64,000 nt of DNA, taken from positions 424,044 through 488,043 of the forward strand of contig CANFCK010000001.1 in the NCBI GenBank assembly GCA_947445035.1, given 5' to 3'. The DNA is from Deltaproteobacteria bacterium. Lineage in GTDB: Bacteria > Myxococcota_A > UBA796 > SXON01. Made by a program: the position numbers and the translations under genes. Position 1 is the stretch's first letter; each line of letters begins with the position of its first letter. Below the pieces are notes generated by a model that was not told the origin of the DNA, ran no database searches, and worked only from the letters and a program-made list of their open reading frames with translations. Shown piece after piece: positions 1 through 64,000 of this stretch.

Positions 1-37
1 CGTAGCAACCGACGGCGCGGCCGGGCTAAGCCCCCCC

Positions 38-460
38 ATGCTTCACGCGTTGCTTTTCGGCCTGTGCCTGCCCTTCGTCGTCCGGATGAACGAGTCCCTC
101 TCCCGCGTGATCGGTCATCTGCCCGGCGCTTGGGCGGTCCACGCCACGGGCGCGGTTTTCGGCGCGGCCTTGTTGCTTCCGTTCGCCGGCCGCCAATGGG
201 TCGGAACGGTCACTGCCGCCCCTTGGTGGTCCTGGTTGGGGGGCATCATCGGCTGTGCAATGGTCGTTTTGGCCACCCGGGGAGTCTCTACGCTGGGAAT
301 CGCCTCGTTCACCGCGCTCACGGTTGCCATTCAGTTGGTGGTCAGCGCCGGCATCGATCATTTCGGATGGGTGGGTGCAGAGGTGCACCCGCTGACACTG
401 ACACGTTCGGCCGGCATCGTTCTGTTGGGCCTGGGCGCCACGTTGGTCGTGCGCGGGTGA
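38..460 (+). CDS. DMT-family transporter, DUF606/YdcZ-like (140 aa)
   Basis: ORF 38..460; hydrophobic helices and 'PWWSWLGGIIGCAMVVLATRGVSTLGIASFTALTVAIQLVVSAGIDHFG' resemble YdcZ/DUF606. Confidence 0.75.
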   Translation: MLHALLFGLCLPFVVRMNESLSRVIGHLPGAWAVHATGAVFGAALLLPFAGRQWVGTVTAAPWWSWLGGIIGCAMVVLATRGVSTLGIASFTALTVAIQLVVSAGIDHFGWVGAEVHPLTLTRSAGIVLLGLGATLVVRG

Positions 461-1566
461 CAACACTTTTCGTGTTGTCCCTCTTACCCGCGTGCTCGTC
501 CTCCGCAGGCGTCGCCGCGCCCAAGAGCCTGCCCTTTGCCCTGGTCGAAGTCGGCCGCGTGGCCGAGCCGACGGCGCTGGCGACGACGCCCGGCGGGACC
601 GAGGCGCTCTGGGCGACCGAGCAGGCCGGGCGGATCGTGCGCGTCACGCCCACCGGCGCGGTGTCGGTGCTGGACATCCACGATCACGTCCGCAGCGGCG
701 GCGAGGCCGGACTCCTGGGCATGGCGTTCGCGCCCGCGTGGCCCACCGACCCGCGCGTTTTCGTCAACTACACCTTCAAGAACGCCGACGGGCTCAACAC
801 GCGCATCGCCAGCTTCGCCTCAAAAGACGGCGGCGCCACCCTGGATGCCGCCTCCGAACGGAGCCTCCTGGAGTTTGCCCAGCCCTGGTCCAATCACAAC
901 AGTGGCCCGCTTCAGTTCGGCCCCGACGGCATGTTGTACGTCGCGATCGGGGACGGTGGCAGCGGCGGCGACCCGCGCGAAACCGGACAGGACCGCAACG
1001 ATCTATTGGGCAGCATCCTCCGCATCGACGTGACGGGGCCAGGCGCGTACACGATCCCCGCTGACAATCCCTTCGTGGGGCAGGCTGGCGTTCGCACGGA
1101 AATCTGGGCCTATGGGCTCCGCAACCCATGGGGAATGCACTTCGACGGCGCGACCCTGTGGTGGGCCGACGTCGGGCAGAACAAGTGGGAGGAGATCGAC
1201 CGCGGGGTCGCCGGTGGCAACTACGGATGGAACCGTAAAGAAGGCAGCCACTGTTACGAACTCCTCACCTGCGGGGGTTCCTTCGTGGAGCCGGTGGCCG
1301 AGTACTCCCATGACGAAGGCGTCTCGGTCACGGGCGGCATGGTCTACCGCGGCCCGAGCATCCCCGCGATCGATGGCAAATACGTCTTCGCTGATTTTGC
1401 CACCGGTCGGTTCTTCGCCGTTCCCGCCGCGGGCGGCGCCCTGGAGCGGTTGGGTGACTCTGGCAAGAACCCCAGCGTCTTCGGGCGTGGGCGCGATGGC
1501 ACGCTGTACGTGGCCGACTACGGCGGTGGCGTCTACCGCGTCAGCCGCCCAGCACCTTCGCCATGA
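457..1566 (+). CDS. PQQ-dependent sugar (glucose/sorbosone-type) dehydrogenase, lipoprotein
   Basis: Probable GTG start at 457 overlapping the previous stop; lipobox-like LLPACSSS; 'LLGMAFAPAWP..NYT', 'IGDGGSGGDPRETGQDRNDLLGSILRIDV', 'YGLRNPWGMHFD' typical of soluble GDH/sorbosone DH propellers. Confidence 0.88.
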   Translation: MTTLFVLSLLPACSSSAGVAAPKSLPFALVEVGRVAEPTALATTPGGTEALWATEQAGRIVRVTPTGAVSVLDIHDHVRSGGEAGLLGMAFAPAWPTDPRVFVNYTFKNADGLNTRIASFASKDGGATLDAASERSLLEFAQPWSNHNSGPLQFGPDGMLYVAIGDGGSGGDPRETGQDRNDLLGSILRIDVTGPGAYTIPADNPFVGQAGVRTEIWAYGLRNPWGMHFDGATLWWADVGQNKWEEIDRGVAGGNYGWNRKEGSHCYELLTCGGSFVEPVAEYSHDEGVSVTGGMVYRGPSIPAIDGKYVFADFATGRFFAVPAAGGALERLGDSGKNPSVFGRGRDGTLYVADYGGGVYRVSRPAPSP

Positions 1567-2122
1567 ACAGCCGGCGGTCGGTGCGGAAGCTGCCGTCGTT
1601 GCGGCGACTGGCAACTTCGGTGTACACGCCGGTGTCTTCGAAGCCCAGCCGCTTGTACATTTCGTAGGCTGCGTTGCGGGTGGCGCTGGTGCGTAGGATG
1701 ACGTGGGTGAAGCGCGTGCGGTCGATGAGTTGGAGGCGCAGCTCGATGAGTTGTTTCCCCAGCCCCGATTGGCGCCACTGTTCCATGATGCCCAGCTCGG
1801 CGAAATAGAAGGTCTCGTCGATGGGCAGCAGACCACGGATGTCACGGACCACGTCGACCTTGCTGCCGACTGGGAACGCCATCGCAAAGCCGGCGACCAC
1901 GCCGGAGTCGCGTACGGCAAGCAGGGTGATTTGCTCGGCGATACGGAGCGCGCGGGGAAGGACGGCGCCGGCCTCCTCACTCGAAAAGCGCTCGTTGTAC
2001 GGGGGCTCGCTCCACACTTCCTGGTAGGCCCCGGCGAAGGCCGCCCGCCACGGCTCGCCTGTTTCCGGCGTCGTGATCCGCAGGATATTGAGGCCGTCGG
2101 GGCGCTGGGCGAGCGGTTCCAT
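1541..2122 (-). CDS. GNAT-family N-acetyltransferase
   Basis: 'FAELGIMEQWRQSGLGKQLIELRLQLI...TSATRNAAYEMYKRLGFEDTGVY' GNAT motifs. Confidence 0.85.
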   Translation of the reverse strand: MEPLAQRPDGLNILRITTPETGEPWRAAFAGAYQEVWSEPPYNERFSSEEAGAVLPRALRIAEQITLLAVRDSGVVAGFAMAFPVGSKVDVVRDIRGLLPIDETFYFAELGIMEQWRQSGLGKQLIELRLQLIDRTRFTHVILRTSATRNAAYEMYKRLGFEDTGVYTEVASRRNDGSFRTDRRLFMAKVLGG

Positions 2123-2139
2123 TCTTGGCAGCTATCCGG

Positions 2140-5100
2140 TCAGGCCGCGAAGATGGCGGTGGCGACGATCCTTCCGGCCCGCTCGCTCACACGCACCCGG
2201 ATCGGCGCGCCCCCCAGGGCGGCGTGGCGCGCCGCCACCTCGCCGCTCAGGGTCACCTCCGCCCGGCCCGCTTCGACGCGGTGCACGTCGATCTCGCGCG
2301 GGGACAGCGCCATCCCCGTGCCCAGCGCCTTGAGCACTGCCTCCTTGACGCTCCACACCGCGGTGCGGTCTTCGGGGGTGTGCGCCCACGCCCGCTCGGC
2401 CTCGGTGAACCACTCCGCCGCGAACGCGTCCGATCGGGCCTCGATGGCCTCCATGTCGACGCCGGCGTGGGCGCCGCGCACCGCGAGGGCCAGGGCTTCA
2501 CCGTCGATGTGGGTGATGCTCACGTTGACGTCCCGCGCCCCCTCGACCACCGGCTGGCCACTCGCCCGCCGGCCGATACTGAACTCGTCCGAGACCAGCG
2601 CCGCGACCGCCCGATTCGCGGCGACCTGCCCGGCCAGACGGTCCGCCTTGCGCTTGGGTGTGCCCCGCGTCGTGAGCGAGACCGCCTCCGCTCGGGGCAG
2701 CTCGGCCTGCGCGTCGGCGCTCACGGCCAGCGATGCCGACGGCCAGCCGCCCTCGGGCGGGGTCAATCGGTCGCTCGGGTCCAGCGGACCCTTCTCGACC
2801 ATGCGGAAGCCGCGCACGCGCAGCACCCGCCCTTCCGCCCCGTCCACATCGATGTCGTAGGTGGTGCCGCGGGCATGCACGACTACCTGAAGCGACTCGC
2901 CCTCCACCGCGGAACGCACCAGCTCTACGGCGTCGATGCTCTGCGGGAGCGCCATCAGCCCGTCGATGGCCATGCGGTGCAGCCCAGCGGCCTGGAACGC
3001 AGCTTCTAGCACGAGCGGCTCGGTCAGGAGCCCTTCAGCGATCGGGCCGTGCTCTACGGACGCTGCGGCGAGGAGGCCCTGGACGGCGACCGCCTCGGCG
3101 CCGCGAAGCACCTGGAAGCGCGGGCCGTGGAAATACCGCCGGTAGATCTCCTTCTGGCTGATCCGCTCTTCCGGGAAATACGCCGACGGCAGCGCCGGCA
3201 AAAGCGGCATCTCGGCAAGTTGGATGCGGGCTTCGAAGTGGGTGGTCGTCTGCTCGCGACCGTTCTTCAGCTTGCGCGTGCTGCGGAGCACGCAGGTCCA
3301 GGTGCCCTCGTCGTCGGGGGCGGCGATGATCTCGATGTGCACCGGCTCATCGCGATGCAACTTCAGCGGCGCGGAGAAGGTGATGTCCTCCGCCCCCGCG
3401 TAGCGGCCGCGGGGATGGGCGGCGAGGGCGGCGCCGGCCATCATCTCCAGCCCGATGACCCCGGGCAAGACCGGGACGTTGTCGATGGCGTGGTCGGCCA
3501 TCCACGGGTCGGACGACAAGGACATGGTACGGCGGGCGATGGCACGGTCACCGACCAGCTCCACCGAATCGAGCAGCGGGTGGATCGCCGGGGATTGGAA
3601 GTCTCCCAGCCCGCCGGCGATGACCAGTTCTCCTGAAACGCCCGCGGCGACGAGGTCGCAGAGCACGCGCGCGCCGGCCAGCGGCGGCAATAGTTCAACG
3701 CCACGAGAGGTCAGGAGTTTCTCCATTCCACCGCGCACCGCCATGCCGACGCCCGCCCATGCGGTCCACGCGATGTGCAACGAGCGCGGACGCCGCAAGC
3801 ACACCTGCGCCATGGCTTCGTTGGCGGCGCTGTAGTCGACCTGCCCAGCGTTCCCGAAGCGGCCGGCGATGCTGCCCATGCTCACGAAGAAGCTCGGGCC
3901 GTCGAGCGCTTCGGCGAGGGCCAGTCCACCTTCGGCCTTGCCGTCGTAGACCCGGCGGAAGGCGACTTCGTCCTTATCTGCGAGCAACCTAGACTCTTCG
4001 ACACCAGCGCCGTGGATGACCAGGTCCAAGCGTGGGTGGGCTTCGCGCAGCTCGGCGACCAGGGAGCGCACGGCCTCGCCGTCGGCCATGTCCACCGTGC
4101 GGACGGTGACTTCGGCACCGAGGGCCCGCATGTCTTCCACGTTCTGGCGCGCTTCTTCGGCGACGCGGAGCGGCCGCAGTCGCTCGTCGATCATCTTCGG
4201 GGTGACTCGTTTGGACTCCGCGCTCAGCTCCGTGCGAATCTGCGCCCGGGCAGCTTCTTCGTCGAGCGCGTCAGCGCCGGGAGCGGTCCGCGCGACCAAG
4301 ATCAGGGTGCACGGCCCGCGACGAGCCAGCTCCAGGCCCACCTGGGCGGTGATACCCCGGGTGCCACCAGTCAATACGGCGATGGGATGTTCGGGCCAGT
4401 GGCCGAGAGTGGGCACCGGCTCGACGGCCAGCGCGGCCACCTCACGTTCTCCGGGGCCGACCCAGACCTCGGTGGCGCGGTCGGCCTCGCCCAATTCGTC
4501 CACCAGGGCCCGAGCGGCGTCGACCTCGCCCCAGCCGGCACGGGTGGTGACGACACGGGCGCGGCAAGCGGGCCACTCGCGACCGAGGGCCTTGCACAGG
4601 CCGGCGCGGGCGCCGTTGTCCCTGGCACCGCGAAGGTCCGAGGGGGGGACGATCGCGGCGAGCCACTGGCGCGGCCGCTTGGCATCGAGCGCCCGCGCCT
4701 GGGCGAAGAGCTCCAGGAGCGGAACACCACAGTCGATGACGACGTCGGGATCCCCCCGCGAGCGCGCTCCTGCCTGATCGATCTCATCCCGCAGTGCGGT
4801 GGCCAGCGGCCCGCCGCCCAGCACCCACACCACCTGCCCACGCAGTGAGCTGACGGGCAGCTTCACGTGGCTGACCCGAACCACACGGCGGACGCGGAAG
4901 TCGGCCGGAAGCTCTCCGGGCACGGGCGCGGAGGTCGGCTCCGCGGCGACAGACTCGGGCCCTGCGTCGGGGGCGGCCGGCGCCTCGGGGGCGCGCTTGC
5001 CGGCGCTCGGCGGAGGAGCCGCCTCCGTCGCCAGGGCCAACGCTGCCGAGCCGGCGGCCTTCGCCGCGACCCGCTCGGCCATCCATCCGGCGAGCTTTTC

Positions 5101-8100
5101 GACCGTGGGGTAGTCGGCCAGCTTGAAGCTGTCGTCCCGATCCAGGGCGTAGGCGTCACGCACCTCGGCGAATATCTCCGCCTGCTTGACGGTGTCGATG
5201 CCCAGGTCGGCTTCCAGCTCGTAGGCCGGATCGATTTCCGATACTTCGTAGCCGGTTTTGGCAGCGACGACGGCCACCAGTCGGGCAAGGACCTCCGCCG
5301 TCGGCGCCCCAGCCGGCGAAGCGGCGGCCGCCGCTGCAGCGGGCGACGCGCTCGCGGCAGCCACCGGGCCCGCCGCCGCGCTCCCCGCCTTCTCCGCCAC
5401 CTTGCCGGCCATCCAGCCGGCCAGCTTTTCCACGGTCGAGTAGTCGGCCAGCTTGAAGGTGTCGTCCCGATCGAGGCCGTACGCCTCACGTACTTCGGAG
5501 AAGATCTCCGCCTGCTTCACGGTGTCGATGCCGAGGTCGGCCTCCAACTCGTAGGCGGGATCGATCTCCGAGGTTTCGTAGCCGGTCTTGGCGGCGACCA
5601 CCGAAATCAGCCGGGCGAGCACCTCGCTGGCGTCCACCGCCGGCGTCGCCGCCGCGGGTGTCACGCCCGTTGGGGCCGCCGCCGTCGCCTGCTCCACGAC
5701 GCCCGCCCCGCCGCCCTTCTGGGCGACTTGTCCCGCCAGCCAGCCCGCCAGCTTCTCGACGGTCGAATAGTCGGCGAGCTTGAAGCTGTCGTCCCGATCG
5801 AGGCCGTAGGCCTCGCGCACTTCGGAGAAGATCTCCGCCTGCTTCACGGTGTCGATGCCGAGGTCGGCTTCCAACTCGTAGCTGGGATCGATCTCGTCGA
5901 TGCCGTAGCCGGTCTTGGCGGCGACAACCGCGGTAAGCCGCTCAAGGACGGCCTTCCGGCTCGGCGTTGACGATCGTTGCGCCTGCGACGCCCCCGGGGA
6001 GTTGGGCGCCGACCTGGCGCCCTTCTGCACGCTGGGCTCGACCACGAGACGCAGCTGCCGTGCCTCTACGACCAGCTTCCCGGGCCCACCACCGACGGAC
6101 TGCAGCCACGCCGCGTGCGCCGCCGCGTTGACGATGCGGGCATCGCCGTTGGCGCCCTTCTTCCACGCCGCGAGCGCAAGCTGGCTGCCGAAGCCGGCTG
6201 CCAGTCGCAAGGCATAGGTGAGGTCGTAGTGGCCGCCAGCGCTGAGCGTGAGCTGTCCCAGGTCGGGATCAGGCTCTTTCAAGTTGGGGATCGGCGGGAC
6301 AAGCTGGTATTGGAGCGCCTTGACCGCGACGGTGTCCTCGAGGCCAGCGCCCATCGGGTGGCCGGTGTAGCCCTTGGTGTTGGCGATGACCATCTTGGAT
6401 GCAGCCGCGCCAAAAGCATGGGGAAGGCTGGCCATTTCAGCGGCAGCCGACCCGCCACGGGCCGGGGTGTAGGTCTCGTGGCTGAGGAAGACACAGGACT
6501 CGGCGAATCGGGCGTGGCTGACCCCAGCTGCAGCGACGACTTTGTCGGCGAAGGTCTTGACCTCTCGGGAGATGTGGGACGCGTCGAGTCGGGTGCCGTG
6601 GAACGCGCTGTTCGCAATGTGGGTGCCGAGCAGCTCGGCGACCGGCGCCATGCCCCGCGCGGCGACGTCCGGGGCCTTTTCCAGCACCAACGCCGCGGCC
6701 CCCATGCCGAGGATCATGCCGTGCCGACGCCGATCGAAGGGGAGCGCGGCCAACTCTACTTCAGCAGTGGTGGTGGCGGCCCCCGCGGCCAAGAAGCCGG
6801 TGCCGATCCACTCCATCAGGTCGTCGCTGGTCACATCGTCGGCGCCAACCACGATGACCCGGTCGCACCGGCCCACGCGGATCCAGTCCTCAGCGATGGC
6901 AAGCCCCTGCGTGGTGCTGGCACAAGCGGCGTTGATCGCGGTGTTCGGCCCGCGCGCGCCGAGGAACTGGGCAAGCTGGCTGTGACCCATCGCCAGGATC
7001 TGGAACAAGAACCGGCGGTCGAAGTGACCCTCGCCGTCGCCACCGTTTTTCTTGAGCTTGTGGACGAGCTGATCGTACCCGGCAAACGCGCTGGCGAAGA
7101 CCAGCCCCGTCGTGTCGCGCAGCGCCTCGGGAAGAGCCCATCCGGTCGCGACATCCTTTCCGGTCGTAGTCTTCCGCCAGGTGCGTACCAGCGGGATTCC
7201 AGCGTCACGCAGGGCCTCCAGCGCGGCCGCAATCGCGAGCTGGGTGGTGATGTCGAGGCTGCGGGCGAACGACGCATCCACGCCGTAGTCGGCGACCAGG
7301 TCGAAGTGAGACTTGCGCCCGGCAAGGCGAATGACCTGATCGCGACGTTCGACCTCCTGGAAGCCGCCTTCGCCCGTGACCGGATCCTTGGTCAGCCGCA
7401 CCACGTTCTTGGCCAGGATGCGGTCCTGATCGGCTTCGGACACCTGGCCGATGCGGTTTTCCCCCTTGAGCATGCGCTGGATGCCGTCGGGCTCAAAGAC
7501 TTCGGTGCCGCCGGGGAGGCCGAGCGATGCACCCGAGCAGACGATGCGGAGGGTGCCGGCTTTCGGCGCGCTGGCGGGCGCAATCGGCGCCGGACCCGCC
7601 GCAATGGCTTGCGACGCGATCGGCGCAGCAATCGCAGCGACCGTCAGCGGCGCCTGCGCCGACTGGAACGCCGCCCATGCCGCGCCAAGGAAGCCCTGCA
7701 ACGCCGGTAGCATCGCGGTCGCGAACGTTGCGGGATCGACCCCGCGCGGGTCCTGCCCGGCGATCTGCGCCAGGAAACGTGCCGCGCTGTCGGCGGGAAG
7801 CATCGGCGCGCCAACCGTGGGGGCCATCACCGGCACGACAGCCGCAATCACCGGCACCACCTCCGTCGCGGCGCGCCGTTCGCGCATCGTCGACGGCTGC
7901 GTGGCTCCGGTGATCCTGGCCGCGTAGTCCACCAGCTGCCGCAGCGTGCGGTGCTGGCCCAGCTTGTAGGTCGGGTCGGCCTCCAACCGGAGGGTTTCCC
8001 GGACGGTGGCCATGATGTCAGCCGTCTTGACCGTGTCGATCCCGAGGTCGGCCTCGATGTCGTGGTCCAGGTCCAGGTCCTCGACCCCGAGCCCTGTTCG

Positions 8101-11100
8101 TCGCGACACGATCTCCAGGATGATGCGCGCCATCTCTGGGGTGCCGACGCGCTCGACGCTGGTCCCGGCGGGCGGGGCGGGAGCGCGTGCGGCCAAGAGC
8201 GGGGTGGTGCTGCGACGCGGTTCGGTCGGTGCGAAGATGTCGGTCGTCGCTTGGGGCCTCGCGGACACCGGGAACCCCAGCACGAAGAGCTCGGCAAGGG
8301 TGTCCAAGAACGAGCTGACGCCGCCCCGCTTGGGCTGGTTGGTGTAGAGCGCCCGATGGGGGCGGTGCTTCAGTATCTGGACGACGAAGCCGGAGAGCGC
8401 ACGTTTGGGGCCGCACTCCACGAAGATGCGGGCCCCGTCGGCGTACATGCGCTCTACCTGTGCGATCCACTCGACCGGAGCCGCGACCTGGGCGGCGAGG
8501 TTCTCGATGATCGCGGCGCGAGCGCCTTCCCCGGTGGGGTAGTAGCGGCTGTCGACGTTGGTCGTGATGCGACGAACCGGCTCACGGACGTCCAGCCCTT
8601 CGAGCACCCGCTTGAGAGGCGCGCTGGCCGGGGCGACGATGCGACTGTGGAACGCGTGGCTGACCGGCAGCGGGTACACGGTGATGCCGCGGCTCTTGAA
8701 CAGTTCGCCCGCCGCTTCCACGGCGTCCGTCTCGCCCGCGATCACCGTTTGCGTGGGGCTGTTCTTGTTGGCGGGGACCACGTAGCCGGGCACTTCGGCG
8801 AGCACTTCCATGACCACGTCGGTGCTGGCGGCGATGCCCGACATCTTGCCGACGTCATCGAGCTTGACCCCCGCCATTTCGCGACCGCGCGCGCTCACCG
8901 CGACCAGCGCGTCCCTGAAGGTCAAGATTCCGGCCGCCACCAGCGCACCGTACTCACCAAGGCTGTGCCCCGCGACCATGTCAGGGCGCACCCCGTAGGC
9001 GGACAGCAGTCGTAAGAGCGCCACATCGACGGTCAGCGTGGCCGGCTGCGAGATCGCGGTGTCGCGAAGTCGTTCGAACTGGTCTTCTTCGCTCATCGCC
9101 TCGTCGCGACGGATCAGCGCAGTCAGCGGCTTGCCAAGCAGCGGTTCCATCACCGCATCGGCCTCGCGGAAGGTCTCGGCAACGATGGGATAGCGGTCGC
9201 AGAGGTCCAGGCCCATGCCCAGGTATTGCGAGCCTTGGCCGGTGAAGATGAACGCAATCTCGCCATCGCACGGCACGTCTTCCAGCGCAATGCCACGCTG
9301 CCGGAGCAGGTCGTAGCCCTTGCCCTTTTTGACGGCAGCGACCACCTTTTCGAGCTGGGCCAGCTGCTCGTCACGATCGACGGCATGCGCCGCCACACGC
9401 AGGGGGGCGTCGGCCTCGTACGGAGCGGAAACGGCACGTTCGACCAGCGCCGCACAGCGTTCGACCATCTCTTCGGGGGAGTCGGCGCTCAGCGCCCAGA
9501 GGCCGGTGGGGACGGGAATCGCGGCGACGGTGCGGTTGGGGGCGCCACCGGTCCTCGTCGACGCCGGGCCGTTCGCAGGCGCAACGATCCGCGGCGCGTC
9601 GCTGGGGCCTTCTGCGACCGAGGTGGTGACCGGGGGCCACGCAGAGACGGCCACGGTGGTCGCCGACGCCTTGGCCATCCCGGGCCGGAAACCCTCCAAG
9701 ACCATGTGGAAGTTGGTGCCGCCGAACCCGAAGGCGCTGATGCCCGCAAAACGGGGGCCGGCATGCTCCCACGACTCCGCTTCGGTCTGCACCTGGAGCG
9801 GAACAACGGAGTAGTCGATGTCGGGGCGGGGGCTCTTGTAGTTGATACTGGGGGGCAGCACGCCGTGGAAAAGCGCCAGGCTCATCTTGAGCGCGCTGGC
9901 GGCGCCCGCGGCGCTCTTGAGGTGACCGATGTTGGACTTGATCGAGCCGATGCGCGCCGCGCGCGACCGGCGGCCGGGCCCGATCAGGTCGGCGAGCGCG
10001 TCGACTTCGACCTTGTCGCCGACCACCGTCGAGGTGCCGTGGCACTCAAAGATGTCCACGTCCGCGGGATCGACGCCAGCGTTCTCATACGCCCGTCGGA
10101 GCGCGCGCTTTTGTCCTTCGGGATTGGGCGCGGTGATGCCCTTCCCCTTGCCATCCGAGCTGCCGCCGAAGCCGCGAACCACGGCGTACACCCGGTCGCC
10201 ATCGCGCAGCGCGTCCGACAGCCGCTTGAGCACCAGGATGCCGACGCCCTCGCCCATGACAAAGCCGTTGGCACCGGCGTCGAAGGGGCGGCTGCCGTCG
10301 GGCGACAGCGCCCCGATCTTGCAGAACTTGGCGTACGTCGCGACGCCCATGCTCCGATCGGCGCCGCCGGTCAGCGCCATGTCGAAGTCCCCGTCCTGGA
10401 GGCCCTTGACCGCCGCTTGGATCGCCGCCATCGAGCCCGCACACGCCGCGTCTGTCGTGAAGTTGGGGCCGCCGAGGTTCAATGCGTTGGTGATGCGCCC
10501 GGCGACGACGTTGGCCAGTTCTCCAGGCATGGAGTCTTCGGTGATCGGGGGCAGGTCCCGCTTGAGCTCATGCTCGTACGCAACGAGGATTGCCGCCCGG
10601 TCATCTGCCCGCAAAGCCGCGAAGCCGGGCACCTCATTGAGGGCCTTACGCATCGCGGGGAACATGACGCGGAGCGTGTACTCGTCGGTGATCTCGCCAC
10701 CCATCGAGTTCCCGAGAATCGTCGCGACGCGTGAGCGGTCGTACTGCCGGGAGTCCCCGTACCCGGCGTCGTCGAGCGCGTCGGCCGCCGCTTCGAGCGC
10801 CATCTGTTGGATCGGGTCCACCAGACGCGCCACGGACGGCGGGATGCGAAAGCGCTTAGGGTTGAAAGTGAAATCGGTGACAAACCCGCCGATCTTGGCG
10901 TAGGTCTTGTCGATCGCGCTCTTGTCCGGGTCCCAGTACAGCGCCGGAGCCCAGCGCGCCTCTGGCACCTCCACGATGCCGCTGAACCCGGCGATCAGGT
11001 TGTCCCAGAGCTGTGCGGCGGACGCGCAGCGCGGGAGTCGACACCCGAGCCCGATGATCGCGATGGGCTCGTGGGGATGGATGGACGCGAGGACGTCGGG

Positions 11101-11862
11101 GGCAGCAGGGGGCGTTGGTACCGGCGCCGTGATCGTCGGCCGCGCGTCCGTGGGGACCCAGGCGCGGACGGCGGCCAGCAGCGTCGGGAAGCGTCGCGCG
11201 ATCCCCGGCGCGTGCATCAACCCGGCGCCGCCTGGCCACGCTGCGACGAAGGCGTCATCGGCCTCGTAGAGCCCTCGGGCCGCGTCCTCGACGCCCTCGC
11301 CCCCGACCACCCGCCGGTACGCCTGGCTGGCCAATGACGCGACGAAGTTCTGGTCCGCGACGCGCCGGAAGTCGCCCGCAGCGATGCGTGCCAGCCGCCC
11401 GCCCAGCTTGGGCCCCAGCGGGAAGTAGCCCCCCAGGACGTCGCCGAGCACCACGCCGGCCGCCCGGGGCACCACCACTTCGGGAGGGTGCGGCCAGTCG
11501 AGCAGCAACGCGCCCAGTCCGGCGTAGGCCAAAGCGAGCTCACGAACGTCATCGGCGCCCGCGCGCCCGCCAGAGCCCAGCCCACGGAGGTACAGCCCCG
11601 CGAAGCCGGTTGGCACCTCGCCCGGGGTGGTCCTTTCCAGCCAGGTCGGCCGCGCCGGGTGCGGGGGACCGTCCATGACGATGATCGGCCCCGTGCCGGG
11701 CGCCCCTTCGGCCTGCCGGACGCGCACCCACGCACCCTCCGGGACGGCGGCGTGGTCGGCAGTGAGGTCCACGATCACCACGATTCCGGCTGCAAGCAGC
11801 GGCGTCGCCGAGGCGACAAACGCGGCTGGCAACAGGACGAGGCGGCTCGGAACCGACATCAA
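2140..11862 (-). CDS. Single-polypeptide PUFA/secondary-lipid-type polyketide synthase: N-terminal orphan region, KS-AT-ACP-KS-ACP-ACP-ACP-KR-DH-PPTase (3240 aa)
   Basis: KS1 'DAACAGSMAA' (~10.45 kb), AT 'GHSLGEYG' (~8.96 kb), ACP1 'LGIDTVKTADI' (~8.03 kb), KS2 'NAACASTTQ' (~6.93 kb), three tandem ACPs 'LGIDTVKQAEI' (~5.85, 5.52, 5.19 kb), KR 'LTGGTRGITAQVGLELARRG'...'VDYSAANE', DH 'DHAIDNVPVLPG', C-terminal PPTase 'GVDMEAIEAR...WSVKEAVLKALG'. Confidence 0.93.
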   Translation of the reverse strand: MMSVPSRLVLLPAAFVASATPLLAAGIVVIVDLTADHAAVPEGAWVRVRQAEGAPGTGPIIVMDGPPHPARPTWLERTTPGEVPTGFAGLYLRGLGSGGRAGADDVRELALAYAGLGALLLDWPHPPEVVVPRAAGVVLGDVLGGYFPLGPKLGGRLARIAAGDFRRVADQNFVASLASQAYRRVVGGEGVEDAARGLYEADDAFVAAWPGGAGLMHAPGIARRFPTLLAAVRAWVPTDARPTITAPVPTPPAAPDVLASIHPHEPIAIIGLGCRLPRCASAAQLWDNLIAGFSGIVEVPEARWAPALYWDPDKSAIDKTYAKIGGFVTDFTFNPKRFRIPPSVARLVDPIQQMALEAAADALDDAGYGDSRQYDRSRVATILGNSMGGEITDEYTLRVMFPAMRKALNEVPGFAALRADDRAAILVAYEHELKRDLPPITEDSMPGELANVVAGRITNALNLGGPNFTTDAACAGSMAAIQAAVKGLQDGDFDMALTGGADRSMGVATYAKFCKIGALSPDGSRPFDAGANGFVMGEGVGILVLKRLSDALRDGDRVYAVVRGFGGSSDGKGKGITAPNPEGQKRALRRAYENAGVDPADVDIFECHGTSTVVGDKVEVDALADLIGPGRRSRAARIGSIKSNIGHLKSAAGAASALKMSLALFHGVLPPSINYKSPRPDIDYSVVPLQVQTEAESWEHAGPRFAGISAFGFGGTNFHMVLEGFRPGMAKASATTVAVSAWPPVTTSVAEGPSDAPRIVAPANGPASTRTGGAPNRTVAAIPVPTGLWALSADSPEEMVERCAALVERAVSAPYEADAPLRVAAHAVDRDEQLAQLEKVVAAVKKGKGYDLLRQRGIALEDVPCDGEIAFIFTGQGSQYLGMGLDLCDRYPIVAETFREADAVMEPLLGKPLTALIRRDEAMSEEDQFERLRDTAISQPATLTVDVALLRLLSAYGVRPDMVAGHSLGEYGALVAAGILTFRDALVAVSARGREMAGVKLDDVGKMSGIAASTDVVMEVLAEVPGYVVPANKNSPTQTVIAGETDAVEAAGELFKSRGITVYPLPVSHAFHSRIVAPASAPLKRVLEGLDVREPVRRITTNVDSRYYPTGEGARAAIIENLAAQVAAPVEWIAQVERMYADGARIFVECGPKRALSGFVVQILKHRPHRALYTNQPKRGGVSSFLDTLAELFVLGFPVSARPQATTDIFAPTEPRRSTTPLLAARAPAPPAGTSVERVGTPEMARIILEIVSRRTGLGVEDLDLDHDIEADLGIDTVKTADIMATVRETLRLEADPTYKLGQHRTLRQLVDYAARITGATQPSTMRERRAATEVVPVIAAVVPVMAPTVGAPMLPADSAARFLAQIAGQDPRGVDPATFATAMLPALQGFLGAAWAAFQSAQAPLTVAAIAAPIASQAIAAGPAPIAPASAPKAGTLRIVCSGASLGLPGGTEVFEPDGIQRMLKGENRIGQVSEADQDRILAKNVVRLTKDPVTGEGGFQEVERRDQVIRLAGRKSHFDLVADYGVDASFARSLDITTQLAIAAALEALRDAGIPLVRTWRKTTTGKDVATGWALPEALRDTTGLVFASAFAGYDQLVHKLKKNGGDGEGHFDRRFLFQILAMGHSQLAQFLGARGPNTAINAACASTTQGLAIAEDWIRVGRCDRVIVVGADDVTSDDLMEWIGTGFLAAGAATTTAEVELAALPFDRRRHGMILGMGAAALVLEKAPDVAARGMAPVAELLGTHIANSAFHGTRLDASHISREVKTFADKVVAAAGVSHARFAESCVFLSHETYTPARGGSAAAEMASLPHAFGAAASKMVIANTKGYTGHPMGAGLEDTVAVKALQYQLVPPIPNLKEPDPDLGQLTLSAGGHYDLTYALRLAAGFGSQLALAAWKKGANGDARIVNAAAHAAWLQSVGGGPGKLVVEARQLRLVVEPSVQKGARSAPNSPGASQAQRSSTPSRKAVLERLTAVVAAKTGYGIDEIDPSYELEADLGIDTVKQAEIFSEVREAYGLDRDDSFKLADYSTVEKLAGWLAGQVAQKGGGAGVVEQATAAAPTGVTPAAATPAVDASEVLARLISVVAAKTGYETSEIDPAYELEADLGIDTVKQAEIFSEVREAYGLDRDDTFKLADYSTVEKLAGWMAGKVAEKAGSAAAGPVAAASASPAAAAAAASPAGAPTAEVLARLVAVVAAKTGYEVSEIDPAYELEADLGIDTVKQAEIFAEVRDAYALDRDDSFKLADYPTVEKLAGWMAERVAAKAAGSAALALATEAAPPPSAGKRAPEAPAAPDAGPESVAAEPTSAPVPGELPADFRVRRVVRVSHVKLPVSSLRGQVVWVLGGGPLATALRDEIDQAGARSRGDPDVVIDCGVPLLELFAQARALDAKRPRQWLAAIVPPSDLRGARDNGARAGLCKALGREWPACRARVVTTRAGWGEVDAARALVDELGEADRATEVWVGPGEREVAALAVEPVPTLGHWPEHPIAVLTGGTRGITAQVGLELARRGPCTLILVARTAPGADALDEEAARAQIRTELSAESKRVTPKMIDERLRPLRVAEEARQNVEDMRALGAEVTVRTVDMADGEAVRSLVAELREAHPRLDLVIHGAGVEESRLLADKDEVAFRRVYDGKAEGGLALAEALDGPSFFVSMGSIAGRFGNAGQVDYSAANEAMAQVCLRRPRSLHIAWTAWAGVGMAVRGGMEKLLTSRGVELLPPLAGARVLCDLVAAGVSGELVIAGGLGDFQSPAIHPLLDSVELVGDRAIARRTMSLSSDPWMADHAIDNVPVLPGVIGLEMMAGAALAAHPRGRYAGAEDITFSAPLKLHRDEPVHIEIIAAPDDEGTWTCVLRSTRKLKNGREQTTTHFEARIQLAEMPLLPALPSAYFPEERISQKEIYRRYFHGPRFQVLRGAEAVAVQGLLAAASVEHGPIAEGLLTEPLVLEAAFQAAGLHRMAIDGLMALPQSIDAVELVRSAVEGESLQVVVHARGTTYDIDVDGAEGRVLRVRGFRMVEKGPLDPSDRLTPPEGGWPSASLAVSADAQAELPRAEAVSLTTRGTPKRKADRLAGQVAANRAVAALVSDEFSIGRRASGQPVVEGARDVNVSITHIDGEALALAVRGAHAGVDMEAIEARSDAFAAEWFTEAERAWAHTPEDRTAVWSVKEAVLKALGTGMALSPREIDVHRVEAGRAEVTLSGEVAARHAALGGAPIRVRVSERAGRIVATAIFAA
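5080..5960 (-). repeat. Three tandem near-identical ACP-coding repeats (~325-bp period) inside the PKS
   Basis: Recurring DNA 'gtcggccagcttgaag.tgtcgtcccgatc.aggc.gta.gc.tc..g.acttcgg..aa.atctccgcctgctt.acggtgtcgatgcc.aggtcgg' around 5120-5200, 5440-5535, 5770-5860. Confidence 0.9.
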
Positions 11863-11945
11863 CGTGACCCGGGGGTCCGCTTCCTATCCGCCCACCGCGG
11901 GCAGTGCCCGTGACCTGCGCGTTACATACCCACCGAGGCTCGCAG

Positions 11946-12644
11946 ATGGTGTTCGCGTTGTCGTTCGCGCTGTGGAGTCTCGCAGCGCCCAGCGCCGAGG
12001 CCGCCGAAAGTGCGTTCGCGCTGCGCCCGCGCGTGAACCAGCGGTACCAGGACGTCATCCTGACCACCAACGGCACCCGTTGGCGCGGACGCGTCACCGA
12101 TCGCGGCGAACTGTACCGCATTCGGTTGGCCGACAACTCTGAGGTTGTGCTGCGCAAGGACGATATCGTTTCGGTCACACGAGAGCTACACCCGGCGCTC
12201 CTTCACAACGAACAGTGGTGCGCTCGCTTCACGCCCGGGTTTGAAGTAGCATTTGTCATTGCCGATGCAGACGGCGGCACGCAATATGGATTTTTCGGTG
12301 AGTTCTCGGTGGCCCGAAACTTCGGTGGCGCATTCGAACCCGAAATCACTCTTGCGCTGAGCCCGGTCGGGCCCAAGGACGGCGCGCTCAACGCGCAGCT
12401 GGGCCTCGGCATCCGCTACTACTTGCAGCCAGACAAGAAGGCGAAAGCATACACCAACACCCAACTGATTCTGTTCGGGACGCGCGGCGACCTTGGTCTG
12501 CGGACAGGCCCTGGTTTCATGTGGGATATATCGCCTGGCCTCGGCCTTGGCACCCACCAGGGTGTCACGTTGCTCATTCAAGATTCGCCCGAGGCGGTTG
12601 CCGTCGGCTACCACGCGGGTTTGACGGCGCAAGGCAGATTCTGA
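11946..12644 (+). CDS. Secreted/outer-membrane protein of unknown function
   Basis: ATG at 11946 followed by signal peptide 'MVFALSFALWSLAAPSAEAAES'; C-terminal glycine/aromatic beta-strand pattern; 84 bp from the divergent PKS start. Confidence 0.7.
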   Translation: MVFALSFALWSLAAPSAEAAESAFALRPRVNQRYQDVILTTNGTRWRGRVTDRGELYRIRLADNSEVVLRKDDIVSVTRELHPALLHNEQWCARFTPGFEVAFVIADADGGTQYGFFGEFSVARNFGGAFEPEITLALSPVGPKDGALNAQLGLGIRYYLQPDKKAKAYTNTQLILFGTRGDLGLRTGPGFMWDISPGLGLGTHQGVTLLIQDSPEAVAVGYHAGLTAQGRF

Positions 12645-12669
12645 TAGCCTGAGTGGGCTGGAAACGGGA

Positions 12670-13707
12670 ATGCCTCCTCCCCACCGAACTGTGTCGCCCC
12701 CCATGCGGGGTGACCGCATTCTGATCGTCGACGACGAACCACTCAATCTTCAGGTTTTCGACTACAACTTCTCCGACGAATACTCGTTATTGTTCACGGC
12801 GTCAGCCGAAGAAGCGCTGGAAGTCCTTCGGCGGGAACGGGTTGCGGTGGTCATCGCCGACCATCGGATGCCGGGGATGTTGGGCCTCGATCTTTTGGCT
12901 CTTTTGGCCAAAGAACAGCCGCAGGTCGTGCGCATGTTGCTCACCGCACACACCGACGTGCCCCTGTTGTTGGATGCAATCAATCGTGGGGTACTTTTCC
13001 GATACATTTCCAAGCCTTGGAACGCCGACCAGATGCGGCAGGACATCAAGCATGCCCTCGCACGCCACGTCCAGGAGGCCGAGGCGCAGCGGCGCCAGGG
13101 GCTGTCAGACGTGGTGCACGGCGCGGGGGCGATCGCCGCAGCCCTCGAGGGCGAACTCGCGGCTGCCCTGGCGGTGATGGACGCGCTTTCAGGTGGCGAG
13201 GGCGCCGATCGAGTGCGCGCCCTTCACCACAACGCGGGACGGGCGGCGGGCCGCGATCAGCTGTCCTGGCAGGCGTGCGAGCCTCGGGCGATCGTGGACG
13301 CGGCGCTCGCCTCCGTTGGCCGGCGGGTGCGGCAGGCTGGCGTCGTCGTCGACGTGAACCAGGTGGGTGCCACCCGCATCTTCGGAATGCATGGGCGCCT
13401 CTCCGAGGCACTCGCCGCCGTGATCCTCAACGCGGTCGAGTCTCTGGAGCGTCGGCCGGCGCCGCGGCTGCTCAGGGTACAGATCGCCGCGGCCGCCGGG
13501 GGGGACGTTCGCATCGCCGTCAGCGATGGCGGCACCATCCCCGCGGCCGTCCTCGCCAAGGCCACCCAGCTTTTCTTCAGCGGCGGCGACGGCGAGGGGC
13601 TTGGGCTTCCTGTTGCGGCGGCCATCCTCACCGAACACCGCGGCCAGCTGGACCTCTCCGACGGCGGGCGCGGTGAGGTCGCGCTGGTCCTCCCGGGCAT
13701 GCGGTAG
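12670..13707 (+). CDS. Response regulator receiver protein with C-terminal HATPase-like domain
   Basis: REC: 'ILIVDDEPLNLQVF', 'VVIADHRMPGMLGLDLL', 'LLTAHTD', 'YISKPW'; C-terminus 'AAVILNAVESL...VSDGG...GEGLGLPVAAAILTEHRGQLDLSDGGRGEVALVLP' kinase ATPase-like. Confidence 0.85.
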   Translation: MPPPHRTVSPPMRGDRILIVDDEPLNLQVFDYNFSDEYSLLFTASAEEALEVLRRERVAVVIADHRMPGMLGLDLLALLAKEQPQVVRMLLTAHTDVPLLLDAINRGVLFRYISKPWNADQMRQDIKHALARHVQEAEAQRRQGLSDVVHGAGAIAAALEGELAAALAVMDALSGGEGADRVRALHHNAGRAAGRDQLSWQACEPRAIVDAALASVGRRVRQAGVVVDVNQVGATRIFGMHGRLSEALAAVILNAVESLERRPAPRLLRVQIAAAAGGDVRIAVSDGGTIPAAVLAKATQLFFSGGDGEGLGLPVAAAILTEHRGQLDLSDGGRGEVALVLPGMR

Positions 13708-13708
13708 C

Positions 13709-16495
13709 GTGGACAGCGCGCTCCCCAAACGCACCAACCCGCGGCGACGCACCCTTTTGCGGCTGGAGGCGGGGTCTCACGATCGCGAACGGGTGACCAA
13801 CCTCTCGGTCAACGGGATGTTCGTCACCGGCGCCACCGTGGCCGCGGCGGAGCGGGGCGCGCTCTGGATTCCAGGAGAAGACCGGCCCTTCGAACTGACG
13901 TTCCGGCACGTGTACCAGCGGCCCTCGGGCGTCGGAGTGCACTTCGAGCCCGTCGATCGGCGAACCCGGACCGAGCTTCAGGCCTACGTCCATCATCATC
14001 ACGAACAAGCGCGCCTCCAAGCGATCGAGGCGCAATTGCTCGGCTCGCCCGCCAACCTCAAGCCAATTGCCGAGCGGGAAGCCACCCACAACGTGCTGCG
14101 GCCGATCGAAAAGTCGCGACAGACTTTGCGCATCCATCCCTCGGTTGGCCACCCCGGCGTCTTGTCGCGCATCGCGGCGATCGATGAGCATAATGCAAGA
14201 ATCACCGTTTTATTGGAGGGGCCGGCGCAGCTAGACGAGTTCGACCCCGTCTTTCTGTCGATGAACCAGGGGCAGGCGCTCTACCTGGCCGATACCGTCG
14301 TGGAGAGCCGGACGGGCGCGGTCGCGACGCTGATGCTCCCCGAGCGGCTTTTCCGCCCCGAGCGGCGACGGCTGGAGCGCGAAGGAGTCGACGCGACTCA
14401 ACTCCGGTTCACCGTCGGCAGCCAAGAATGTCGTGCGCAGGCCGTTCAGTGCGATGCCAACGGTATCGCGGTGCTGGCGGCCCCCGAAGAGGCTCTGGGC
14501 CTTTCGGTGGGGGACATCCACGAAGGCTGCCGCCTGGTCAACGCCGCCGGGTCCCGAGACCTGCAGCCGCTCCGGGTGGCTTGGCGCGAGCGGCGGCCGG
14601 ACGGCGAGGTCGCGATCGGCTTCGAGCGGGTCTTCTCCCGAGCCCCCCTTTCGATTGCGGAGCACGCCTTTCCGCTCCACGCGCCCACGCGGGCACAGAA
14701 GGCGGTGGCGACCATCGAACACCTGGTGGGAAGCGCCCTCGGCAAGGTCGGGATTGGGGACACCGCGGCCGCGCAGACCTGGGTCATGTCCGACAAGGAC
14801 GGCCGCCCGGTGGTCCACCTCGTCAACGCCACGTTTGACCTGGCGCGCCCGCCGGCCGAGTTCACCGTGGTACTGATTCCGCCGCCGTACGGCCGTACCA
14901 AAGAGACGCCGAGCGTGCTGGCGCTCACGTTGGTCGAGACCTTCCGGGCGGCGCGACTCCCGGTTCTGGTCTTGCGATGGGACGGTATCAATCACGTGGG
15001 CGAGTCGTGGCGCGATGAGCGGTGCAGCGCACCGGAGCACGCCATGCTCCGCTACACCCAGTCCCAGGCCGTGCGTGACATCGAAACGACGGTGACAACG
15101 CTCGGATCGAGGTTCGGTCTACAGAAGATGCGCACGGTCGTCGTGAGTTTTTCTCTCTCCGCTGTCGCGACTCGCAGATACCTGGCTGCCGGCGGCGCCG
15201 GCATCGACTACTGGATTTCGGCGATGGGCGCAGCCGACGCCCGAGACACCATCCAAAACGGCAACGGCGGCGTGGACCTCGTGGGCATGAAGCGCCGCGG
15301 TGAGAGCCTGGGCATCCGGCTGATCCAGGGCCACCTCGTCGACGCCGACCGGCACTGCCAGGACCTGCTCGATCACGGGTTCGCCGACCTGGAGGACGCC
15401 CGCTACGACATGGCGCGGGTGTCCCAGCCGGTGACGTGGTTGTGCGGCCGCCACGACTTCTGGGTCAACGTCCACCGGGTGCGGGACGCCATGACCGTGC
15501 CGGCCAGCGGGGCTCGCGAAGTCGTCGAACTCCCGACCGGCCATTTCGTTCGGACGAGCAATGAAGCGCTCGCTACTTTTCGGTTCATCGCCGAGCGCTG
15601 CCTCAAACAGCTCCACGGCCGGGAGATCAAGGGCGTCACCCCTTCGACCTGGGTGATGGAACGCACGCTGAAGCGTGAACGGGCGCGGCTTCGGGAGACG
15701 CCGTTCGACGCGGTCGCCTACTGGCGAGACTACCTCCTTGGCAATCGCGACAACCCGCTCGGCTTCGACCTGCTCGCCTTGACCGACGAGTACAACGAGC
15801 TGATGGGCCTCCAGATGGAGCGTCTCGAGCTCACCTCCGGCATGCGCGTGGTCGATCTCGGCTGTGGGACGGGGAATGCCGTCGCGGCCATGGTCCGGAC
15901 CGTCGGTGACCGCGCCCCGGGTCTGGTGATCGACGCGGTGGATCTGGTTCCGGAGGTCTTGGAGCGCGCGCGGCGAAATGTGGCGGCAGCAGCGGCGGAG
16001 ATCGGAGTGGCGCTCCCGACGGTCCGCTATCAGGTGGTGGACCTGACGTTGCGGGAGCGGCCGAACCTCCCGTTCGCGCATGGCAGCGTCGATGCCGTGC
16101 TGATGTCCCTGGTGCTCCCCTACGTGGGCGAGCCCGGACCGCTCTTGGATGAGGTCGTGCGGATCTTGCGCCCCGGCGGTCGTCTCGTCGTCTCTACACT
16201 GCGCCCGGATGTCGACATGAGCGGCACCGTGGCACGCCTTCGGACGAAGTTGGAGCGCGGAGACACCCAGGTTTTGGAGGGCTGGGGTGCGGCGCGCCTT
16301 GGCAGCGCGCTGCGCGACTACCTCAACCGGGCGGCGAGCCTGCTCGAGTTCGAGCTGGATGGACGTTTCCGCTTCCACGAGCGAGAGGACCTGGAAGTGC
16401 GGATTCGCCGGCACGGGCTGGTCATCCAGTCGGTCGAGCCCACATTCGGCGACCCACCCCTGGCCTTGGTGCTCACGGCGATCAAGGATGGCTGA
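13709..16495 (+). CDS. Fusion protein: PilZ (plus YcgR-like region) - LuxD-like acyl-ACP thioesterase/alpha-beta hydrolase - class I SAM-dependent methyltransferase (928 aa)
   Basis: GTG start at 13709; PilZ motifs 'RTLLR' (RxxxR) and 'NLSVNG' ([D/N]xSxxG); LuxD-like 'LVLRWDGINHVGES', 'VVVSFSLSA', 'ARDTIQ', 'CGRHDFWVN', 'TGHF'; MTase 'VVDLGCGTGNAVAAMV' and 'LRPGGRLVVSTL'. Confidence 0.88.
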   Translation: MDSALPKRTNPRRRTLLRLEAGSHDRERVTNLSVNGMFVTGATVAAAERGALWIPGEDRPFELTFRHVYQRPSGVGVHFEPVDRRTRTELQAYVHHHHEQARLQAIEAQLLGSPANLKPIAEREATHNVLRPIEKSRQTLRIHPSVGHPGVLSRIAAIDEHNARITVLLEGPAQLDEFDPVFLSMNQGQALYLADTVVESRTGAVATLMLPERLFRPERRRLEREGVDATQLRFTVGSQECRAQAVQCDANGIAVLAAPEEALGLSVGDIHEGCRLVNAAGSRDLQPLRVAWRERRPDGEVAIGFERVFSRAPLSIAEHAFPLHAPTRAQKAVATIEHLVGSALGKVGIGDTAAAQTWVMSDKDGRPVVHLVNATFDLARPPAEFTVVLIPPPYGRTKETPSVLALTLVETFRAARLPVLVLRWDGINHVGESWRDERCSAPEHAMLRYTQSQAVRDIETTVTTLGSRFGLQKMRTVVVSFSLSAVATRRYLAAGGAGIDYWISAMGAADARDTIQNGNGGVDLVGMKRRGESLGIRLIQGHLVDADRHCQDLLDHGFADLEDARYDMARVSQPVTWLCGRHDFWVNVHRVRDAMTVPASGAREVVELPTGHFVRTSNEALATFRFIAERCLKQLHGREIKGVTPSTWVMERTLKRERARLRETPFDAVAYWRDYLLGNRDNPLGFDLLALTDEYNELMGLQMERLELTSGMRVVDLGCGTGNAVAAMVRTVGDRAPGLVIDAVDLVPEVLERARRNVAAAAAEIGVALPTVRYQVVDLTLRERPNLPFAHGSVDAVLMSLVLPYVGEPGPLLDEVVRILRPGGRLVVSTLRPDVDMSGTVARLRTKLERGDTQVLEGWGAARLGSALRDYLNRAASLLEFELDGRFRFHEREDLEVRIRRHGLVIQSVEPTFGDPPLALVLTAIKDG

Positions 16496-19106
16496 GCCCA
16501 CGCTGACGTCGGCGTTCAGAGCCGACGTCAGCGCGGAGATGGTCAAGAGCCTGCGCTTCGCGGCCACCCTCGGTGTCGTCGTGGTGCCGAGCTTCTACGT
16601 TCTCGATCGCATCGCGCAACCGGAGCACGCCGGGCTCTTCCTGACTTGGCGGCTGGCCGCCTCGGGGGTCTTGGCGCTGGTCCTGGCTGGTGTGTACACC
16701 CGGCGCGGGCGCCAATCCGTGACCGCCCTTGGGTACCTGGCGCTTTTGTCGGCCGCGCTGCCGGTGTCGGCGATGGTCTCGTACCTCGACCCGGGGGTTT
16801 CGCCCTACTATGCCGGTTTGACACTGGCGATGTTGTTCAACGGGGTGCTCTTCCCCTGGCGTCCGGGGCACACCGCTGCCGTCAATGCGGTGATCGCCGG
16901 GAGCTTTCTCCTGCCGCCGCTTGTGCACGGTGGGCCCTCCGACCTCGCCGCCTTCACCAACAACAGCTTCTTCGTCGTGGTGACCGCCGTCATCTCCACG
17001 ATGAGCGCCTGGGTGCTGTTTCAGGAGCGGCGGCGGCGTTTCGAGCTGTCGTGGTCCTTGGAAATGCGCTCCGCGGACCTCTCCGCCGCCAACGAGATGC
17101 TCCGCCAGGTCGACAAGCTGAAGAACCGCTTTTTCGCCAACGTCTCCCACGAGCTTCGCACGCCGCTGACGCTGGCGTTGTCGCCCTTGGCCGCTCTTTT
17201 GGAGGACCCGGCGCTACCCAGCGCCCTCCGGCCCACCGTCAAGTCGCTGCACCTCGACATGCTCGCGCTGCGGCGCCGCATCGAAGATCTGATCGACCTC
17301 GCCCGCTTGGACGCGGGGCGCCGGGACATCGGCGCCGCCCCAGTGGACCTCCGCGCGATCCTATCGCTGGTGGTGGCCGCTGCACGCCCGTTTGCGGAAC
17401 GCCAGGGCATTGACCTTCGTGTCGACATCACGACGTCGGTCCCCACCAAGGGTGACGCGGGCATCCTTGAACAGGTGGTGTTCAACCTGCTCTCCAACGC
17501 GCTGAAGTTCACACCACGCGGCGGCACGGTGGGGTTGAGCCTTCGAGAAGCAGGACCCGAGTTGGTGTTCGCGGTCGAGGACACCGGGCCGGGAATCGCG
17601 CTGGAGGACCAGGAGGATCTTTTCCTGCGGTTCGGGCGCTCCGCGCAGACGCCCAGCGCTCGAGGCGCCGGCCTCGGCCTGGCGTTGGTGAAGGAGTTCG
17701 TGGAGCTTCACGGAGGCACGGTGGCCGTGCGTTCGCGGCTTGGGCTGGGAACCACCTTCGAGGTACGGCTGCCCGCCTCGGACGGTGTGCCCGAGGCACA
17801 ACGGAGCGCCCATGCCCGGCAACTGCTCCTCGATTTCGAGAGCGAGCTCGGCGCCGCCAGCCTCGGGCCCACCGGGGTCGTGCCGACAGAAGACGGACGC
17901 GCCTTGGTGATGGTGGTGGAGGACAACGCCCGCCTCCGTCAGTTCGTCAGCAGCTCGCTCGCCGACGACTTCCGCGTGGTTGAGGCAGCCGATGGGCTGG
18001 AGGCGCTGCAGCTGCTCCGGTCGGTCCTGCCGGTGGTCATCGTCTGCGACATGATGATGCCTCGGATGGACGGCCGCGGGCTGGTCAGCGCCGTGCGCGG
18101 CGACCCGGCGCTCCGTACACTGCCGGTGATTCTGCTGACCGCGCACGACGACGCCGAAGTGCGCGACGACGCCTTGGAGCTGGGCGCCTCCGACTTCCTC
18201 ACCAAGCCCTTCTCGGTGCGCGAGCTGCGCGCCCGCGTCCGGAACTTCGTGGTGCTGCGTTCCGCGGAATTGTCGCTGTCGAACACCAACGCCGCGTTGG
18301 GCCGGGCGCTTGGCGAGGTGCGCGACGCGCAGGTCCGGGCGGTTCGCGCGGAGAAGCTCGCCGCCATCGGGCAGTTGGCATCCGGCATCGGACACGAGGT
18401 GAAGAACCCCGTGAACTTCTTGCTCAACTTCGCGAGGCCTTCGCGCAGCCGCCTGCAGAAGATCGGAAGCTCAGTCGAGAAGTTGGACGGAGGGGCCCCC
18501 ATCCTGGCCGAAGTGGCGGCGGTGGCCGAAGCGCTCGACCGGATCGTCGAGGGCGGCGAACGCATCGTGACCATCGTCAACGGGCTTCAGGCGTTCGCGC
18601 GTGGGGGTCAGGCGCGGGTGCCGGTCAGCGTCGATGACGAGGTGCGCGGCGTGCTCCGCTTGGCGGAGGGCTCGCTGCCCGCTGGCGTGCGGCTTGAGGT
18701 GAGCCTCGGCGCGGTCGGAACGGTGCTGGGCAGCCCGGTGAGCGTGGGCGCGGTCACACTGAACCTCGTGTCCAACGCGGTGCAGTCGCTTTCCGGGCCG
18801 GGCAGGGTGTGGGTTGAGACCTCGGTGGAGGGCGACCATGTCATCTTGGTCGTGCGCGACGAGGGTCGCGGCATTTCGGCGGCGGACCGGGCTCGGATCT
18901 GGGATCCGTTCTTCACCACCCGCGCGGCCGGGGAGGGCCTCGGGCTGGGCCTGGCGTTGGTGCACCGCATCATCCACGACGACATGGGCGGGCAGGTCGA
19001 TCTCGAGAGTGAGCTGGGCGAGGGGACGACCTTCCGCGTGCGCATGCCCCGGGCTGGAGGGGACAACGTCACGGCGTGGTCTGACCTGAGCCAACCGGCG
19101 TTCTGA
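16488..19106 (+). CDS. Membrane hybrid histidine kinase with two transmitter modules around a receiver (TM-HisKA-HATPase-REC-HisKA-HATPase)
   Basis: ATG 16488 overlaps previous stop; hydrophobic N-terminus; 'FFANVSHELRTPL', 'VFNLLSNALKF', 'GLGLALVKEFVELHGG', REC 'VIVCDMMMPRMDGRGLV..LTAHDD..LTKPF', second 'QLASGIGHEVKNPVNFLLNF', 'GEGLGLGLALVHRIIHDDMGG'. Confidence 0.93.
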   Translation: MAEPTLTSAFRADVSAEMVKSLRFAATLGVVVVPSFYVLDRIAQPEHAGLFLTWRLAASGVLALVLAGVYTRRGRQSVTALGYLALLSAALPVSAMVSYLDPGVSPYYAGLTLAMLFNGVLFPWRPGHTAAVNAVIAGSFLLPPLVHGGPSDLAAFTNNSFFVVVTAVISTMSAWVLFQERRRRFELSWSLEMRSADLSAANEMLRQVDKLKNRFFANVSHELRTPLTLALSPLAALLEDPALPSALRPTVKSLHLDMLALRRRIEDLIDLARLDAGRRDIGAAPVDLRAILSLVVAAARPFAERQGIDLRVDITTSVPTKGDAGILEQVVFNLLSNALKFTPRGGTVGLSLREAGPELVFAVEDTGPGIALEDQEDLFLRFGRSAQTPSARGAGLGLALVKEFVELHGGTVAVRSRLGLGTTFEVRLPASDGVPEAQRSAHARQLLLDFESELGAASLGPTGVVPTEDGRALVMVVEDNARLRQFVSSSLADDFRVVEAADGLEALQLLRSVLPVVIVCDMMMPRMDGRGLVSAVRGDPALRTLPVILLTAHDDAEVRDDALELGASDFLTKPFSVRELRARVRNFVVLRSAELSLSNTNAALGRALGEVRDAQVRAVRAEKLAAIGQLASGIGHEVKNPVNFLLNFARPSRSRLQKIGSSVEKLDGGAPILAEVAAVAEALDRIVEGGERIVTIVNGLQAFARGGQARVPVSVDDEVRGVLRLAEGSLPAGVRLEVSLGAVGTVLGSPVSVGAVTLNLVSNAVQSLSGPGRVWVETSVEGDHVILVVRDEGRGISAADRARIWDPFFTTRAAGEGLGLGLALVHRIIHDDMGGQVDLESELGEGTTFRVRMPRAGGDNVTAWSDLSQPAF
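16501..16533 (+). promoter_or_regulatory. Perfect 13-bp inverted repeat (7-nt loop) just after the hybrid-kinase start codon
   Basis: cgctgacgtcggc-gttcaga-gccgacgtcagcg read directly. Confidence 0.55.
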
Positions 19107-19116
19107 TGCCGCGCAC

Positions 19117-20232
19117 CTAACCGCCCTGTCGCCACTCCAGCGTCGGGCGGCCGAGGTGGTAGCCCTGTAGATAGTGGGCGCCGCATTGAACGGCCGTCGC
19201 CTCTTCGGCGGCGGTCTCGACACCCTCCGCGATGAGCTCGGCGCCGGTCGCCGACGCGAAGCTGGCCAGGAGCTGGAGGAGTCGCTGCTTGCGCGGCTCG
19301 CGGTCGGCGTTGCGGACGATGGACATGTCCGCCTTGATGAACGCCGGAGCCAACTCCGCCAGGACGGAGAGGCTGTTGTAGCCGCTGCCGATGTCGTCCA
19401 CAGCGATGCGGAAGCCCCGACGGCCCAGTTCTTGGAGCGCGTCCTCCGCGCCGTGGAAGTCGGACAATGGTGCTCGCTCGGTGATCTCAAGCACCACACG
19501 GTCCGCCCAGGGCTCAAGCGCCGCAAACCCCTTGACGCCCTCTGCCGACGCGAACTGCGCGGGGTGGGTGTTCACGAAGACCGTCAGACTCGGCGGGACC
19601 CGCTGCAGCCACCTTGCCGCCAGCCCGCTGACCAGTTCCCCGAGGTGTTGCACCCGATCGCATCGTTCGACGGCGTCCAGGATGCTCATCGGCCCGTCCA
19701 GACGCGGGTGTCGCGAACGGAGCAAAAGCTCCGCGGCGTAGAGGCTGCGCGTACCTGCCCGCACGATGGGCTGCACGGCGAGCGAAAGCAGGTCGCCGTC
19801 CAAGCACTCCTGAAAGAGCCGGTAGTGCAACGCGGCGTCGGTCGCGTCGCCGACCGCCTGCCGGACGTGGGCCACCGTCTCTTCGAGGTGCCGGACCTCG
19901 GCCTCGAGCTGTTCGGCCTGAAACGGGCGCCGCAAAACGCGGTGGGCCAGCCCCGCGGACAGCGCGCGGTCGGCCTCCTCGGTTGAGGCCGCCGCGACGA
20001 GGACGCGCATCGCGCCGGGCGCGCAGTCACGCGCGCGCGAGAGCAGCTCGATCACTTCGGTGACGCCAAGCTCGTCCGACGCCAGCAGCACGTCGACCCG
20101 CAGCGAGGCGATGTGGTCCATCGCCTCGGCCGGGGTGGCCACCGCAACCACAACATGGCCCGCCTGCGTCAAAACGCGGTACACGGAGCGCCGCATCGCT
20201 TCGTTGGCGTCGGCGAGCACGATGCGAGCCAT
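19117..20232 (-). CDS. Receiver-like domain plus EAL domain (cyclic-di-GMP phosphodiesterase family)
   Basis: 'MARIVLADANEAMRRSVYRVL' REC-like; EAL motifs 'ELLLRSR', 'VFVNTHP', 'VLEITER', 'IAVDDIGSGYNSL', 'FIKADMSIV', 'LIAEGVET', 'YLQGYHLGRP'. Confidence 0.9.
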   Translation of the reverse strand: MARIVLADANEAMRRSVYRVLTQAGHVVVAVATPAEAMDHIASLRVDVLLASDELGVTEVIELLSRARDCAPGAMRVLVAAASTEEADRALSAGLAHRVLRRPFQAEQLEAEVRHLEETVAHVRQAVGDATDAALHYRLFQECLDGDLLSLAVQPIVRAGTRSLYAAELLLRSRHPRLDGPMSILDAVERCDRVQHLGELVSGLAARWLQRVPPSLTVFVNTHPAQFASAEGVKGFAALEPWADRVVLEITERAPLSDFHGAEDALQELGRRGFRIAVDDIGSGYNSLSVLAELAPAFIKADMSIVRNADREPRKQRLLQLLASFASATGAELIAEGVETAAEEATAVQCGAHYLQGYHLGRPTLEWRQGG

Positions 20233-20374
20233 CGTGGCCACGATTAACTCGCCGGGCGCGTTGGAGGCCGCAAAATCGTCGCTACTGGTTCCAGGGATGC
20301 CATGGCAGCACGATAGAGCCCTGGAGTGCGCGGCGTCGGGGACGGGATGATAGCCGTGCCGGCCGGAGCTCCCC

Positions 20375-21583
20375 ATGCGCATCCTCGTCGCCGACAAGCT
20401 CGCCCCGTTTGTGAAGGGGCACCTCCAGGACATCGGCGCCATCGTCACGATCGACACCACTTCGCGCGATGCGGCGCTGACTGCGCGCATCGCAGAGCTG
20501 GACCCGGAAGTGCTCATCGTGCGCAGCACCAAGGTGACGGCGGCCGATGTCGCCGCCGGGCGCTCGCTTTCGCTGATCATCCGCGCTGGCGCCGGCGTCA
20601 ATACCATCGACCTGGTCGCCGCTTCGGCCAAGGGGGTCTACGTCACCAACTGCCCCGGCAAAAACGCCGTTGCAGTGGCCGAGCTGGCCATCGGCCACAT
20701 GATCAATGCCGACCGCCGCATCAGCGACAACGTTGCCGCGCTCCGCGCCGGAAAGTGGGACAAGAAGAACTTCGGCGTGGCGCGTGGCCTACGCGGGCGC
20801 ACCCTCGCCATTCTCGGCGCCGGGCAGATCGGCCGCGAGGTCGCGGTCCGCGCCGCCGCCATGGGCATGAAGCTCGTCGCGTGGCAGCGCACCTTCCCCG
20901 ACGCCGACGCCGCCGCGCTCGGCGTGGTCGACGCCCCCACGATGGAGGCTGCGGTGCAGTCGGCGGACGTGGTCAGCGTGCACCTGGCCCTGGTGAAGGA
21001 AACCCGTGGTCGCATCGGGGACAGCGTTTTTGCGGCGATGCGCCCCGGCGCCACCTTCATCAACACGGCCCGCGCCGAGGTGGTCGACAGCGACGCCCTG
21101 CTGCGCGCGGTGCGTGAGAAGAAGCTCCGGGTCGGCACCGACGTCTTTCCGGACGAGCCCACCGCAGCGCAGGCCGACTACCACCACCCGCTGGTGGACG
21201 AGCCCACGGTGTACGGCACCCACCACATCGGCGCCAGCACCGACGAGGCCGAAGAAGCCGTCGGCGAAGAGTGCGTCCGCATCGTCGCCGCCTACCGCGA
21301 CGGAGCGCCGATCCCCAACTGCGTGAACCTTGCGAAGCGGACCGCCGCCACCCATCTGCTGGTCGTGCGCCACGCGGACCGCGTCGGCGTGCTTGCCCAC
21401 GTGCTCGGGGTCCTGCGCGAGGCCGGCGTCAATGTCCAAGACATGCAGAACATCATCTTCTCGGGGGGTGAGGCGGCCTGCGCCCGCATCGCCATCACCG
21501 CGCCGGTCTCGGCCGCGGCGCTCTCCCGGATCCAGAGCGATTCCAACATCTACGCGGCGTCCTGCGTCGCCATCTCGGAGTAA
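20375..21583 (+). CDS. serA: D-3-phosphoglycerate dehydrogenase
   Basis: 'LIIRAGAGVNTIDLVAASAKGVYVTNCPGKNAVAVAELAIG', 'LAILGAGQIGREVA', 'GATFINTARAEVVD', C-terminal ACT-like; adjacent to serC. Confidence 0.9.
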   Translation: MRILVADKLAPFVKGHLQDIGAIVTIDTTSRDAALTARIAELDPEVLIVRSTKVTAADVAAGRSLSLIIRAGAGVNTIDLVAASAKGVYVTNCPGKNAVAVAELAIGHMINADRRISDNVAALRAGKWDKKNFGVARGLRGRTLAILGAGQIGREVAVRAAAMGMKLVAWQRTFPDADAAALGVVDAPTMEAAVQSADVVSVHLALVKETRGRIGDSVFAAMRPGATFINTARAEVVDSDALLRAVREKKLRVGTDVFPDEPTAAQADYHHPLVDEPTVYGTHHIGASTDEAEEAVGEECVRIVAAYRDGAPIPNCVNLAKRTAATHLLVVRHADRVGVLAHVLGVLREAGVNVQDMQNIIFSGGEAACARIAITAPVSAAALSRIQSDSNIYAASCVAISE

Positions 21584-21586
21584 CCA

Positions 21587-22669
21587 ATGGCTCGCATTCA
21601 CAACTTCTCCGCCGGCCCCGCTGTGCTTCCCGTGTCGGTCGTGGAGGCGCTCCGCGCCAATCTGCTGGACCTCAACGGCTCGGGCATCGGGCTCATGGAA
21701 ATCAGCCACCGCAGCAAGACGTTCCAGGCGGTGGTGGACGGCGCCGAGGCCCGCGTCAAGCGGGTCTTGGGCGTGCCCACCGACTACACGGTGCTCTTTC
21801 TGCAAGGTGGCGCCTCGCTGCAGTTCTACATGACTGCGCTCAACCTGCTCCGCCCTGGCGACCAGGCCGACTACCTGGTCACCGGCACCTGGGCCCAAAA
21901 GGCGATCAAAGAGGCCAAGCGCATCGGCGACGCCAAGGCCATCTGGGACGACGCGCCCAACAACTTCAAGCGAGTGCCCCAAGACGGCGAGTACACCGTC
22001 CGTGAAGGCGCGGTGTACCTGCACTACACCAGCAACAACACGATCTACGGCACCGAGTACCACCACCAGCCCGACGCGCAGGGCCACCGGCTCATCGCCG
22101 ACCTGAGCTCTGACATCGCTGGCGTTCCCTGCGACATCGGCGCCCACGAGCTGATCTACGCGGGTGCCCAGAAAAACCTGGGTCCCAGCGGCGTGACTCT
22201 CGTCGCTCTCTCTCCGTGGGCCCTCGCCCGCGTGCCCGAGGGGCTGCCGGCCATGCTCGACTACAAGGTCGCGGCCAAAGACGGCAGCATGTACAACACG
22301 CCCAATTGTGTCGGCATCTACGTGCTGGATCGGGTTTTGGCGTGGATGGACGGCAATGGCGGCATGCCCGCGATGATCCAAAAGAACCGCCAAAAGGCGG
22401 GCACGCTCTACGCTGAGCTCGACCGCAGCGGCTTCTGGAGCCCCCACGCCGAGGTGGCCAGTCGCAGCGTCATGAACGTCACGTGGCGCCTCCCGAACGA
22501 AGCGCTCGAAGACACCTTTGTCAAAGAGTCCAAGGCCGCCGGGCTCGACGGGCTCAAGGGGCATCGTTCGGTCGGCGGGCTTCGCGCCAGCCTGTACAAC
22601 GCCTTGGAACAGGACAGTGTCGATGCGCTGGTGCACTTCATGCGCGACTTCGAGCGTCGCAACGGGTAG
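21587..22669 (+). CDS. serC: Phosphoserine aminotransferase
   Basis: 'IHNFSAGPAVLPVSVVEALR', 'GIGLMEISHRSKTFQ', 'LFLQGGASLQFYM', 'YAGAQKNLGPSG'. Confidence 0.95.
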   Translation: MARIHNFSAGPAVLPVSVVEALRANLLDLNGSGIGLMEISHRSKTFQAVVDGAEARVKRVLGVPTDYTVLFLQGGASLQFYMTALNLLRPGDQADYLVTGTWAQKAIKEAKRIGDAKAIWDDAPNNFKRVPQDGEYTVREGAVYLHYTSNNTIYGTEYHHQPDAQGHRLIADLSSDIAGVPCDIGAHELIYAGAQKNLGPSGVTLVALSPWALARVPEGLPAMLDYKVAAKDGSMYNTPNCVGIYVLDRVLAWMDGNGGMPAMIQKNRQKAGTLYAELDRSGFWSPHAEVASRSVMNVTWRLPNEALEDTFVKESKAAGLDGLKGHRSVGGLRASLYNALEQDSVDALVHFMRDFERRNG

Positions 22670-22742
22670 CTCGGGCGTTGCCGCATCGTCGCGGGCGGTC
22701 TTGGGCGTGACTGGATAGCACCCGCAAACACCCGAGAGCCCC

Positions 22743-23090
22743 ATGTCCGCCAGCGACGAAGACAAGACCCACGACCACCAGCACGAACACGACGAATCCT
22801 GCGATCACGAAGAAGGCGACGACATCGTCACCCTCATCGATGCCGACGGCAACGAGGTCGACAACTACTGGTTGGGCCTCGTCGAGCTGGACGAAGAACA
22901 GTTCGCACTCTTGTGCCCGGTGTCCGAGATGGATGAGGACGCCGAGGCGACGAACGTCTACGTCTACCACTACAGTGAAGACGAGGACGGCGCCGAGTCC
23001 TTCGAGGCGGTCGAGGACGAAGAGCTCCTGGCGCGCGTCCAGCTCGCCGCGGAAGCGATGTTCGCCGAGGGCGAGGAAGAGGAGGCTTAG
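22743..23090 (+). CDS. DUF1292-like acidic protein
   Basis: 'DDIVTLIDADGNEVDNYWLGLVELDEEQFALLCPVSEMDEDAEATNVYVYHYSED'. Confidence 0.6.
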   Translation: MSASDEDKTHDHQHEHDESCDHEEGDDIVTLIDADGNEVDNYWLGLVELDEEQFALLCPVSEMDEDAEATNVYVYHYSEDEDGAESFEAVEDEELLARVQLAAEAMFAEGEEEEA

Positions 23091-23120
23091 GACCAGGAAG
23101 TTGGGATCGACGCCCGGCGG

Positions 23121-25349
23121 CTACCCCCCCAGATTCTCGTTCATGAACACGTAGACTTCGCCTTCCATCGTGCTGGTCGACGAGAGCTTCTCGGGGTCCC
23201 CCGCCGCGAAGTCGTCGTCGCCATCGCCATCGATGTCGGCGCCGCGCGGGGGCATGCCCCACCCCAGCACGCCGTTTTCGTTGTCGCTGAGGCCTTCGGC
23301 CGAGCCGCCGAAGAAGTCTTCGATCGGGTACGACAGCGTCGCGGTGTCGGTCGAGCAGCACAAGTCGGAGCTGACGTACATCACCCCGCCGTAGGTCTCG
23401 TCCGGCAGGCCCAGGAACATGTCGTCGATCCCGTCCCCGGTGAAGTCCCCGCCGCGGCGGAGCACCTCGACGTCGGCGGTGCTGGAGTCCCATGTATAGG
23501 TCACCAGCGCGTCGTCGGTGTCGAGGATCGTGGAGCGCAGGTAGGCGCCGCCTGCGAAGGCGTACAGCGCGGTGGCCTGCTCGAACACCCACAGGTCATC
23601 CACCCCGTCGCCGGTAAGGTCGTCGCCGGCCTGACTGGCGAAGCCGAAGTTCTCCGACGCGGCGCCGTAGCCGAGCGTGCTGGCGACGCTACCGAAGGTG
23701 GTGCTGCCGCTGTAGCGGGCCCCACTGCCCCACACGACCCACACCGCCCCGGAGTCGGTGCTCGGGGAGTCCACCGTGCCGTCGGAGAAGAGCATGTCCT
23801 GGTAGCCGTCGCCGTCGAGGTCCGAACCGGCGCCGAGGTTGCGGTAAAACACGTCCGAGGTGCCGCTGTAGCTCCACTGGGCGTCGGTCGAGGAGGTGCT
23901 GAGGGCGCCGGTGCCACCGCCGTACTCAAGCGCCACCGCGTTGTTGCTGCTGCTGAGGAACGCCAGCATCAGGTCTTGCAGGCCGTCCCCGTCCAGATCG
24001 ATGTCGGTGGCGATGCCGCGACCGGCGTACTGGCTGGACGAGCCAGCCACGGTGACCACCGCGTCGCTCAGGTCGCGACCGCGCATGGCATCGGACCCGT
24101 TTAGGACGTAGACGGCGCCGCCGTTGCTGTTGACCGGCACCGCGGACATCGCAAGGTCGTCGACCCCGTCGCCGTCGTAGTCGCCGAGCACGCTGACGAA
24201 GAAGCCCAGCCCGTCTGCCGAGCCGTCGCCTTGGATATCGTAGACGGCGTCGCGGAGATCACCGGGAGAGGTCGGCAAGGTGGCCCCGCCCTGGAAAAGC
24301 GCGACCAGGCCGCGACCATTGCTGCCCGCGGAGCTGGCGTTGTAGTAGGGCGCGCCCACCACGAGCTCGGCCAGGCCGTCGTTGTCGAGGTCCCCGATCG
24401 CGATGCTGTAGCCGGCCTGATCGTAGTTGCCGCGCCCCACGTAGAGGTACTCGCTCTGGTCGATCTCGCAGGACGAATCGATCGTGCCATCGCAGTCGTC
24501 GTCTTTGCCGTTGATTTGCTCGTCGGAGCTGATGTTGACGTCGGCGTCGTTGTCGTCGCAGTCCAGGCCGGCGCCGTAGTCGGAGGAGCGGGAGCCGTCG
24601 CCATCGTAGTCGTAGTCGTCGGCTTCGTCGCAGTTGGTGTCCCGGTTGTCGTAGGGGACGTCCGGAGCGCCCGGATAGTACTCGACGTTGGAGTCCTGGC
24701 AGTCGCCGCCCCCCGCGGTCTCGTCCTCGTTGTGGTCGTCGGTTTCGAAGCCGTCTTCGTCCTGGTCGTAGTCCGACTCGCCGTCGCAATTCTGGTCGAT
24801 GCCGTCGTACCAGAGCTCACTGGCGCCGGGGTTGACAGCATGGTCCTCGTCGTCGCAGTCGTCCCCACCCGCGTCGAGGCGGTCGTATCCGTCATCGTCA
24901 GCGTCGATGATGGTGCTCGCCGTCAGCCGCACCACGAACGTGCCGTCGTCCGGGTCGTTGCTCTCGAAGATCAGGTCCGCAGCGAAGTCCTGGTAGGCAT
25001 TGGACGTGACCGCCACGGTGATCTGTGAGGTACCGCCCGGAGACACGTTCACCGAGAGCGGGTTGGCCGAAAACGGCGCCTCGGTCGTGACGCTGGAGAC
25101 CTCCAACTCGTCCGTGCTGATGTTGGTGACGCTGACGAACTGCTGGTAGAGCTTGCCAAATTGTACATCGCCGAAGTCGAGCACCGGGTCGGTGTCCCCC
25201 GCTTCGATGCCGGTGGCGGTGACGACGATCTGCGGGTCGGGCGAGGCCGCGGGGGAGGTGTCTTTCCCACCACCCACGTTGTCGTTGATGATGCCGCCGT
25301 CACAGGCGAGGAGCAGGAGCAAGATCGAGTACCGCACGTCACCACCCAA
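23121..25349 (-). CDS. Lipoprotein with MopR (Asp-rich metal-binding) repeats and FG-GAP/VCBS propeller repeats
   Basis: 'DADDDGYDRLDAGGDDCDDEDHAVNPGASELWYDGIDQNCDGESDYDQDEDG' and repeated 'DLDGDGLQDLML', 'GDYDGDGVDDLAMS'; N-terminal lipobox LLLLLACDGG. Confidence 0.88.
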   Translation of the reverse strand: MGGDVRYSILLLLLACDGGIINDNVGGGKDTSPAASPDPQIVVTATGIEAGDTDPVLDFGDVQFGKLYQQFVSVTNISTDELEVSSVTTEAPFSANPLSVNVSPGGTSQITVAVTSNAYQDFAADLIFESNDPDDGTFVVRLTASTIIDADDDGYDRLDAGGDDCDDEDHAVNPGASELWYDGIDQNCDGESDYDQDEDGFETDDHNEDETAGGGDCQDSNVEYYPGAPDVPYDNRDTNCDEADDYDYDGDGSRSSDYGAGLDCDDNDADVNISSDEQINGKDDDCDGTIDSSCEIDQSEYLYVGRGNYDQAGYSIAIGDLDNDGLAELVVGAPYYNASSAGSNGRGLVALFQGGATLPTSPGDLRDAVYDIQGDGSADGLGFFVSVLGDYDGDGVDDLAMSAVPVNSNGGAVYVLNGSDAMRGRDLSDAVVTVAGSSSQYAGRGIATDIDLDGDGLQDLMLAFLSSSNNAVALEYGGGTGALSTSSTDAQWSYSGTSDVFYRNLGAGSDLDGDGYQDMLFSDGTVDSPSTDSGAVWVVWGSGARYSGSTTFGSVASTLGYGAASENFGFASQAGDDLTGDGVDDLWVFEQATALYAFAGGAYLRSTILDTDDALVTYTWDSSTADVEVLRRGGDFTGDGIDDMFLGLPDETYGGVMYVSSDLCCSTDTATLSYPIEDFFGGSAEGLSDNENGVLGWGMPPRGADIDGDGDDDFAAGDPEKLSSTSTMEGEVYVFMNENLGG

Positions 25350-25416
25350 GGAACAGGCGCCAGGATACCGTTTTGGGCGCCCTCGCGCCGCCCGTATTTT
25401 CCGATGGAGCCGCCCC

Positions 25417-25728
25417 GTGTCCGATCGTCTCGCTTTTGTCCGCGACTACGTAGCCAAGAAACCCGCTGATCGCTTCGGGCTCTACACCCTGGGAATGGAG
25501 CTGCGCAAGGTCAAAGAATGGCCGGAATGCTTCGCAACCTTCGAAACGCTGCTCGGCCTGCACGCGGGCAACGGCCCCGGATACTACGCCTACGGCATGG
25601 CCAAGAAAGAGTCCGGAGACCGGCCCGGTGCGGCGGTGGTGTGGCGGCGCGGTCTGGACGCGATCGGCAACACCGACCCCAAGACCCACGCCGAGCTGGA
25701 AGAGGCGATCGAAGGGGTGGAGGAGTAA
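25417..25728 (+). CDS. Small TPR-like protein
   Basis: GTG start; 'DRFGLYTLGMELRKVKEWPECFATFETLLGLHAGNGPGYYAYGMAKKESGDRPGAAVVWRRGL'. Confidence 0.65.
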   Translation: MSDRLAFVRDYVAKKPADRFGLYTLGMELRKVKEWPECFATFETLLGLHAGNGPGYYAYGMAKKESGDRPGAAVVWRRGLDAIGNTDPKTHAELEEAIEGVEE

Positions 25729-25776
25729 TCTGAACTGCGAGCGGTTCATGGGCCTGGGCGGCGCGGCGCATGCCCA

Positions 25777-25795
25777 GGGGCGCGCTCAGCGCCCC
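25777..25795. terminator. GC hairpin between convergent genes (possible bidirectional terminator, no T-tract)
   Basis: ggggcgc-gctca-gcgcccc. Confidence 0.3.
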
Positions 25796-26361
25796 GCCAG
25801 CACCCCCATCAGCCCCCGCGCGATCTCCGTCGCATCACACCGCTCCGCGGTGACGTCCCCCGACCACTCGCCGAGCGTGAACTCGATGCCGACGCTGTCT
25901 TCCTCCGCGACCACCGTCGCCTCGCCGGTCGCGTCGTCCACGGCCTCCCACTGCGTCGGGTTCCAGGTCGAGATCGCGCCAACCCGATCGGTCAACTCCG
26001 CTTCGAACACGCGCCACGTAAGCCCTCCGGGACCGACGCCTGGGGCCAAATCTGTCGTGACCTCATCGCCGTTTGCCCCCTCCGGGAACCACAGGATCAC
26101 CAGCGCCGCGCCTTCGCGGGTGGCTGCGGACCCGAGCTGTCCCGCCCACCACGCCTCGGCGCTGGCGATTTCGTCCACCAAAGTCCGAGGGTTTTGGGGG
26201 GTGTCGGCGGGCTCACAGGGCAAGGGCGAGTTCGCGACCACCGCAACGGCGAAGCCAGGGAGGTTGGCGTAGACCGGCTCGAACCACAACGCCCCCCGGA
26301 TGCGCTCCTCTTCGTCGCCGATGGTGAGCCGGTCGCAGCCCGTCAAAAACACCAACCACAT
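25786..26361 (-). CDS. Hypothetical lipoprotein
   Basis: Start 'MWLVFLTGCDRL' at 26361 overlapping the stop of the upstream radical SAM gene (TGATG); lipobox LTGC. Confidence 0.65.
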   Translation of the reverse strand: MWLVFLTGCDRLTIGDEEERIRGALWFEPVYANLPGFAVAVVANSPLPCEPADTPQNPRTLVDEIASAEAWWAGQLGSAATREGAALVILWFPEGANGDEVTTDLAPGVGPGGLTWRVFEAELTDRVGAISTWNPTQWEAVDDATGEATVVAEEDSVGIEFTLGEWSGDVTAERCDATEIARGLMGVLAGR

Positions 26362-27104
26362 CAGAAGGCGCCGGCCGGACGCGGCGGCGGTTCCAAGCCC
26401 ACTGACAAGCAAGCGTCGGCGTGCAGCGCGTCCGCGTGGGCCTGATCGCCGGTGTTCCAGCGCCGCAGGTAGACCGCGTCCCGGTCCATCGGTGGCCAGT
26501 CGCCCGTCAATACGGGGTGGCGACCGAGCGCGTCGAGTCGGCTGCGCCAGTGCTCGACGAAGGGCACGACCTCGTCGGTGTTGCCGTCCTGGACCACGAA
26601 GGCGAGGTGGGCCACCGGGCGCCGGGCATCGCCCCGCAACGCCAGGAACCGCTCGACGTTGCGGAAGACCACGTCGCGACGGTCGGCACCTTTGACCTTG
26701 GCGTAGGTGTCCGCGGCGAACGCGTCGATCGAGAAGTGCACCGCCAAGAAGGTGTCGGGCGCCGCGTCGGTGCGCCCCGCCAGCTCTACCAGGAGCCGCG
26801 CGCGCTCCTCGGGGAGGATGACCGCGTTGGTATGCAGCTTGAAATGGCGGAAGCGCCCGTTACCTTCATTGTGATCGAACGCGTGGCGCACATAGCGGTC
26901 GAACTCCGGATGAAGGGTCGGCTCGCCGAGCCAGTGGGGGCATAGCGTCACCTCGGGCATGCCGGCCAACCCCTCGATGCCGGCCTCCCAGACCTCGAAG
27001 GGCATGAAGCGGTGAGGGGCGCCGTGGGCTTCGTCCCGGAGAGATTGGCTGCACATCGTGCACCGCAGGTTGCAGTGATCGGTCAGCTCGAGGTTCACGT
27101 TCAT
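26361..27104 (-). CDS. Radical SAM protein
   Basis: 'LELTDHCNLRCTMCSQSLRDEAHG' CX3CX2C; 'HWLGEPTLHPEFDRYVRHA'. Confidence 0.85.
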   Translation of the reverse strand: MNVNLELTDHCNLRCTMCSQSLRDEAHGAPHRFMPFEVWEAGIEGLAGMPEVTLCPHWLGEPTLHPEFDRYVRHAFDHNEGNGRFRHFKLHTNAVILPEERARLLVELAGRTDAAPDTFLAVHFSIDAFAADTYAKVKGADRRDVVFRNVERFLALRGDARRPVAHLAFVVQDGNTDEVVPFVEHWRSRLDALGRHPVLTGDWPPMDRDAVYLRRWNTGDQAHADALHADACLSVGLEPPPRPAGAF

Positions 27105-28183
27105 GCGAGCGCCATCGGCAGGCGTGCCGAGATGGCGCGTTCGTGGACGAGCAGGTTCTCGCTGCATTCCACGCACCGCCCCGTCGGCCGACCTTGGAGC
27201 ATTCCCGCCCGCAAGGTTTGCAGGAAGGGATCGGTTTGCCACACCGACGCCAGCGAGGTTTCAGCGACACTCCCGCCTTCGCCGGCGAGGACACAGCAGG
27301 CCGCCACGCGGCCGTCGGCAGCGACGGTGAGGTGATGCCACGCTTTGAGACAGGGGGCGCGCGCGAAATCGGGGGCGTCGCCAGCCACCACGGGCGCGGG
27401 TGGAAGAAGTTCGCCACGGGCGCGGGCACCGGGGTCCAAGAACCGGGCGTAGGTGGTGCGGATCCCCAGACGCTCGGCGACGGCGATGCCCGCGCGCAAA
27501 CGTTCGCCGAGTCGGCTCTCGTCCTCGGGTCCCAAGGCAAACGCCAGCTGCTCGGGGCGGTAGGCGACCAGGGCATCGAGCTCGACCGCGTCCGCGCCGA
27601 GCGCGTGGGCGAGGTGGATCAACGCGTCCAGTTCGTCGACGTTGTCGCGAGTCAGGACCGTGTGTAACGACAGGCGAGGGCCGCTTTGGGCCCGATCCCG
27701 TGCGGCTCGCAGCGCACAGACGTTCCGCACCGTGCGCGCGAATGCGCCCGCGTGCCCGCGAAGGTGATCGTGGGTGCGGGCGCGCGCGCCGTCGATGGAG
27801 ATGTGCACCTCGTCCCACGCCATCTCGACCAGCGCGGCGCGCACCGCCGGTCCCATCAGCGTGCCGTTGGTGGTGAGGCTCCCCCACAATCCGCGGGCCT
27901 TGACGCGTCGCATCACGTCGATCGTGTGCGGCGCGATCAGCGGTTCCCCGCCGCCGAGCACCATCACCCGTCGTGCGCCCATCGCCGCGGCCTCGTCGAC
28001 GAGCGCCAGCATCCGCGCCGCGCTCAGTTCCCCGCTGGGGCGTTGGTGCCGCAGCGTCGTGTCGCAGAAGCGGCAGGAGAGGTTGCAGACCAGGGTAGGG
28101 TACAGCTCCAGGGTCCACGGTCCGCGGGCCCCGTCGGGGTCGCGCCCGACCACCCGCGCGGCGATGGCGTCCAGCTCGTCCAC
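27101..28183 (-). CDS. Radical SAM protein with SPASM-like C-terminus
   Basis: 'LYPTLVCNLSCRFCDTTLRHQ' CX3CX2C; 'MVLGGGEPLIAPHTIDVMRRVKARGLWGSLTTNGTL'; C-terminal 'CLKAWHHLTVAADGRVAACCVLAGE...CVECSEN'. Confidence 0.9.
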   Translation of the reverse strand: MDELDAIAARVVGRDPDGARGPWTLELYPTLVCNLSCRFCDTTLRHQRPSGELSAARMLALVDEAAAMGARRVMVLGGGEPLIAPHTIDVMRRVKARGLWGSLTTNGTLMGPAVRAALVEMAWDEVHISIDGARARTHDHLRGHAGAFARTVRNVCALRAARDRAQSGPRLSLHTVLTRDNVDELDALIHLAHALGADAVELDALVAYRPEQLAFALGPEDESRLGERLRAGIAVAERLGIRTTYARFLDPGARARGELLPPAPVVAGDAPDFARAPCLKAWHHLTVAADGRVAACCVLAGEGGSVAETSLASVWQTDPFLQTLRAGMLQGRPTGRCVECSENLLVHERAISARLPMALA

Positions 28184-28215
28184 AACGACACCGTAGCATT
28201 CTTATCCAGAAACAG

Positions 28216-28240
28216 GGGGAAGGGGCGAGGCCCCTTCCCC
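28216..28240. other. Perfect 10-bp GC hairpin in the 5' region of the radical SAM operon / 3' flank of the group II intron fragment
   Basis: ggggaagggg-cgagg-ccccttcccc. Confidence 0.5.
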
Positions 28241-28302
28241 TACCGGGCCGTTCCATCATATATCGGGTAGGGACCGGCAGTTGCCTGGCGGCCCCTCCCA
28301 CG

Positions 28303-28333
28303 GAACCGTACTTGTGCTGTTCACACACGGCTC
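28303..28333 (-). ncRNA. Group II intron domain V-like hairpin
   Basis: GAGCCGT...ACGGTTC stem with internal TGTG/CACA helix; loop is not GNRA. Confidence 0.65.
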
Positions 28334-28379
28334 TTCGGGACGGTGCGTTTCACGGGTGTTCCCCGCAGCGCCGGCCGGT

Positions 28380-28814
28380 TTACGGCCTCGACCATCCTCC
28401 GAACAGCGGGAGCTGCCCAAGGAGGGCTTCGATGGGGGACGCGGCGTGAACCGCATCCCACAGGTTCGCCAGGGACACGAGCTTCTTCCGGGTGAAGAAC
28501 ATCCGGTTGAGGGCTCGGTCCACGGCGGGGCGATGGGAAAGGTGCCAGATGCTGCGGCGGCCGTCGTACACGGTCGCCCATGCGGTCTTGCTCCGGATGC
28601 CCATCGCGATGAGGTTACGGACAATCGTTGGGCCTTTCTTCCAGTGTTTGAGCTGGATTGCGCGCAGCCGTCGCCGGATGTGCGCGTCCAACCCCTGCAT
28701 CGTCCGCGTTTCCCCGGTGCAGACCGAGAAGAAGCCGAACCAGCCGCGAAGGTACACATTGAACCCGGAGATGCTGCGGTCAAGCGAGCCTCCCCAGTTG
28801 CGCCTCGCGACCAT
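28380..28814 (-). pseudogene. Group II intron reverse transcriptase/maturase, C-terminal fragment
   Basis: 'LRGWFGFFSVCTGETRTMQGLDAHIRRRLRAIQLKHWKKGPTIVRNLIAMGI' GIIM domain; no RT catalytic domain present. Confidence 0.85.
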
Positions 28815-28872
28815 GGCGTACAGGTCGAGGCGACATTACGCTCCGCACCCACCACTTGTCCGGGGGAAGCCT

Positions 28873-29664
28873 ATGCGGTCAATCTCTGCGAGCGTCGCCT
28901 TACTGGGCACCCTGTCGGGGTGTTTTCTCTTTCCCCCCGGAACCACGGCCGACGAGACGGGCGCCGCCGATGAGCCCGACGAGTACGAAGACGTCGGCGA
29001 CTTCCGCCTGCGATGGGGCAGCGACGGCGGCTACGAGGACTACGCCGATTGGACCAAAGAGTGGTTGGAGGGCTCCAACGACTACCTCAACGAGCAGTAC
29101 CGGCTCCCCATCGACATCGACATTCGCCATGAGAAATGTGGCATGGAGAATGCCACCTGGGATGGGGAGCGCATCACCATGTGCTACGAAATGGAGGCCC
29201 GGGTCGTCGAGCTCTTCGACGGCGCGCTGGAGACCGAGGAGGACATCCTCTCCGCCTCGTCGGCGGCGTGGGTCTTCATCCTCTTTCACGAGGTTGGTCA
29301 CGGACTGATCGACGTGTACGGGCTGCCGGTTCCCGGAAGAGAGGAGGACGCCGTCGACTCGTTTTCCGCTGTGGCTCTGATCGATGGCGGTGCGCCCGAC
29401 GCTGTCGTCTACGCTGCGCTCTTCTGGCTCCTCATTGAGCAGGATTCCGGCGGCGAGCCCAACTTCGCTGATGAACACTCGATGAACATGCAACGCTTCT
29501 ACAGCCTGTTGTGTTGGGTCTACGGCTCCGACCCTCGTGGGTACGAGTACCTCGTGGAGATTTTCCCCGATCTGGAATCGCGGATCGCCGGGGGGCGCTG
29601 CGAGGCCGAGTACGAGCAACAATCCGACTCGTGGCACGAGCTGCTCGAACCCTGGTATCAGTAG
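28873..29664 (+). CDS. Lipoprotein, DUF4344-like putative metallopeptidase
   Basis: 'LLGTLSGCFLF' lipobox; 'FILFHEVGHGLIDVYGLPVPGREEDAVDSFSAVALID' HExxH context of DUF4344. Confidence 0.8.
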   Translation: MRSISASVALLGTLSGCFLFPPGTTADETGAADEPDEYEDVGDFRLRWGSDGGYEDYADWTKEWLEGSNDYLNEQYRLPIDIDIRHEKCGMENATWDGERITMCYEMEARVVELFDGALETEEDILSASSAAWVFILFHEVGHGLIDVYGLPVPGREEDAVDSFSAVALIDGGAPDAVVYAALFWLLIEQDSGGEPNFADEHSMNMQRFYSLLCWVYGSDPRGYEYLVEIFPDLESRIAGGRCEAEYEQQSDSWHELLEPWYQ

Positions 29665-30015
29665 GCTCGCACCGAGCCTGCTCAGCGGGCGGGTGTCAAA
29701 GCCTCCGCCCGCAGCTCGGCCACCACCTCTCCCGGGAACGGAAACCACCTCAGACTGTCGCCGCTTACCAAAATCGCCAGGGTACTGCTTACGAAAGGTG
29801 TACCACCCCAGCGCGTTCAGCGATCTCGATGCCGTCTACCTCGCGCTGGGATCGGGTGTGGCCACGTTCCCGTGAGCGAGGGTATGGCGATGTTCGTGAG
29901 CGGCCACACCCGCACCCGTTCTCGACGCGCTCAGCCCCGGCAAAACCGTCGCGAGGTGCTTTCGCACGTACGTCACGGTCTGCCGGTCAGACCCGCTCCC
30001 CCTCCCTGGCCCTAC

Positions 30016-31239
30016 CTAGACTCGGCGACGCCGGAGGAGGAGCCCCGCCGCCAGGAGCCCGGCACCGACGCCGGCCGCCCCACCGCCGCTGTCACACCCG
30101 CAGCCGGCGGCGGGTGCATCGCCCTTGCCGTCGCCATCGGCGGGCTCACCGGTGTCATCGGCAGTGGGGGTCACCTCGTCCACCCCGTCACAGTTCTGGT
30201 CAATGCCGTCGTCCATCTGCACGGGCGCGTCGGGGCCAATCGTGTCGTCTTCGTCGTCACAGTCTTCGCCACCGCAGGCGTCAGCGTCCGCGCCGTCGCC
30301 GTCGACGTCGCAGAGGTCGGCGCCATCGCAGTCCTGATCGACGCCGTCATACGGCTCCTCGGCGGCGCCGGGGAAGGCCGCGGCGTCGTTGTCGTCGCAG
30401 TCGCCGTCAACCTCCGACCATCCCTCCCCGGGGCTCTCGCAGAAGGTCTCGGCGACCCCGCCGTACCCGTCGCCGTCGACGTCCGCGTAGAAGGTCGCCG
30501 GGCCAAGGGCCATCGCGTCGTCGTCGTCGCAATCGTCGCCGCCGCAGAACTCCCGCTCGTGGCCGTCGCCGTCGCGATCGCATTCTCCCAGCCAGGCTGC
30601 CGAGTCGTTGATCAGGCCGAGGAACTCCGGGCTGTAGGGGTCCTGCCCCGCGTAGGTGCCGGCCACCGCCATGCCGACGATACGGCCCTCGTGCCATTCG
30701 CGAGCGACGACGGCGTCGTAGCCGGCCATCGTCATCAGCACGACGCTGGGGTCGGTCTCGTACACGCGCGCCAGCCCATAGTTGCCGATGCCGCTGACGG
30801 CGATGCTGCCGCCTGCCACCACGGGATGCCCCTCCCGACCGGGCACGACGGTCCAGGTGCCCACGTCACCGGCCGAACCTCGGACGAGCAGGGTGAGGTC
30901 CGCGAGCAGCTGGTACTTCAGCGCCTCGTCGTGGGTGTAGGCGTTCCACTCCTGGTGCAGGAAGCCCCCGCCGGCGGCGACGAAGTCCACGAGCGCCTGC
31001 TGTCCCGCCTCGACCATGTCGTAATCGTACGTGTCACCATTGAGGTGGATGACGACGTTGAACCCAGCCAGCGGCGGGTTCGTGCCGTCGAAGTCGTACT
31101 GGATGGTATCCGAGAGGGTGACGGTGTGCCCAGCGGACTACAAGGACGCCTGGATGGCCGGCACCCCCGCCGTGGTGCTGTCCCACAAGATCAGGACGTC
31201 GGAGGCGAGGGCGGAGGGGAGCAGGAGAGACAGCAGCAT
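30016..31239 (-). pseudogene. Secreted MopR-repeat protein with MYXO-CTERM-like tail, interrupted by an in-frame TAG (31138-31140)
   Basis: Signal peptide ORF from ATG 31239 'MLLSLLLPSALASDVLILWDSTTAGVPAIQASL*SAGHTVTLSDTIQYDFDGTNPPLAGFNVVIHLNGDTYDYDMVEAGQ' is in frame with 31017..30016; C-terminus 'AAGCGCDSGGGAAGVGAGLLAAGLLLRRRRV'. Confidence 0.8.
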
Positions 31240-31302
31240 GGCAGGCTCGGGGTGAGGCGAAGGGATACCGCGCCGCGGCTGTGGTCGCATCTCACATACA
31301 TC

Positions 31303-31699
31303 TCACACGGGGTCGTCAGAGCTCTCCATCCCATCCACCATGCCGGAGCCGGGGTCGTCCATGCCGATCATGTTCTCGGTGCTGACACTCCGCCGAGGGC
31401 GGCTCGGACTCCAGCAACTCCCCGGTGATGCCGAACGTGGCGCTGCCGTCCTCCGCCGCCCACTCGTAGCGGTAGGACTGACCCACCACGGTCGCCACCT
31501 CGCACACGGGCATGGTCCACCCCTCAGGACCCAGCATCCAGCGCTGCACCGGGAGGCTTCCGCGGACGTCACGGGCGGAGGGGGGCTGGACGCCGCTACT
31601 GGGGGTGGCCCTGGAGCGCACCAGCACCCCGTGGCCTTGGCGGGTGGGGATCGAGGGGTCGGGACCGCACACCGCCATCGTTTCAGCGGCCCGCGGCAT
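31303..31699 (-). pseudogene. Possible frameshifted small hypothetical gene
   Basis: Protein-like 'MPRAAETMAVCGPDPSIPTRQGHGVLVRS...YRYEWAAEDGSATFGITGELLESEPPSA' continues in another frame as 'SVSTENMIGMDDPGSGMVDGMESSDDPV*'. Confidence 0.35.
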
Positions 31700-31736
31700 G
31701 GGTGACTCCTCGTTCAAAGCGCGGTAAGCTGCCCGG

Positions 31737-32174
31737 ATGATGTCTCTCGTTCCGGTACTGCTCTTCGCTTCCTGCGCGGCCACCGACACCGAAACCGCCG
31801 AGCCGGAGCCGGAATTCTGCAGCGACGCCACCTTCGACGGCGCCACCTTGGAGGAGGAGGGTGGCGACGCCAACCCTGGCAGCGGCACCCTGAAGGTGCG
31901 CGTGATCACCGATCAGAGCGATGACGTCAACGACCCCTACTACGTCGCCTATCGGACCTACGCGCTGGAGCCCGCCAGGACCGGCGGCGTGCAGACCATC
32001 GGCACCACCAGCGGGGACGGGCTGGTCGAAAAGACCCTGGGCGCGGGCATCTGGGATTTCGAGGCGAGTTGGACCCGCGGCAGCCGCACCTGCCTCGCGG
32101 TGAACGAAGAGATCACGGTCCGGGAGGGCAAGATCACCCAGGCTTGCGTGGTCTTGACCTGCCCGCAGGATTGA
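31737..32174 (+). CDS. Hypothetical lipoprotein
   Basis: 'MMSLVPVLLFASCAATDTETAEPEPE' lipobox then mature domain. Confidence 0.6.
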   Translation: MMSLVPVLLFASCAATDTETAEPEPEFCSDATFDGATLEEEGGDANPGSGTLKVRVITDQSDDVNDPYYVAYRTYALEPARTGGVQTIGTTSGDGLVEKTLGAGIWDFEASWTRGSRTCLAVNEEITVREGKITQACVVLTCPQD

Positions 32175-32211
32175 GGGTTTTCGGTTAGCAGCCCGGCGCT
32201 TCGGAGTCGCT

Positions 32212-34413
32212 TTGGCCATCATCCCGGTCCCGTCCTACGCCGACATTCCCGCCCCGACCGCGGAAGAGCTGGCGTTGGCCTATGAGGTGGCCTCGCGCAG
32301 CCGCTCCACCGAAGAACAGATCGTGCGGCTGGTCAGCCGCGGCGAGGTGAAGTTCGCCATCTGGGGTCCCGGCGAAGAAGTGCACGGCACCGCGACGGCG
32401 TTGGCGCTCCACAAGGCCTGCGATCGGTCCAAGTTCGGCATCGTCCCGCACTACCGCTCCGGTGCGCTGTGCGCGATGTGGGCCAAACTTGGCGGCTACT
32501 CTGACTTTACCTTGGACGTGCTGCGCCAGCAGTTCAGCAAGGACACCGACCGCATGTCGCGTGGGCGACAGATGGTCTACCACCTCGACATGCCCGAGCT
32601 GGGCATTCTCCCGGTACAATCTCCGGTTGGGATGCAGCTTGGCAAGGCCGCCGGCTACGCGAAGGGCTTCAAGGTCAAGGGCGTTTCGGGCTCGTTGTCG
32701 ATGGCGATCATCGGGGACGGCACCACCGCCGAAGGGGACCTGCACGACGCCATGAACGCGGCGGCGGTGTGGGAACTCCCGACCTTTTTCCTGGTCACCG
32801 ACAACCGCGTCGCCATCTCGACCCAGCCCCACGAGGGGCGCGGCATCCGCGACTTCGGGGTGTACGCCGAGAGCTTCGGCATGCACTTCATCTCGGCTGA
32901 CGGGCGCGACTTCGCCGATGTGTACCAGGCCACCTACCGGGCCGCGCGCTTCATCGTGGAGACGGGAAAGCCAGTCTTCATGCACGTGCACGACCTGCCG
33001 CGCTTCAACGGCCACTCCTCCGCGGCCGACGTCACCTACGACCTGAAGCAGGACGATCCTCTCATCCGCTTCGGTGGGGAGTTGGTTTCAGCAGGTCACC
33101 TCACCACGCGGGATGTGCTGTCGCGCGTGATCGGCGAGGGTCGCGATTTCTTCGCCCACCACGAGCTGGGCAACGTGATGGCCCGCCAGGACGAAGAGGT
33201 CCGCGCGCTCATCGACCAGGTTCGGGGCGAGGCCGAGCCCCCACCGGAGAGCGTTTTCGAGCACATCCGCGCCCCCTTCCCCGACGTTGCAGAGCCAGTT
33301 CCAGGGCCGGGGCAAACGAATATCACCTACGCCGGCGCCATCCGCGCGGCGCTCAAGAACATCATCACCGACCACAACGGCGTGCTCTGGGGCCAGGACG
33401 TGGGACGCCTTGGCGGGGTCATGACCGCCACGGCGGGGCTCAAAAAACTCTTTCCCGATCGGATCATCGACGCGCCCCTCAACGAGCCGCTCATCCTGGG
33501 CACCGGATGCGGAGCGGGTTTGCATCGCGACCTGTTGGCGCTACCAGAAATCCAGTTCGGCGACTACACGCTCAACGCGTTCCATTGGCTCGTCCACATG
33601 GGCAACCTGTACTGGTGCACCAACGGACGCAGCAATTTTGCCACCATCCTGCGCACGCCGGTCGATCCCTTCGGCGGGGGCGCGGTGTACCACTCGATGT
33701 CGCTCGACGGGTACTTCACGCCGATTCCGGGCCTGACCATCCTCATGCCCAGCACCAGCTTCGACGTGTACGGGCTTTTGATGTCGGCGGCGCGGTATCG
33801 TGGTCCGGTCATCTGCCTTGAGCCGAAGTGGATGTATCGCCAGGCCCTCGGTCCCGCCTTCCCTGGCGAGCCCACCGAGCCCGATGCGATCACGACGCTC
33901 AAGAAGTCGATCATGCGCGGCGAGGTGCCCGACCTTCCCGCGGACCTGGCGGTTCCTATCGGGAAGGGGATCGTGCGCCGCCCAGGCCGCGACATCACGC
34001 TGGTGGCGTGGGGGCGCGCGGTGTGGACGTGCATGGGCGCGGCTACGACGTTGGCCAAAGAGGGCGTCGAGGTCGAGATCATCGACCTGCGAACGCTGGT
34101 CCCGCCGGACATGGAGTTGGTGTACGAGAGCGTCGCGCGCACCGGGCGGCTGTTGGTCGCCGCGGAGGATCGCACCTTCTCGGGTTTCGTCCGGCAGATC
34201 CAGGGCGATGTCATCGAGCGCTTCCCGGGGTTGCCGGCGGTCGCGCTCGGTCAGAAGTACGTTCCGGGCGTCGCTCAGAACCTGGCTTTGGAAGAGGCGG
34301 TGGTGTTCAACGCCGAGGATGTCCTGCGTGGCGCACGCGCCATCGTCGCGACGAAGGTCGGGGTGTCCAGGACCAAGGTGGTCGAGGTCGCGCCGAGGTA
34401 CTTCTTGGTGTGA
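32212..34413 (+). CDS. Thiamine-diphosphate-dependent 2-oxoacid (branched-chain-type) dehydrogenase E1, alpha-beta fusion
   Basis: TTG start; 'IIGDGTTAEGDLHDAMNAAAVWELPTFFLVTDNRVAISTQ' (E1 alpha) followed by 'ITYAGAIRAALKNIITDHNGVLWGQDVGRLGGV...' and 'LIDLRTLVPPD'-type E1 beta. Confidence 0.9.
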   Translation: MAIIPVPSYADIPAPTAEELALAYEVASRSRSTEEQIVRLVSRGEVKFAIWGPGEEVHGTATALALHKACDRSKFGIVPHYRSGALCAMWAKLGGYSDFTLDVLRQQFSKDTDRMSRGRQMVYHLDMPELGILPVQSPVGMQLGKAAGYAKGFKVKGVSGSLSMAIIGDGTTAEGDLHDAMNAAAVWELPTFFLVTDNRVAISTQPHEGRGIRDFGVYAESFGMHFISADGRDFADVYQATYRAARFIVETGKPVFMHVHDLPRFNGHSSAADVTYDLKQDDPLIRFGGELVSAGHLTTRDVLSRVIGEGRDFFAHHELGNVMARQDEEVRALIDQVRGEAEPPPESVFEHIRAPFPDVAEPVPGPGQTNITYAGAIRAALKNIITDHNGVLWGQDVGRLGGVMTATAGLKKLFPDRIIDAPLNEPLILGTGCGAGLHRDLLALPEIQFGDYTLNAFHWLVHMGNLYWCTNGRSNFATILRTPVDPFGGGAVYHSMSLDGYFTPIPGLTILMPSTSFDVYGLLMSAARYRGPVICLEPKWMYRQALGPAFPGEPTEPDAITTLKKSIMRGEVPDLPADLAVPIGKGIVRRPGRDITLVAWGRAVWTCMGAATTLAKEGVEVEIIDLRTLVPPDMELVYESVARTGRLLVAAEDRTFSGFVRQIQGDVIERFPGLPAVALGQKYVPGVAQNLALEEAVVFNAEDVLRGARAIVATKVGVSRTKVVEVAPRYFLV

Positions 34414-34419
34414 GAGCGG

Positions 34420-34466
34420 CTACCGAAGCGGATTCACGACCCGAACGCCACCGATCACCTGGCCGG
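34420..34466 (-). pseudogene. Duplicated 3' tail of vapC (encodes GQVIGGVRVVNPLR*)
   Basis: taccgaagcggattcacgacccgaacgccaccgatcacctggcc at 34421 vs taccgaagcggattcacgacgcgaacgccgccgatcacttgtcc at 35795. Confidence 0.7.
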
Positions 34467-34468
34467 CC

Positions 34469-35770
34469 CTACTCCTCATCGCCTCCCAGCTTCCGCAACA
34501 TCGCCAAAAACCCGCCCAGCTCTGCGGGTGTCAGCGGCAGCACCAACTCGCCAGTGACGACGCCGTGATGGACGCCGAGGGCGAGGCTGACGGCGTCCCC
34601 GAGTCGCTGCGGCTTGCCCTCCGCGTCGAGGATCAACCACGAACTGAGCACCAGCGGGAAGCGCGCCGCCTGGTCTGCAAAGGCGGCGCCCGCCCAGTTC
34701 GCCCCTCCCCCTTGCTCCATCTGGGACACCGCCGCCTGACCGGTCGAGCCGTACAGCGCGCCTGGCCGGCCGGCGAACCAGAACCAGTCCTCGTCCACCT
34801 GGGCCCGAAAATGGGTCGCGTCCAGCCGCTCTACCTTCAGCTTCATCGCCCGGAGCGCGCGCGCAGCACGTCGGGCAACGACCTCCGCTGAAAGCACGGC
34901 GCCATCGACGTCTGCGAGGGGCAGCACCGCGGCAAGCTGCATCTCGGCCGGGCCCTCGCCGACCACCGCGAACATCACCCCGGCGGTGATGGGCAAGAGG
35001 CGTTGGAGCGCCCGCGCCCGCGCGAGGTCGCCCCCCTTGAAGAACAACCGCAAGTCCACCCGATCGAAGGCCACGCCCAAGGACAAAACCGCTGCCGGCG
35101 CAAGCTGGGTGTGGATATCGACCGGTGCGCGCGGCGCCAGGGGAATCACGCTCGCGAGCTCGGCCGAAGTGCCCGCGATGGCGAAGCGGATGGGCTGACC
35201 AGACGCCAGCGGCACGTGGACACCGAAGTCGCCGGCCAACGCGTCGCCTTCTTCGGTGGGAAGCCGGCCTACGAGGAGGCAGCCGTCGTCGCCCGGCAAC
35301 GCGTCGAGCAGCGCGACGGGCGCCTCGTGGACCGTGACGTCAGGCGCGGCGGGTCCGATCTCGACGTGGGCCCAGCCGTCATCGACACGGAGTCGGTACT
35401 CTTCGTCTCGACGCCGCACCAGCCAACCGGTCGGCGCGAGCACTGCGACCGCGGTCGGGTCGTCAGCCGTGAGCGCGGCGGCGACCGCTTCGGTGCTGCC
35501 TGGGGAGGGGAACGCGAACTCGTAGCGGTGTGTCTTGGGGTCGATCGCCGAGACGACGGGCGCGCCGGCGGCGAAGATCGGCGCCCAGCGTTCCCGCCCG
35601 ACGCCCCCGGTCCCCAGCATTCCCGAGAGCTTTGAAAACTCGGCCCACGCGCGTTCCCCGTCGGCGCAGCTGACCGCGAACCCGGCGGGGCTGCGGTCCA
35701 CGCGGGCGAGGTTGTCGCCCAGGGGCGCGGCGACGGCAAGGTCGATGAGGAAGAGCACAGCGCCCAGCAT
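34469..35770 (-). CDS. Hypothetical secreted protein (DUF3352-like size/style)
   Basis: 'MLGAVLFLIDLAVAAPLGDNLARVD' signal peptide; long single-frame ORF with coherent amino-acid composition. Confidence 0.65.
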   Translation of the reverse strand: MLGAVLFLIDLAVAAPLGDNLARVDRSPAGFAVSCADGERAWAEFSKLSGMLGTGGVGRERWAPIFAAGAPVVSAIDPKTHRYEFAFPSPGSTEAVAAALTADDPTAVAVLAPTGWLVRRRDEEYRLRVDDGWAHVEIGPAAPDVTVHEAPVALLDALPGDDGCLLVGRLPTEEGDALAGDFGVHVPLASGQPIRFAIAGTSAELASVIPLAPRAPVDIHTQLAPAAVLSLGVAFDRVDLRLFFKGGDLARARALQRLLPITAGVMFAVVGEGPAEMQLAAVLPLADVDGAVLSAEVVARRAARALRAMKLKVERLDATHFRAQVDEDWFWFAGRPGALYGSTGQAAVSQMEQGGGANWAGAAFADQAARFPLVLSSWLILDAEGKPQRLGDAVSLALGVHHGVVTGELVLPLTPAELGGFLAMLRKLGGDEE

Positions 35771-35793
35771 ACGGCGCCGGCGGGGAGTTCGCT

Positions 35794-36210
35794 CTACCGA
35801 AGCGGATTCACGACGCGAACGCCGCCGATCACTTGTCCGTGATTGAGGTGCTCGGTGTAGAGCCGAGTCGCCCCAAGGCGAGCCGCGCACACCACGATCA
35901 TCGCGTCCCAGAACGAGAGCTGGTGGGCGGAGGCGCTTGAGATCGCGGCCAGCACATCGTCTACCTCAGGGCGCCACACATCCCACGCGCGGTACGCGCC
36001 GACGACCCTGAGGATCGCCGCGTCGGGCGCCGCCAGTTTCTTACGCGCGTTGACGGAGAACTCTTGGAGCACCTGGGTGCTGAGCACTCCGGCGCGCGCC
36101 TCCCACAGCTCGTGGAGTGCGGCAGCGGCCCGCTCGTGCTTTGCCCCGGCGCCGGGATCGTAGGCATAGAGGAGCACGTTGGTATCCACAAACGTGCGCT
36201 CAACGGTCAT
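35794..36210 (-). CDS. vapC: PIN-domain ribonuclease toxin (VapC-like)
   Basis: 'TFVDTNVLLYAYDPG', 'VLQEFSVNARKK', 'HQLSFWDAMIVVCAARLGATRLYTEHLNHGQVIGGVRVVNPL'. Confidence 0.9.
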   Translation of the reverse strand: MTVERTFVDTNVLLYAYDPGAGAKHERAAAALHELWEARAGVLSTQVLQEFSVNARKKLAAPDAAILRVVGAYRAWDVWRPEVDDVLAAISSASAHQLSFWDAMIVVCAARLGATRLYTEHLNHGQVIGGVRVVNPLR

Positions 36211-36433
36211 GGGCCTCCTCTCTGGTCAGCCACGCCACGCCTCCGAGCGGGAGCCCGGCCTTGAGGTCGTCGAGCGCGAGCCGCTTACACGCCTCGTACG
36301 CTTCGTCTTCGGCGGCGAGCCGTTCGATGGTCGCCGCGACGAGCGCGCTGATCGAGCTGCCCTGCCGCGCGGCGAGCACCCGCGCGTGCTCGATCACGTG
36401 CTGCGAGAGGCGAACGGTCAGGTTCTGAGTCAT
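36200..36433 (-). CDS. Ribbon-helix-helix-type antitoxin (VapB-like)
   Basis: Small ORF overlapping vapC start; 'MTQNLTVRLSQHVIEHARVLAARQGSSISALVAATIERLA'. Confidence 0.8.
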   Translation of the reverse strand: MTQNLTVRLSQHVIEHARVLAARQGSSISALVAATIERLAAEDEAYEACKRLALDDLKAGLPLGGVAWLTREEAHDR

Positions 36434-36497
36434 TGGAGCGGACCCGTTCGCGCCGCTGCGTGCCTACCCGCTCCTACTCGTCCACCAATTCCGCAGA

Positions 36498-37127
36498 TCA
36501 GTCCGGCAGCCACTCCACCACCAGCGCCACGCTCTCGGTCACCGGATGGCAGCCGGCCTCGTCCAGCGCCACGATCACGAGGTCGAAGACCTCGGTGTGC
36601 CCCGAGGCGGTGCCACGCACGTCGAACGTGCCGGTGAGCTCCTCCGCACAGGTCCAGCCTTCCCCCGAACCCGAACAGTCAACCCACGCAGTGTCGTCGA
36701 TCATCGCATCACGATACTGCACGATCGGGGTGTCGAGCGTCTCACCGCCGCTGCCGGTCAGGCTCACCGCGATCCCCGCCACCGCCTCCGCGGTGCAGTC
36801 CAGCGGCTCCAGGGTCAGCTCCACCAGCTCGCCCACCACGTGGCACTCGCCCTGGGCGACGTCCACCTCGACCGTCTGGTCGGCGAATCCCGGTGCGCCC
36901 GCGGTGATGGCGAAGAGGCCAGCGACCTCGACACCGCAGGACCAGGTGCCCCCAAAGGCGTCGCAGGCGCCGACCTCGACACCGTCCACCGCGTAGGTGA
37001 CCGCGACGTCGGGAATGTCGGCGCCATCGGCATCGACGATGGTCAGCGTGGTGGAGTAGGCGGCCATGGTGTCACAGGCCAGGGGTTCGCCGCCGTCGCA
37101 GGCGGTCAATAGGGCGAACAAGAGCAT
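36498..37127 (-). CDS. Hypothetical lipoprotein, carboxypeptidase-regulatory/Ig-like repeats
   Basis: 'MLLFALLTACDGGEPLACDTMAAYSTTLTIVDADGADIPDVAVTYAVDGVEVGACDAFGGTWSCGVE'; lipobox LLTAC. Confidence 0.65.
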   Translation of the reverse strand: MLLFALLTACDGGEPLACDTMAAYSTTLTIVDADGADIPDVAVTYAVDGVEVGACDAFGGTWSCGVEVAGLFAITAGAPGFADQTVEVDVAQGECHVVGELVELTLEPLDCTAEAVAGIAVSLTGSGGETLDTPIVQYRDAMIDDTAWVDCSGSGEGWTCAEELTGTFDVRGTASGHTEVFDLVIVALDEAGCHPVTESVALVVEWLPD

Positions 37128-37228
37128 GGTGGGAGACCTCGGGAGGAAGGGTAGCAAAGGGCGTGCCAGCTCGATGGGGCCCGGATCGTAGCGTCGGGCC
37201 GCCGCACACCGCGCCGGCGCGATCGCGG

Positions 37229-37625
37229 CTACCGCACCGAAAGTGAGTGCCACACGTGGACGTTCGGACCGCCGTACCCTTCGAGGTACCCGGGGTAGGC
37301 GGCGGCGTCGACGTACTGTGCCAGCGGCAGGATCTGCATCCACCAGCACCCGACGTAGTCGGTGGAGTCCACGTCGCTGACCATGCAGTGGGTGCCCGCT
37401 GACAGGTAGTATTGGTCGTGGAGGCCGTTGAAGCCGGTGCAGGTCGGGGTCCAGCCAATACAAGCCGTCGCCCACCGACGAGCCATCGTCGAGGACCGCC
37501 TGGCACGACGCCAACGCACAGATCACGTCCGCACCCAGGGCCCCGTCGTCGGCGCCGTCGGCGAACCAGGCGGCCTCGGTGCAGGGATCGGCGCGGCACG
37601 AAACGAGGAGTAGGGCGACCAACAT
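37229..37625 (-). pseudogene. Small lipoprotein gene with an apparent single-base frameshift near 37445
   Basis: 'MLVALLLVSCRADPCTEAAWFADGADDGALGADVICALASCQAVLDDGSSVGDGLYWLDP' continues in the next frame as 'TCTGFNGLHDQYYLSAGTHCMVSDVDSTDYVGCWWMQILPLAQYVDAAAYPGYLEGYGGPNVHVWHSLSVR*'. Confidence 0.6.
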
Positions 37626-37664
37626 GGGGCGATCATAGGCCATGCCGCCGGATACCGGGGGCGC

Positions 37665-38315
37665 ATGTGCGGTCGTTTTTCGCTCCACCACCCCACCGAC
37701 GATATCCACGAGCGCTTCAACATCGAGCACCCGGTCTTCCTGGTCGAGCCTCGCTACAACATCGCGCCCACCCAGCCGATCGCGGTGGTCACCCCGGCGC
37801 GGGAGCTGGTGGAGATGCGTTGGGGGCTCATCCCGCGGTGGTCCAAAGACGGCAAGCCCTGGATCAACGCCCGCGGCGAGACCCTGGCGGAAAAGTCGTC
37901 CTTTCGCGTGGCGTTCAACCAGCGACGGGTCGTCGTGCCCCTCAGCGGCTTCTACGAGTGGCGGCACCAGGGAAAGCTCCGGGTGCCGCTGCACATCCGC
38001 CTCCGCGATGGAGCGCCCTTCGGGGTCGCGGCGATCTGGGAGCCGCCCAGCTCGCAGGATGGGCATCCCACCGTTGCCTTGGTCACGGTGGCCGCCAACG
38101 CGTTGATCCAGCCGCTCCACCAGCGCATGCCCGCCATTCTGAGTCGCGAGGATGAAGCGCGTTGGCTGGACCCTGTGAACGAGGCGGCAGCGGGCCTGTT
38201 GCGCAGCTACCCCGCGGAGCTGATGGAGTGTTTCACCGTCTCCACCCGCGTCAACGGCGTCAAGGACGACGATCCTGGGCTCATCGTGCCCGAGCGGCAG
38301 GGGCTGTTCGGATAG
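37665..38315 (+). CDS. SOS response-associated peptidase / abasic-site processing protein (YedK/HMCES family)
   Basis: 'MCGRFSLHHPTDDIHERFN', 'EPRYNIAPTQPIAVV', 'MRWGLIPRWSKD', 'INARGETLAEKSSFR', 'RRVVVPLSGFYEW', 'LHQRMPAIL'. Confidence 0.95.
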   Translation: MCGRFSLHHPTDDIHERFNIEHPVFLVEPRYNIAPTQPIAVVTPARELVEMRWGLIPRWSKDGKPWINARGETLAEKSSFRVAFNQRRVVVPLSGFYEWRHQGKLRVPLHIRLRDGAPFGVAAIWEPPSSQDGHPTVALVTVAANALIQPLHQRMPAILSREDEARWLDPVNEAAAGLLRSYPAELMECFTVSTRVNGVKDDDPGLIVPERQGLFG

Positions 38316-38324
38316 CTTGGGCCG

Positions 38325-38831
38325 ATGATCGAACCGTACGGCGAGCTGCGCCCTGACATCCACCCCAACGCCTGGCTACATCCGGGCGCGCATGTGCTCG
38401 GCGACGTCCAGTTGGCCTCCGGAGTGAGCGTCTGGCCGACGGTCGTCCTTCGCGGTGACCAAGGCCGCATCAGCATCGGCGAGGACACCAACCTCCAGGA
38501 CGGCACCATCGCCCACGGCACCGGCGGCGTCTCGGTGGTGACCATCGGCGCCCGCTGCACCGTCGGCCACCGCGCCATCCTCCACGGCTGCACCGTCGAG
38601 GACGATGTCCTGGTTGGGATGGGCAGCATCCTTTTGGACCACGCCTACGTGGAGAGCTGGTGCATCATCGGCGCGGGAGCGCTCGTTCCCGGCGGGATGC
38701 GCATTCCGTCGGGGTCGCTGGTGCTCGGGGCGCCGGCAAGGGTGGTGCGGACGCTGCGAGAGGCTGATCGGGAGCGTATCCGCCACGGGTGTCGCGAATA
38801 CCTCAGGCTGATGGCGGGCTACCGGGGGTGA
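38325..38831 (+). CDS. Gamma carbonic anhydrase-family (left-handed beta-helix) protein
   Basis: 'HPNAWLHPGAHVLGDVQLASGVSVWPTVVLRGDQGRISIGEDTNLQDGTIAHG', 'VGHRAILHGCTVEDDVLVGMGSILLD'. Confidence 0.92.
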   Translation: MIEPYGELRPDIHPNAWLHPGAHVLGDVQLASGVSVWPTVVLRGDQGRISIGEDTNLQDGTIAHGTGGVSVVTIGARCTVGHRAILHGCTVEDDVLVGMGSILLDHAYVESWCIIGAGALVPGGMRIPSGSLVLGAPARVVRTLREADRERIRHGCREYLRLMAGYRG

Positions 38832-38884
38832 GGATGGGGTGCGGTGGGGCGCTCGGGCGGGTCGATGCGCGTCGTGCTTTCGCT

Positions 38885-39173
<289 letters not shown>

Positions 39174-39234
39174 GCCGCGGCAGCGCCCGACCGACGGGTC
39201 GCGACTCACGGCTCGCGCGGCCGTGCGCCGGCCG

Positions 39235-39250
39235 CCCCCCCCCCCCCCCC
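39235..39250. repeat. 16-nt poly-C homopolymer
   Basis: Read directly; abuts the stop codon of the minus-strand helicase gene. Confidence 0.9.
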
Positions 39251-40494
39251 TACTCGAAGCTCTTGGCCCCCGGCGTCGCGCTCGTAGCCTTGCTTCGACG
39301 CGCCGCGGCGGTGCGAATTCCCTCCGCCGTCGTCGTCTTGCGCGTACGCGCGGATCGCAGGGCCTCCCCCGTGTCGAGCTTGCCGCCCGCGGCAAGGCGC
39401 TCAACCTCTGCAAGCAGGTGACGGTCGCGGTCGGTGACGAGGTTGAACACCCGGCCCTGACGACCCATGCGACCCACCCGACCGATTCGGTGCATGTAGT
39501 CGCTGGCGCGTTCCGGCAGCTCCCAGTTCAGGACGAAGGCGAGGTCGCTCAGGTCGAGCCCACGACCAGCCAGCTCGGTGGTGACCAGCACCCGACCGAC
39601 ACCCGCGACAAAGCCCTTGATCGCCTTCTGACGCTCACGCGGGAGCAGGCCCCCGTGGACCACGACGACATCGTGTCCGCGTTCTTTGAGCGCGACGGCG
39701 GCGACGTCGGCGGTCTCGCGGCGGTTGGCGAAGATGATGCCGCGCGCTTTGGGGCCGATCGAGACCAACAGATCGCTGGCGGCGTCGGCGCGGGCCGACG
39801 CCTTGACCGGGATGTTCTTGACCTGGAGGCTCTCCGGCGCGGTGTGGGCGTCCTTCGAGAGCAGGAGCGCCGGCTTCTCGGGGCGGACGCTGAGCCAGTG
39901 GCGGATGGGCTCGGGGAGAGTCGCCGACATCCACCACGGGAGCGCGTTGGTGGCCACGGCGATGATCGCCTCCACAGGGCCGCGTTGCCCGGGCGACAAC
40001 AGCGTGTCCGCTTCGTCCACGACCAGGATGCGCACGTCCGTGAGGTCTACCAGCCCGTCGGCGACGAGGCGTGCCAGCCGAGGGGGGTTCGCCACGAGGA
40101 TGTCCATCACCTGCCGCAGCGTGATGTTGGTGTCGTGCCCGGATTCTCCGCCGGCCACGGCCCGAACGCGCAGTCGAGCCGCGTGCGTCAGGGTCTTGAC
40201 AACCTTGGTGGTCTGGGTGACCAGCTCGCGGGTGCTGGTCAGGATCACCGCGCGCGGGCGGGCCGGGACGGTCGCCTGACCGTCGGCCTCTTCGACCGCC
40301 TTGATTCGCTGGACCAGCGGCACGGCGTAGGCGAGGGTCTTGCCCGAGCCGGTACGGGCTACAGCGACAGCCGACTTTCCGTGGAGGAAGGCGGGAATGG
40401 CGAGGCGTTGGACCGGGGTCGGGGCGCGGATCCCCGCTGCCTCGAGTACCGCGACGAGCTCAGGGAGGACCCCGAATTCCATGAAGTTGGACAT
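39250..40494 (-). CDS. DEAD/DEAH-box RNA helicase
   Basis: 'ARTGSGKTLAYAVPLV', 'VILTSTRELVTQ', 'ILVVDEADTLL', 'SATLP', 'LVTTELAGRGLDLSDL', 'YMHRIGRVGRMGRQG'. Confidence 0.93.
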   Translation of the reverse strand: MSNFMEFGVLPELVAVLEAAGIRAPTPVQRLAIPAFLHGKSAVAVARTGSGKTLAYAVPLVQRIKAVEEADGQATVPARPRAVILTSTRELVTQTTKVVKTLTHAARLRVRAVAGGESGHDTNITLRQVMDILVANPPRLARLVADGLVDLTDVRILVVDEADTLLSPGQRGPVEAIIAVATNALPWWMSATLPEPIRHWLSVRPEKPALLLSKDAHTAPESLQVKNIPVKASARADAASDLLVSIGPKARGIIFANRRETADVAAVALKERGHDVVVVHGGLLPRERQKAIKGFVAGVGRVLVTTELAGRGLDLSDLAFVLNWELPERASDYMHRIGRVGRMGRQGRVFNLVTDRDRHLLAEVERLAAGGKLDTGEALRSARTRKTTTAEGIRTAAARRSKATSATPGAKSFE

Positions 40495-40542
40495 GGCGGC
40501 CCCGTAGCCGATCGCGCGGTGCTTGTGCTATTGCCACCGTCC

Positions 40543-41073
40543 ATGCCCCCCCTCCTCCTCCTCTCCAGTGCCCTCGCCGCCTCGCTCGCAGGGGTCACCC
40601 TGCCCGATCAGGTCAAGGTCGCCGGGCAGGCGATCACCCTCAACGGGCTCGGGTTGCGCGAGAAGTACTACATCGACATCTACGTGGGGGGCCTCTACCT
40701 CCAACACCCCACGCACGACGCCGCGGCGGCCATCGCAGCCGACGAGCCCAAACGCATCGTCATGCACTTCGTCTACAAGGCGGTCACGCACCAGCAGATG
40801 CTGGCGACCTTTCAGGAGGGTTTCGGCGACCGCTCGACAGGACCGCAGGGAAAGAATGTTGTGGAGATGGGAAGCTGGGTCCCGGCGAGCGGCGTGAAGC
40901 GTGGTGACGAGCTGGGTTTTGACTACACGCCCGGCGTCGGCACCACGATGACACTCAACGGCGCGGCCCTGGGCACCATTCCCGGTGCCGACTTCATGAA
41001 GATGGTCTTCGGGATCTACCTGGGCCCCAAGCCGCCGACTGCGGCGCTCAAGGCGGGGATGCTCGGGGGCTGA
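40543..41073 (+). CDS. Chalcone isomerase-like family secreted protein
   Basis: 'GVTLPDQVKVAGQAITLNGLGLREKYYIDIYVGGLYLQHPTHDAAAAIAADEPKRIVMHFVYKAVTHQQM'. Confidence 0.85.
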   Translation: MPPLLLLSSALAASLAGVTLPDQVKVAGQAITLNGLGLREKYYIDIYVGGLYLQHPTHDAAAAIAADEPKRIVMHFVYKAVTHQQMLATFQEGFGDRSTGPQGKNVVEMGSWVPASGVKRGDELGFDYTPGVGTTMTLNGAALGTIPGADFMKMVFGIYLGPKPPTAALKAGMLGG

Positions 41074-41118
41074 GCGCTCCACCCGCGCGTATCCCCAGCC
41101 GACGGGCTAAGTTGCCCT

Positions 41119-43758
41119 ATGCTGCTGCTCCTCGCGCTCGCTGGCTGCGCCACCGACCCGGCTGACTCTGCCGACACCGCTGCGGTCGATCCCGGCTGCC
41201 AGGCCCTCCTCCCTGACCCGACCGTGCTCCGCTGGGACGGCATCGAGCCCGGAAGCGTCGTCACCGCCTCGTTCACCGTGACCAACGTGTGCGCTGCAGG
41301 TGACGACGTTCTCACGTTTGCCGCGTCGTCGACCGAGTCCGCTTTCGCCGTCGACCTCACCAACGAGACCACGCTCGCGCCGGGGCAGGCGGCCACGCTC
41401 ACGGTCACGTTCACCGCGATCGACAACGCCTCCCACTACGGCACCATCGCGCTGGTCAGCAACGACGCTGGGCAGCCGCAGCAGTTCGTGTCGCTGGAAG
41501 GGGTAGTGACCACCGATGCCGACGGCGACGGCTTTGCCAACCTCGGTGCGGGCGGCGACGACTGCGATGACGTCGATGACGCCGTGCATCCCGGGGCCAA
41601 CGAAGTCTGGTACGACGGCGTCGATCAGGACTGCGATGGGCAAAGCGACTACGACCAGGACCAGGACGGCTGGCCGGCGCTCGCCTACGGCGGCAACGAC
41701 TGCAACGACACCGACGCCGACATCCACCCTGGCGCTGACGAGGTCTTCGACGCCGTCGACCAGGATTGTGACGAGATGGTCGATGAAGACTTCGTGCTTC
41801 CCGGCGAGGTCATCGTTGCCGAGGTGATGCCCTCACCGGCGATGGTGGACGACACCCTCGGCGAGTGGTTCGAAGTGGAAAATGTCGGCGACAACCGTAT
41901 CGATCTGTACGGATGGGAGGTGGTCAACGCCGCCGGGGCGACCTTCGTGGTCGATCGGCACGTGGATCTGGTGGGGGGTGGCTCCGCGCTGCTCGGCAAC
42001 AACCAAGACGCGACCTCCAACGGCGGCGTCTACGTGGATGCGGCCTACGACGGCACCACCTGGATCCTCACCGCCAGCGACAGCATCGAGCTTCGGGTCG
42101 ATGGCCGGGTGATCTCGTCGATGTATTGGCGCAACGCCCTCGACGGAGTGGCCCGTCAGCTGGACCCCGACCACCTCAACGAGGGCGACGCCGCCGAGCC
42201 CGAATGGTGGTGCGACGCCCGCACCTCGTACTCCGACGCCGACCTGGGCACGCCCGGCCTCCCCAACGACCAGTGCACCTCGGTCGACGAAGACGGCGAC
42301 GGCTTGTCGGAGGACGCTGGCGACTGCGATGACACCGACACCACAGTCAATCCCGACGCTACCGACGCCTGGGACGGCGTGGACAACGATTGCGACGGCC
42401 TGCTCGACAACCCGTTGGTGACCGACGTCGCGACTGCATTCATCGAGGGATCGGCCTCGACTTACCTGACCGGCAGCGCCGGCATCGGCGCTGGCGACGT
42501 CACCGGGGACGGCACCGACGACCTCGTGCTCGGCGCCAACTACGCCAGCGGGTACGCCGGAAGCGTCTGGGTGATCGACTCCGCAGACGTGATCGGAGCC
42601 TCCGGCCTCGTCACCAGCCTCGACCTGGCCACCATCAACGGCGAGACCTACAGCTACTCGGCGGCGCTGCCCAGCCGCCTCGCCGATCTCGACGACGACG
42701 GCACCGCCGATCTCGTCGTCGGCGGCTCGCCCTACACCTACTATGGCGGCTACGCGGCCACGCTGTACACAGGCGGCGCCACGCTCTCCGGGATCATGGA
42801 CAGCGACGACGCCTACGCGACCGTGGTGAACGACTCTGACTACGGGTACGGCACCGCACGCATCAGCACCAACATCGACGTCAACGGCGATGGGGTGCCC
42901 GAGCTCGTGCACACCGACCCCTACTACTACGACGCCCCGGCCACCTCCTACTACAGCGGTCGCATCGCGGTCTACGACGTCAGCGGGGCCTCGGGTGCGT
43001 TGACCGAGGATGACGACGCCCTGGCGGTCTTGACTTGCCCCCAGGGCAACGGGCTGTTGGGTTGGAACTCAGGCGGCGGCGATTTGACTGGCGACGGCTA
43101 CGACGATCTCGTCGCGGGCGCGCCAGGGGTCATCGGCGCCGTATCGGGCGGGGGCGTCGTCTACATCGTGAGCGGCGCCGACCTCGACGGGGAAAGCGAC
43201 GCCGACGACGTCGCGAGCACCATCATCTACGGTTCCACCGCCAGCGCCGGCATCGGTCGCGGCGGTATCGTGGTCGCCGACTTCGACGCCACCGGCGGGT
43301 TGGACCTCGCGGTCGGTGGTCCCGGCGCGGGGGAGGTGTACATCTTCCTCGGCGCCGGCTCGCTCCCGGACGAAGAAGAGACGAGTAACGCCGACACCAC
43401 GCTGGACGGACCCAACACCTTCGGGTTTGCGCTGTGGTACGACGACCTCGACAACGACGGACAGAACGACCTCGCGGTCGGCGACCCGGCCGTCAACCCC
43501 ACCTTCGCCAGCAGCTACGCGTGGTACACGGCGCGAGGCACTGACGTTGGCCAGGTCTTCTTGTACGATCGCAGCGTGCTGACAGCGGGGGGTACCCAGC
43601 CCACCACCGCTGCATTTGCCGGGTTGACCGGTCCCGCCAGCGGCGACCTTTTCGGCGCGGTCCTGGGTGGTGGAGACTTCAATGGCGACAACGCGGCCGA
43701 CCTCGTCGTGGGAGCGCCGGCCACCGACGGCGCCGCCTACGTGGTGCTCGGCAACTGA
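41119..43758 (+). CDS. Lipoprotein with ASPM/choice-of-anchor-like, MopR, lamin-tail-like and FG-GAP repeats
   Basis: 'MLLLLALAGCATDP' lipobox; 'DADGDGFANLGAGGDDCDDVDDAVHPGANEVWYDGVDQDCDG'; 'GEVIVAEVMPSPAMVDDTLGEWFEVENVGDNRIDLYGWEV' lamin-tail style; multiple FG-GAP. Confidence 0.88.
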   Translation: MLLLLALAGCATDPADSADTAAVDPGCQALLPDPTVLRWDGIEPGSVVTASFTVTNVCAAGDDVLTFAASSTESAFAVDLTNETTLAPGQAATLTVTFTAIDNASHYGTIALVSNDAGQPQQFVSLEGVVTTDADGDGFANLGAGGDDCDDVDDAVHPGANEVWYDGVDQDCDGQSDYDQDQDGWPALAYGGNDCNDTDADIHPGADEVFDAVDQDCDEMVDEDFVLPGEVIVAEVMPSPAMVDDTLGEWFEVENVGDNRIDLYGWEVVNAAGATFVVDRHVDLVGGGSALLGNNQDATSNGGVYVDAAYDGTTWILTASDSIELRVDGRVISSMYWRNALDGVARQLDPDHLNEGDAAEPEWWCDARTSYSDADLGTPGLPNDQCTSVDEDGDGLSEDAGDCDDTDTTVNPDATDAWDGVDNDCDGLLDNPLVTDVATAFIEGSASTYLTGSAGIGAGDVTGDGTDDLVLGANYASGYAGSVWVIDSADVIGASGLVTSLDLATINGETYSYSAALPSRLADLDDDGTADLVVGGSPYTYYGGYAATLYTGGATLSGIMDSDDAYATVVNDSDYGYGTARISTNIDVNGDGVPELVHTDPYYYDAPATSYYSGRIAVYDVSGASGALTEDDDALAVLTCPQGNGLLGWNSGGGDLTGDGYDDLVAGAPGVIGAVSGGGVVYIVSGADLDGESDADDVASTIIYGSTASAGIGRGGIVVADFDATGGLDLAVGGPGAGEVYIFLGAGSLPDEEETSNADTTLDGPNTFGFALWYDDLDNDGQNDLAVGDPAVNPTFASSYAWYTARGTDVGQVFLYDRSVLTAGGTQPTTAAFAGLTGPASGDLFGAVLGGGDFNGDNAADLVVGAPATDGAAYVVLGN

Positions 43759-43775
43759 CCCGCATCGCCGCGCTT

Positions 43776-44597
43776 TTGACGGTGTGGTTGGTGTGGGGCT
43801 CGACCTACTACGCCATCCGCGTGGCGCTGGAGGGCTTCCCGCCCTTCGGCATGGCCGCGGTGCGCCTCATCGCTGCCGGAGCGGTGCTCTTGGCCTGGGG
43901 GCGGTACCACGGTGAGGCTTGGCCGAAGCGAGCGAGTCTGGGGCCGCTGGCGCTGGCCGGGATGCTGATGTTCCTCGGCGGCAACGGCTCCGTGGTCTGG
44001 GCAGAGCAGAGCGTGTCCTCCGGACTGGTCGCCGTCCTCGTTGGTGTGGTGCCGCTGTACACCGCCGCCGCCGGACTCTATTTCGGGGAGCGGGTAAGCG
44101 TCCCCCAGTGGTGCGGCATCGCGCTCGGCGTGGGGGGCATCGTCGTCTTGCAGGGGGATCGGCAGCTCTCCGGTGATCTACTTGTGACCGGCGTCCTCAC
44201 CATTGGCTCGATCACCTGGGCCCTCGGCTCCCTGGCGAGCAAGCTGCAGAAGGAGACGACGCCGACGATGTCGAGTGGGATGCAGATGGTGGCCGGCGGT
44301 GTGTTCTTGGGGGTGGCGGCCATCGCGACTGGGGAGCCGATTCCGACCGAGTACCCGCTGCGGAGCGTGCTCGCGGTGCTCTACTTGTTCAGCTTCGGCT
44401 CGGTGCTGGCGTTTTCGGCGTACACGTGGTTGTTGCGGAACACTTCGTTGGCGCTGGCGACCAGCCACGCCTACGTCAATCCGGTCGTCGCCGTGCTCAT
44501 CGGCATCGGCTTCGGCGGCGAGACCATGGCGGACGAAGGGTGGATCGGCCTGGGGATGATCGTTTTGGCGGTGGGGTTGGTGAGTCGGAGGGGGTGA
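43776..44597 (+). CDS. EamA-family (DMT) transporter
   Basis: 'TVWLVWGSTYYAIRVALEGFPPFGMAAVRLIAAGAVLL'...'NPVVAVLIGIGFGGETM'. Confidence 0.9.
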   Translation: MTVWLVWGSTYYAIRVALEGFPPFGMAAVRLIAAGAVLLAWGRYHGEAWPKRASLGPLALAGMLMFLGGNGSVVWAEQSVSSGLVAVLVGVVPLYTAAAGLYFGERVSVPQWCGIALGVGGIVVLQGDRQLSGDLLVTGVLTIGSITWALGSLASKLQKETTPTMSSGMQMVAGGVFLGVAAIATGEPIPTEYPLRSVLAVLYLFSFGSVLAFSAYTWLLRNTSLALATSHAYVNPVVAVLIGIGFGGETMADEGWIGLGMIVLAVGLVSRRG

Positions 44598-44897
44598 GTC
44601 GGGGGATCCGCGGGCTGTCCCATCCGGCGCCGTGGAGTCCGAGGAAGAGCAAAAGCGCCTCGTCGATGGCACGCGGTCTACTCCGCCTCGCTGACCACCC
44701 CTGGCCGGCGATCCAGGCGACGGCAGTTCCGCCGTCGAGATCCAAGAGGTCAGCCGCTTCGTCAGGCAGCGCTGGCCCCCACGCCGTTCCCAGTCCGAGC
44801 ACCTCCTCGCGGCCAGGATGCGGATTCTGGAGCGAGCAAAGAAGCCCCTCATGGCGCCGACGCCGGAGCTCGTGCCGGACGGCCTCAAATGGAGAGC

Positions 44898-46082
44898 TCA
44901 CCGCACCCAAACCTCCACACTCGGATCCTCATCGGGCCGCCCATCGTAGCCGTGGATGTAGGTCCCGACGATGCCGGCGAAGACGTGGTCCCCGTCGTGA
45001 CTGGTGCCAAATTCGCTGGTGACGCCGCAGTCCGCTGAAGTCAGCCCGTAGTGCCAGGCGCAGGGGTTGGACAGCTCGGTCCAGGCGTCGAGATCGTAGG
45101 TCTGGTAGGCGGCGGTGCACGCGCCCGACGAGGTAGTGCCAGACGAGTAGACGCAGGCGCTGTCCCAATACAACGTCGTGTCCACCGTGCAGGCGCCAGT
45201 GCTCCGGTCTTCGAGCGTGCACCAACTGGCGCGCCCGCGCGCCCGGTAGCGCACCGACACCAGCGCGTTGATCTCGCTGTCGTCGAGCTTGAAGGACAGA
45301 GTGCGGTCTGTGGTGCCGCTGCCGACCGCGCCGCCGCTGGTCCAACCCGCGACCCCGCCGGGGTTTCCTGGCCAGACGAAGTTGGCGACCAGGGTCCAGC
45401 CGCCGGTGTCGCGAGTCATGTCACACACGACCTCATACGCGACGCCCCCCACCGCGATCCAGTAGTTGCCGTCGGGCGCGCCGGGGCGGAAGCTGCGCAG
45501 CTCCAGGCAGCTGGCTGCGGGGCAAGCGGGGTCGGTGCCGAGGACGGCGAGGTCCTCGTCGACCTCGCCGTCGCAGTCTTCGTCGATGGCGCCGTCGCAC
45601 ACCTCGCGCGCGCCGGGACTTCGGTTGGCGTCGGCGTCGTCGCAGTCGCCATCGGCCTCGGCGTAGCCGTCGCCGTCGTCGTCCACCGCGTCGGTGCCTT
45701 CGTCCGTGGCGCCGTCACAGTTGTTGTCGATCCCGTCTTGCACCTCGGTGGCGTCGGGGTTGATGGTGGCGTCGGTGTCGTCGCAGTCGGCGCCCAGCGC
45801 GTAGCCATCACCGTCCTGGTCGTCGTCATCGCCGCCGTCGCAGGCCTGGTCGATGCCGTCGTGCCAGACCTCGTCCGCCCCTGCGTACACGCTGGCGTCG
45901 GTGTCGTCGCAATCCCCGTCCGCTTCCGTCATGCCGTCGCCGTCGTCGTCGGTGTGGCGGTCATTGGCGGCCGAGTCGTCCGCGGACGTGTCGGTGGTTT
46001 CGCCGTTGCCGGTCTCGTCGGCTTTGACGACGGTACCCGGCTGACAGGCCAGGAGCGCGGTGAGAAGGACCGAGATGCGCAT
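44898..46082 (-). CDS. Lipoprotein with MopR repeats and fibrinogen-like C-terminal domain
   Basis: 'DDDGDGMTEADGDCDDTDASVYAGADEVWHDGIDQACDG'; 'CLELRSFRPGAPDGNYWIAVGGVAYEVVCDMTRDTGGWTLVANF' fibrinogen/collagen-NC1-like. Confidence 0.8.
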   Translation of the reverse strand: MRISVLLTALLACQPGTVVKADETGNGETTDTSADDSAANDRHTDDDGDGMTEADGDCDDTDASVYAGADEVWHDGIDQACDGGDDDDQDGDGYALGADCDDTDATINPDATEVQDGIDNNCDGATDEGTDAVDDDGDGYAEADGDCDDADANRSPGAREVCDGAIDEDCDGEVDEDLAVLGTDPACPAASCLELRSFRPGAPDGNYWIAVGGVAYEVVCDMTRDTGGWTLVANFVWPGNPGGVAGWTSGGAVGSGTTDRTLSFKLDDSEINALVSVRYRARGRASWCTLEDRSTGACTVDTTLYWDSACVYSSGTTSSGACTAAYQTYDLDAWTELSNPCAWHYGLTSADCGVTSEFGTSHDGDHVFAGIVGTYIHGYDGRPDEDPSVEVWVR

Positions 46083-46097
46083 GGGGTAGGGTATCCG

Positions 46098-46811
46098 TTA
46101 CTTCCCGCGCGGGACGACCGCTTTCGCGTCCGTTTCCGCCCGCGTCCGCACGGCCACCGTCCCGCCGTTGGCCTGAAGGAAATTCCGCGCCTCCCGCAGC
46201 TCTTCGATTTTTCCGGCGCCGAAGAAGCCGTCATGGTGGCGCGGGAACACCAACCCCACCCCCGAAGATGGGTGGCGGAGCGGGCACCAGGCGGACTCGA
46301 TCTGTTCCAAGAGCATCGCCAGGGCGAGCGCCGCATTCTTCCACAGCCGCAGGGTGATGCGCGCGGGTGCGGCGAGCTGGCCCGCGTAGTTCTGCTCGTG
46401 AAGCAGCGCGGCGCCTTCTGCCCAGCTGAAGCGCGGCATCCGGAGGCAGCGGGAGATGATCACGCCGTACAGGAAGCGCACCGTGTAGAGATCGAAGAGC
46501 ACCCAGAAGGGCGCGGTCACCAGAGCGGCGACGCTGGCGACGCCCCAGCGCCAGCCGCCAGCGCGGGGAGGGAGCCCTGCCAGCGCGTCCAACTGTCGGT
46601 TCAGCAGCGTGCAAAGGCCGTTGGCGTAGCCACAGAACTGGCAGTTCAGCCGATCCAACCAGAAAAGATGGGCGATCCGCCCGCGATCGAGGAAAACGTG
46701 GTCGGCCCACGCCAGCCGCGGCAGCGCGAAGCTGGGCAGGAGCACGACCTGGAAGAGCGCGACGACCAGCGTGAGGTTCAGCAGAATGAGGGCCGGGAGG
46801 CTGAGGTACAT
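46098..46811 (-). CDS. Hypothetical membrane protein
   Basis: 'MYLSLPALILLNLTLVVALFQVVLLPSFALP' and 'FCGYANGLCTLLNRQ'; coherent ORF. Confidence 0.6.
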   Translation of the reverse strand: MYLSLPALILLNLTLVVALFQVVLLPSFALPRLAWADHVFLDRGRIAHLFWLDRLNCQFCGYANGLCTLLNRQLDALAGLPPRAGGWRWGVASVAALVTAPFWVLFDLYTVRFLYGVIISRCLRMPRFSWAEGAALLHEQNYAGQLAAPARITLRLWKNAALALAMLLEQIESAWCPLRHPSSGVGLVFPRHHDGFFGAGKIEELREARNFLQANGGTVAVRTRAETDAKAVVPRGK

Positions 46812-46954
46812 CGTCCCGCCGCCAACGAGGCAGCGAGGCCAGCCGTGCGTGCGCACCTGCGCGATGCTGATGGAGACGATGATTGCACGTGAAGCGGCCA
46901 CGGGCAGTGGCTATCGTGCCCGCACGTCGCGTGCGGGGAGCCTCGCGCACACGC

Positions 46955-48845
<1,891 letters not shown>

Positions 48846-48899
48846 AGCGAAGACCCGGCCCCGAAGGCGGCCGCCCTCGCTTTGCGGTACCATCCCCGG

Positions 48900-50675
48900 A
48901 TGCGTCCGCTCGCCCCCCTCGTCGTGCTGCTTCTGGGCACCGCCTGCAACGACTACGAGCTGGCCCAGACTGTGCAGCCGCAAGGTGTGGACGAGGCCTG
49001 CGATGATGACGATGCGCCCGATGCTGAGGATGTAGAAGCGGAGGACGCGTGTCTGCGCGAGCCGACGATCGGCAGCTTCGCGCCCGTGGTCGAGTGGCAG
49101 TGGAACAACAATCCCATCTTGCCCGAGTACGACGACATCATGACCACGCCCGCGGTGGGTGACGTCAACGCGGACGGCATCCCGGATGTAGTTTTCGCGA
49201 GCTTTGCCGCGGGTGCCTACACCTCGCCCGGGGCGATTACCGCGGTGTCTGGGAACAGCGGCGCCACCTTGTGGAGCGTGGCACCGGGCACCTACAGCAG
49301 CGCGGGCATCGCCCTCGGAGACCTCGATGGCGACGGCACTGTAGAGGTGTGTACCGCCGGTACGCAGTACGCGGTCGTGTGCTTGGATGGGGCGGCCGGC
49401 AACCTGAAGTGGGCGGCGGGCGCGGAGGTGTCGTACATCGGCTCGCCGGCCATCGCCGACCTCGAAGGGGACGGCCTCGCAGAGGTGATCCTGGGCCGGC
49501 AGGTGTTCAACCACGACGGGAGCGCGCGCTGGAGCGGCACCGGCGGCGTCGGCTACAGCCTGAGTTTTGCCGCCGACATGGACGCCGATCCGGCACTCGA
49601 GGTCGTGGCGGGCAACACCGTCTATGACACCGACGGCTGCGTGCTTTGGAGCTCGGGTGGCTTCGACGGCATCCCCGCGGTGGGGGACTTCGACGGCGAC
49701 GGACTGCCCGAGGTGGTGACGACGGGAAATGGCACGATCACCCTGACCGGGAACGATGGCGTCATCCGGTGGACCGTGCCGATGCCCGGCGGCGGTGGTG
49801 GCGGTCCGCCCACGGTGGCGGACTTCGACGGGGACGGGTCGGCTGAGATCGGAGTGGCCGGCGCCTACGCCTACGCCGTGATTGAGGGCGATGGCAGCAC
49901 GTTGTGGTCGATGCCGGTCCAAGACTGGTCGAGCTCGGTGACCGGCAGCGCGGTGTTCGACTTCGAAGGCGACGGCGCCGCAGAGGTCGTCTACGCCGAC
50001 GAGATCACCCTGTGGATTTTCGACGGCGCAACCGGCGTCGTCGAGTTGGCGATGGACGGGCACGCATCGGGCACGCTCTACGAGTACCCGCTCATCGCCG
50101 ACGTCGATGCCGACGGCTCCACCGAGATCATCCTCGCTTCGAACAACTACGCCTTCGAGGGCTGGAACGGCATCACGGTCATCGGCGATGCCAACTCGTC
50201 CTGGGCGCCGAGCCGTCCGGTGTGGAATCAGTTCGCCTACAGCATCACCAACATTGACGACGACCTGAGTGTGCCGGCGACCCCGCAAAAAAACTGGCTC
50301 AGTTGGAACAACTTCCGCGCCGGGGGCACCCTCGAGGGCCCCCCGAATTGGCTGCCCGATCTGGTGGTCGAGGCGTCGAGCTGCACCGACACCTGCGGGG
50401 GGATGCGTGCCAACCTGTATGCGACGGTTTCCAACGAGGGGCTGTCCACCGCTAAGCGCGTCCGCATCGAGGTGTTGGGGCCGGGCGGAGACGTGCTGGT
50501 CAGCGCTACCATCGACGAGATCGAGAGCGGCGAGAGCGAGGTTGCGGGCCCCTTCGAGCTCGGCCGCACCGAGTGGAAGGCGGGCGTCCGCGTCCGGGTG
50601 GACGGCGCCGATCTCACCGAGGAGTGCGACGAGGACCACAATACCTCCGCACCCCTGCCCTGGCCGTGTGAGTAA
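48900..50675 (+). CDS. FG-GAP/VCBS repeat lipoprotein with CARDB-like C-terminus
   Basis: 'MRPLAPLVVLLLGTACNDYEL' lipobox; 'VGDVNADGIPDVVFAS', 'GDLDGDGTVEVCTAG', 'VGDFDGDGLPEVVTTG'; 'ANLYATVSNEGLSTAKRVRIEVLGPGGDVLVSATID'. Confidence 0.85.
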   Translation: MRPLAPLVVLLLGTACNDYELAQTVQPQGVDEACDDDDAPDAEDVEAEDACLREPTIGSFAPVVEWQWNNNPILPEYDDIMTTPAVGDVNADGIPDVVFASFAAGAYTSPGAITAVSGNSGATLWSVAPGTYSSAGIALGDLDGDGTVEVCTAGTQYAVVCLDGAAGNLKWAAGAEVSYIGSPAIADLEGDGLAEVILGRQVFNHDGSARWSGTGGVGYSLSFAADMDADPALEVVAGNTVYDTDGCVLWSSGGFDGIPAVGDFDGDGLPEVVTTGNGTITLTGNDGVIRWTVPMPGGGGGGPPTVADFDGDGSAEIGVAGAYAYAVIEGDGSTLWSMPVQDWSSSVTGSAVFDFEGDGAAEVVYADEITLWIFDGATGVVELAMDGHASGTLYEYPLIADVDADGSTEIILASNNYAFEGWNGITVIGDANSSWAPSRPVWNQFAYSITNIDDDLSVPATPQKNWLSWNNFRAGGTLEGPPNWLPDLVVEASSCTDTCGGMRANLYATVSNEGLSTAKRVRIEVLGPGGDVLVSATIDEIESGESEVAGPFELGRTEWKAGVRVRVDGADLTEECDEDHNTSAPLPWPCE

Positions 50676-50681
50676 GCGCGC

Positions 50682-51059
50682 ATGTTCCGTTCGCTCAATG
50701 TGCTCGGCCAGCCGCTGTCGCCCTGTTCCCACGACCCGAAGACGGGCTGGTATCGCGACGGTTGTTGCAACTCTGACGCCAACGATCGTGGGCTGCACGT
50801 GGTGTGCGCGCAGGTGACGGCGGACTTCCTCTCGTACCTGCAAAACGCTGGCAACGACCTCGTCACCCCCGCACCAGAGTACGGTTTTCCCGGCCTCGTT
50901 CCCGGGGATCAATGGTGCGTCGTCGCGACCAGTTGGCTTCAGGCGGCGCACGCCGGCCGCGCCTGCCCGGTGGTTTTGGAGAGCACCCACCAAGCCGCGC
51001 TCACCGTGATCCCCCTCGAAGTGCTGATGGCCCACGCGGCCGGTGGCGCAGATGCTTGA
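50682..51059 (+). CDS. DUF2237 family protein
   Basis: 'LNVLGQPLSPCSHDPKTGWYRDGCCNSDANDRGLHVVCAQVTADFLSY'. Confidence 0.88.
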   Translation: MFRSLNVLGQPLSPCSHDPKTGWYRDGCCNSDANDRGLHVVCAQVTADFLSYLQNAGNDLVTPAPEYGFPGLVPGDQWCVVATSWLQAAHAGRACPVVLESTHQAALTVIPLEVLMAHAAGGADA

Positions 51060-52053
51060 CGGGCTCCTTCTCGTCGCTGGCATCGCGCTCGCGGAGGAGG
51101 TGGAGGGGCCGTGGAAAGGCGGCGCGTATGTCGATCTGGCGGTAGCCGGCGCCGAGGTGCACGCGGTGTGGCTGAAGAAGGATGCGCTGTGGTACGCCGC
51201 AGGCAAGGGCGCCCCAGAGCTTGTCGCGACCGGCGTTATGTCCGGGGACGGCGGCGGAATCCGGCCCGAGGTCCTCGTCAACGCCGGGTCGGTGACCGTG
51301 CTCTACAGCACCGCGGGCGCGCTGATCAAACGGCTGAAGGCCGGGAATGGCTGGACGGAGCAGACGGTTTCCCCGCCGGACGTCGCGGGGCCCTTCCTTG
51401 CTGCGATCGCGCCCGTGGCGGGCGGGGGCGCGGTCGTGGCCGGGATCGGCGGCGGCCACCACCGCAGCACGGTTTTCGTGGCGGGCAAGACCGTCTACGA
51501 GGGCGGCGACGACGGCGTGTGCATGTGCTGCAAACCTTCTCTGGTCGCCGACGGCAGCGGCTACCAACTAGTGTTTCGCGACGCCGACGGACGCCGTCGC
51601 GACAACAGAAGGCTCGTGTCCGAAGATGGCCTGACCTGGACCGACGCGGGCGAGGTCACCCACGGGGGCTGGAGCCCCGGCGGCTGCCCCAGCGACGGGC
51701 CGGTCGCGACGGCGACAACGGTCGTCGTCAGCGATGGTCGCACGGGTCGGCGGATCGTCTACGAGATCGATCGCGCCGGGGAGAAAGCGCTGTCGGCCCT
51801 GGACCCCAAAGCGGAGATGTTGCAGCCGCGCACACTGCCGGACGCATCGCTCACGACCTGGGTCGAAGCGGTTCCTGGCAAAAGCACCCTGGTCGTTCGC
51901 GACGGGCCGGGGCGGCCCCAGGCGGTCGCGACAACCGCCGGTCGCATGGAGCCCGGCGATCCGGTGGCCGTCGGCAGCGAGGTGTGGATCCCCTGGCAGG
52001 GCGACGTCGCCCACGTCACCCGCTGGGAAAGCCAGGCCCCCCCGGGCATGTAG
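51052..52053 (+). CDS. Sialidase-like beta-propeller protein with CxCC motif
   Basis: 'YEGGDDGVCMCCKPSLVADGSGYQLVFRDADGRRRDNRRLVSEDGLTW'. Confidence 0.55.
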   Translation: MLDGLLLVAGIALAEEVEGPWKGGAYVDLAVAGAEVHAVWLKKDALWYAAGKGAPELVATGVMSGDGGGIRPEVLVNAGSVTVLYSTAGALIKRLKAGNGWTEQTVSPPDVAGPFLAAIAPVAGGGAVVAGIGGGHHRSTVFVAGKTVYEGGDDGVCMCCKPSLVADGSGYQLVFRDADGRRRDNRRLVSEDGLTWTDAGEVTHGGWSPGGCPSDGPVATATTVVVSDGRTGRRIVYEIDRAGEKALSALDPKAEMLQPRTLPDASLTTWVEAVPGKSTLVVRDGPGRPQAVATTAGRMEPGDPVAVGSEVWIPWQGDVAHVTRWESQAPPGM

Positions 52054-53430
52054 GTGGGACGAACTCGCCGCAGTGCTCCCCCGGTGTCGGAGCCGCCCGC
52101 ACCTGGCGGTGACGTCGCGCTGGGCGCCTTTCTGGCGTGGCTCAACGCCGGCGAGGTGCCCGCGTCGGTGGACCGCTGGTTCGGCGACTGGCTGCCGAGT
52201 GTCGGGCTGGCCCGCGACCCGAAAGCGGGAGAGATCGCCGACTTTTTGGACACCGCCGTTTCCTGGGGAACCCTCGCGGCGTTTTCATCCTTTCGCGGCC
52301 GGGGAAGGGCCGCGGACGCCGCGCTGGTGAACTACGCGGCGGCGGTGCGGCGGCCCCGGGACCTGCTGCAACTCTGGCGCCGCGCCGATGCCGACTTTGC
52401 CGCCCGCGTGCGCGCGTACGGCGTCAGCGAGGACCCCCAGGGCGACGCCGCCGCCCTCGATCGCATCGCCGCCGACTCCCCCGACGACGAGGTGCGGCTC
52501 CTGGCGCGGCTGGTGCGCCATGGCATTCCCCCCTGGCACGCGCCGGCGGTGCGGAAGCGGGCCGCCGTTTCTGGGGAAGATTGGCTCGCACGGTGGCTGC
52601 CGATGCAGGCCCGCCGGCCGCCGCTGTGGCTGCGGGTCGCCGAGCCGCGCAACGCGGCCGTCGTCCGCGACATGCTCGCCGCCGACGGGCTCCGCGCCGT
52701 GCTCCAGGACGGCGCCGCCCTGGCGATGATCGGCGCGACGCCGATCTTTCGGAGCCGGGCCTGGCGTGAAGGTCGGGTGGAGATCCAGGACCTCGCCAGC
52801 CAACGCGTGGGCGAGGCCGCCCCGGCGGGACCGGGGCAGTTGGTGTGGGACGCCTGCGCCGGGAGCGGCGGCAAGACCCTCCATCTGTGGGCGCGGCTGG
52901 AAGGGAGGGGCGCCGTCCACGCCTCCGACTCGTCGCCCTCGCGGCTCAAGGAGCTACGCAAGCGGCTGGCGCGCGTCGATGGCAAAAACGTGCGCGTGTG
53001 GCCGTGGAACGGCGCCGCGCCCGTGGAATTGCCTCTCGAAGTGACGGCCCGCCGCGGCTTCGACATGGTGCTGGTCGACGCACCGTGCAGCGGCTCGGGC
53101 ACCTGGCGCCGACGCCCCGACGCGCGCCTGCGCTCCGTCGCCTCGGCGATCCCCCGCTGGGCGTCGCAACAGCGGAATCTGCTCGATGCCGCTGCGACCA
53201 CGGTCAGACCCGGCGGAGCGCTGGTCTACGCCACGTGCAGCACTTGGGTGGAGGAGAACGAGGACACAGTGGCCGGTTTCCTTGCGGGGCACCCGGGGTG
53301 GACCTGTGAGCGGGCGGGGCTGGTGGGCGCTCCCGACCTGGATGCCGACACGCTCTTTGTCGCGACGTTGCGGCGGGGCGCCACTGGACCTCAGCCCGGC
53401 GCCGGCCGACCCGGCGGCCTTCGGACATGA
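52054..53430 (+). CDS. RsmB/NOP-family RNA m5C methyltransferase
   Basis: 'LVWDACAGSGGKTLHLWARLEGRGAVHASD', 'VLVDAPCSGSGTWRRRPDARLR', 'GGALVYATCSTWVEENEDTV'. Confidence 0.93.
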   Translation: MGRTRRSAPPVSEPPAPGGDVALGAFLAWLNAGEVPASVDRWFGDWLPSVGLARDPKAGEIADFLDTAVSWGTLAAFSSFRGRGRAADAALVNYAAAVRRPRDLLQLWRRADADFAARVRAYGVSEDPQGDAAALDRIAADSPDDEVRLLARLVRHGIPPWHAPAVRKRAAVSGEDWLARWLPMQARRPPLWLRVAEPRNAAVVRDMLAADGLRAVLQDGAALAMIGATPIFRSRAWREGRVEIQDLASQRVGEAAPAGPGQLVWDACAGSGGKTLHLWARLEGRGAVHASDSSPSRLKELRKRLARVDGKNVRVWPWNGAAPVELPLEVTARRGFDMVLVDAPCSGSGTWRRRPDARLRSVASAIPRWASQQRNLLDAAATTVRPGGALVYATCSTWVEENEDTVAGFLAGHPGWTCERAGLVGAPDLDADTLFVATLRRGATGPQPGAGRPGGLRT

Positions 53431-53446
53431 CCTACGACACCCCCGC

Positions 53447-53761
53447 TCACTTCAAATACGCAGCCAACGCGTCGATGTCGCCAGCCAGCTTCGGCAGCGG
53501 CTGCATCACCGCCGAGGGGCGCTTGGGCGTGTACCCGGGCGGGTAGGTCGCGGTGACCACGCGCGCCTCAAGCAGCTCGCGCGACGAACCCTTCACTTCG
53601 GGGCCGAGTCCGCCGGCCTTTGCGGGGTCGATGTTGTGACAGGCGATACAGTTGCCGAGGTAGACCGAGCGGCCGCGTTCGGCCTCGGCGGAGAGGGCCG
53701 GGGTGTCGGAAGGGCCGGAGGAGCAGGCAAAGAAGGCGTTGGCCAGCAGAGCGGAAAGCAT
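53447..53761 (-). CDS. Monohaem cytochrome c (SoxX-like), lipoprotein
   Basis: 'FFACSSGPSD' lipobox; 'YLGNCIACHNIDPAKAGGLGPEVKG' CXXCH; 'MQPLPKLAGDIDALAAYL'. Confidence 0.82.
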   Translation of the reverse strand: MLSALLANAFFACSSGPSDTPALSAEAERGRSVYLGNCIACHNIDPAKAGGLGPEVKGSSRELLEARVVTATYPPGYTPKRPSAVMQPLPKLAGDIDALAAYLK

Positions 53762-53822
53762 CGGCGTTGCCTAACCGCGTCGCCTCGACTCGGGATAGCG
53801 TGGCGCATCCCCCGGAGTCCCC

Positions 53823-54518
53823 ATGTCGCTCTTCACTCAGGATGGCTCGCTCTTCCTGCTGCGCCTCACCCACATCCTCGCTGGCGTCACCTGGGTCGGG
53901 CTGCTCTACTACTTCAACTTTGTGCAGGTCCCCTACTTCGGCGAGACCAAGACCGGCCTCGGAACCGGGGAATTCCGCAAGCTCGTCCAACGCGCCCTCT
54001 GGTACTTCCGCTGGGCGGCGATGCTCACCTTCTTGTCGGGCCTCACCATCTACATGATGAGCCTGCACATGGGGCTGGAGGCGATGGGCAGCTGGGGCAC
54101 CAAGATCAGCGCGGGAATGACCTTCGGCATCCTGATGTTCCTCAACGTGTGGTTGGTGATCTGGCCCAACCAGAAGATCGCCATCGCCAGTGCCGAGTCC
54201 GTTGCGGGCGGTGGTGCTGCAGATCCGAACGCAGCGGCCGCGGGTGGCAAGGCCTTCCTCGCGTCGCGCACCAACACCCTGTTCTCGATTCCGATGCTTT
54301 TCTTCATGGTCGCGGCGGGCCACTTCCCGGGCCTCGACGCCGACAAGGGCATGGCGGGCCTTGGGGTGGTGACACTTTTGGCGCTTGCGCTTGAAGCGAA
54401 CGCCATCTTCGGCAAGAAGGCCGCCGGCCCCTCCAAGATGTTGGAGACCGTACCCGCGGTCGTGCACTCCGGGCTCGCGCTGACGGTCATCTGCTATCTG
54501 GCGATAGAACTGACCTGA
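53823..54518 (+). CDS. Urate hydroxylase PuuD-like membrane protein
   Basis: 'LLRLTHILAGVTWVGLLYYFNFVQVPYFGET' and 'NVWLVIWPNQKI' typical of PuuD-like membrane domains. Confidence 0.75.
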   Translation: MSLFTQDGSLFLLRLTHILAGVTWVGLLYYFNFVQVPYFGETKTGLGTGEFRKLVQRALWYFRWAAMLTFLSGLTIYMMSLHMGLEAMGSWGTKISAGMTFGILMFLNVWLVIWPNQKIAIASAESVAGGGAADPNAAAAGGKAFLASRTNTLFSIPMLFFMVAAGHFPGLDADKGMAGLGVVTLLALALEANAIFGKKAAGPSKMLETVPAVVHSGLALTVICYLAIELT

Positions 54519-54555
54519 CGGGATTTGGGCAACGGCGCCCGGCGCGCCCTCCTCA

Positions 54556-56013
54556 TCAATCCCTGGGCTTGACCGAACCGCCGACGCCCCCCACCGACAC
54601 AGCCACGCTGACCTGATGTCGCACGCGGTCGTTCCCCGCGGTGAAGTTGGCGCCCTCCACCGACGTCAGCGTGTACCCCCCGCTGAGCCACCACCCCTCT
54701 ACGAGCACGTCCGCGCCGAGTCCGCCGCGCCACTGCTCCTCTTCGGTCAACAGGGCCACGACGGCGTCGGCGCGAACGTCGATGACCCCCACCCGGCGCA
54801 CATGGTCACCCCAGGCCCGCGCCCGCCAGGTGTCGCCCCACACCGAAACGCGCCCGGCGTAGGTTTCGCTGTCGGGGCCTCCGTAGTGCCCGAGCACGCG
54901 GCCGTTCTGGGTGAAGCCCTCGTGGTAGACCCGGTGGCCGACGTACCAACGGAACAGGTCGTCCATCAGCCGCGTGTACTCTCCGGTCACGACCACCGGC
55001 CCCATCGCCAGCTCGCCCCCGTACTGATTGCCGACCCCCGCGAGCTGGGGGAAGTCGAGCCCGTCGGTTTCGGGGACGATCATGTCCTCGCCGCCGTACT
55101 CCCACCAGCCTGACAGGTGGCCGAAGGGGGCGCCGATCCACTTCTGGAGGGGCAGGTTCACCTTCACCACGACCGTCGCGAGCTCGTCCTGGTCGGGCAG
55201 GAGCTTGTCGGGATCATCTGCGAGGTGGGGTTCACTGGGGACGAGGAGCTGGCCGAAGTCGGGGACGGGACGGCCTTCGCCGGCGAAGATCGAGAGGCGG
55301 TTGAGCCCTAATTCGAAGACCGGGTACGGCGACCAGCGGAAGTCCATCATCAGGAGGCCGGGAAGGGTGACGTCGTCTCGCGGCTCGGTGAGCAGGCCCA
55401 CGCCGACCTCCGCACGGAAGCGGCCAGCCTTGCCGAGCACCCCTGGAAGGTGCCCATCCACGCCGCCATTGACCATCCAGGGCGCCTCAGCGTTGTCCGA
55501 GAGCAAGAGCGTGCCGCTACGCCCGGCGCCCATCCACCGGTCCTGGTGGCCCAAGCCGAGCCAGCCGCTGCCCTTGTCGTAGCCCACCCACAGGGCGTCC
55601 AGCCGACCGACCGTCGCCACACCCGGCCCCGCGTCGAAGCCGACGCTCGGCGCCGCGCGGAGCACCATCGGCCCCGCGTACAAGGCACCGCTGACGCCGG
55701 CGCGAACCCCAACCATACCGGCAACGGTTTCGCCGGAAACGTTGTCGGGGGTGGCGTCGCCCACGTCCAGGACCAGGGTGGGGCGCAGTTCCCAGCGGGG
55801 GGTGGCCGTGCGGGCACACGCGGCGGCGAGCAGCTCGCGGATCCATGCGCTGCCCGTCTGGCAGTCGCCAAGCTGCCAGGCGGCGCGGGCGTCGTTTTCA
55901 GGGGCGAGCCCGGTGAAAGCGTCGATCCCGTTGTCCAGGACGCGGCGGGTGGCCTCGGCGCGGGCGACGTCGTCGTCCGGGGCAGCGGCAGCGAGCGCAA
56001 CGACCAAAAGCAC
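54556..56013 (-). CDS. Hypothetical outer-membrane protein (Wzi/capsule-assembly-like)
   Basis: 'GPMVLRAAPSVGFDAGPGVATVGRLDALWVGYDKGSGWLGLGHQDRWMGAGRSGTLLLSDNAEAPW' and beta-rich C-terminus. Confidence 0.5.
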   Translation of the reverse strand: MLLVVALAAAAPDDDVARAEATRRVLDNGIDAFTGLAPENDARAAWQLGDCQTGSAWIRELLAAACARTATPRWELRPTLVLDVGDATPDNVSGETVAGMVGVRAGVSGALYAGPMVLRAAPSVGFDAGPGVATVGRLDALWVGYDKGSGWLGLGHQDRWMGAGRSGTLLLSDNAEAPWMVNGGVDGHLPGVLGKAGRFRAEVGVGLLTEPRDDVTLPGLLMMDFRWSPYPVFELGLNRLSIFAGEGRPVPDFGQLLVPSEPHLADDPDKLLPDQDELATVVVKVNLPLQKWIGAPFGHLSGWWEYGGEDMIVPETDGLDFPQLAGVGNQYGGELAMGPVVVTGEYTRLMDDLFRWYVGHRVYHEGFTQNGRVLGHYGGPDSETYAGRVSVWGDTWRARAWGDHVRRVGVIDVRADAVVALLTEEEQWRGGLGADVLVEGWWLSGGYTLTSVEGANFTAGNDRVRHQVSVAVSVGGVGGSVKPRD

Positions 56014-56067
56014 GGCCCGCGGGTATCACCGGTGCCCAATCGGGGCGCGTCCGCGCTACGCTGGCGG

Positions 56068-57675
56068 ATGCTCCTGACCCTCATCTTCGCCGCCTGCACC
56101 GGCATGCCCGCCAACCCGGACGACGACTCCGCCGCGTCCGGCACCGACACCAGCGACACCGCAGAGACTGGCGACACCGGCCTGCCGCCCTCTCGCTGCG
56201 ACGAACTGGGCCTGACGGAGCGCCCGTGGGACCCATCCGCCGTGACCGCGGCCTTCGACGAGGTGGTGCCCGACCTTACCCTCGAAGGCCTCGACGACAC
56301 CAGCATCACCCTCTCCGAGCTCTGGTCGGGCTGCGAAAGTGTGGCCTTCGTGGTGCTCCGGGCCGACTACCCGAGCCTCAACACCAAAGCGCAAATCCGC
56401 CAGTGGATGAACGGCGCTCCACCGACCACGCACTGGGTCTTGCTGGCGGACGAGACCAGCGACGCGGCGCGCGTCGAAAAGCTCGATGCGTTCCGCGCCG
56501 AAGTCATGGACATCGCCGACAACGACGCCGAGACCGAGGCCTTCTGGGCCACGCACGCCCACTACAGCCCCGAGAAGTTCACGAGCAACGACACCTGGAT
56601 CGACGACATCGAGGCCGAGTGGGACGGCTACCCGCTCAACCTTGGGGTGGACCGCTTCCAGCGCTTGCGGGAATTCGGCTCGATCGCGGATCCCGCCACT
56701 GGCTGGGAAAGCGCGCCAGCCACCTTCCTCAACTACGAAGCGCGCCATTGGGCCGCGGAGGCCGTGCTCCAGGACCGGCTCGATGCCCAGACTGCGACCG
56801 TTGTTCGCGCGTTCGACCAAAGCACCGAGCGTCAGGTGTACGTGGAGTTGCCCGACGTGGCGACGATGGCCACCTTCGACACCCTCGAACTGGACATGCA
56901 GTTCATCTGCAACGGCCATCCCGACACCGTAGGCTGCGGCGAGTGGGATTACCTCGCCTATGCGTACCATTGTGACGAGACGGACACCTGCACCGAGATC
57001 GCCCGGTACATCACCGCGTATGCGCGACCGGGCCGCTGGGTGGTCGATGCCACCCCGTTTTTGGCGCTGATGCAGTCCGGTGGCACCCACAGCATCCGGG
57101 TCGACAGCGCCAACGCTCCGTTCATCACCCTGGACCTGCGTTTCAGCAACCAGGGACGCGGCGCCCGACCGCTGGGCATCGAGTACCTGTACGCCGGCGG
57201 CAACTTCAACGAAAGTTACAACACCACCCGCGAAGCCCACACCTTCACGCCCCCCGAGGGGACCACGCGGGTCGAGCTGATGGCGCTCATCACCGGGCAC
57301 GGCTACGGCAAAGACCGCGCCAACTGCGCCGAATTCTGCAACCACGAGCACGAATTCACGGTGAACGGGGCGGGTAGTTGGACGCTGGAGTTTCCCGAAG
57401 CCGGCTTGACCTACGGCTGCGCCGACCAGATCGATGCGGGCACGGTGCCCAACCAATACGGCACCTGGATCCTGGGACGAGGCGGTTGGTGCCCGGGTAA
57501 GCAGGTGGATCCCTGGAGCGCCGACATCACCGCGTCGGTAGACCTTAGCGGCGCCAACGAGGTGGTCTACCGTGGGCTCTACCAGGGCGAGGACTACGTT
57601 CCCGAGCCCTACGACTCCGGCTCGGGCTTCGGCGCGGTGATCGTCGCGAACACGTGGTTGGTCTATTGGCAATAG
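56068..57675 (+). CDS. Peptide-N-glycosidase F-related lipoprotein
   Basis: 'MLLTLIFAACTGMP' lipobox; 'GCGEWDYLAYAYHC', 'LITGHGYGKDRANCAEFCNHEHEFTVNG', 'WILGRGGWCPGKQVDPW' typical of PNGase F-like folds. Confidence 0.85.
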   Translation: MLLTLIFAACTGMPANPDDDSAASGTDTSDTAETGDTGLPPSRCDELGLTERPWDPSAVTAAFDEVVPDLTLEGLDDTSITLSELWSGCESVAFVVLRADYPSLNTKAQIRQWMNGAPPTTHWVLLADETSDAARVEKLDAFRAEVMDIADNDAETEAFWATHAHYSPEKFTSNDTWIDDIEAEWDGYPLNLGVDRFQRLREFGSIADPATGWESAPATFLNYEARHWAAEAVLQDRLDAQTATVVRAFDQSTERQVYVELPDVATMATFDTLELDMQFICNGHPDTVGCGEWDYLAYAYHCDETDTCTEIARYITAYARPGRWVVDATPFLALMQSGGTHSIRVDSANAPFITLDLRFSNQGRGARPLGIEYLYAGGNFNESYNTTREAHTFTPPEGTTRVELMALITGHGYGKDRANCAEFCNHEHEFTVNGAGSWTLEFPEAGLTYGCADQIDAGTVPNQYGTWILGRGGWCPGKQVDPWSADITASVDLSGANEVVYRGLYQGEDYVPEPYDSGSGFGAVIVANTWLVYWQ

Positions 57676-59819
57676 GCCGCGTAAGTTTCGGCGTTGGCGG
57701 GATGCATTGCGGATCCTGCTCCGCCCGGCTCGAACGGGTGCTCGGCGAGGTGGCGGGCGCAACGGCGGTGACCGTGAACCTCGCGACCGAGACCGCCACC
57801 GTGCGCGGCACGGCCGATTTGAACGCCCTGTTCGGCGCGACCCGCGCCGCGGGTTTCGAGCCGTACGACCGGCGCCAGCGATCCACCAACCCCCAACCGA
57901 TCGCCGCCACAACCTCCTATCTGCCCGTTGCCATGGCACTCACAGCGCCACTGGCCATCCTCGGCATGGCCCACCTCCACGACGAGCCGGCCCTCTTGAT
58001 CCAGTTTTTGCTCGCGACCGCGGTGCTGGTGACCGCAGGCCTCGACTTCTACCGGCAGGCGTTCCTGCTTGCCCGCCGCGGCACCGCGAACATGGACACC
58101 CTGGTCGCCCTCGGGACCGCCGCCGCCTGGGGCGCCTCGACCTGGACCTGGGCGCACGGCGGCCACGACGTGTACTTCGAGGTGGTCGGCGTGGTGATCA
58201 CCCTGGTCCTCGCGGGCCGATGGATGGAGCGCCGAGCCCGGGACCGCGCCGGCGAATCCCTCCGTGCGCTGGCGACCTTGGTGCCCGCCACCGCCCGAAT
58301 TCTGGACGGGGACGAGGAGTTGGAGGTCGCCCTCGACAGCGTGGCCATCGGCGAAAATCTCGTGGTCCGCCCCGGCGAGCGGGTACCTGTTGACGGGGTT
58401 GTGGTCGACGGGGTCTCGGCGGTCGATGAGGCCGCGCTCACCGGGGAGTCGGCGCTCGTCACCCGCGGCGTGGGCAGCACCGTCCTTGGCGGTTCTCTGC
58501 TCCATGAGGGCCGGCTGGTGGTCGAGGCCCGGCGCATCGGCGCCGACAGCGCGATCGGCCGCATTGTCCGCCTCGTGGAGGATGCGCAGGCGGCAAAGGC
58601 GCCGATGCAACGCCTCGCCGACCGCATCTCGGCGGTTTTCGTCCCCGTCGTGGTGGTGATCTCCGTCGCAACCGCAACGACACACGCGCTCTTGGGGCAC
58701 GGCGCGGAAACCTCGCTCCTCGCCGCGATCGCCGTCCTGGTGATCGCCTGCCCCTGCGCCCTTGGACTCGCGACGCCTACGGCGATTCTGGTCGGAACTG
58801 GACGCGCCGCCCAGCTGGGGGTGCTCGTCCGTGATGTCGCGGCGTTGGAGCGGGCACGACGGGTGGACACCCTGGTCATCGACAAGACGGGCACCCTCAC
58901 CGAGGGGCGACCGTCCGTCACCGCGGTCGCGTGCGCACCCGACGTGGACGACGCGCTGCTGCTGACCCTGGCGGCGGCGGCCGAGCGCTGGAGCGAACAT
59001 CCGCTCGGCCGCGCGATCGTCGAAGAGGCGGCCCGGCGTGGCCTGCCGACCCTTTCTTCCGAACGCTTCGAGGCCCCCATCGGCCGCGGCGTGTCCGCGT
59101 GGGTGCAGGGACCCGCGGGCCTCGTCGAGGTACGCGTCGGCGGGCGGGCGCACACCCAGGCACCGGACGGCGCCTTCGCGGGCGAGGCCCGAGCCCACGG
59201 CGCCGCCGGCTGCACCGTGGTCTGGGTGGCGGCGGGGGGCCGCACGGTGGGCATCGTCGCGCTGGCGGACACCCTCCGTCCGGGTGCCCACGACGCGGTG
59301 GGTGCGCTCCGAAAGCGCGGTGTGGACGTGATCCTGGCCACCGGAGACCAACCCGCAGCGGCGGGAGCGGTCGCCGCCGCCCTGGGCCTGACGCGGGTCC
59401 ACAGCGCGCTGCAACCCGCGGACAAGGTCGCGTTGGTGCGGAGCTTGCAGGCCGAGGGTCGCGTGGTCGCGATGGTAGGGGACGGCGTCAACGACGCCCC
59501 TGCTTTGGCCGCCGCCGACGTCGCGATCGCGATTGGCGGGGGGGCAGACGTCGCGGGCGAGGCGGCGGCGATGACCCTGGTCGGCGGCGACATCCGCCGC
59601 ATCGTCACCGCGCTCCAGATCAGCCAGGCCACGGTCCGCGTCATCCGCCAGAATCTGGTCTGGGCGTTCGGCTTCAACGTCCTGGCCATCCCCATCGCCG
59701 CGTGGGGCCTGCTCAACCCGATGATCGCGTCGGGCGCCATGGCGAGCTCCTCGGTGCTGGTTGTCGCCAACGCGCTCCGACTCCGGCACCTCGGAGGCCG
59801 CCCGGATAACCGCGGTTGA
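57654..59819 (+). CDS. Heavy-metal (Cu+-type) translocating P-type ATPase with N-terminal HMA domain
   Basis: HMA 'GGMHCGSCSARLERVL'; 'VIACPCALGLATPTAI', 'VIDKTGTLTEG', 'SEHPLGRAIV', 'MVGDGVNDAPALAAADVAIAI'. Confidence 0.96.
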   Translation: MVGLLAIGRVSFGVGGMHCGSCSARLERVLGEVAGATAVTVNLATETATVRGTADLNALFGATRAAGFEPYDRRQRSTNPQPIAATTSYLPVAMALTAPLAILGMAHLHDEPALLIQFLLATAVLVTAGLDFYRQAFLLARRGTANMDTLVALGTAAAWGASTWTWAHGGHDVYFEVVGVVITLVLAGRWMERRARDRAGESLRALATLVPATARILDGDEELEVALDSVAIGENLVVRPGERVPVDGVVVDGVSAVDEAALTGESALVTRGVGSTVLGGSLLHEGRLVVEARRIGADSAIGRIVRLVEDAQAAKAPMQRLADRISAVFVPVVVVISVATATTHALLGHGAETSLLAAIAVLVIACPCALGLATPTAILVGTGRAAQLGVLVRDVAALERARRVDTLVIDKTGTLTEGRPSVTAVACAPDVDDALLLTLAAAAERWSEHPLGRAIVEEAARRGLPTLSSERFEAPIGRGVSAWVQGPAGLVEVRVGGRAHTQAPDGAFAGEARAHGAAGCTVVWVAAGGRTVGIVALADTLRPGAHDAVGALRKRGVDVILATGDQPAAAGAVAAALGLTRVHSALQPADKVALVRSLQAEGRVVAMVGDGVNDAPALAAADVAIAIGGGADVAGEAAAMTLVGGDIRRIVTALQISQATVRVIRQNLVWAFGFNVLAIPIAAWGLLNPMIASGAMASSSVLVVANALRLRHLGGRPDNRG

Positions 59820-61081
59820 TGCCGGCCCTGCCGATTCCCCCCTTTGTCAAGCTGATGACCCTCGGGGCCTCTTTTGGCGGCTTTGCCACGGGCCCTGACG
59901 ACTACCTGGCGGAAGACACCGGTCTTGGCCTGCGCGGGGGGGCGCTCGTCCCGGACACGATCTTGGAGCTGGAGCTGGCCTTCTTGTGGACCAGCGGCAC
60001 CACCCGGACAGGCGGCTTCAACGAGGCGGCAACCTTGGTACAGTTCGAGGCGTTGGGGACCGTTTTCGACCGGGAGCGCGTGGACTTTTTCGTGGGCGCG
60101 GGCGTTGGATGGCGCCACGTGCGGCTGGACACCTTCGCTGGCATTGTCGCCGACCCCAGCCAGACGTTGTCCTTTCGTGGAAATCCTACCTTTGACGCGT
60201 TGTTCACGGGCGGAGGGGGCGCACGAGTGGCGATCTGGGGCCCGGTGCACGTGCGTGCCGACGTGCGTGCGTTGGTTTTCGTCGGGGAATCCCCGACCAC
60301 CCAGCCCACCCATGCCTGGCCCGGCGCCGAGGCCTCGATCGGGATCGACCTTCGCTACGAGCCCCCTCCCGACCGCGATGGCGACGGCGTCCCCAACAGC
60401 AAGGACAAGTGCGCCGACAGCCTCGAAGACTTCGACTATTACGAAGACGGCGACGGGTGCCTCGATCCAGATGACGACCAAGACAATATCCCCGACGTGA
60501 GCGACCGCTGCAAGGGCCAGGCGGAGGACCTCGACGGCTACCGGGACGAAGACGGTTGCGAGGACTCCAACAACGACAGCGACGCGCTCCCCGATGCAAC
60601 CGATCGGTGTCCCGACCAACCCGAGACCGAAAACGCGTGGGAAGACGGCGACGGCTGCCCGGACGCCCTCCCGACCCTTCTGGCGGGGGTGCTCGGAAAG
60701 CAGCCGACGATCACCTTCGGCCCAGACGGTACGTTGGCGCCCTCCAGCGAGGCTCAGCTCCAAGAAATCGCGGCGCTTTTACGGCAATATAGCGATGTGG
60801 TCATTGATATCCGAGTCGCGACCGATAGCCGCGGCGGCTCCACGGCGGCGCGGGCGCACACGCTGGTCCGATGCCTGGCGCTCCATGCGTGGTTCATCGC
60901 CCACGGCATTGCTGACACGCGCTTCGCCATGAACTCCCTCGGCGCCGCGGCGGCCGTAGGCACCGACCAGACCGACGCCGAACGGGCGGCCAATCAGTGG
61001 GTAGATGTCGCGCTCCGCGACAGCGCGGGGTCCGACGGCAAGCCGATTCCCTTCACGCCGAGGCCGTCTCAGGAGTGGTAG
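59819..61081 (+). CDS. Outer-membrane protein with thrombospondin-type-3 repeats and OmpA-like C-terminus
   Basis: ATG overlaps ATPase stop (TGATG); 'DRDGDGVPNSKDKCADSLEDFDYYEDGDGCLDPDDDQDNIPDVSDRC' and 'EIAALLRQYSDVVIDIRVATDSRGGSTAARAHTLVRCL'. Confidence 0.85.
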   Translation: MPALPIPPFVKLMTLGASFGGFATGPDDYLAEDTGLGLRGGALVPDTILELELAFLWTSGTTRTGGFNEAATLVQFEALGTVFDRERVDFFVGAGVGWRHVRLDTFAGIVADPSQTLSFRGNPTFDALFTGGGGARVAIWGPVHVRADVRALVFVGESPTTQPTHAWPGAEASIGIDLRYEPPPDRDGDGVPNSKDKCADSLEDFDYYEDGDGCLDPDDDQDNIPDVSDRCKGQAEDLDGYRDEDGCEDSNNDSDALPDATDRCPDQPETENAWEDGDGCPDALPTLLAGVLGKQPTITFGPDGTLAPSSEAQLQEIAALLRQYSDVVIDIRVATDSRGGSTAARAHTLVRCLALHAWFIAHGIADTRFAMNSLGAAAAVGTDQTDAERAANQWVDVALRDSAGSDGKPIPFTPRPSQEW

Positions 61082-61151
61082 ATCGCGCGCGCCGTGGCAC
61101 ACGCTACGTTCGCGCCGCGATTCCCACGCTACCCTGAAACCAGGGTACCCC

Positions 61152-62651
61152 ATGCGCATCACGCTCATCAATCCCCCGATCGACTCCGTGCTGGAACTGG
61201 GCAGCGTCAGTCCGGTCACCGCCTACCTGTTCTACAACTCCGCTCCGCTCGGCATTCTCTATGTCGCGGCGATGTTGGAACAGGCGGGACACACGGTCAC
61301 GGCCATCGACGCCGCAGCTGAGAAACTGGACGTCAAGGGCACGGTCCGGCGGGTAGAGGGCACACGCCCCGACATCGTCGGCATCGGCAGCACCACCGTG
61401 GTCTTCGAGACCGCAAAGCGCCTCGCCACCGCACTCAAAGGCGCCATGCCGAGTGTTCCCGTGGTTCTTGGCGGATATCACGTCACGCTGCTCCCGACCG
61501 ACGCGATGCAGCACCCGGCGTTCGATGTCGGGGTGATTCACGAAGGTGAGTTCACGATGTGTGAGCTGGTGGAGCACTACGCCGGTCGGCGTTCCATCGA
61601 CGACGTGCAGGGCATCGTCTACAAGAAGCCCGATGGCACCATGCACTTCACCGCGACGCGGGCGCGGTTCAAGGACCTCGACAACCTGCCGTTCCCGGCC
61701 CGGCACCTGCTGCCCCACGACCTCTACAAGCCCATTCCGATCGATGAGCACGCCTCACCGAAGTTCGCGATGATCACGTCGCGGGGCTGTCCGCATGCCT
61801 GCGCCTTCTGCCAAAAGGCCAAGTCGGGCTACCGAAGCCACAGCCCCGAGTACATCGCCGACGAGGTCGAGTACCTGGTGCGGGACTTCGGCGCGCGGGA
61901 CATCGCCTTTGTCGACTCGCTCTTCTGCGCCAGCAAGAAGCGGGTCATGGGGATCATGGAGGAGTTCAAGCGTCGCGACATCGCGTCGAAGGTGTCGTGG
62001 ACCTGCTCGTCCCGGGTCGAAGTGGTCGATCGTGAGCTGCTCCAAGCGATGAAGGACGCTGGTTGTTGGCGTACCCGCTTCGGGATCGAGTCGGGCTCCG
62101 ACAAGGTGCTGGAATTCATCAGCAAGGGCATTACCAAGGACAAGATCCGGGCCGCCGTCACCGCGGCGCACGAGGTCGGACTCCGCCCCAAGGCCTTCTT
62201 CATCGTCGGCCATATGCCTGATACCAAGGAGACGATCTCCGAGTCGATCGAATTCGCGAAGTCGATTCCGCTCCACGACGTCACCGTGCAGATCAACACC
62301 CTTTTGCCCAAGACCCCCCAGATGGAAATCTGGGAGCGCGAAGGCACCAAGTGGGGCCGGCTGGTCAACGAATCCAACGAAGAGAAGAGCTTTTGGGAGC
62401 CGACCTTCGTTCCTTGGGGACTGGAGCCCGAGGACATCATCGAGTTCCACCGCCGGTTCTACCGCGAGTTCTACTTCCGGCCGATCACCCTGGCGCGGCA
62501 CTTGGAAACCATCAAGAGCTGGCGCGACGTGTACAAATATGCGAGCGCATCGAGCTTGTTCAGCTTCTTGTTCTACAACCAGGACAAGCTGTCGCTCGAC
62601 ACGATCAAGAGCGCCTTCGGGACCACGTCCAACGCGGATGAGGCGGCTTAG
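61152..62651 (+). CDS. B12-binding-domain radical SAM protein
   Basis: N-terminal cobalamin-binding-like 'APLGILYVAAMLEQAGHTVTAIDAAAE'; 'MITSRGCPHACAFCQKAKSGYRSHSPEYIADEVEYL' CX3CX2C. Confidence 0.93.
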   Translation: MRITLINPPIDSVLELGSVSPVTAYLFYNSAPLGILYVAAMLEQAGHTVTAIDAAAEKLDVKGTVRRVEGTRPDIVGIGSTTVVFETAKRLATALKGAMPSVPVVLGGYHVTLLPTDAMQHPAFDVGVIHEGEFTMCELVEHYAGRRSIDDVQGIVYKKPDGTMHFTATRARFKDLDNLPFPARHLLPHDLYKPIPIDEHASPKFAMITSRGCPHACAFCQKAKSGYRSHSPEYIADEVEYLVRDFGARDIAFVDSLFCASKKRVMGIMEEFKRRDIASKVSWTCSSRVEVVDRELLQAMKDAGCWRTRFGIESGSDKVLEFISKGITKDKIRAAVTAAHEVGLRPKAFFIVGHMPDTKETISESIEFAKSIPLHDVTVQINTLLPKTPQMEIWEREGTKWGRLVNESNEEKSFWEPTFVPWGLEPEDIIEFHRRFYREFYFRPITLARHLETIKSWRDVYKYASASSLFSFLFYNQDKLSLDTIKSAFGTTSNADEAA

Positions 62652-64000
62652 TTCAGCTCGATCCTAATGACGGTGGTGGTGCCGAGCGCCGCGCCGCCGG
62701 TCTTGATGCAGAGTCGCCACGAGGCGGCCTCGGGTGGGGGCGTCCACCCAATCGACGCCGCACCCATCGCGGTGGCGGTCTTCCGAGACGCCAGAACCTT
62801 GGCCTTGACGCCGGGGAGCGCGCGCCGATCCGCGCCGAGCGGGCGGGCCTCGATGCGCGAAAACGTGGACTCGCCGGCCTCGCCGACGTCCACCGCCCGG
62901 GTCACCGTCCCCGACACCGGGGCGGACCCCTGAAGCGGCGGCGAACACAATGAGCTGACGCGCCCGGCGCCGTCGCCAATCACCACCCCGCCGCCGCCGG
63001 AGCCAACGGCGCCCTCGACGACCCAACCGACGGGAACGCCGTCCGTGAAAGACCACGAGTGCCCCGTCAAGGCCGGTGGTGTCGGGGTTGCCGGGGGGGG
63101 CGGCGCTACCATCGGCTTCGGCTTTTTCGTCGGCGCTTTGGCCGGCGCGGGGGACGCGGCTGGCTGAGGAGATGCCTCGGCTCCGGGAGTCGCGATGGGC
63201 TCCGCAGATTCGACCACGGCCGCTGGCGAAACCGGGTCCGCCTCGACCCCAGCCGCCTCCCGCTTCGCACGCCGCTTCTTCGCCGGTGGCTCGTCCTCGG
63301 CCGCGGCCTGCTCCTTGTCGTCCAGCCCCTCCGCGGGGCGGGTGGCCCAGGCCATCGGTCCCCCACAAGCCCAGACCGGCTCACGATTGGTGGCACACTC
63401 CGCCGCCTCGGCCGCGGTCGCCGCGCCGGCCACGTCCCCCGCGCGCTCGCGGAGCCGTCCCAGCGCCTTCCACAGGCCCGCGGTGAGCTTGCCGGGCGGC
63501 TGAAAGGCCCGCGCCAACCGAAGCGCCTCGCTGTACGCCGCGAGCACCCCCGCGTCGTCCTTCTGCGCCTCGGCCAGTCGCGCCGCCAAAACATACGGGC
63601 CGGGCCACCGCTGACGTGTGGCAAATACCCGGTCCATGTCCGCGCTGGCCTCGTCAAGCTCGCCCGCATCCAGATGCCGGACCGCACGCTCAAGGAAAAA
63701 CCATGGGTATCCGGTGAGATCGGCCTGCCTGGCCAGCGCCGCCAGCGTTTTTTCGCACTGGTCCTCGGGTGGGGCGAGTCGAATCCGGAAGGAGTGGAGA
63801 ATCAGACACCCGCCGCCGCCAGAGGTCAGAAGCGCCCAATCGGCGTCGCGGCCGGCGATCCGGTCACGGAGTTTCGGCGCGTACCGGGCAAACTGCTCGA
63901 CCACGTAGGGCGGCTGGAAGCGGATGCGAGCGTCGGCTGGGATCACCGCGTCGAGCACCTGCGCTTCGACCCGGTAGTCGTGGCCCGCGTTGAGGTCCTG
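62648..64000 (-). CDS. Hypothetical protein with TPR-like region and Pro/Ala-rich linker (N-terminus off window)
   Basis: ORF 62648..63958 reads in frame to the window edge (…NAGHDYRVEAQVLDAV); 'AYSEALRLARAFQPPGKLTAGLWKALGRLRERAGDVAGAATAAEAAE'. Confidence 0.6.
   Translation of the reverse strand, partial: QDLNAGHDYRVEAQVLDAVIPADARIRFQPPYVVEQFARYAPKLRDRIAGRDADWALLTSGGGGCLILHSFRIRLAPPEDQCEKTLAALARQADLTGYPWFFLERAVRHLDAGELDEASADMDRVFATRQRWPGPYVLAARLAEAQKDDAGVLAAYSEALRLARAFQPPGKLTAGLWKALGRLRERAGDVAGAATAAEAAECATNREPVWACGGPMAWATRPAEGLDDKEQAAAEDEPPAKKRRAKREAAGVEADPVSPAAVVESAEPIATPGAEASPQPAASPAPAKAPTKKPKPMVAPPPPATPTPPALTGHSWSFTDGVPVGWVVEGAVGSGGGGVVIGDGAGRVSSLCSPPLQGSAPVSGTVTRAVDVGEAGESTFSRIEARPLGADRRALPGVKAKVLASRKTATAMGAASIGWTPPPEAASWRLCIKTGGAALGTTTVIRIELN

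Follow-up and report, generated by a model that had tools for sequence, protein, structure and literature searches.

The stretch of DNA analysed here (64,000 nucleotides, hereafter the window), which sits in a 5.27-Mb draft genome, encodes a 928-residue protein in which PilZ and YcgR-like domains are fused to a LuxD-like hydrolase and to a class I methyltransferase. The enzyme is a member of a conserved family, not an oddity, since the hydrolase-methyltransferase fusion was found behind a YcgR/PilZ module in about 55 of the 379 genomes sampled across the phylum. Its conserved partner is the hybrid histidine kinase encoded downstream, and not the polyketide synthase (PKS) on its other side. We tentatively propose that this c-di-GMP-responsive enzyme makes a methylated acyl product which serves the kinase of the next gene as a signal, a reading which we hold to be somewhat short of probable. 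The relevant features, in positions of the window, are the following.

12670-13707, plus strand: receiver and HATPase protein of 345 residues, first gene of the unit (Pfam matches)
13709-16495, plus strand: 928-residue protein made of PilZ, YcgR-like module, LuxD-like hydrolase and methyltransferase (ORF, domain scans, orthologues)
13733-13990, plus strand: PilZ domain 1, residues 9-94 (Pfam PF07238, E 3.4e-6)
14054-14638, plus strand: YcgR-N-like domain and degenerate second PilZ, about residues 116-310 (fold match)
14771-15628, plus strand: LuxD-like alpha/beta hydrolase, about residues 355-640 (AF2, Foldseek, profile A7)
15152-15154, plus strand: Ser482, predicted nucleophile in SFSLSA, aligned with LuxD Ser114 (AASLSA of 1tht)
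15455-15457, plus strand: Asp583, predicted triad acid in RHDFW, aligned with LuxD Asp211 (NDDW of 1tht)
15542-15544, plus strand: His612 in TGHF, predicted triad base, invariant in the family
15659-16492, plus strand: class I SAM-dependent methyltransferase, residues 651-928 (Methyltransf_11, E 1.9e-15)
16488-19106, plus strand: hybrid histidine kinase (Pfam HisKA, two HATPase_c and Response_reg; hydropathy)
19117-20631, minus strand: receiver-EAL protein, predicted c-di-GMP phosphodiesterase (Pfam EAL, E 3e-41; Response_reg at the cut-off)

The first gene ends with a TAG stop at 13705-13707, the enzyme ORF opens with a GTG 1 nt past it, and the start of the kinase gene overlaps the end of the enzyme gene by 8 nt, as seen in the sequence. 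This spacing makes a single transcript probable for the three genes (12670-13707, 13709-16495 and 16488-19106). The 345-residue protein matches Response_reg at residues 17-126 (E 5.5e-20) and HATPase_c at 243-336 (E 1.9e-8); its gene is kept upstream of the enzyme within the genus, and the same receiver-kinase layout is also found at loci L035 and L033. The receiver-EAL gene is convergent with the kinase gene, and its true start is probably downstream of where the ORF begins. A 246-residue protein without a Pfam match, encoded between PKS and signalling genes (11904-12644, plus strand), is 64-95% identical across the genus. The motifs on which the first-pass annotation had recognized PilZ, hydrolase and methyltransferase within a single 928-residue ORF are all present in the sequence, and a chimera or assembly artefact is ruled out by the occurrence of the same fusion in dozens of genomes.

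At the N-terminus, the signatures RTLLR and NLSVNG had been taken to indicate a PilZ domain, and PilZ 1 indeed passes the PF07238 cut-off (27.8 bits against 22.5). Its RxxxR motif reads R14-TLL-R18 and its (D/N)xSxxG motif N31-LSVN-G36 (residues 31-36); R12, R14 and G36 are invariant in 17 sequences, and the family profile A2 matches the PilZ domain of 8u0i (E 7.7e-7). The second, YcgR-like region proposed in the same annotation is real as well: residues 110-330 fold like YcgR and MrkH, the best matches of the N-terminal model (pLDDT 78), of moderate confidence and with low TM-scores over the whole segment, being MrkH, YcgR, PP4397, VCA0042 and MotI, and YcgR is the best, weak (E 0.009), PDB profile match of the module in the relatives. 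Within this module P211, R219, R220 and R224 are invariant in the family alignment. The second PilZ of the window's own clade keeps ERRRLER, but its DxSxxG motif is lost and reads CDANGI, which leaves the first PilZ as the only one that seems able to bind c-di-GMP.

The middle domain had been likened to LuxD on the basis of short motifs, and the structure search suggested at that time as a check ranks LuxD first. A profile built from 18 sequences finds LuxD (1tht) as the best solved structure, with E 1.4e-5 against 0.02 for the next match; with the 33 more diverse sequences of profile A7 these figures become 9e-8 and 6e-5. The AlphaFold2 model of the domain (pLDDT 91.7) gives the same answer in Foldseek, where both 1tht chains come on top (E 8.4e-16 and 6.6e-14) and the best of them is more than three orders of magnitude ahead of the first match other than LuxD (E 2.4e-12). 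Ser482, Asp583 and His612 are all invariant in the 33-member alignment; of the LuxD triad, which we take to be Ser114, Asp211 and His241, the alignment of the profile with 1tht reaches only the first two members, since it ends before His241 and leaves the position of His612 outside the aligned part. The LuxD-like RxDxxxxxGxS segment is conserved in the enzyme family, too. The curated LuxD models are not reached, either by the Pfam Acyl_transf_2 match (PF02273, residues 421-597, E 0.01, 15.6 bits against a cut-off of 20.3) or by the NF052253 match (14.1 bits against 420).

As for the C-terminal domain, its assignment to the class I methyltransferases is borne out by a Methyltransf_11 match over residues 715-828, above the Pfam cut-off, and by motif I, DLGCGTGN, at 716-723, whose residues G718, G720, T721 and G722 are invariant in 18 sequences. 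NCBIfam, Pfam and PDB profiles yielded no specific subfamily: the domain is of a very general type, whose acceptor cannot be read from sequence. An insertion of about 65-90 residues was observed inside the methyltransferase of the distant type I members (L030-L034, L036-L040; for types see below); the window's genus and L035 lack it. With the triad invariant in 33 sequences and the SAM motif in 18, hydrolase and methyltransferase both look active.

Within the order the fusion is present in 17 of the 62 other genomes, 18 counting the window's own, one further match being only a fragment. The hydrolase is joined to the methyltransferase in every relative fetched whole, always as one long ORF. 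In the sample of the whole phylum these ORFs have about 690-1300 residues, apart from a 631-residue copy cut by a contig end. A metagenome-assembled record labelled "Deltaproteobacteria bacterium" holds a copy at 86% identity, a peptide-pattern scan of genome contigs returned one same-genus locus only, and plasmid records held generic methyltransferases and no fused relative.

Two types of architecture can be distinguished. Type I, to which the window belongs, has two PilZ domains; type II, of about 800-920 residues, has the YcgR-type module only. In the type II members L079-L087, L090 and L091, which lack PilZ 1, RxxxR and DxSxxG are intact in the YcgR-type PilZ of all those examined. In most type I members, including the window's, the motif of the YcgR-type PilZ is degenerate and is carried by the added N-terminal PilZ; L030-L032 and L089 keep it in both domains. 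In the double-PilZ members L034 and L037-L039, the Ser of (D/N)xSxxG is replaced by Asn or Thr, and c-di-GMP binding may have been lost. Nearly all members keep one site with an intact motif, which is what one would expect if selection maintains c-di-GMP binding.

The gene neighbourhood is similarly conserved. In 33 of 35 assessable loci a hybrid kinase gene in the same orientation lies downstream of the enzyme, although a genome contains only 26-43 HisKA matches; three further loci were left out of the count for contig ends, and the two exceptions, without a kinase beside the enzyme, are L076 and L088. The window kinase features about six membrane helices, followed by HisKA, with a predicted phospho-His at about residue 221, HATPase, receiver and a second HATPase. 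Its sensor part resembles MASE8 weakly, and no Pfam family was found in the N-termini of four related kinases. Between the third and fourth membrane helix, all kinases looked at keep a GG..S.Y motif (DPGVSPYY in the window, TGGxxSxY in others), which is a candidate ligand site.

In 14 loci the gene after the kinase encodes an EAL or GGDEF-EAL protein; it runs opposite to the kinase gene in the five loci of the window's genus and in L078, and shares its strand in the other eight. The receiver-EAL adjacency is kept in L024, L025, L026 and L028; nine other loci have a GGDEF-EAL gene instead. EAL matches number only 1-9 per genome (8, 9, 6, 1 and 4 in the five genomes counted), and in G012 the single match of the whole genome is the kinase neighbour. 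This placement is far above chance, and several separate families of the phylum show it. In the window's EAL protein the motifs DDIGSGY, KAD, AEGVET and LQGY can be recognized by eye, so that it may be active. Motif retention within the enzyme, together with these EAL and GGDEF-EAL neighbours, supports indirectly the idea that the enzyme is controlled by c-di-GMP.

An MMPL gene adjoins the enzyme in 8 loci of the single-PilZ clade (type II), a clade other than the window's. In seven of them it sits between enzyme and kinase; in L082 it is found beside the enzyme at a contig end. The MMPL genes at L080:11285-13582 and L087:6219-8546, both between enzyme and kinase, and their counterparts at the other loci may encode a lipid exporter. 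In the same clade, a receiver-GAF-HisKA-HATPase gene after the kinase (L080:16309-18006, L083:688-2517, L086:1685-3814) might provide a relay partner. No exporter gene was identified in the window's operon.

The proposal of a signal synthase is made because its parts match the Phc system and the plan of the Rpf/DSF system, both discussed below. Starting from what is seen here, namely the domains, the invariant catalytic residues, the conserved fusion and the conserved gene neighbours, we infer c-di-GMP binding, substrate, methyl acceptor, secretion and sensing as follows. c-di-GMP would bind the N-terminal PilZ, and the YcgR-like module would relay the event; the LuxD-like domain would take an acyl chain from acyl-ACP via Ser482, by thioesterase action or acyl transfer; and the methyltransferase would methylate the released chain, most simply at its carboxyl, to give a fatty-acid methyl ester, possibly 3-hydroxylated. 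The hybrid kinase would sense the product in the membrane and signal via its own receiver and via the receiver/kinase partner, while the EAL or GGDEF-EAL neighbour would adjust c-di-GMP and so close the loop back to the synthase. Export of the product in the single-PilZ clade would be the task of the MMPL transporter.

The first-pass annotation suggested a different role, in which the acyl chain made by the divergent PKS is released and/or methylated by the enzyme. The PKS is a single PUFA-type synthase of 3240 residues (2140-11862, minus strand), featuring KS, AT, four ACPs, a second KS-like region, KR, DH and a C-terminal phosphopantetheinyl transferase. As had been noted, no thioesterase domain is found in it, and it adjoins the enzyme gene in the window's genome (G000) and in G048, G040 and G044, both observations being in favour of a partnership. 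The distribution of the two genes, drawn from draft genomes that are 76-94% complete, tells otherwise. The PKS is found in 10 of the 11 genomes of the genus, with 70-88% identity in the other genomes; it is on another contig than the enzyme in G045 and occurs without the enzyme in four same-genus genomes (G041, G043, G046, G047). Conversely, no such PKS was seen near the enzyme in the fetched loci of many other families. Moreover, PKS and enzyme are divergent and not co-transcribed. The partnership, already unlikely from distribution, was rejected on these grounds, and we give it a very slight chance: of the earlier reading, PilZ, YcgR-like module, LuxD-type hydrolase and methyltransferase stand, the PKS as source of the chain does not. 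The conserved downstream kinase had played no part in that reading. A methylated signal of the fatty-acid type is more likely than a service to the PKS, because a receptor-type kinase almost always adjoins the enzyme.

The same domains and neighbours would also fit a c-di-GMP-controlled tailoring of lipids, in which a methylated membrane lipid or fatty acid stays in the envelope, nothing is secreted as a signal, and the kinase senses the state of the envelope or regulates the enzyme. The lack of a recognizable exporter in the window's operon agrees with this, and a membrane-embedded sensor could read membrane lipids directly. Yet the MMPL gene beside the enzyme across a whole clade points to export, and the fixed pairing of enzyme and kinase is the usual pattern of a signal synthase and its receptor; we hold this envelope reading to be rather unlikely. 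The joining of a methyltransferase to a serine hydrolase within a single chain, beside a kinase, might instead suggest a reversible, CheR/CheB-like methylation of that kinase or of another protein, methyl esters being added and removed under c-di-GMP control, the more so as some family members match, besides LuxD, the methyl-ester esterase BioH. We regard this as improbable: by profile and by fold the nearest relative of the hydrolase is an acyl-ACP thioesterase, and family scans revealed no CheR or CheB homology. BioH matches (best E 0.0024, in some members), along with a weak BioC match of 30 bits, could also recall the BioC/BioH pair of biotin synthesis. BioC is, however, far below its curated cut-off of 185, BioH is not matched by the window protein, LuxD is a better match than BioH, and biotin synthesis has no use for a PilZ domain or for kinase and EAL neighbours, so that a role in this pathway has hardly any likelihood.

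The statement that no described protein has this layout holds for the non-subscription literature searched, the layout itself being common in this phylum. No description of LuxD together with PilZ was found there, and nothing relevant was retrieved for PilZ with methyltransferase and thioesterase, or for such a domain architecture. With more reserve than for the signal-synthase proposal, the data might be read as outlining an undescribed family of cell-cell signalling systems, spread over many families of one phylum and consisting of a c-di-GMP-switched synthase of methylated acyl compounds, a receptor kinase and a phosphodiesterase, with a lipid exporter in one clade. The known links between lipid quorum-sensing signals and c-di-GMP run through separate proteins; if the signal-synthase proposal is true, a synthase with its own c-di-GMP sensor, its receptor kinase and a phosphodiesterase would make up the whole loop in one cluster. 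It would also offer a signal system open to testing in many families of a single bacterial phylum, and a new setting, outside bioluminescence, for a LuxD-type acyl thioesterase.

LuxD is a myristoyl-ACP thioesterase/acyl transferase, which frees the fatty acid from acyl-ACP. The two proteins have in common a nucleophile elbow without GxSxG and the aligned Ser and Asp; in contrast with LuxD, to which it is about 15% identical, below all LuxD family cut-offs, the enzyme is fused to PilZ and methyltransferase and is not part of a lux operon. With YcgR, MrkH, VCA0042 and MotI, its module shares the YcgR-N plus PilZ fold with an ERRxxxR linker and, in many relatives, an intact c-di-GMP motif. It differs from them in being joined to two enzyme domains and, in the window's clade, in having an extra N-terminal PilZ which holds the motif, while the YcgR-type PilZ lacks DxSxxG. 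A c-di-GMP receptor domain is also built into BcsA, the PilZ-regulated cellulose synthase, whose fold, substrate and membrane location are different.

Among signalling systems, Rpf/DSF (RpfF-RpfC-RpfG) combines an enzyme for a fatty-acid signal with a membrane-bound hybrid kinase and a phosphodiesterase for c-di-GMP, and the window's gene cluster follows the same plan, with a putative signal enzyme, a hybrid kinase and a predicted c-di-GMP phosphodiesterase. The proteins are unrelated, RpfF having a crotonase fold and RpfG being a HD-GYP phosphodiesterase, and the window's putative synthase, unlike RpfF, itself carries the predicted c-di-GMP sensor. In the Phc operon, a methyltransferase makes 3-OH MAME/PAME, the signal being a 3-hydroxy fatty acid methyl ester, the sensor kinase PhcS has its phospho-His at 230, and PhcR contains a receiver and a kinase domain (PMC8578825, PMC6989110, PMC11960443). 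Phc of Ralstonia and Cupriavidus (PhcB-PhcS-PhcR-PhcQ) and the window's operon both include a SAM methyltransferase, a membrane sensor kinase with an early phospho-His and a receiver plus kinase protein, the 345-residue protein having the layout described for PhcR; this likeness of neighbours is one of layout only, PhcB being compared by its published description. PhcB, as described, consists of a methyltransferase domain only, with no PilZ or LuxD-like part, unlike the window enzyme. Each part of the system is of a known kind; to the extent covered here, their combination and its setting are new.
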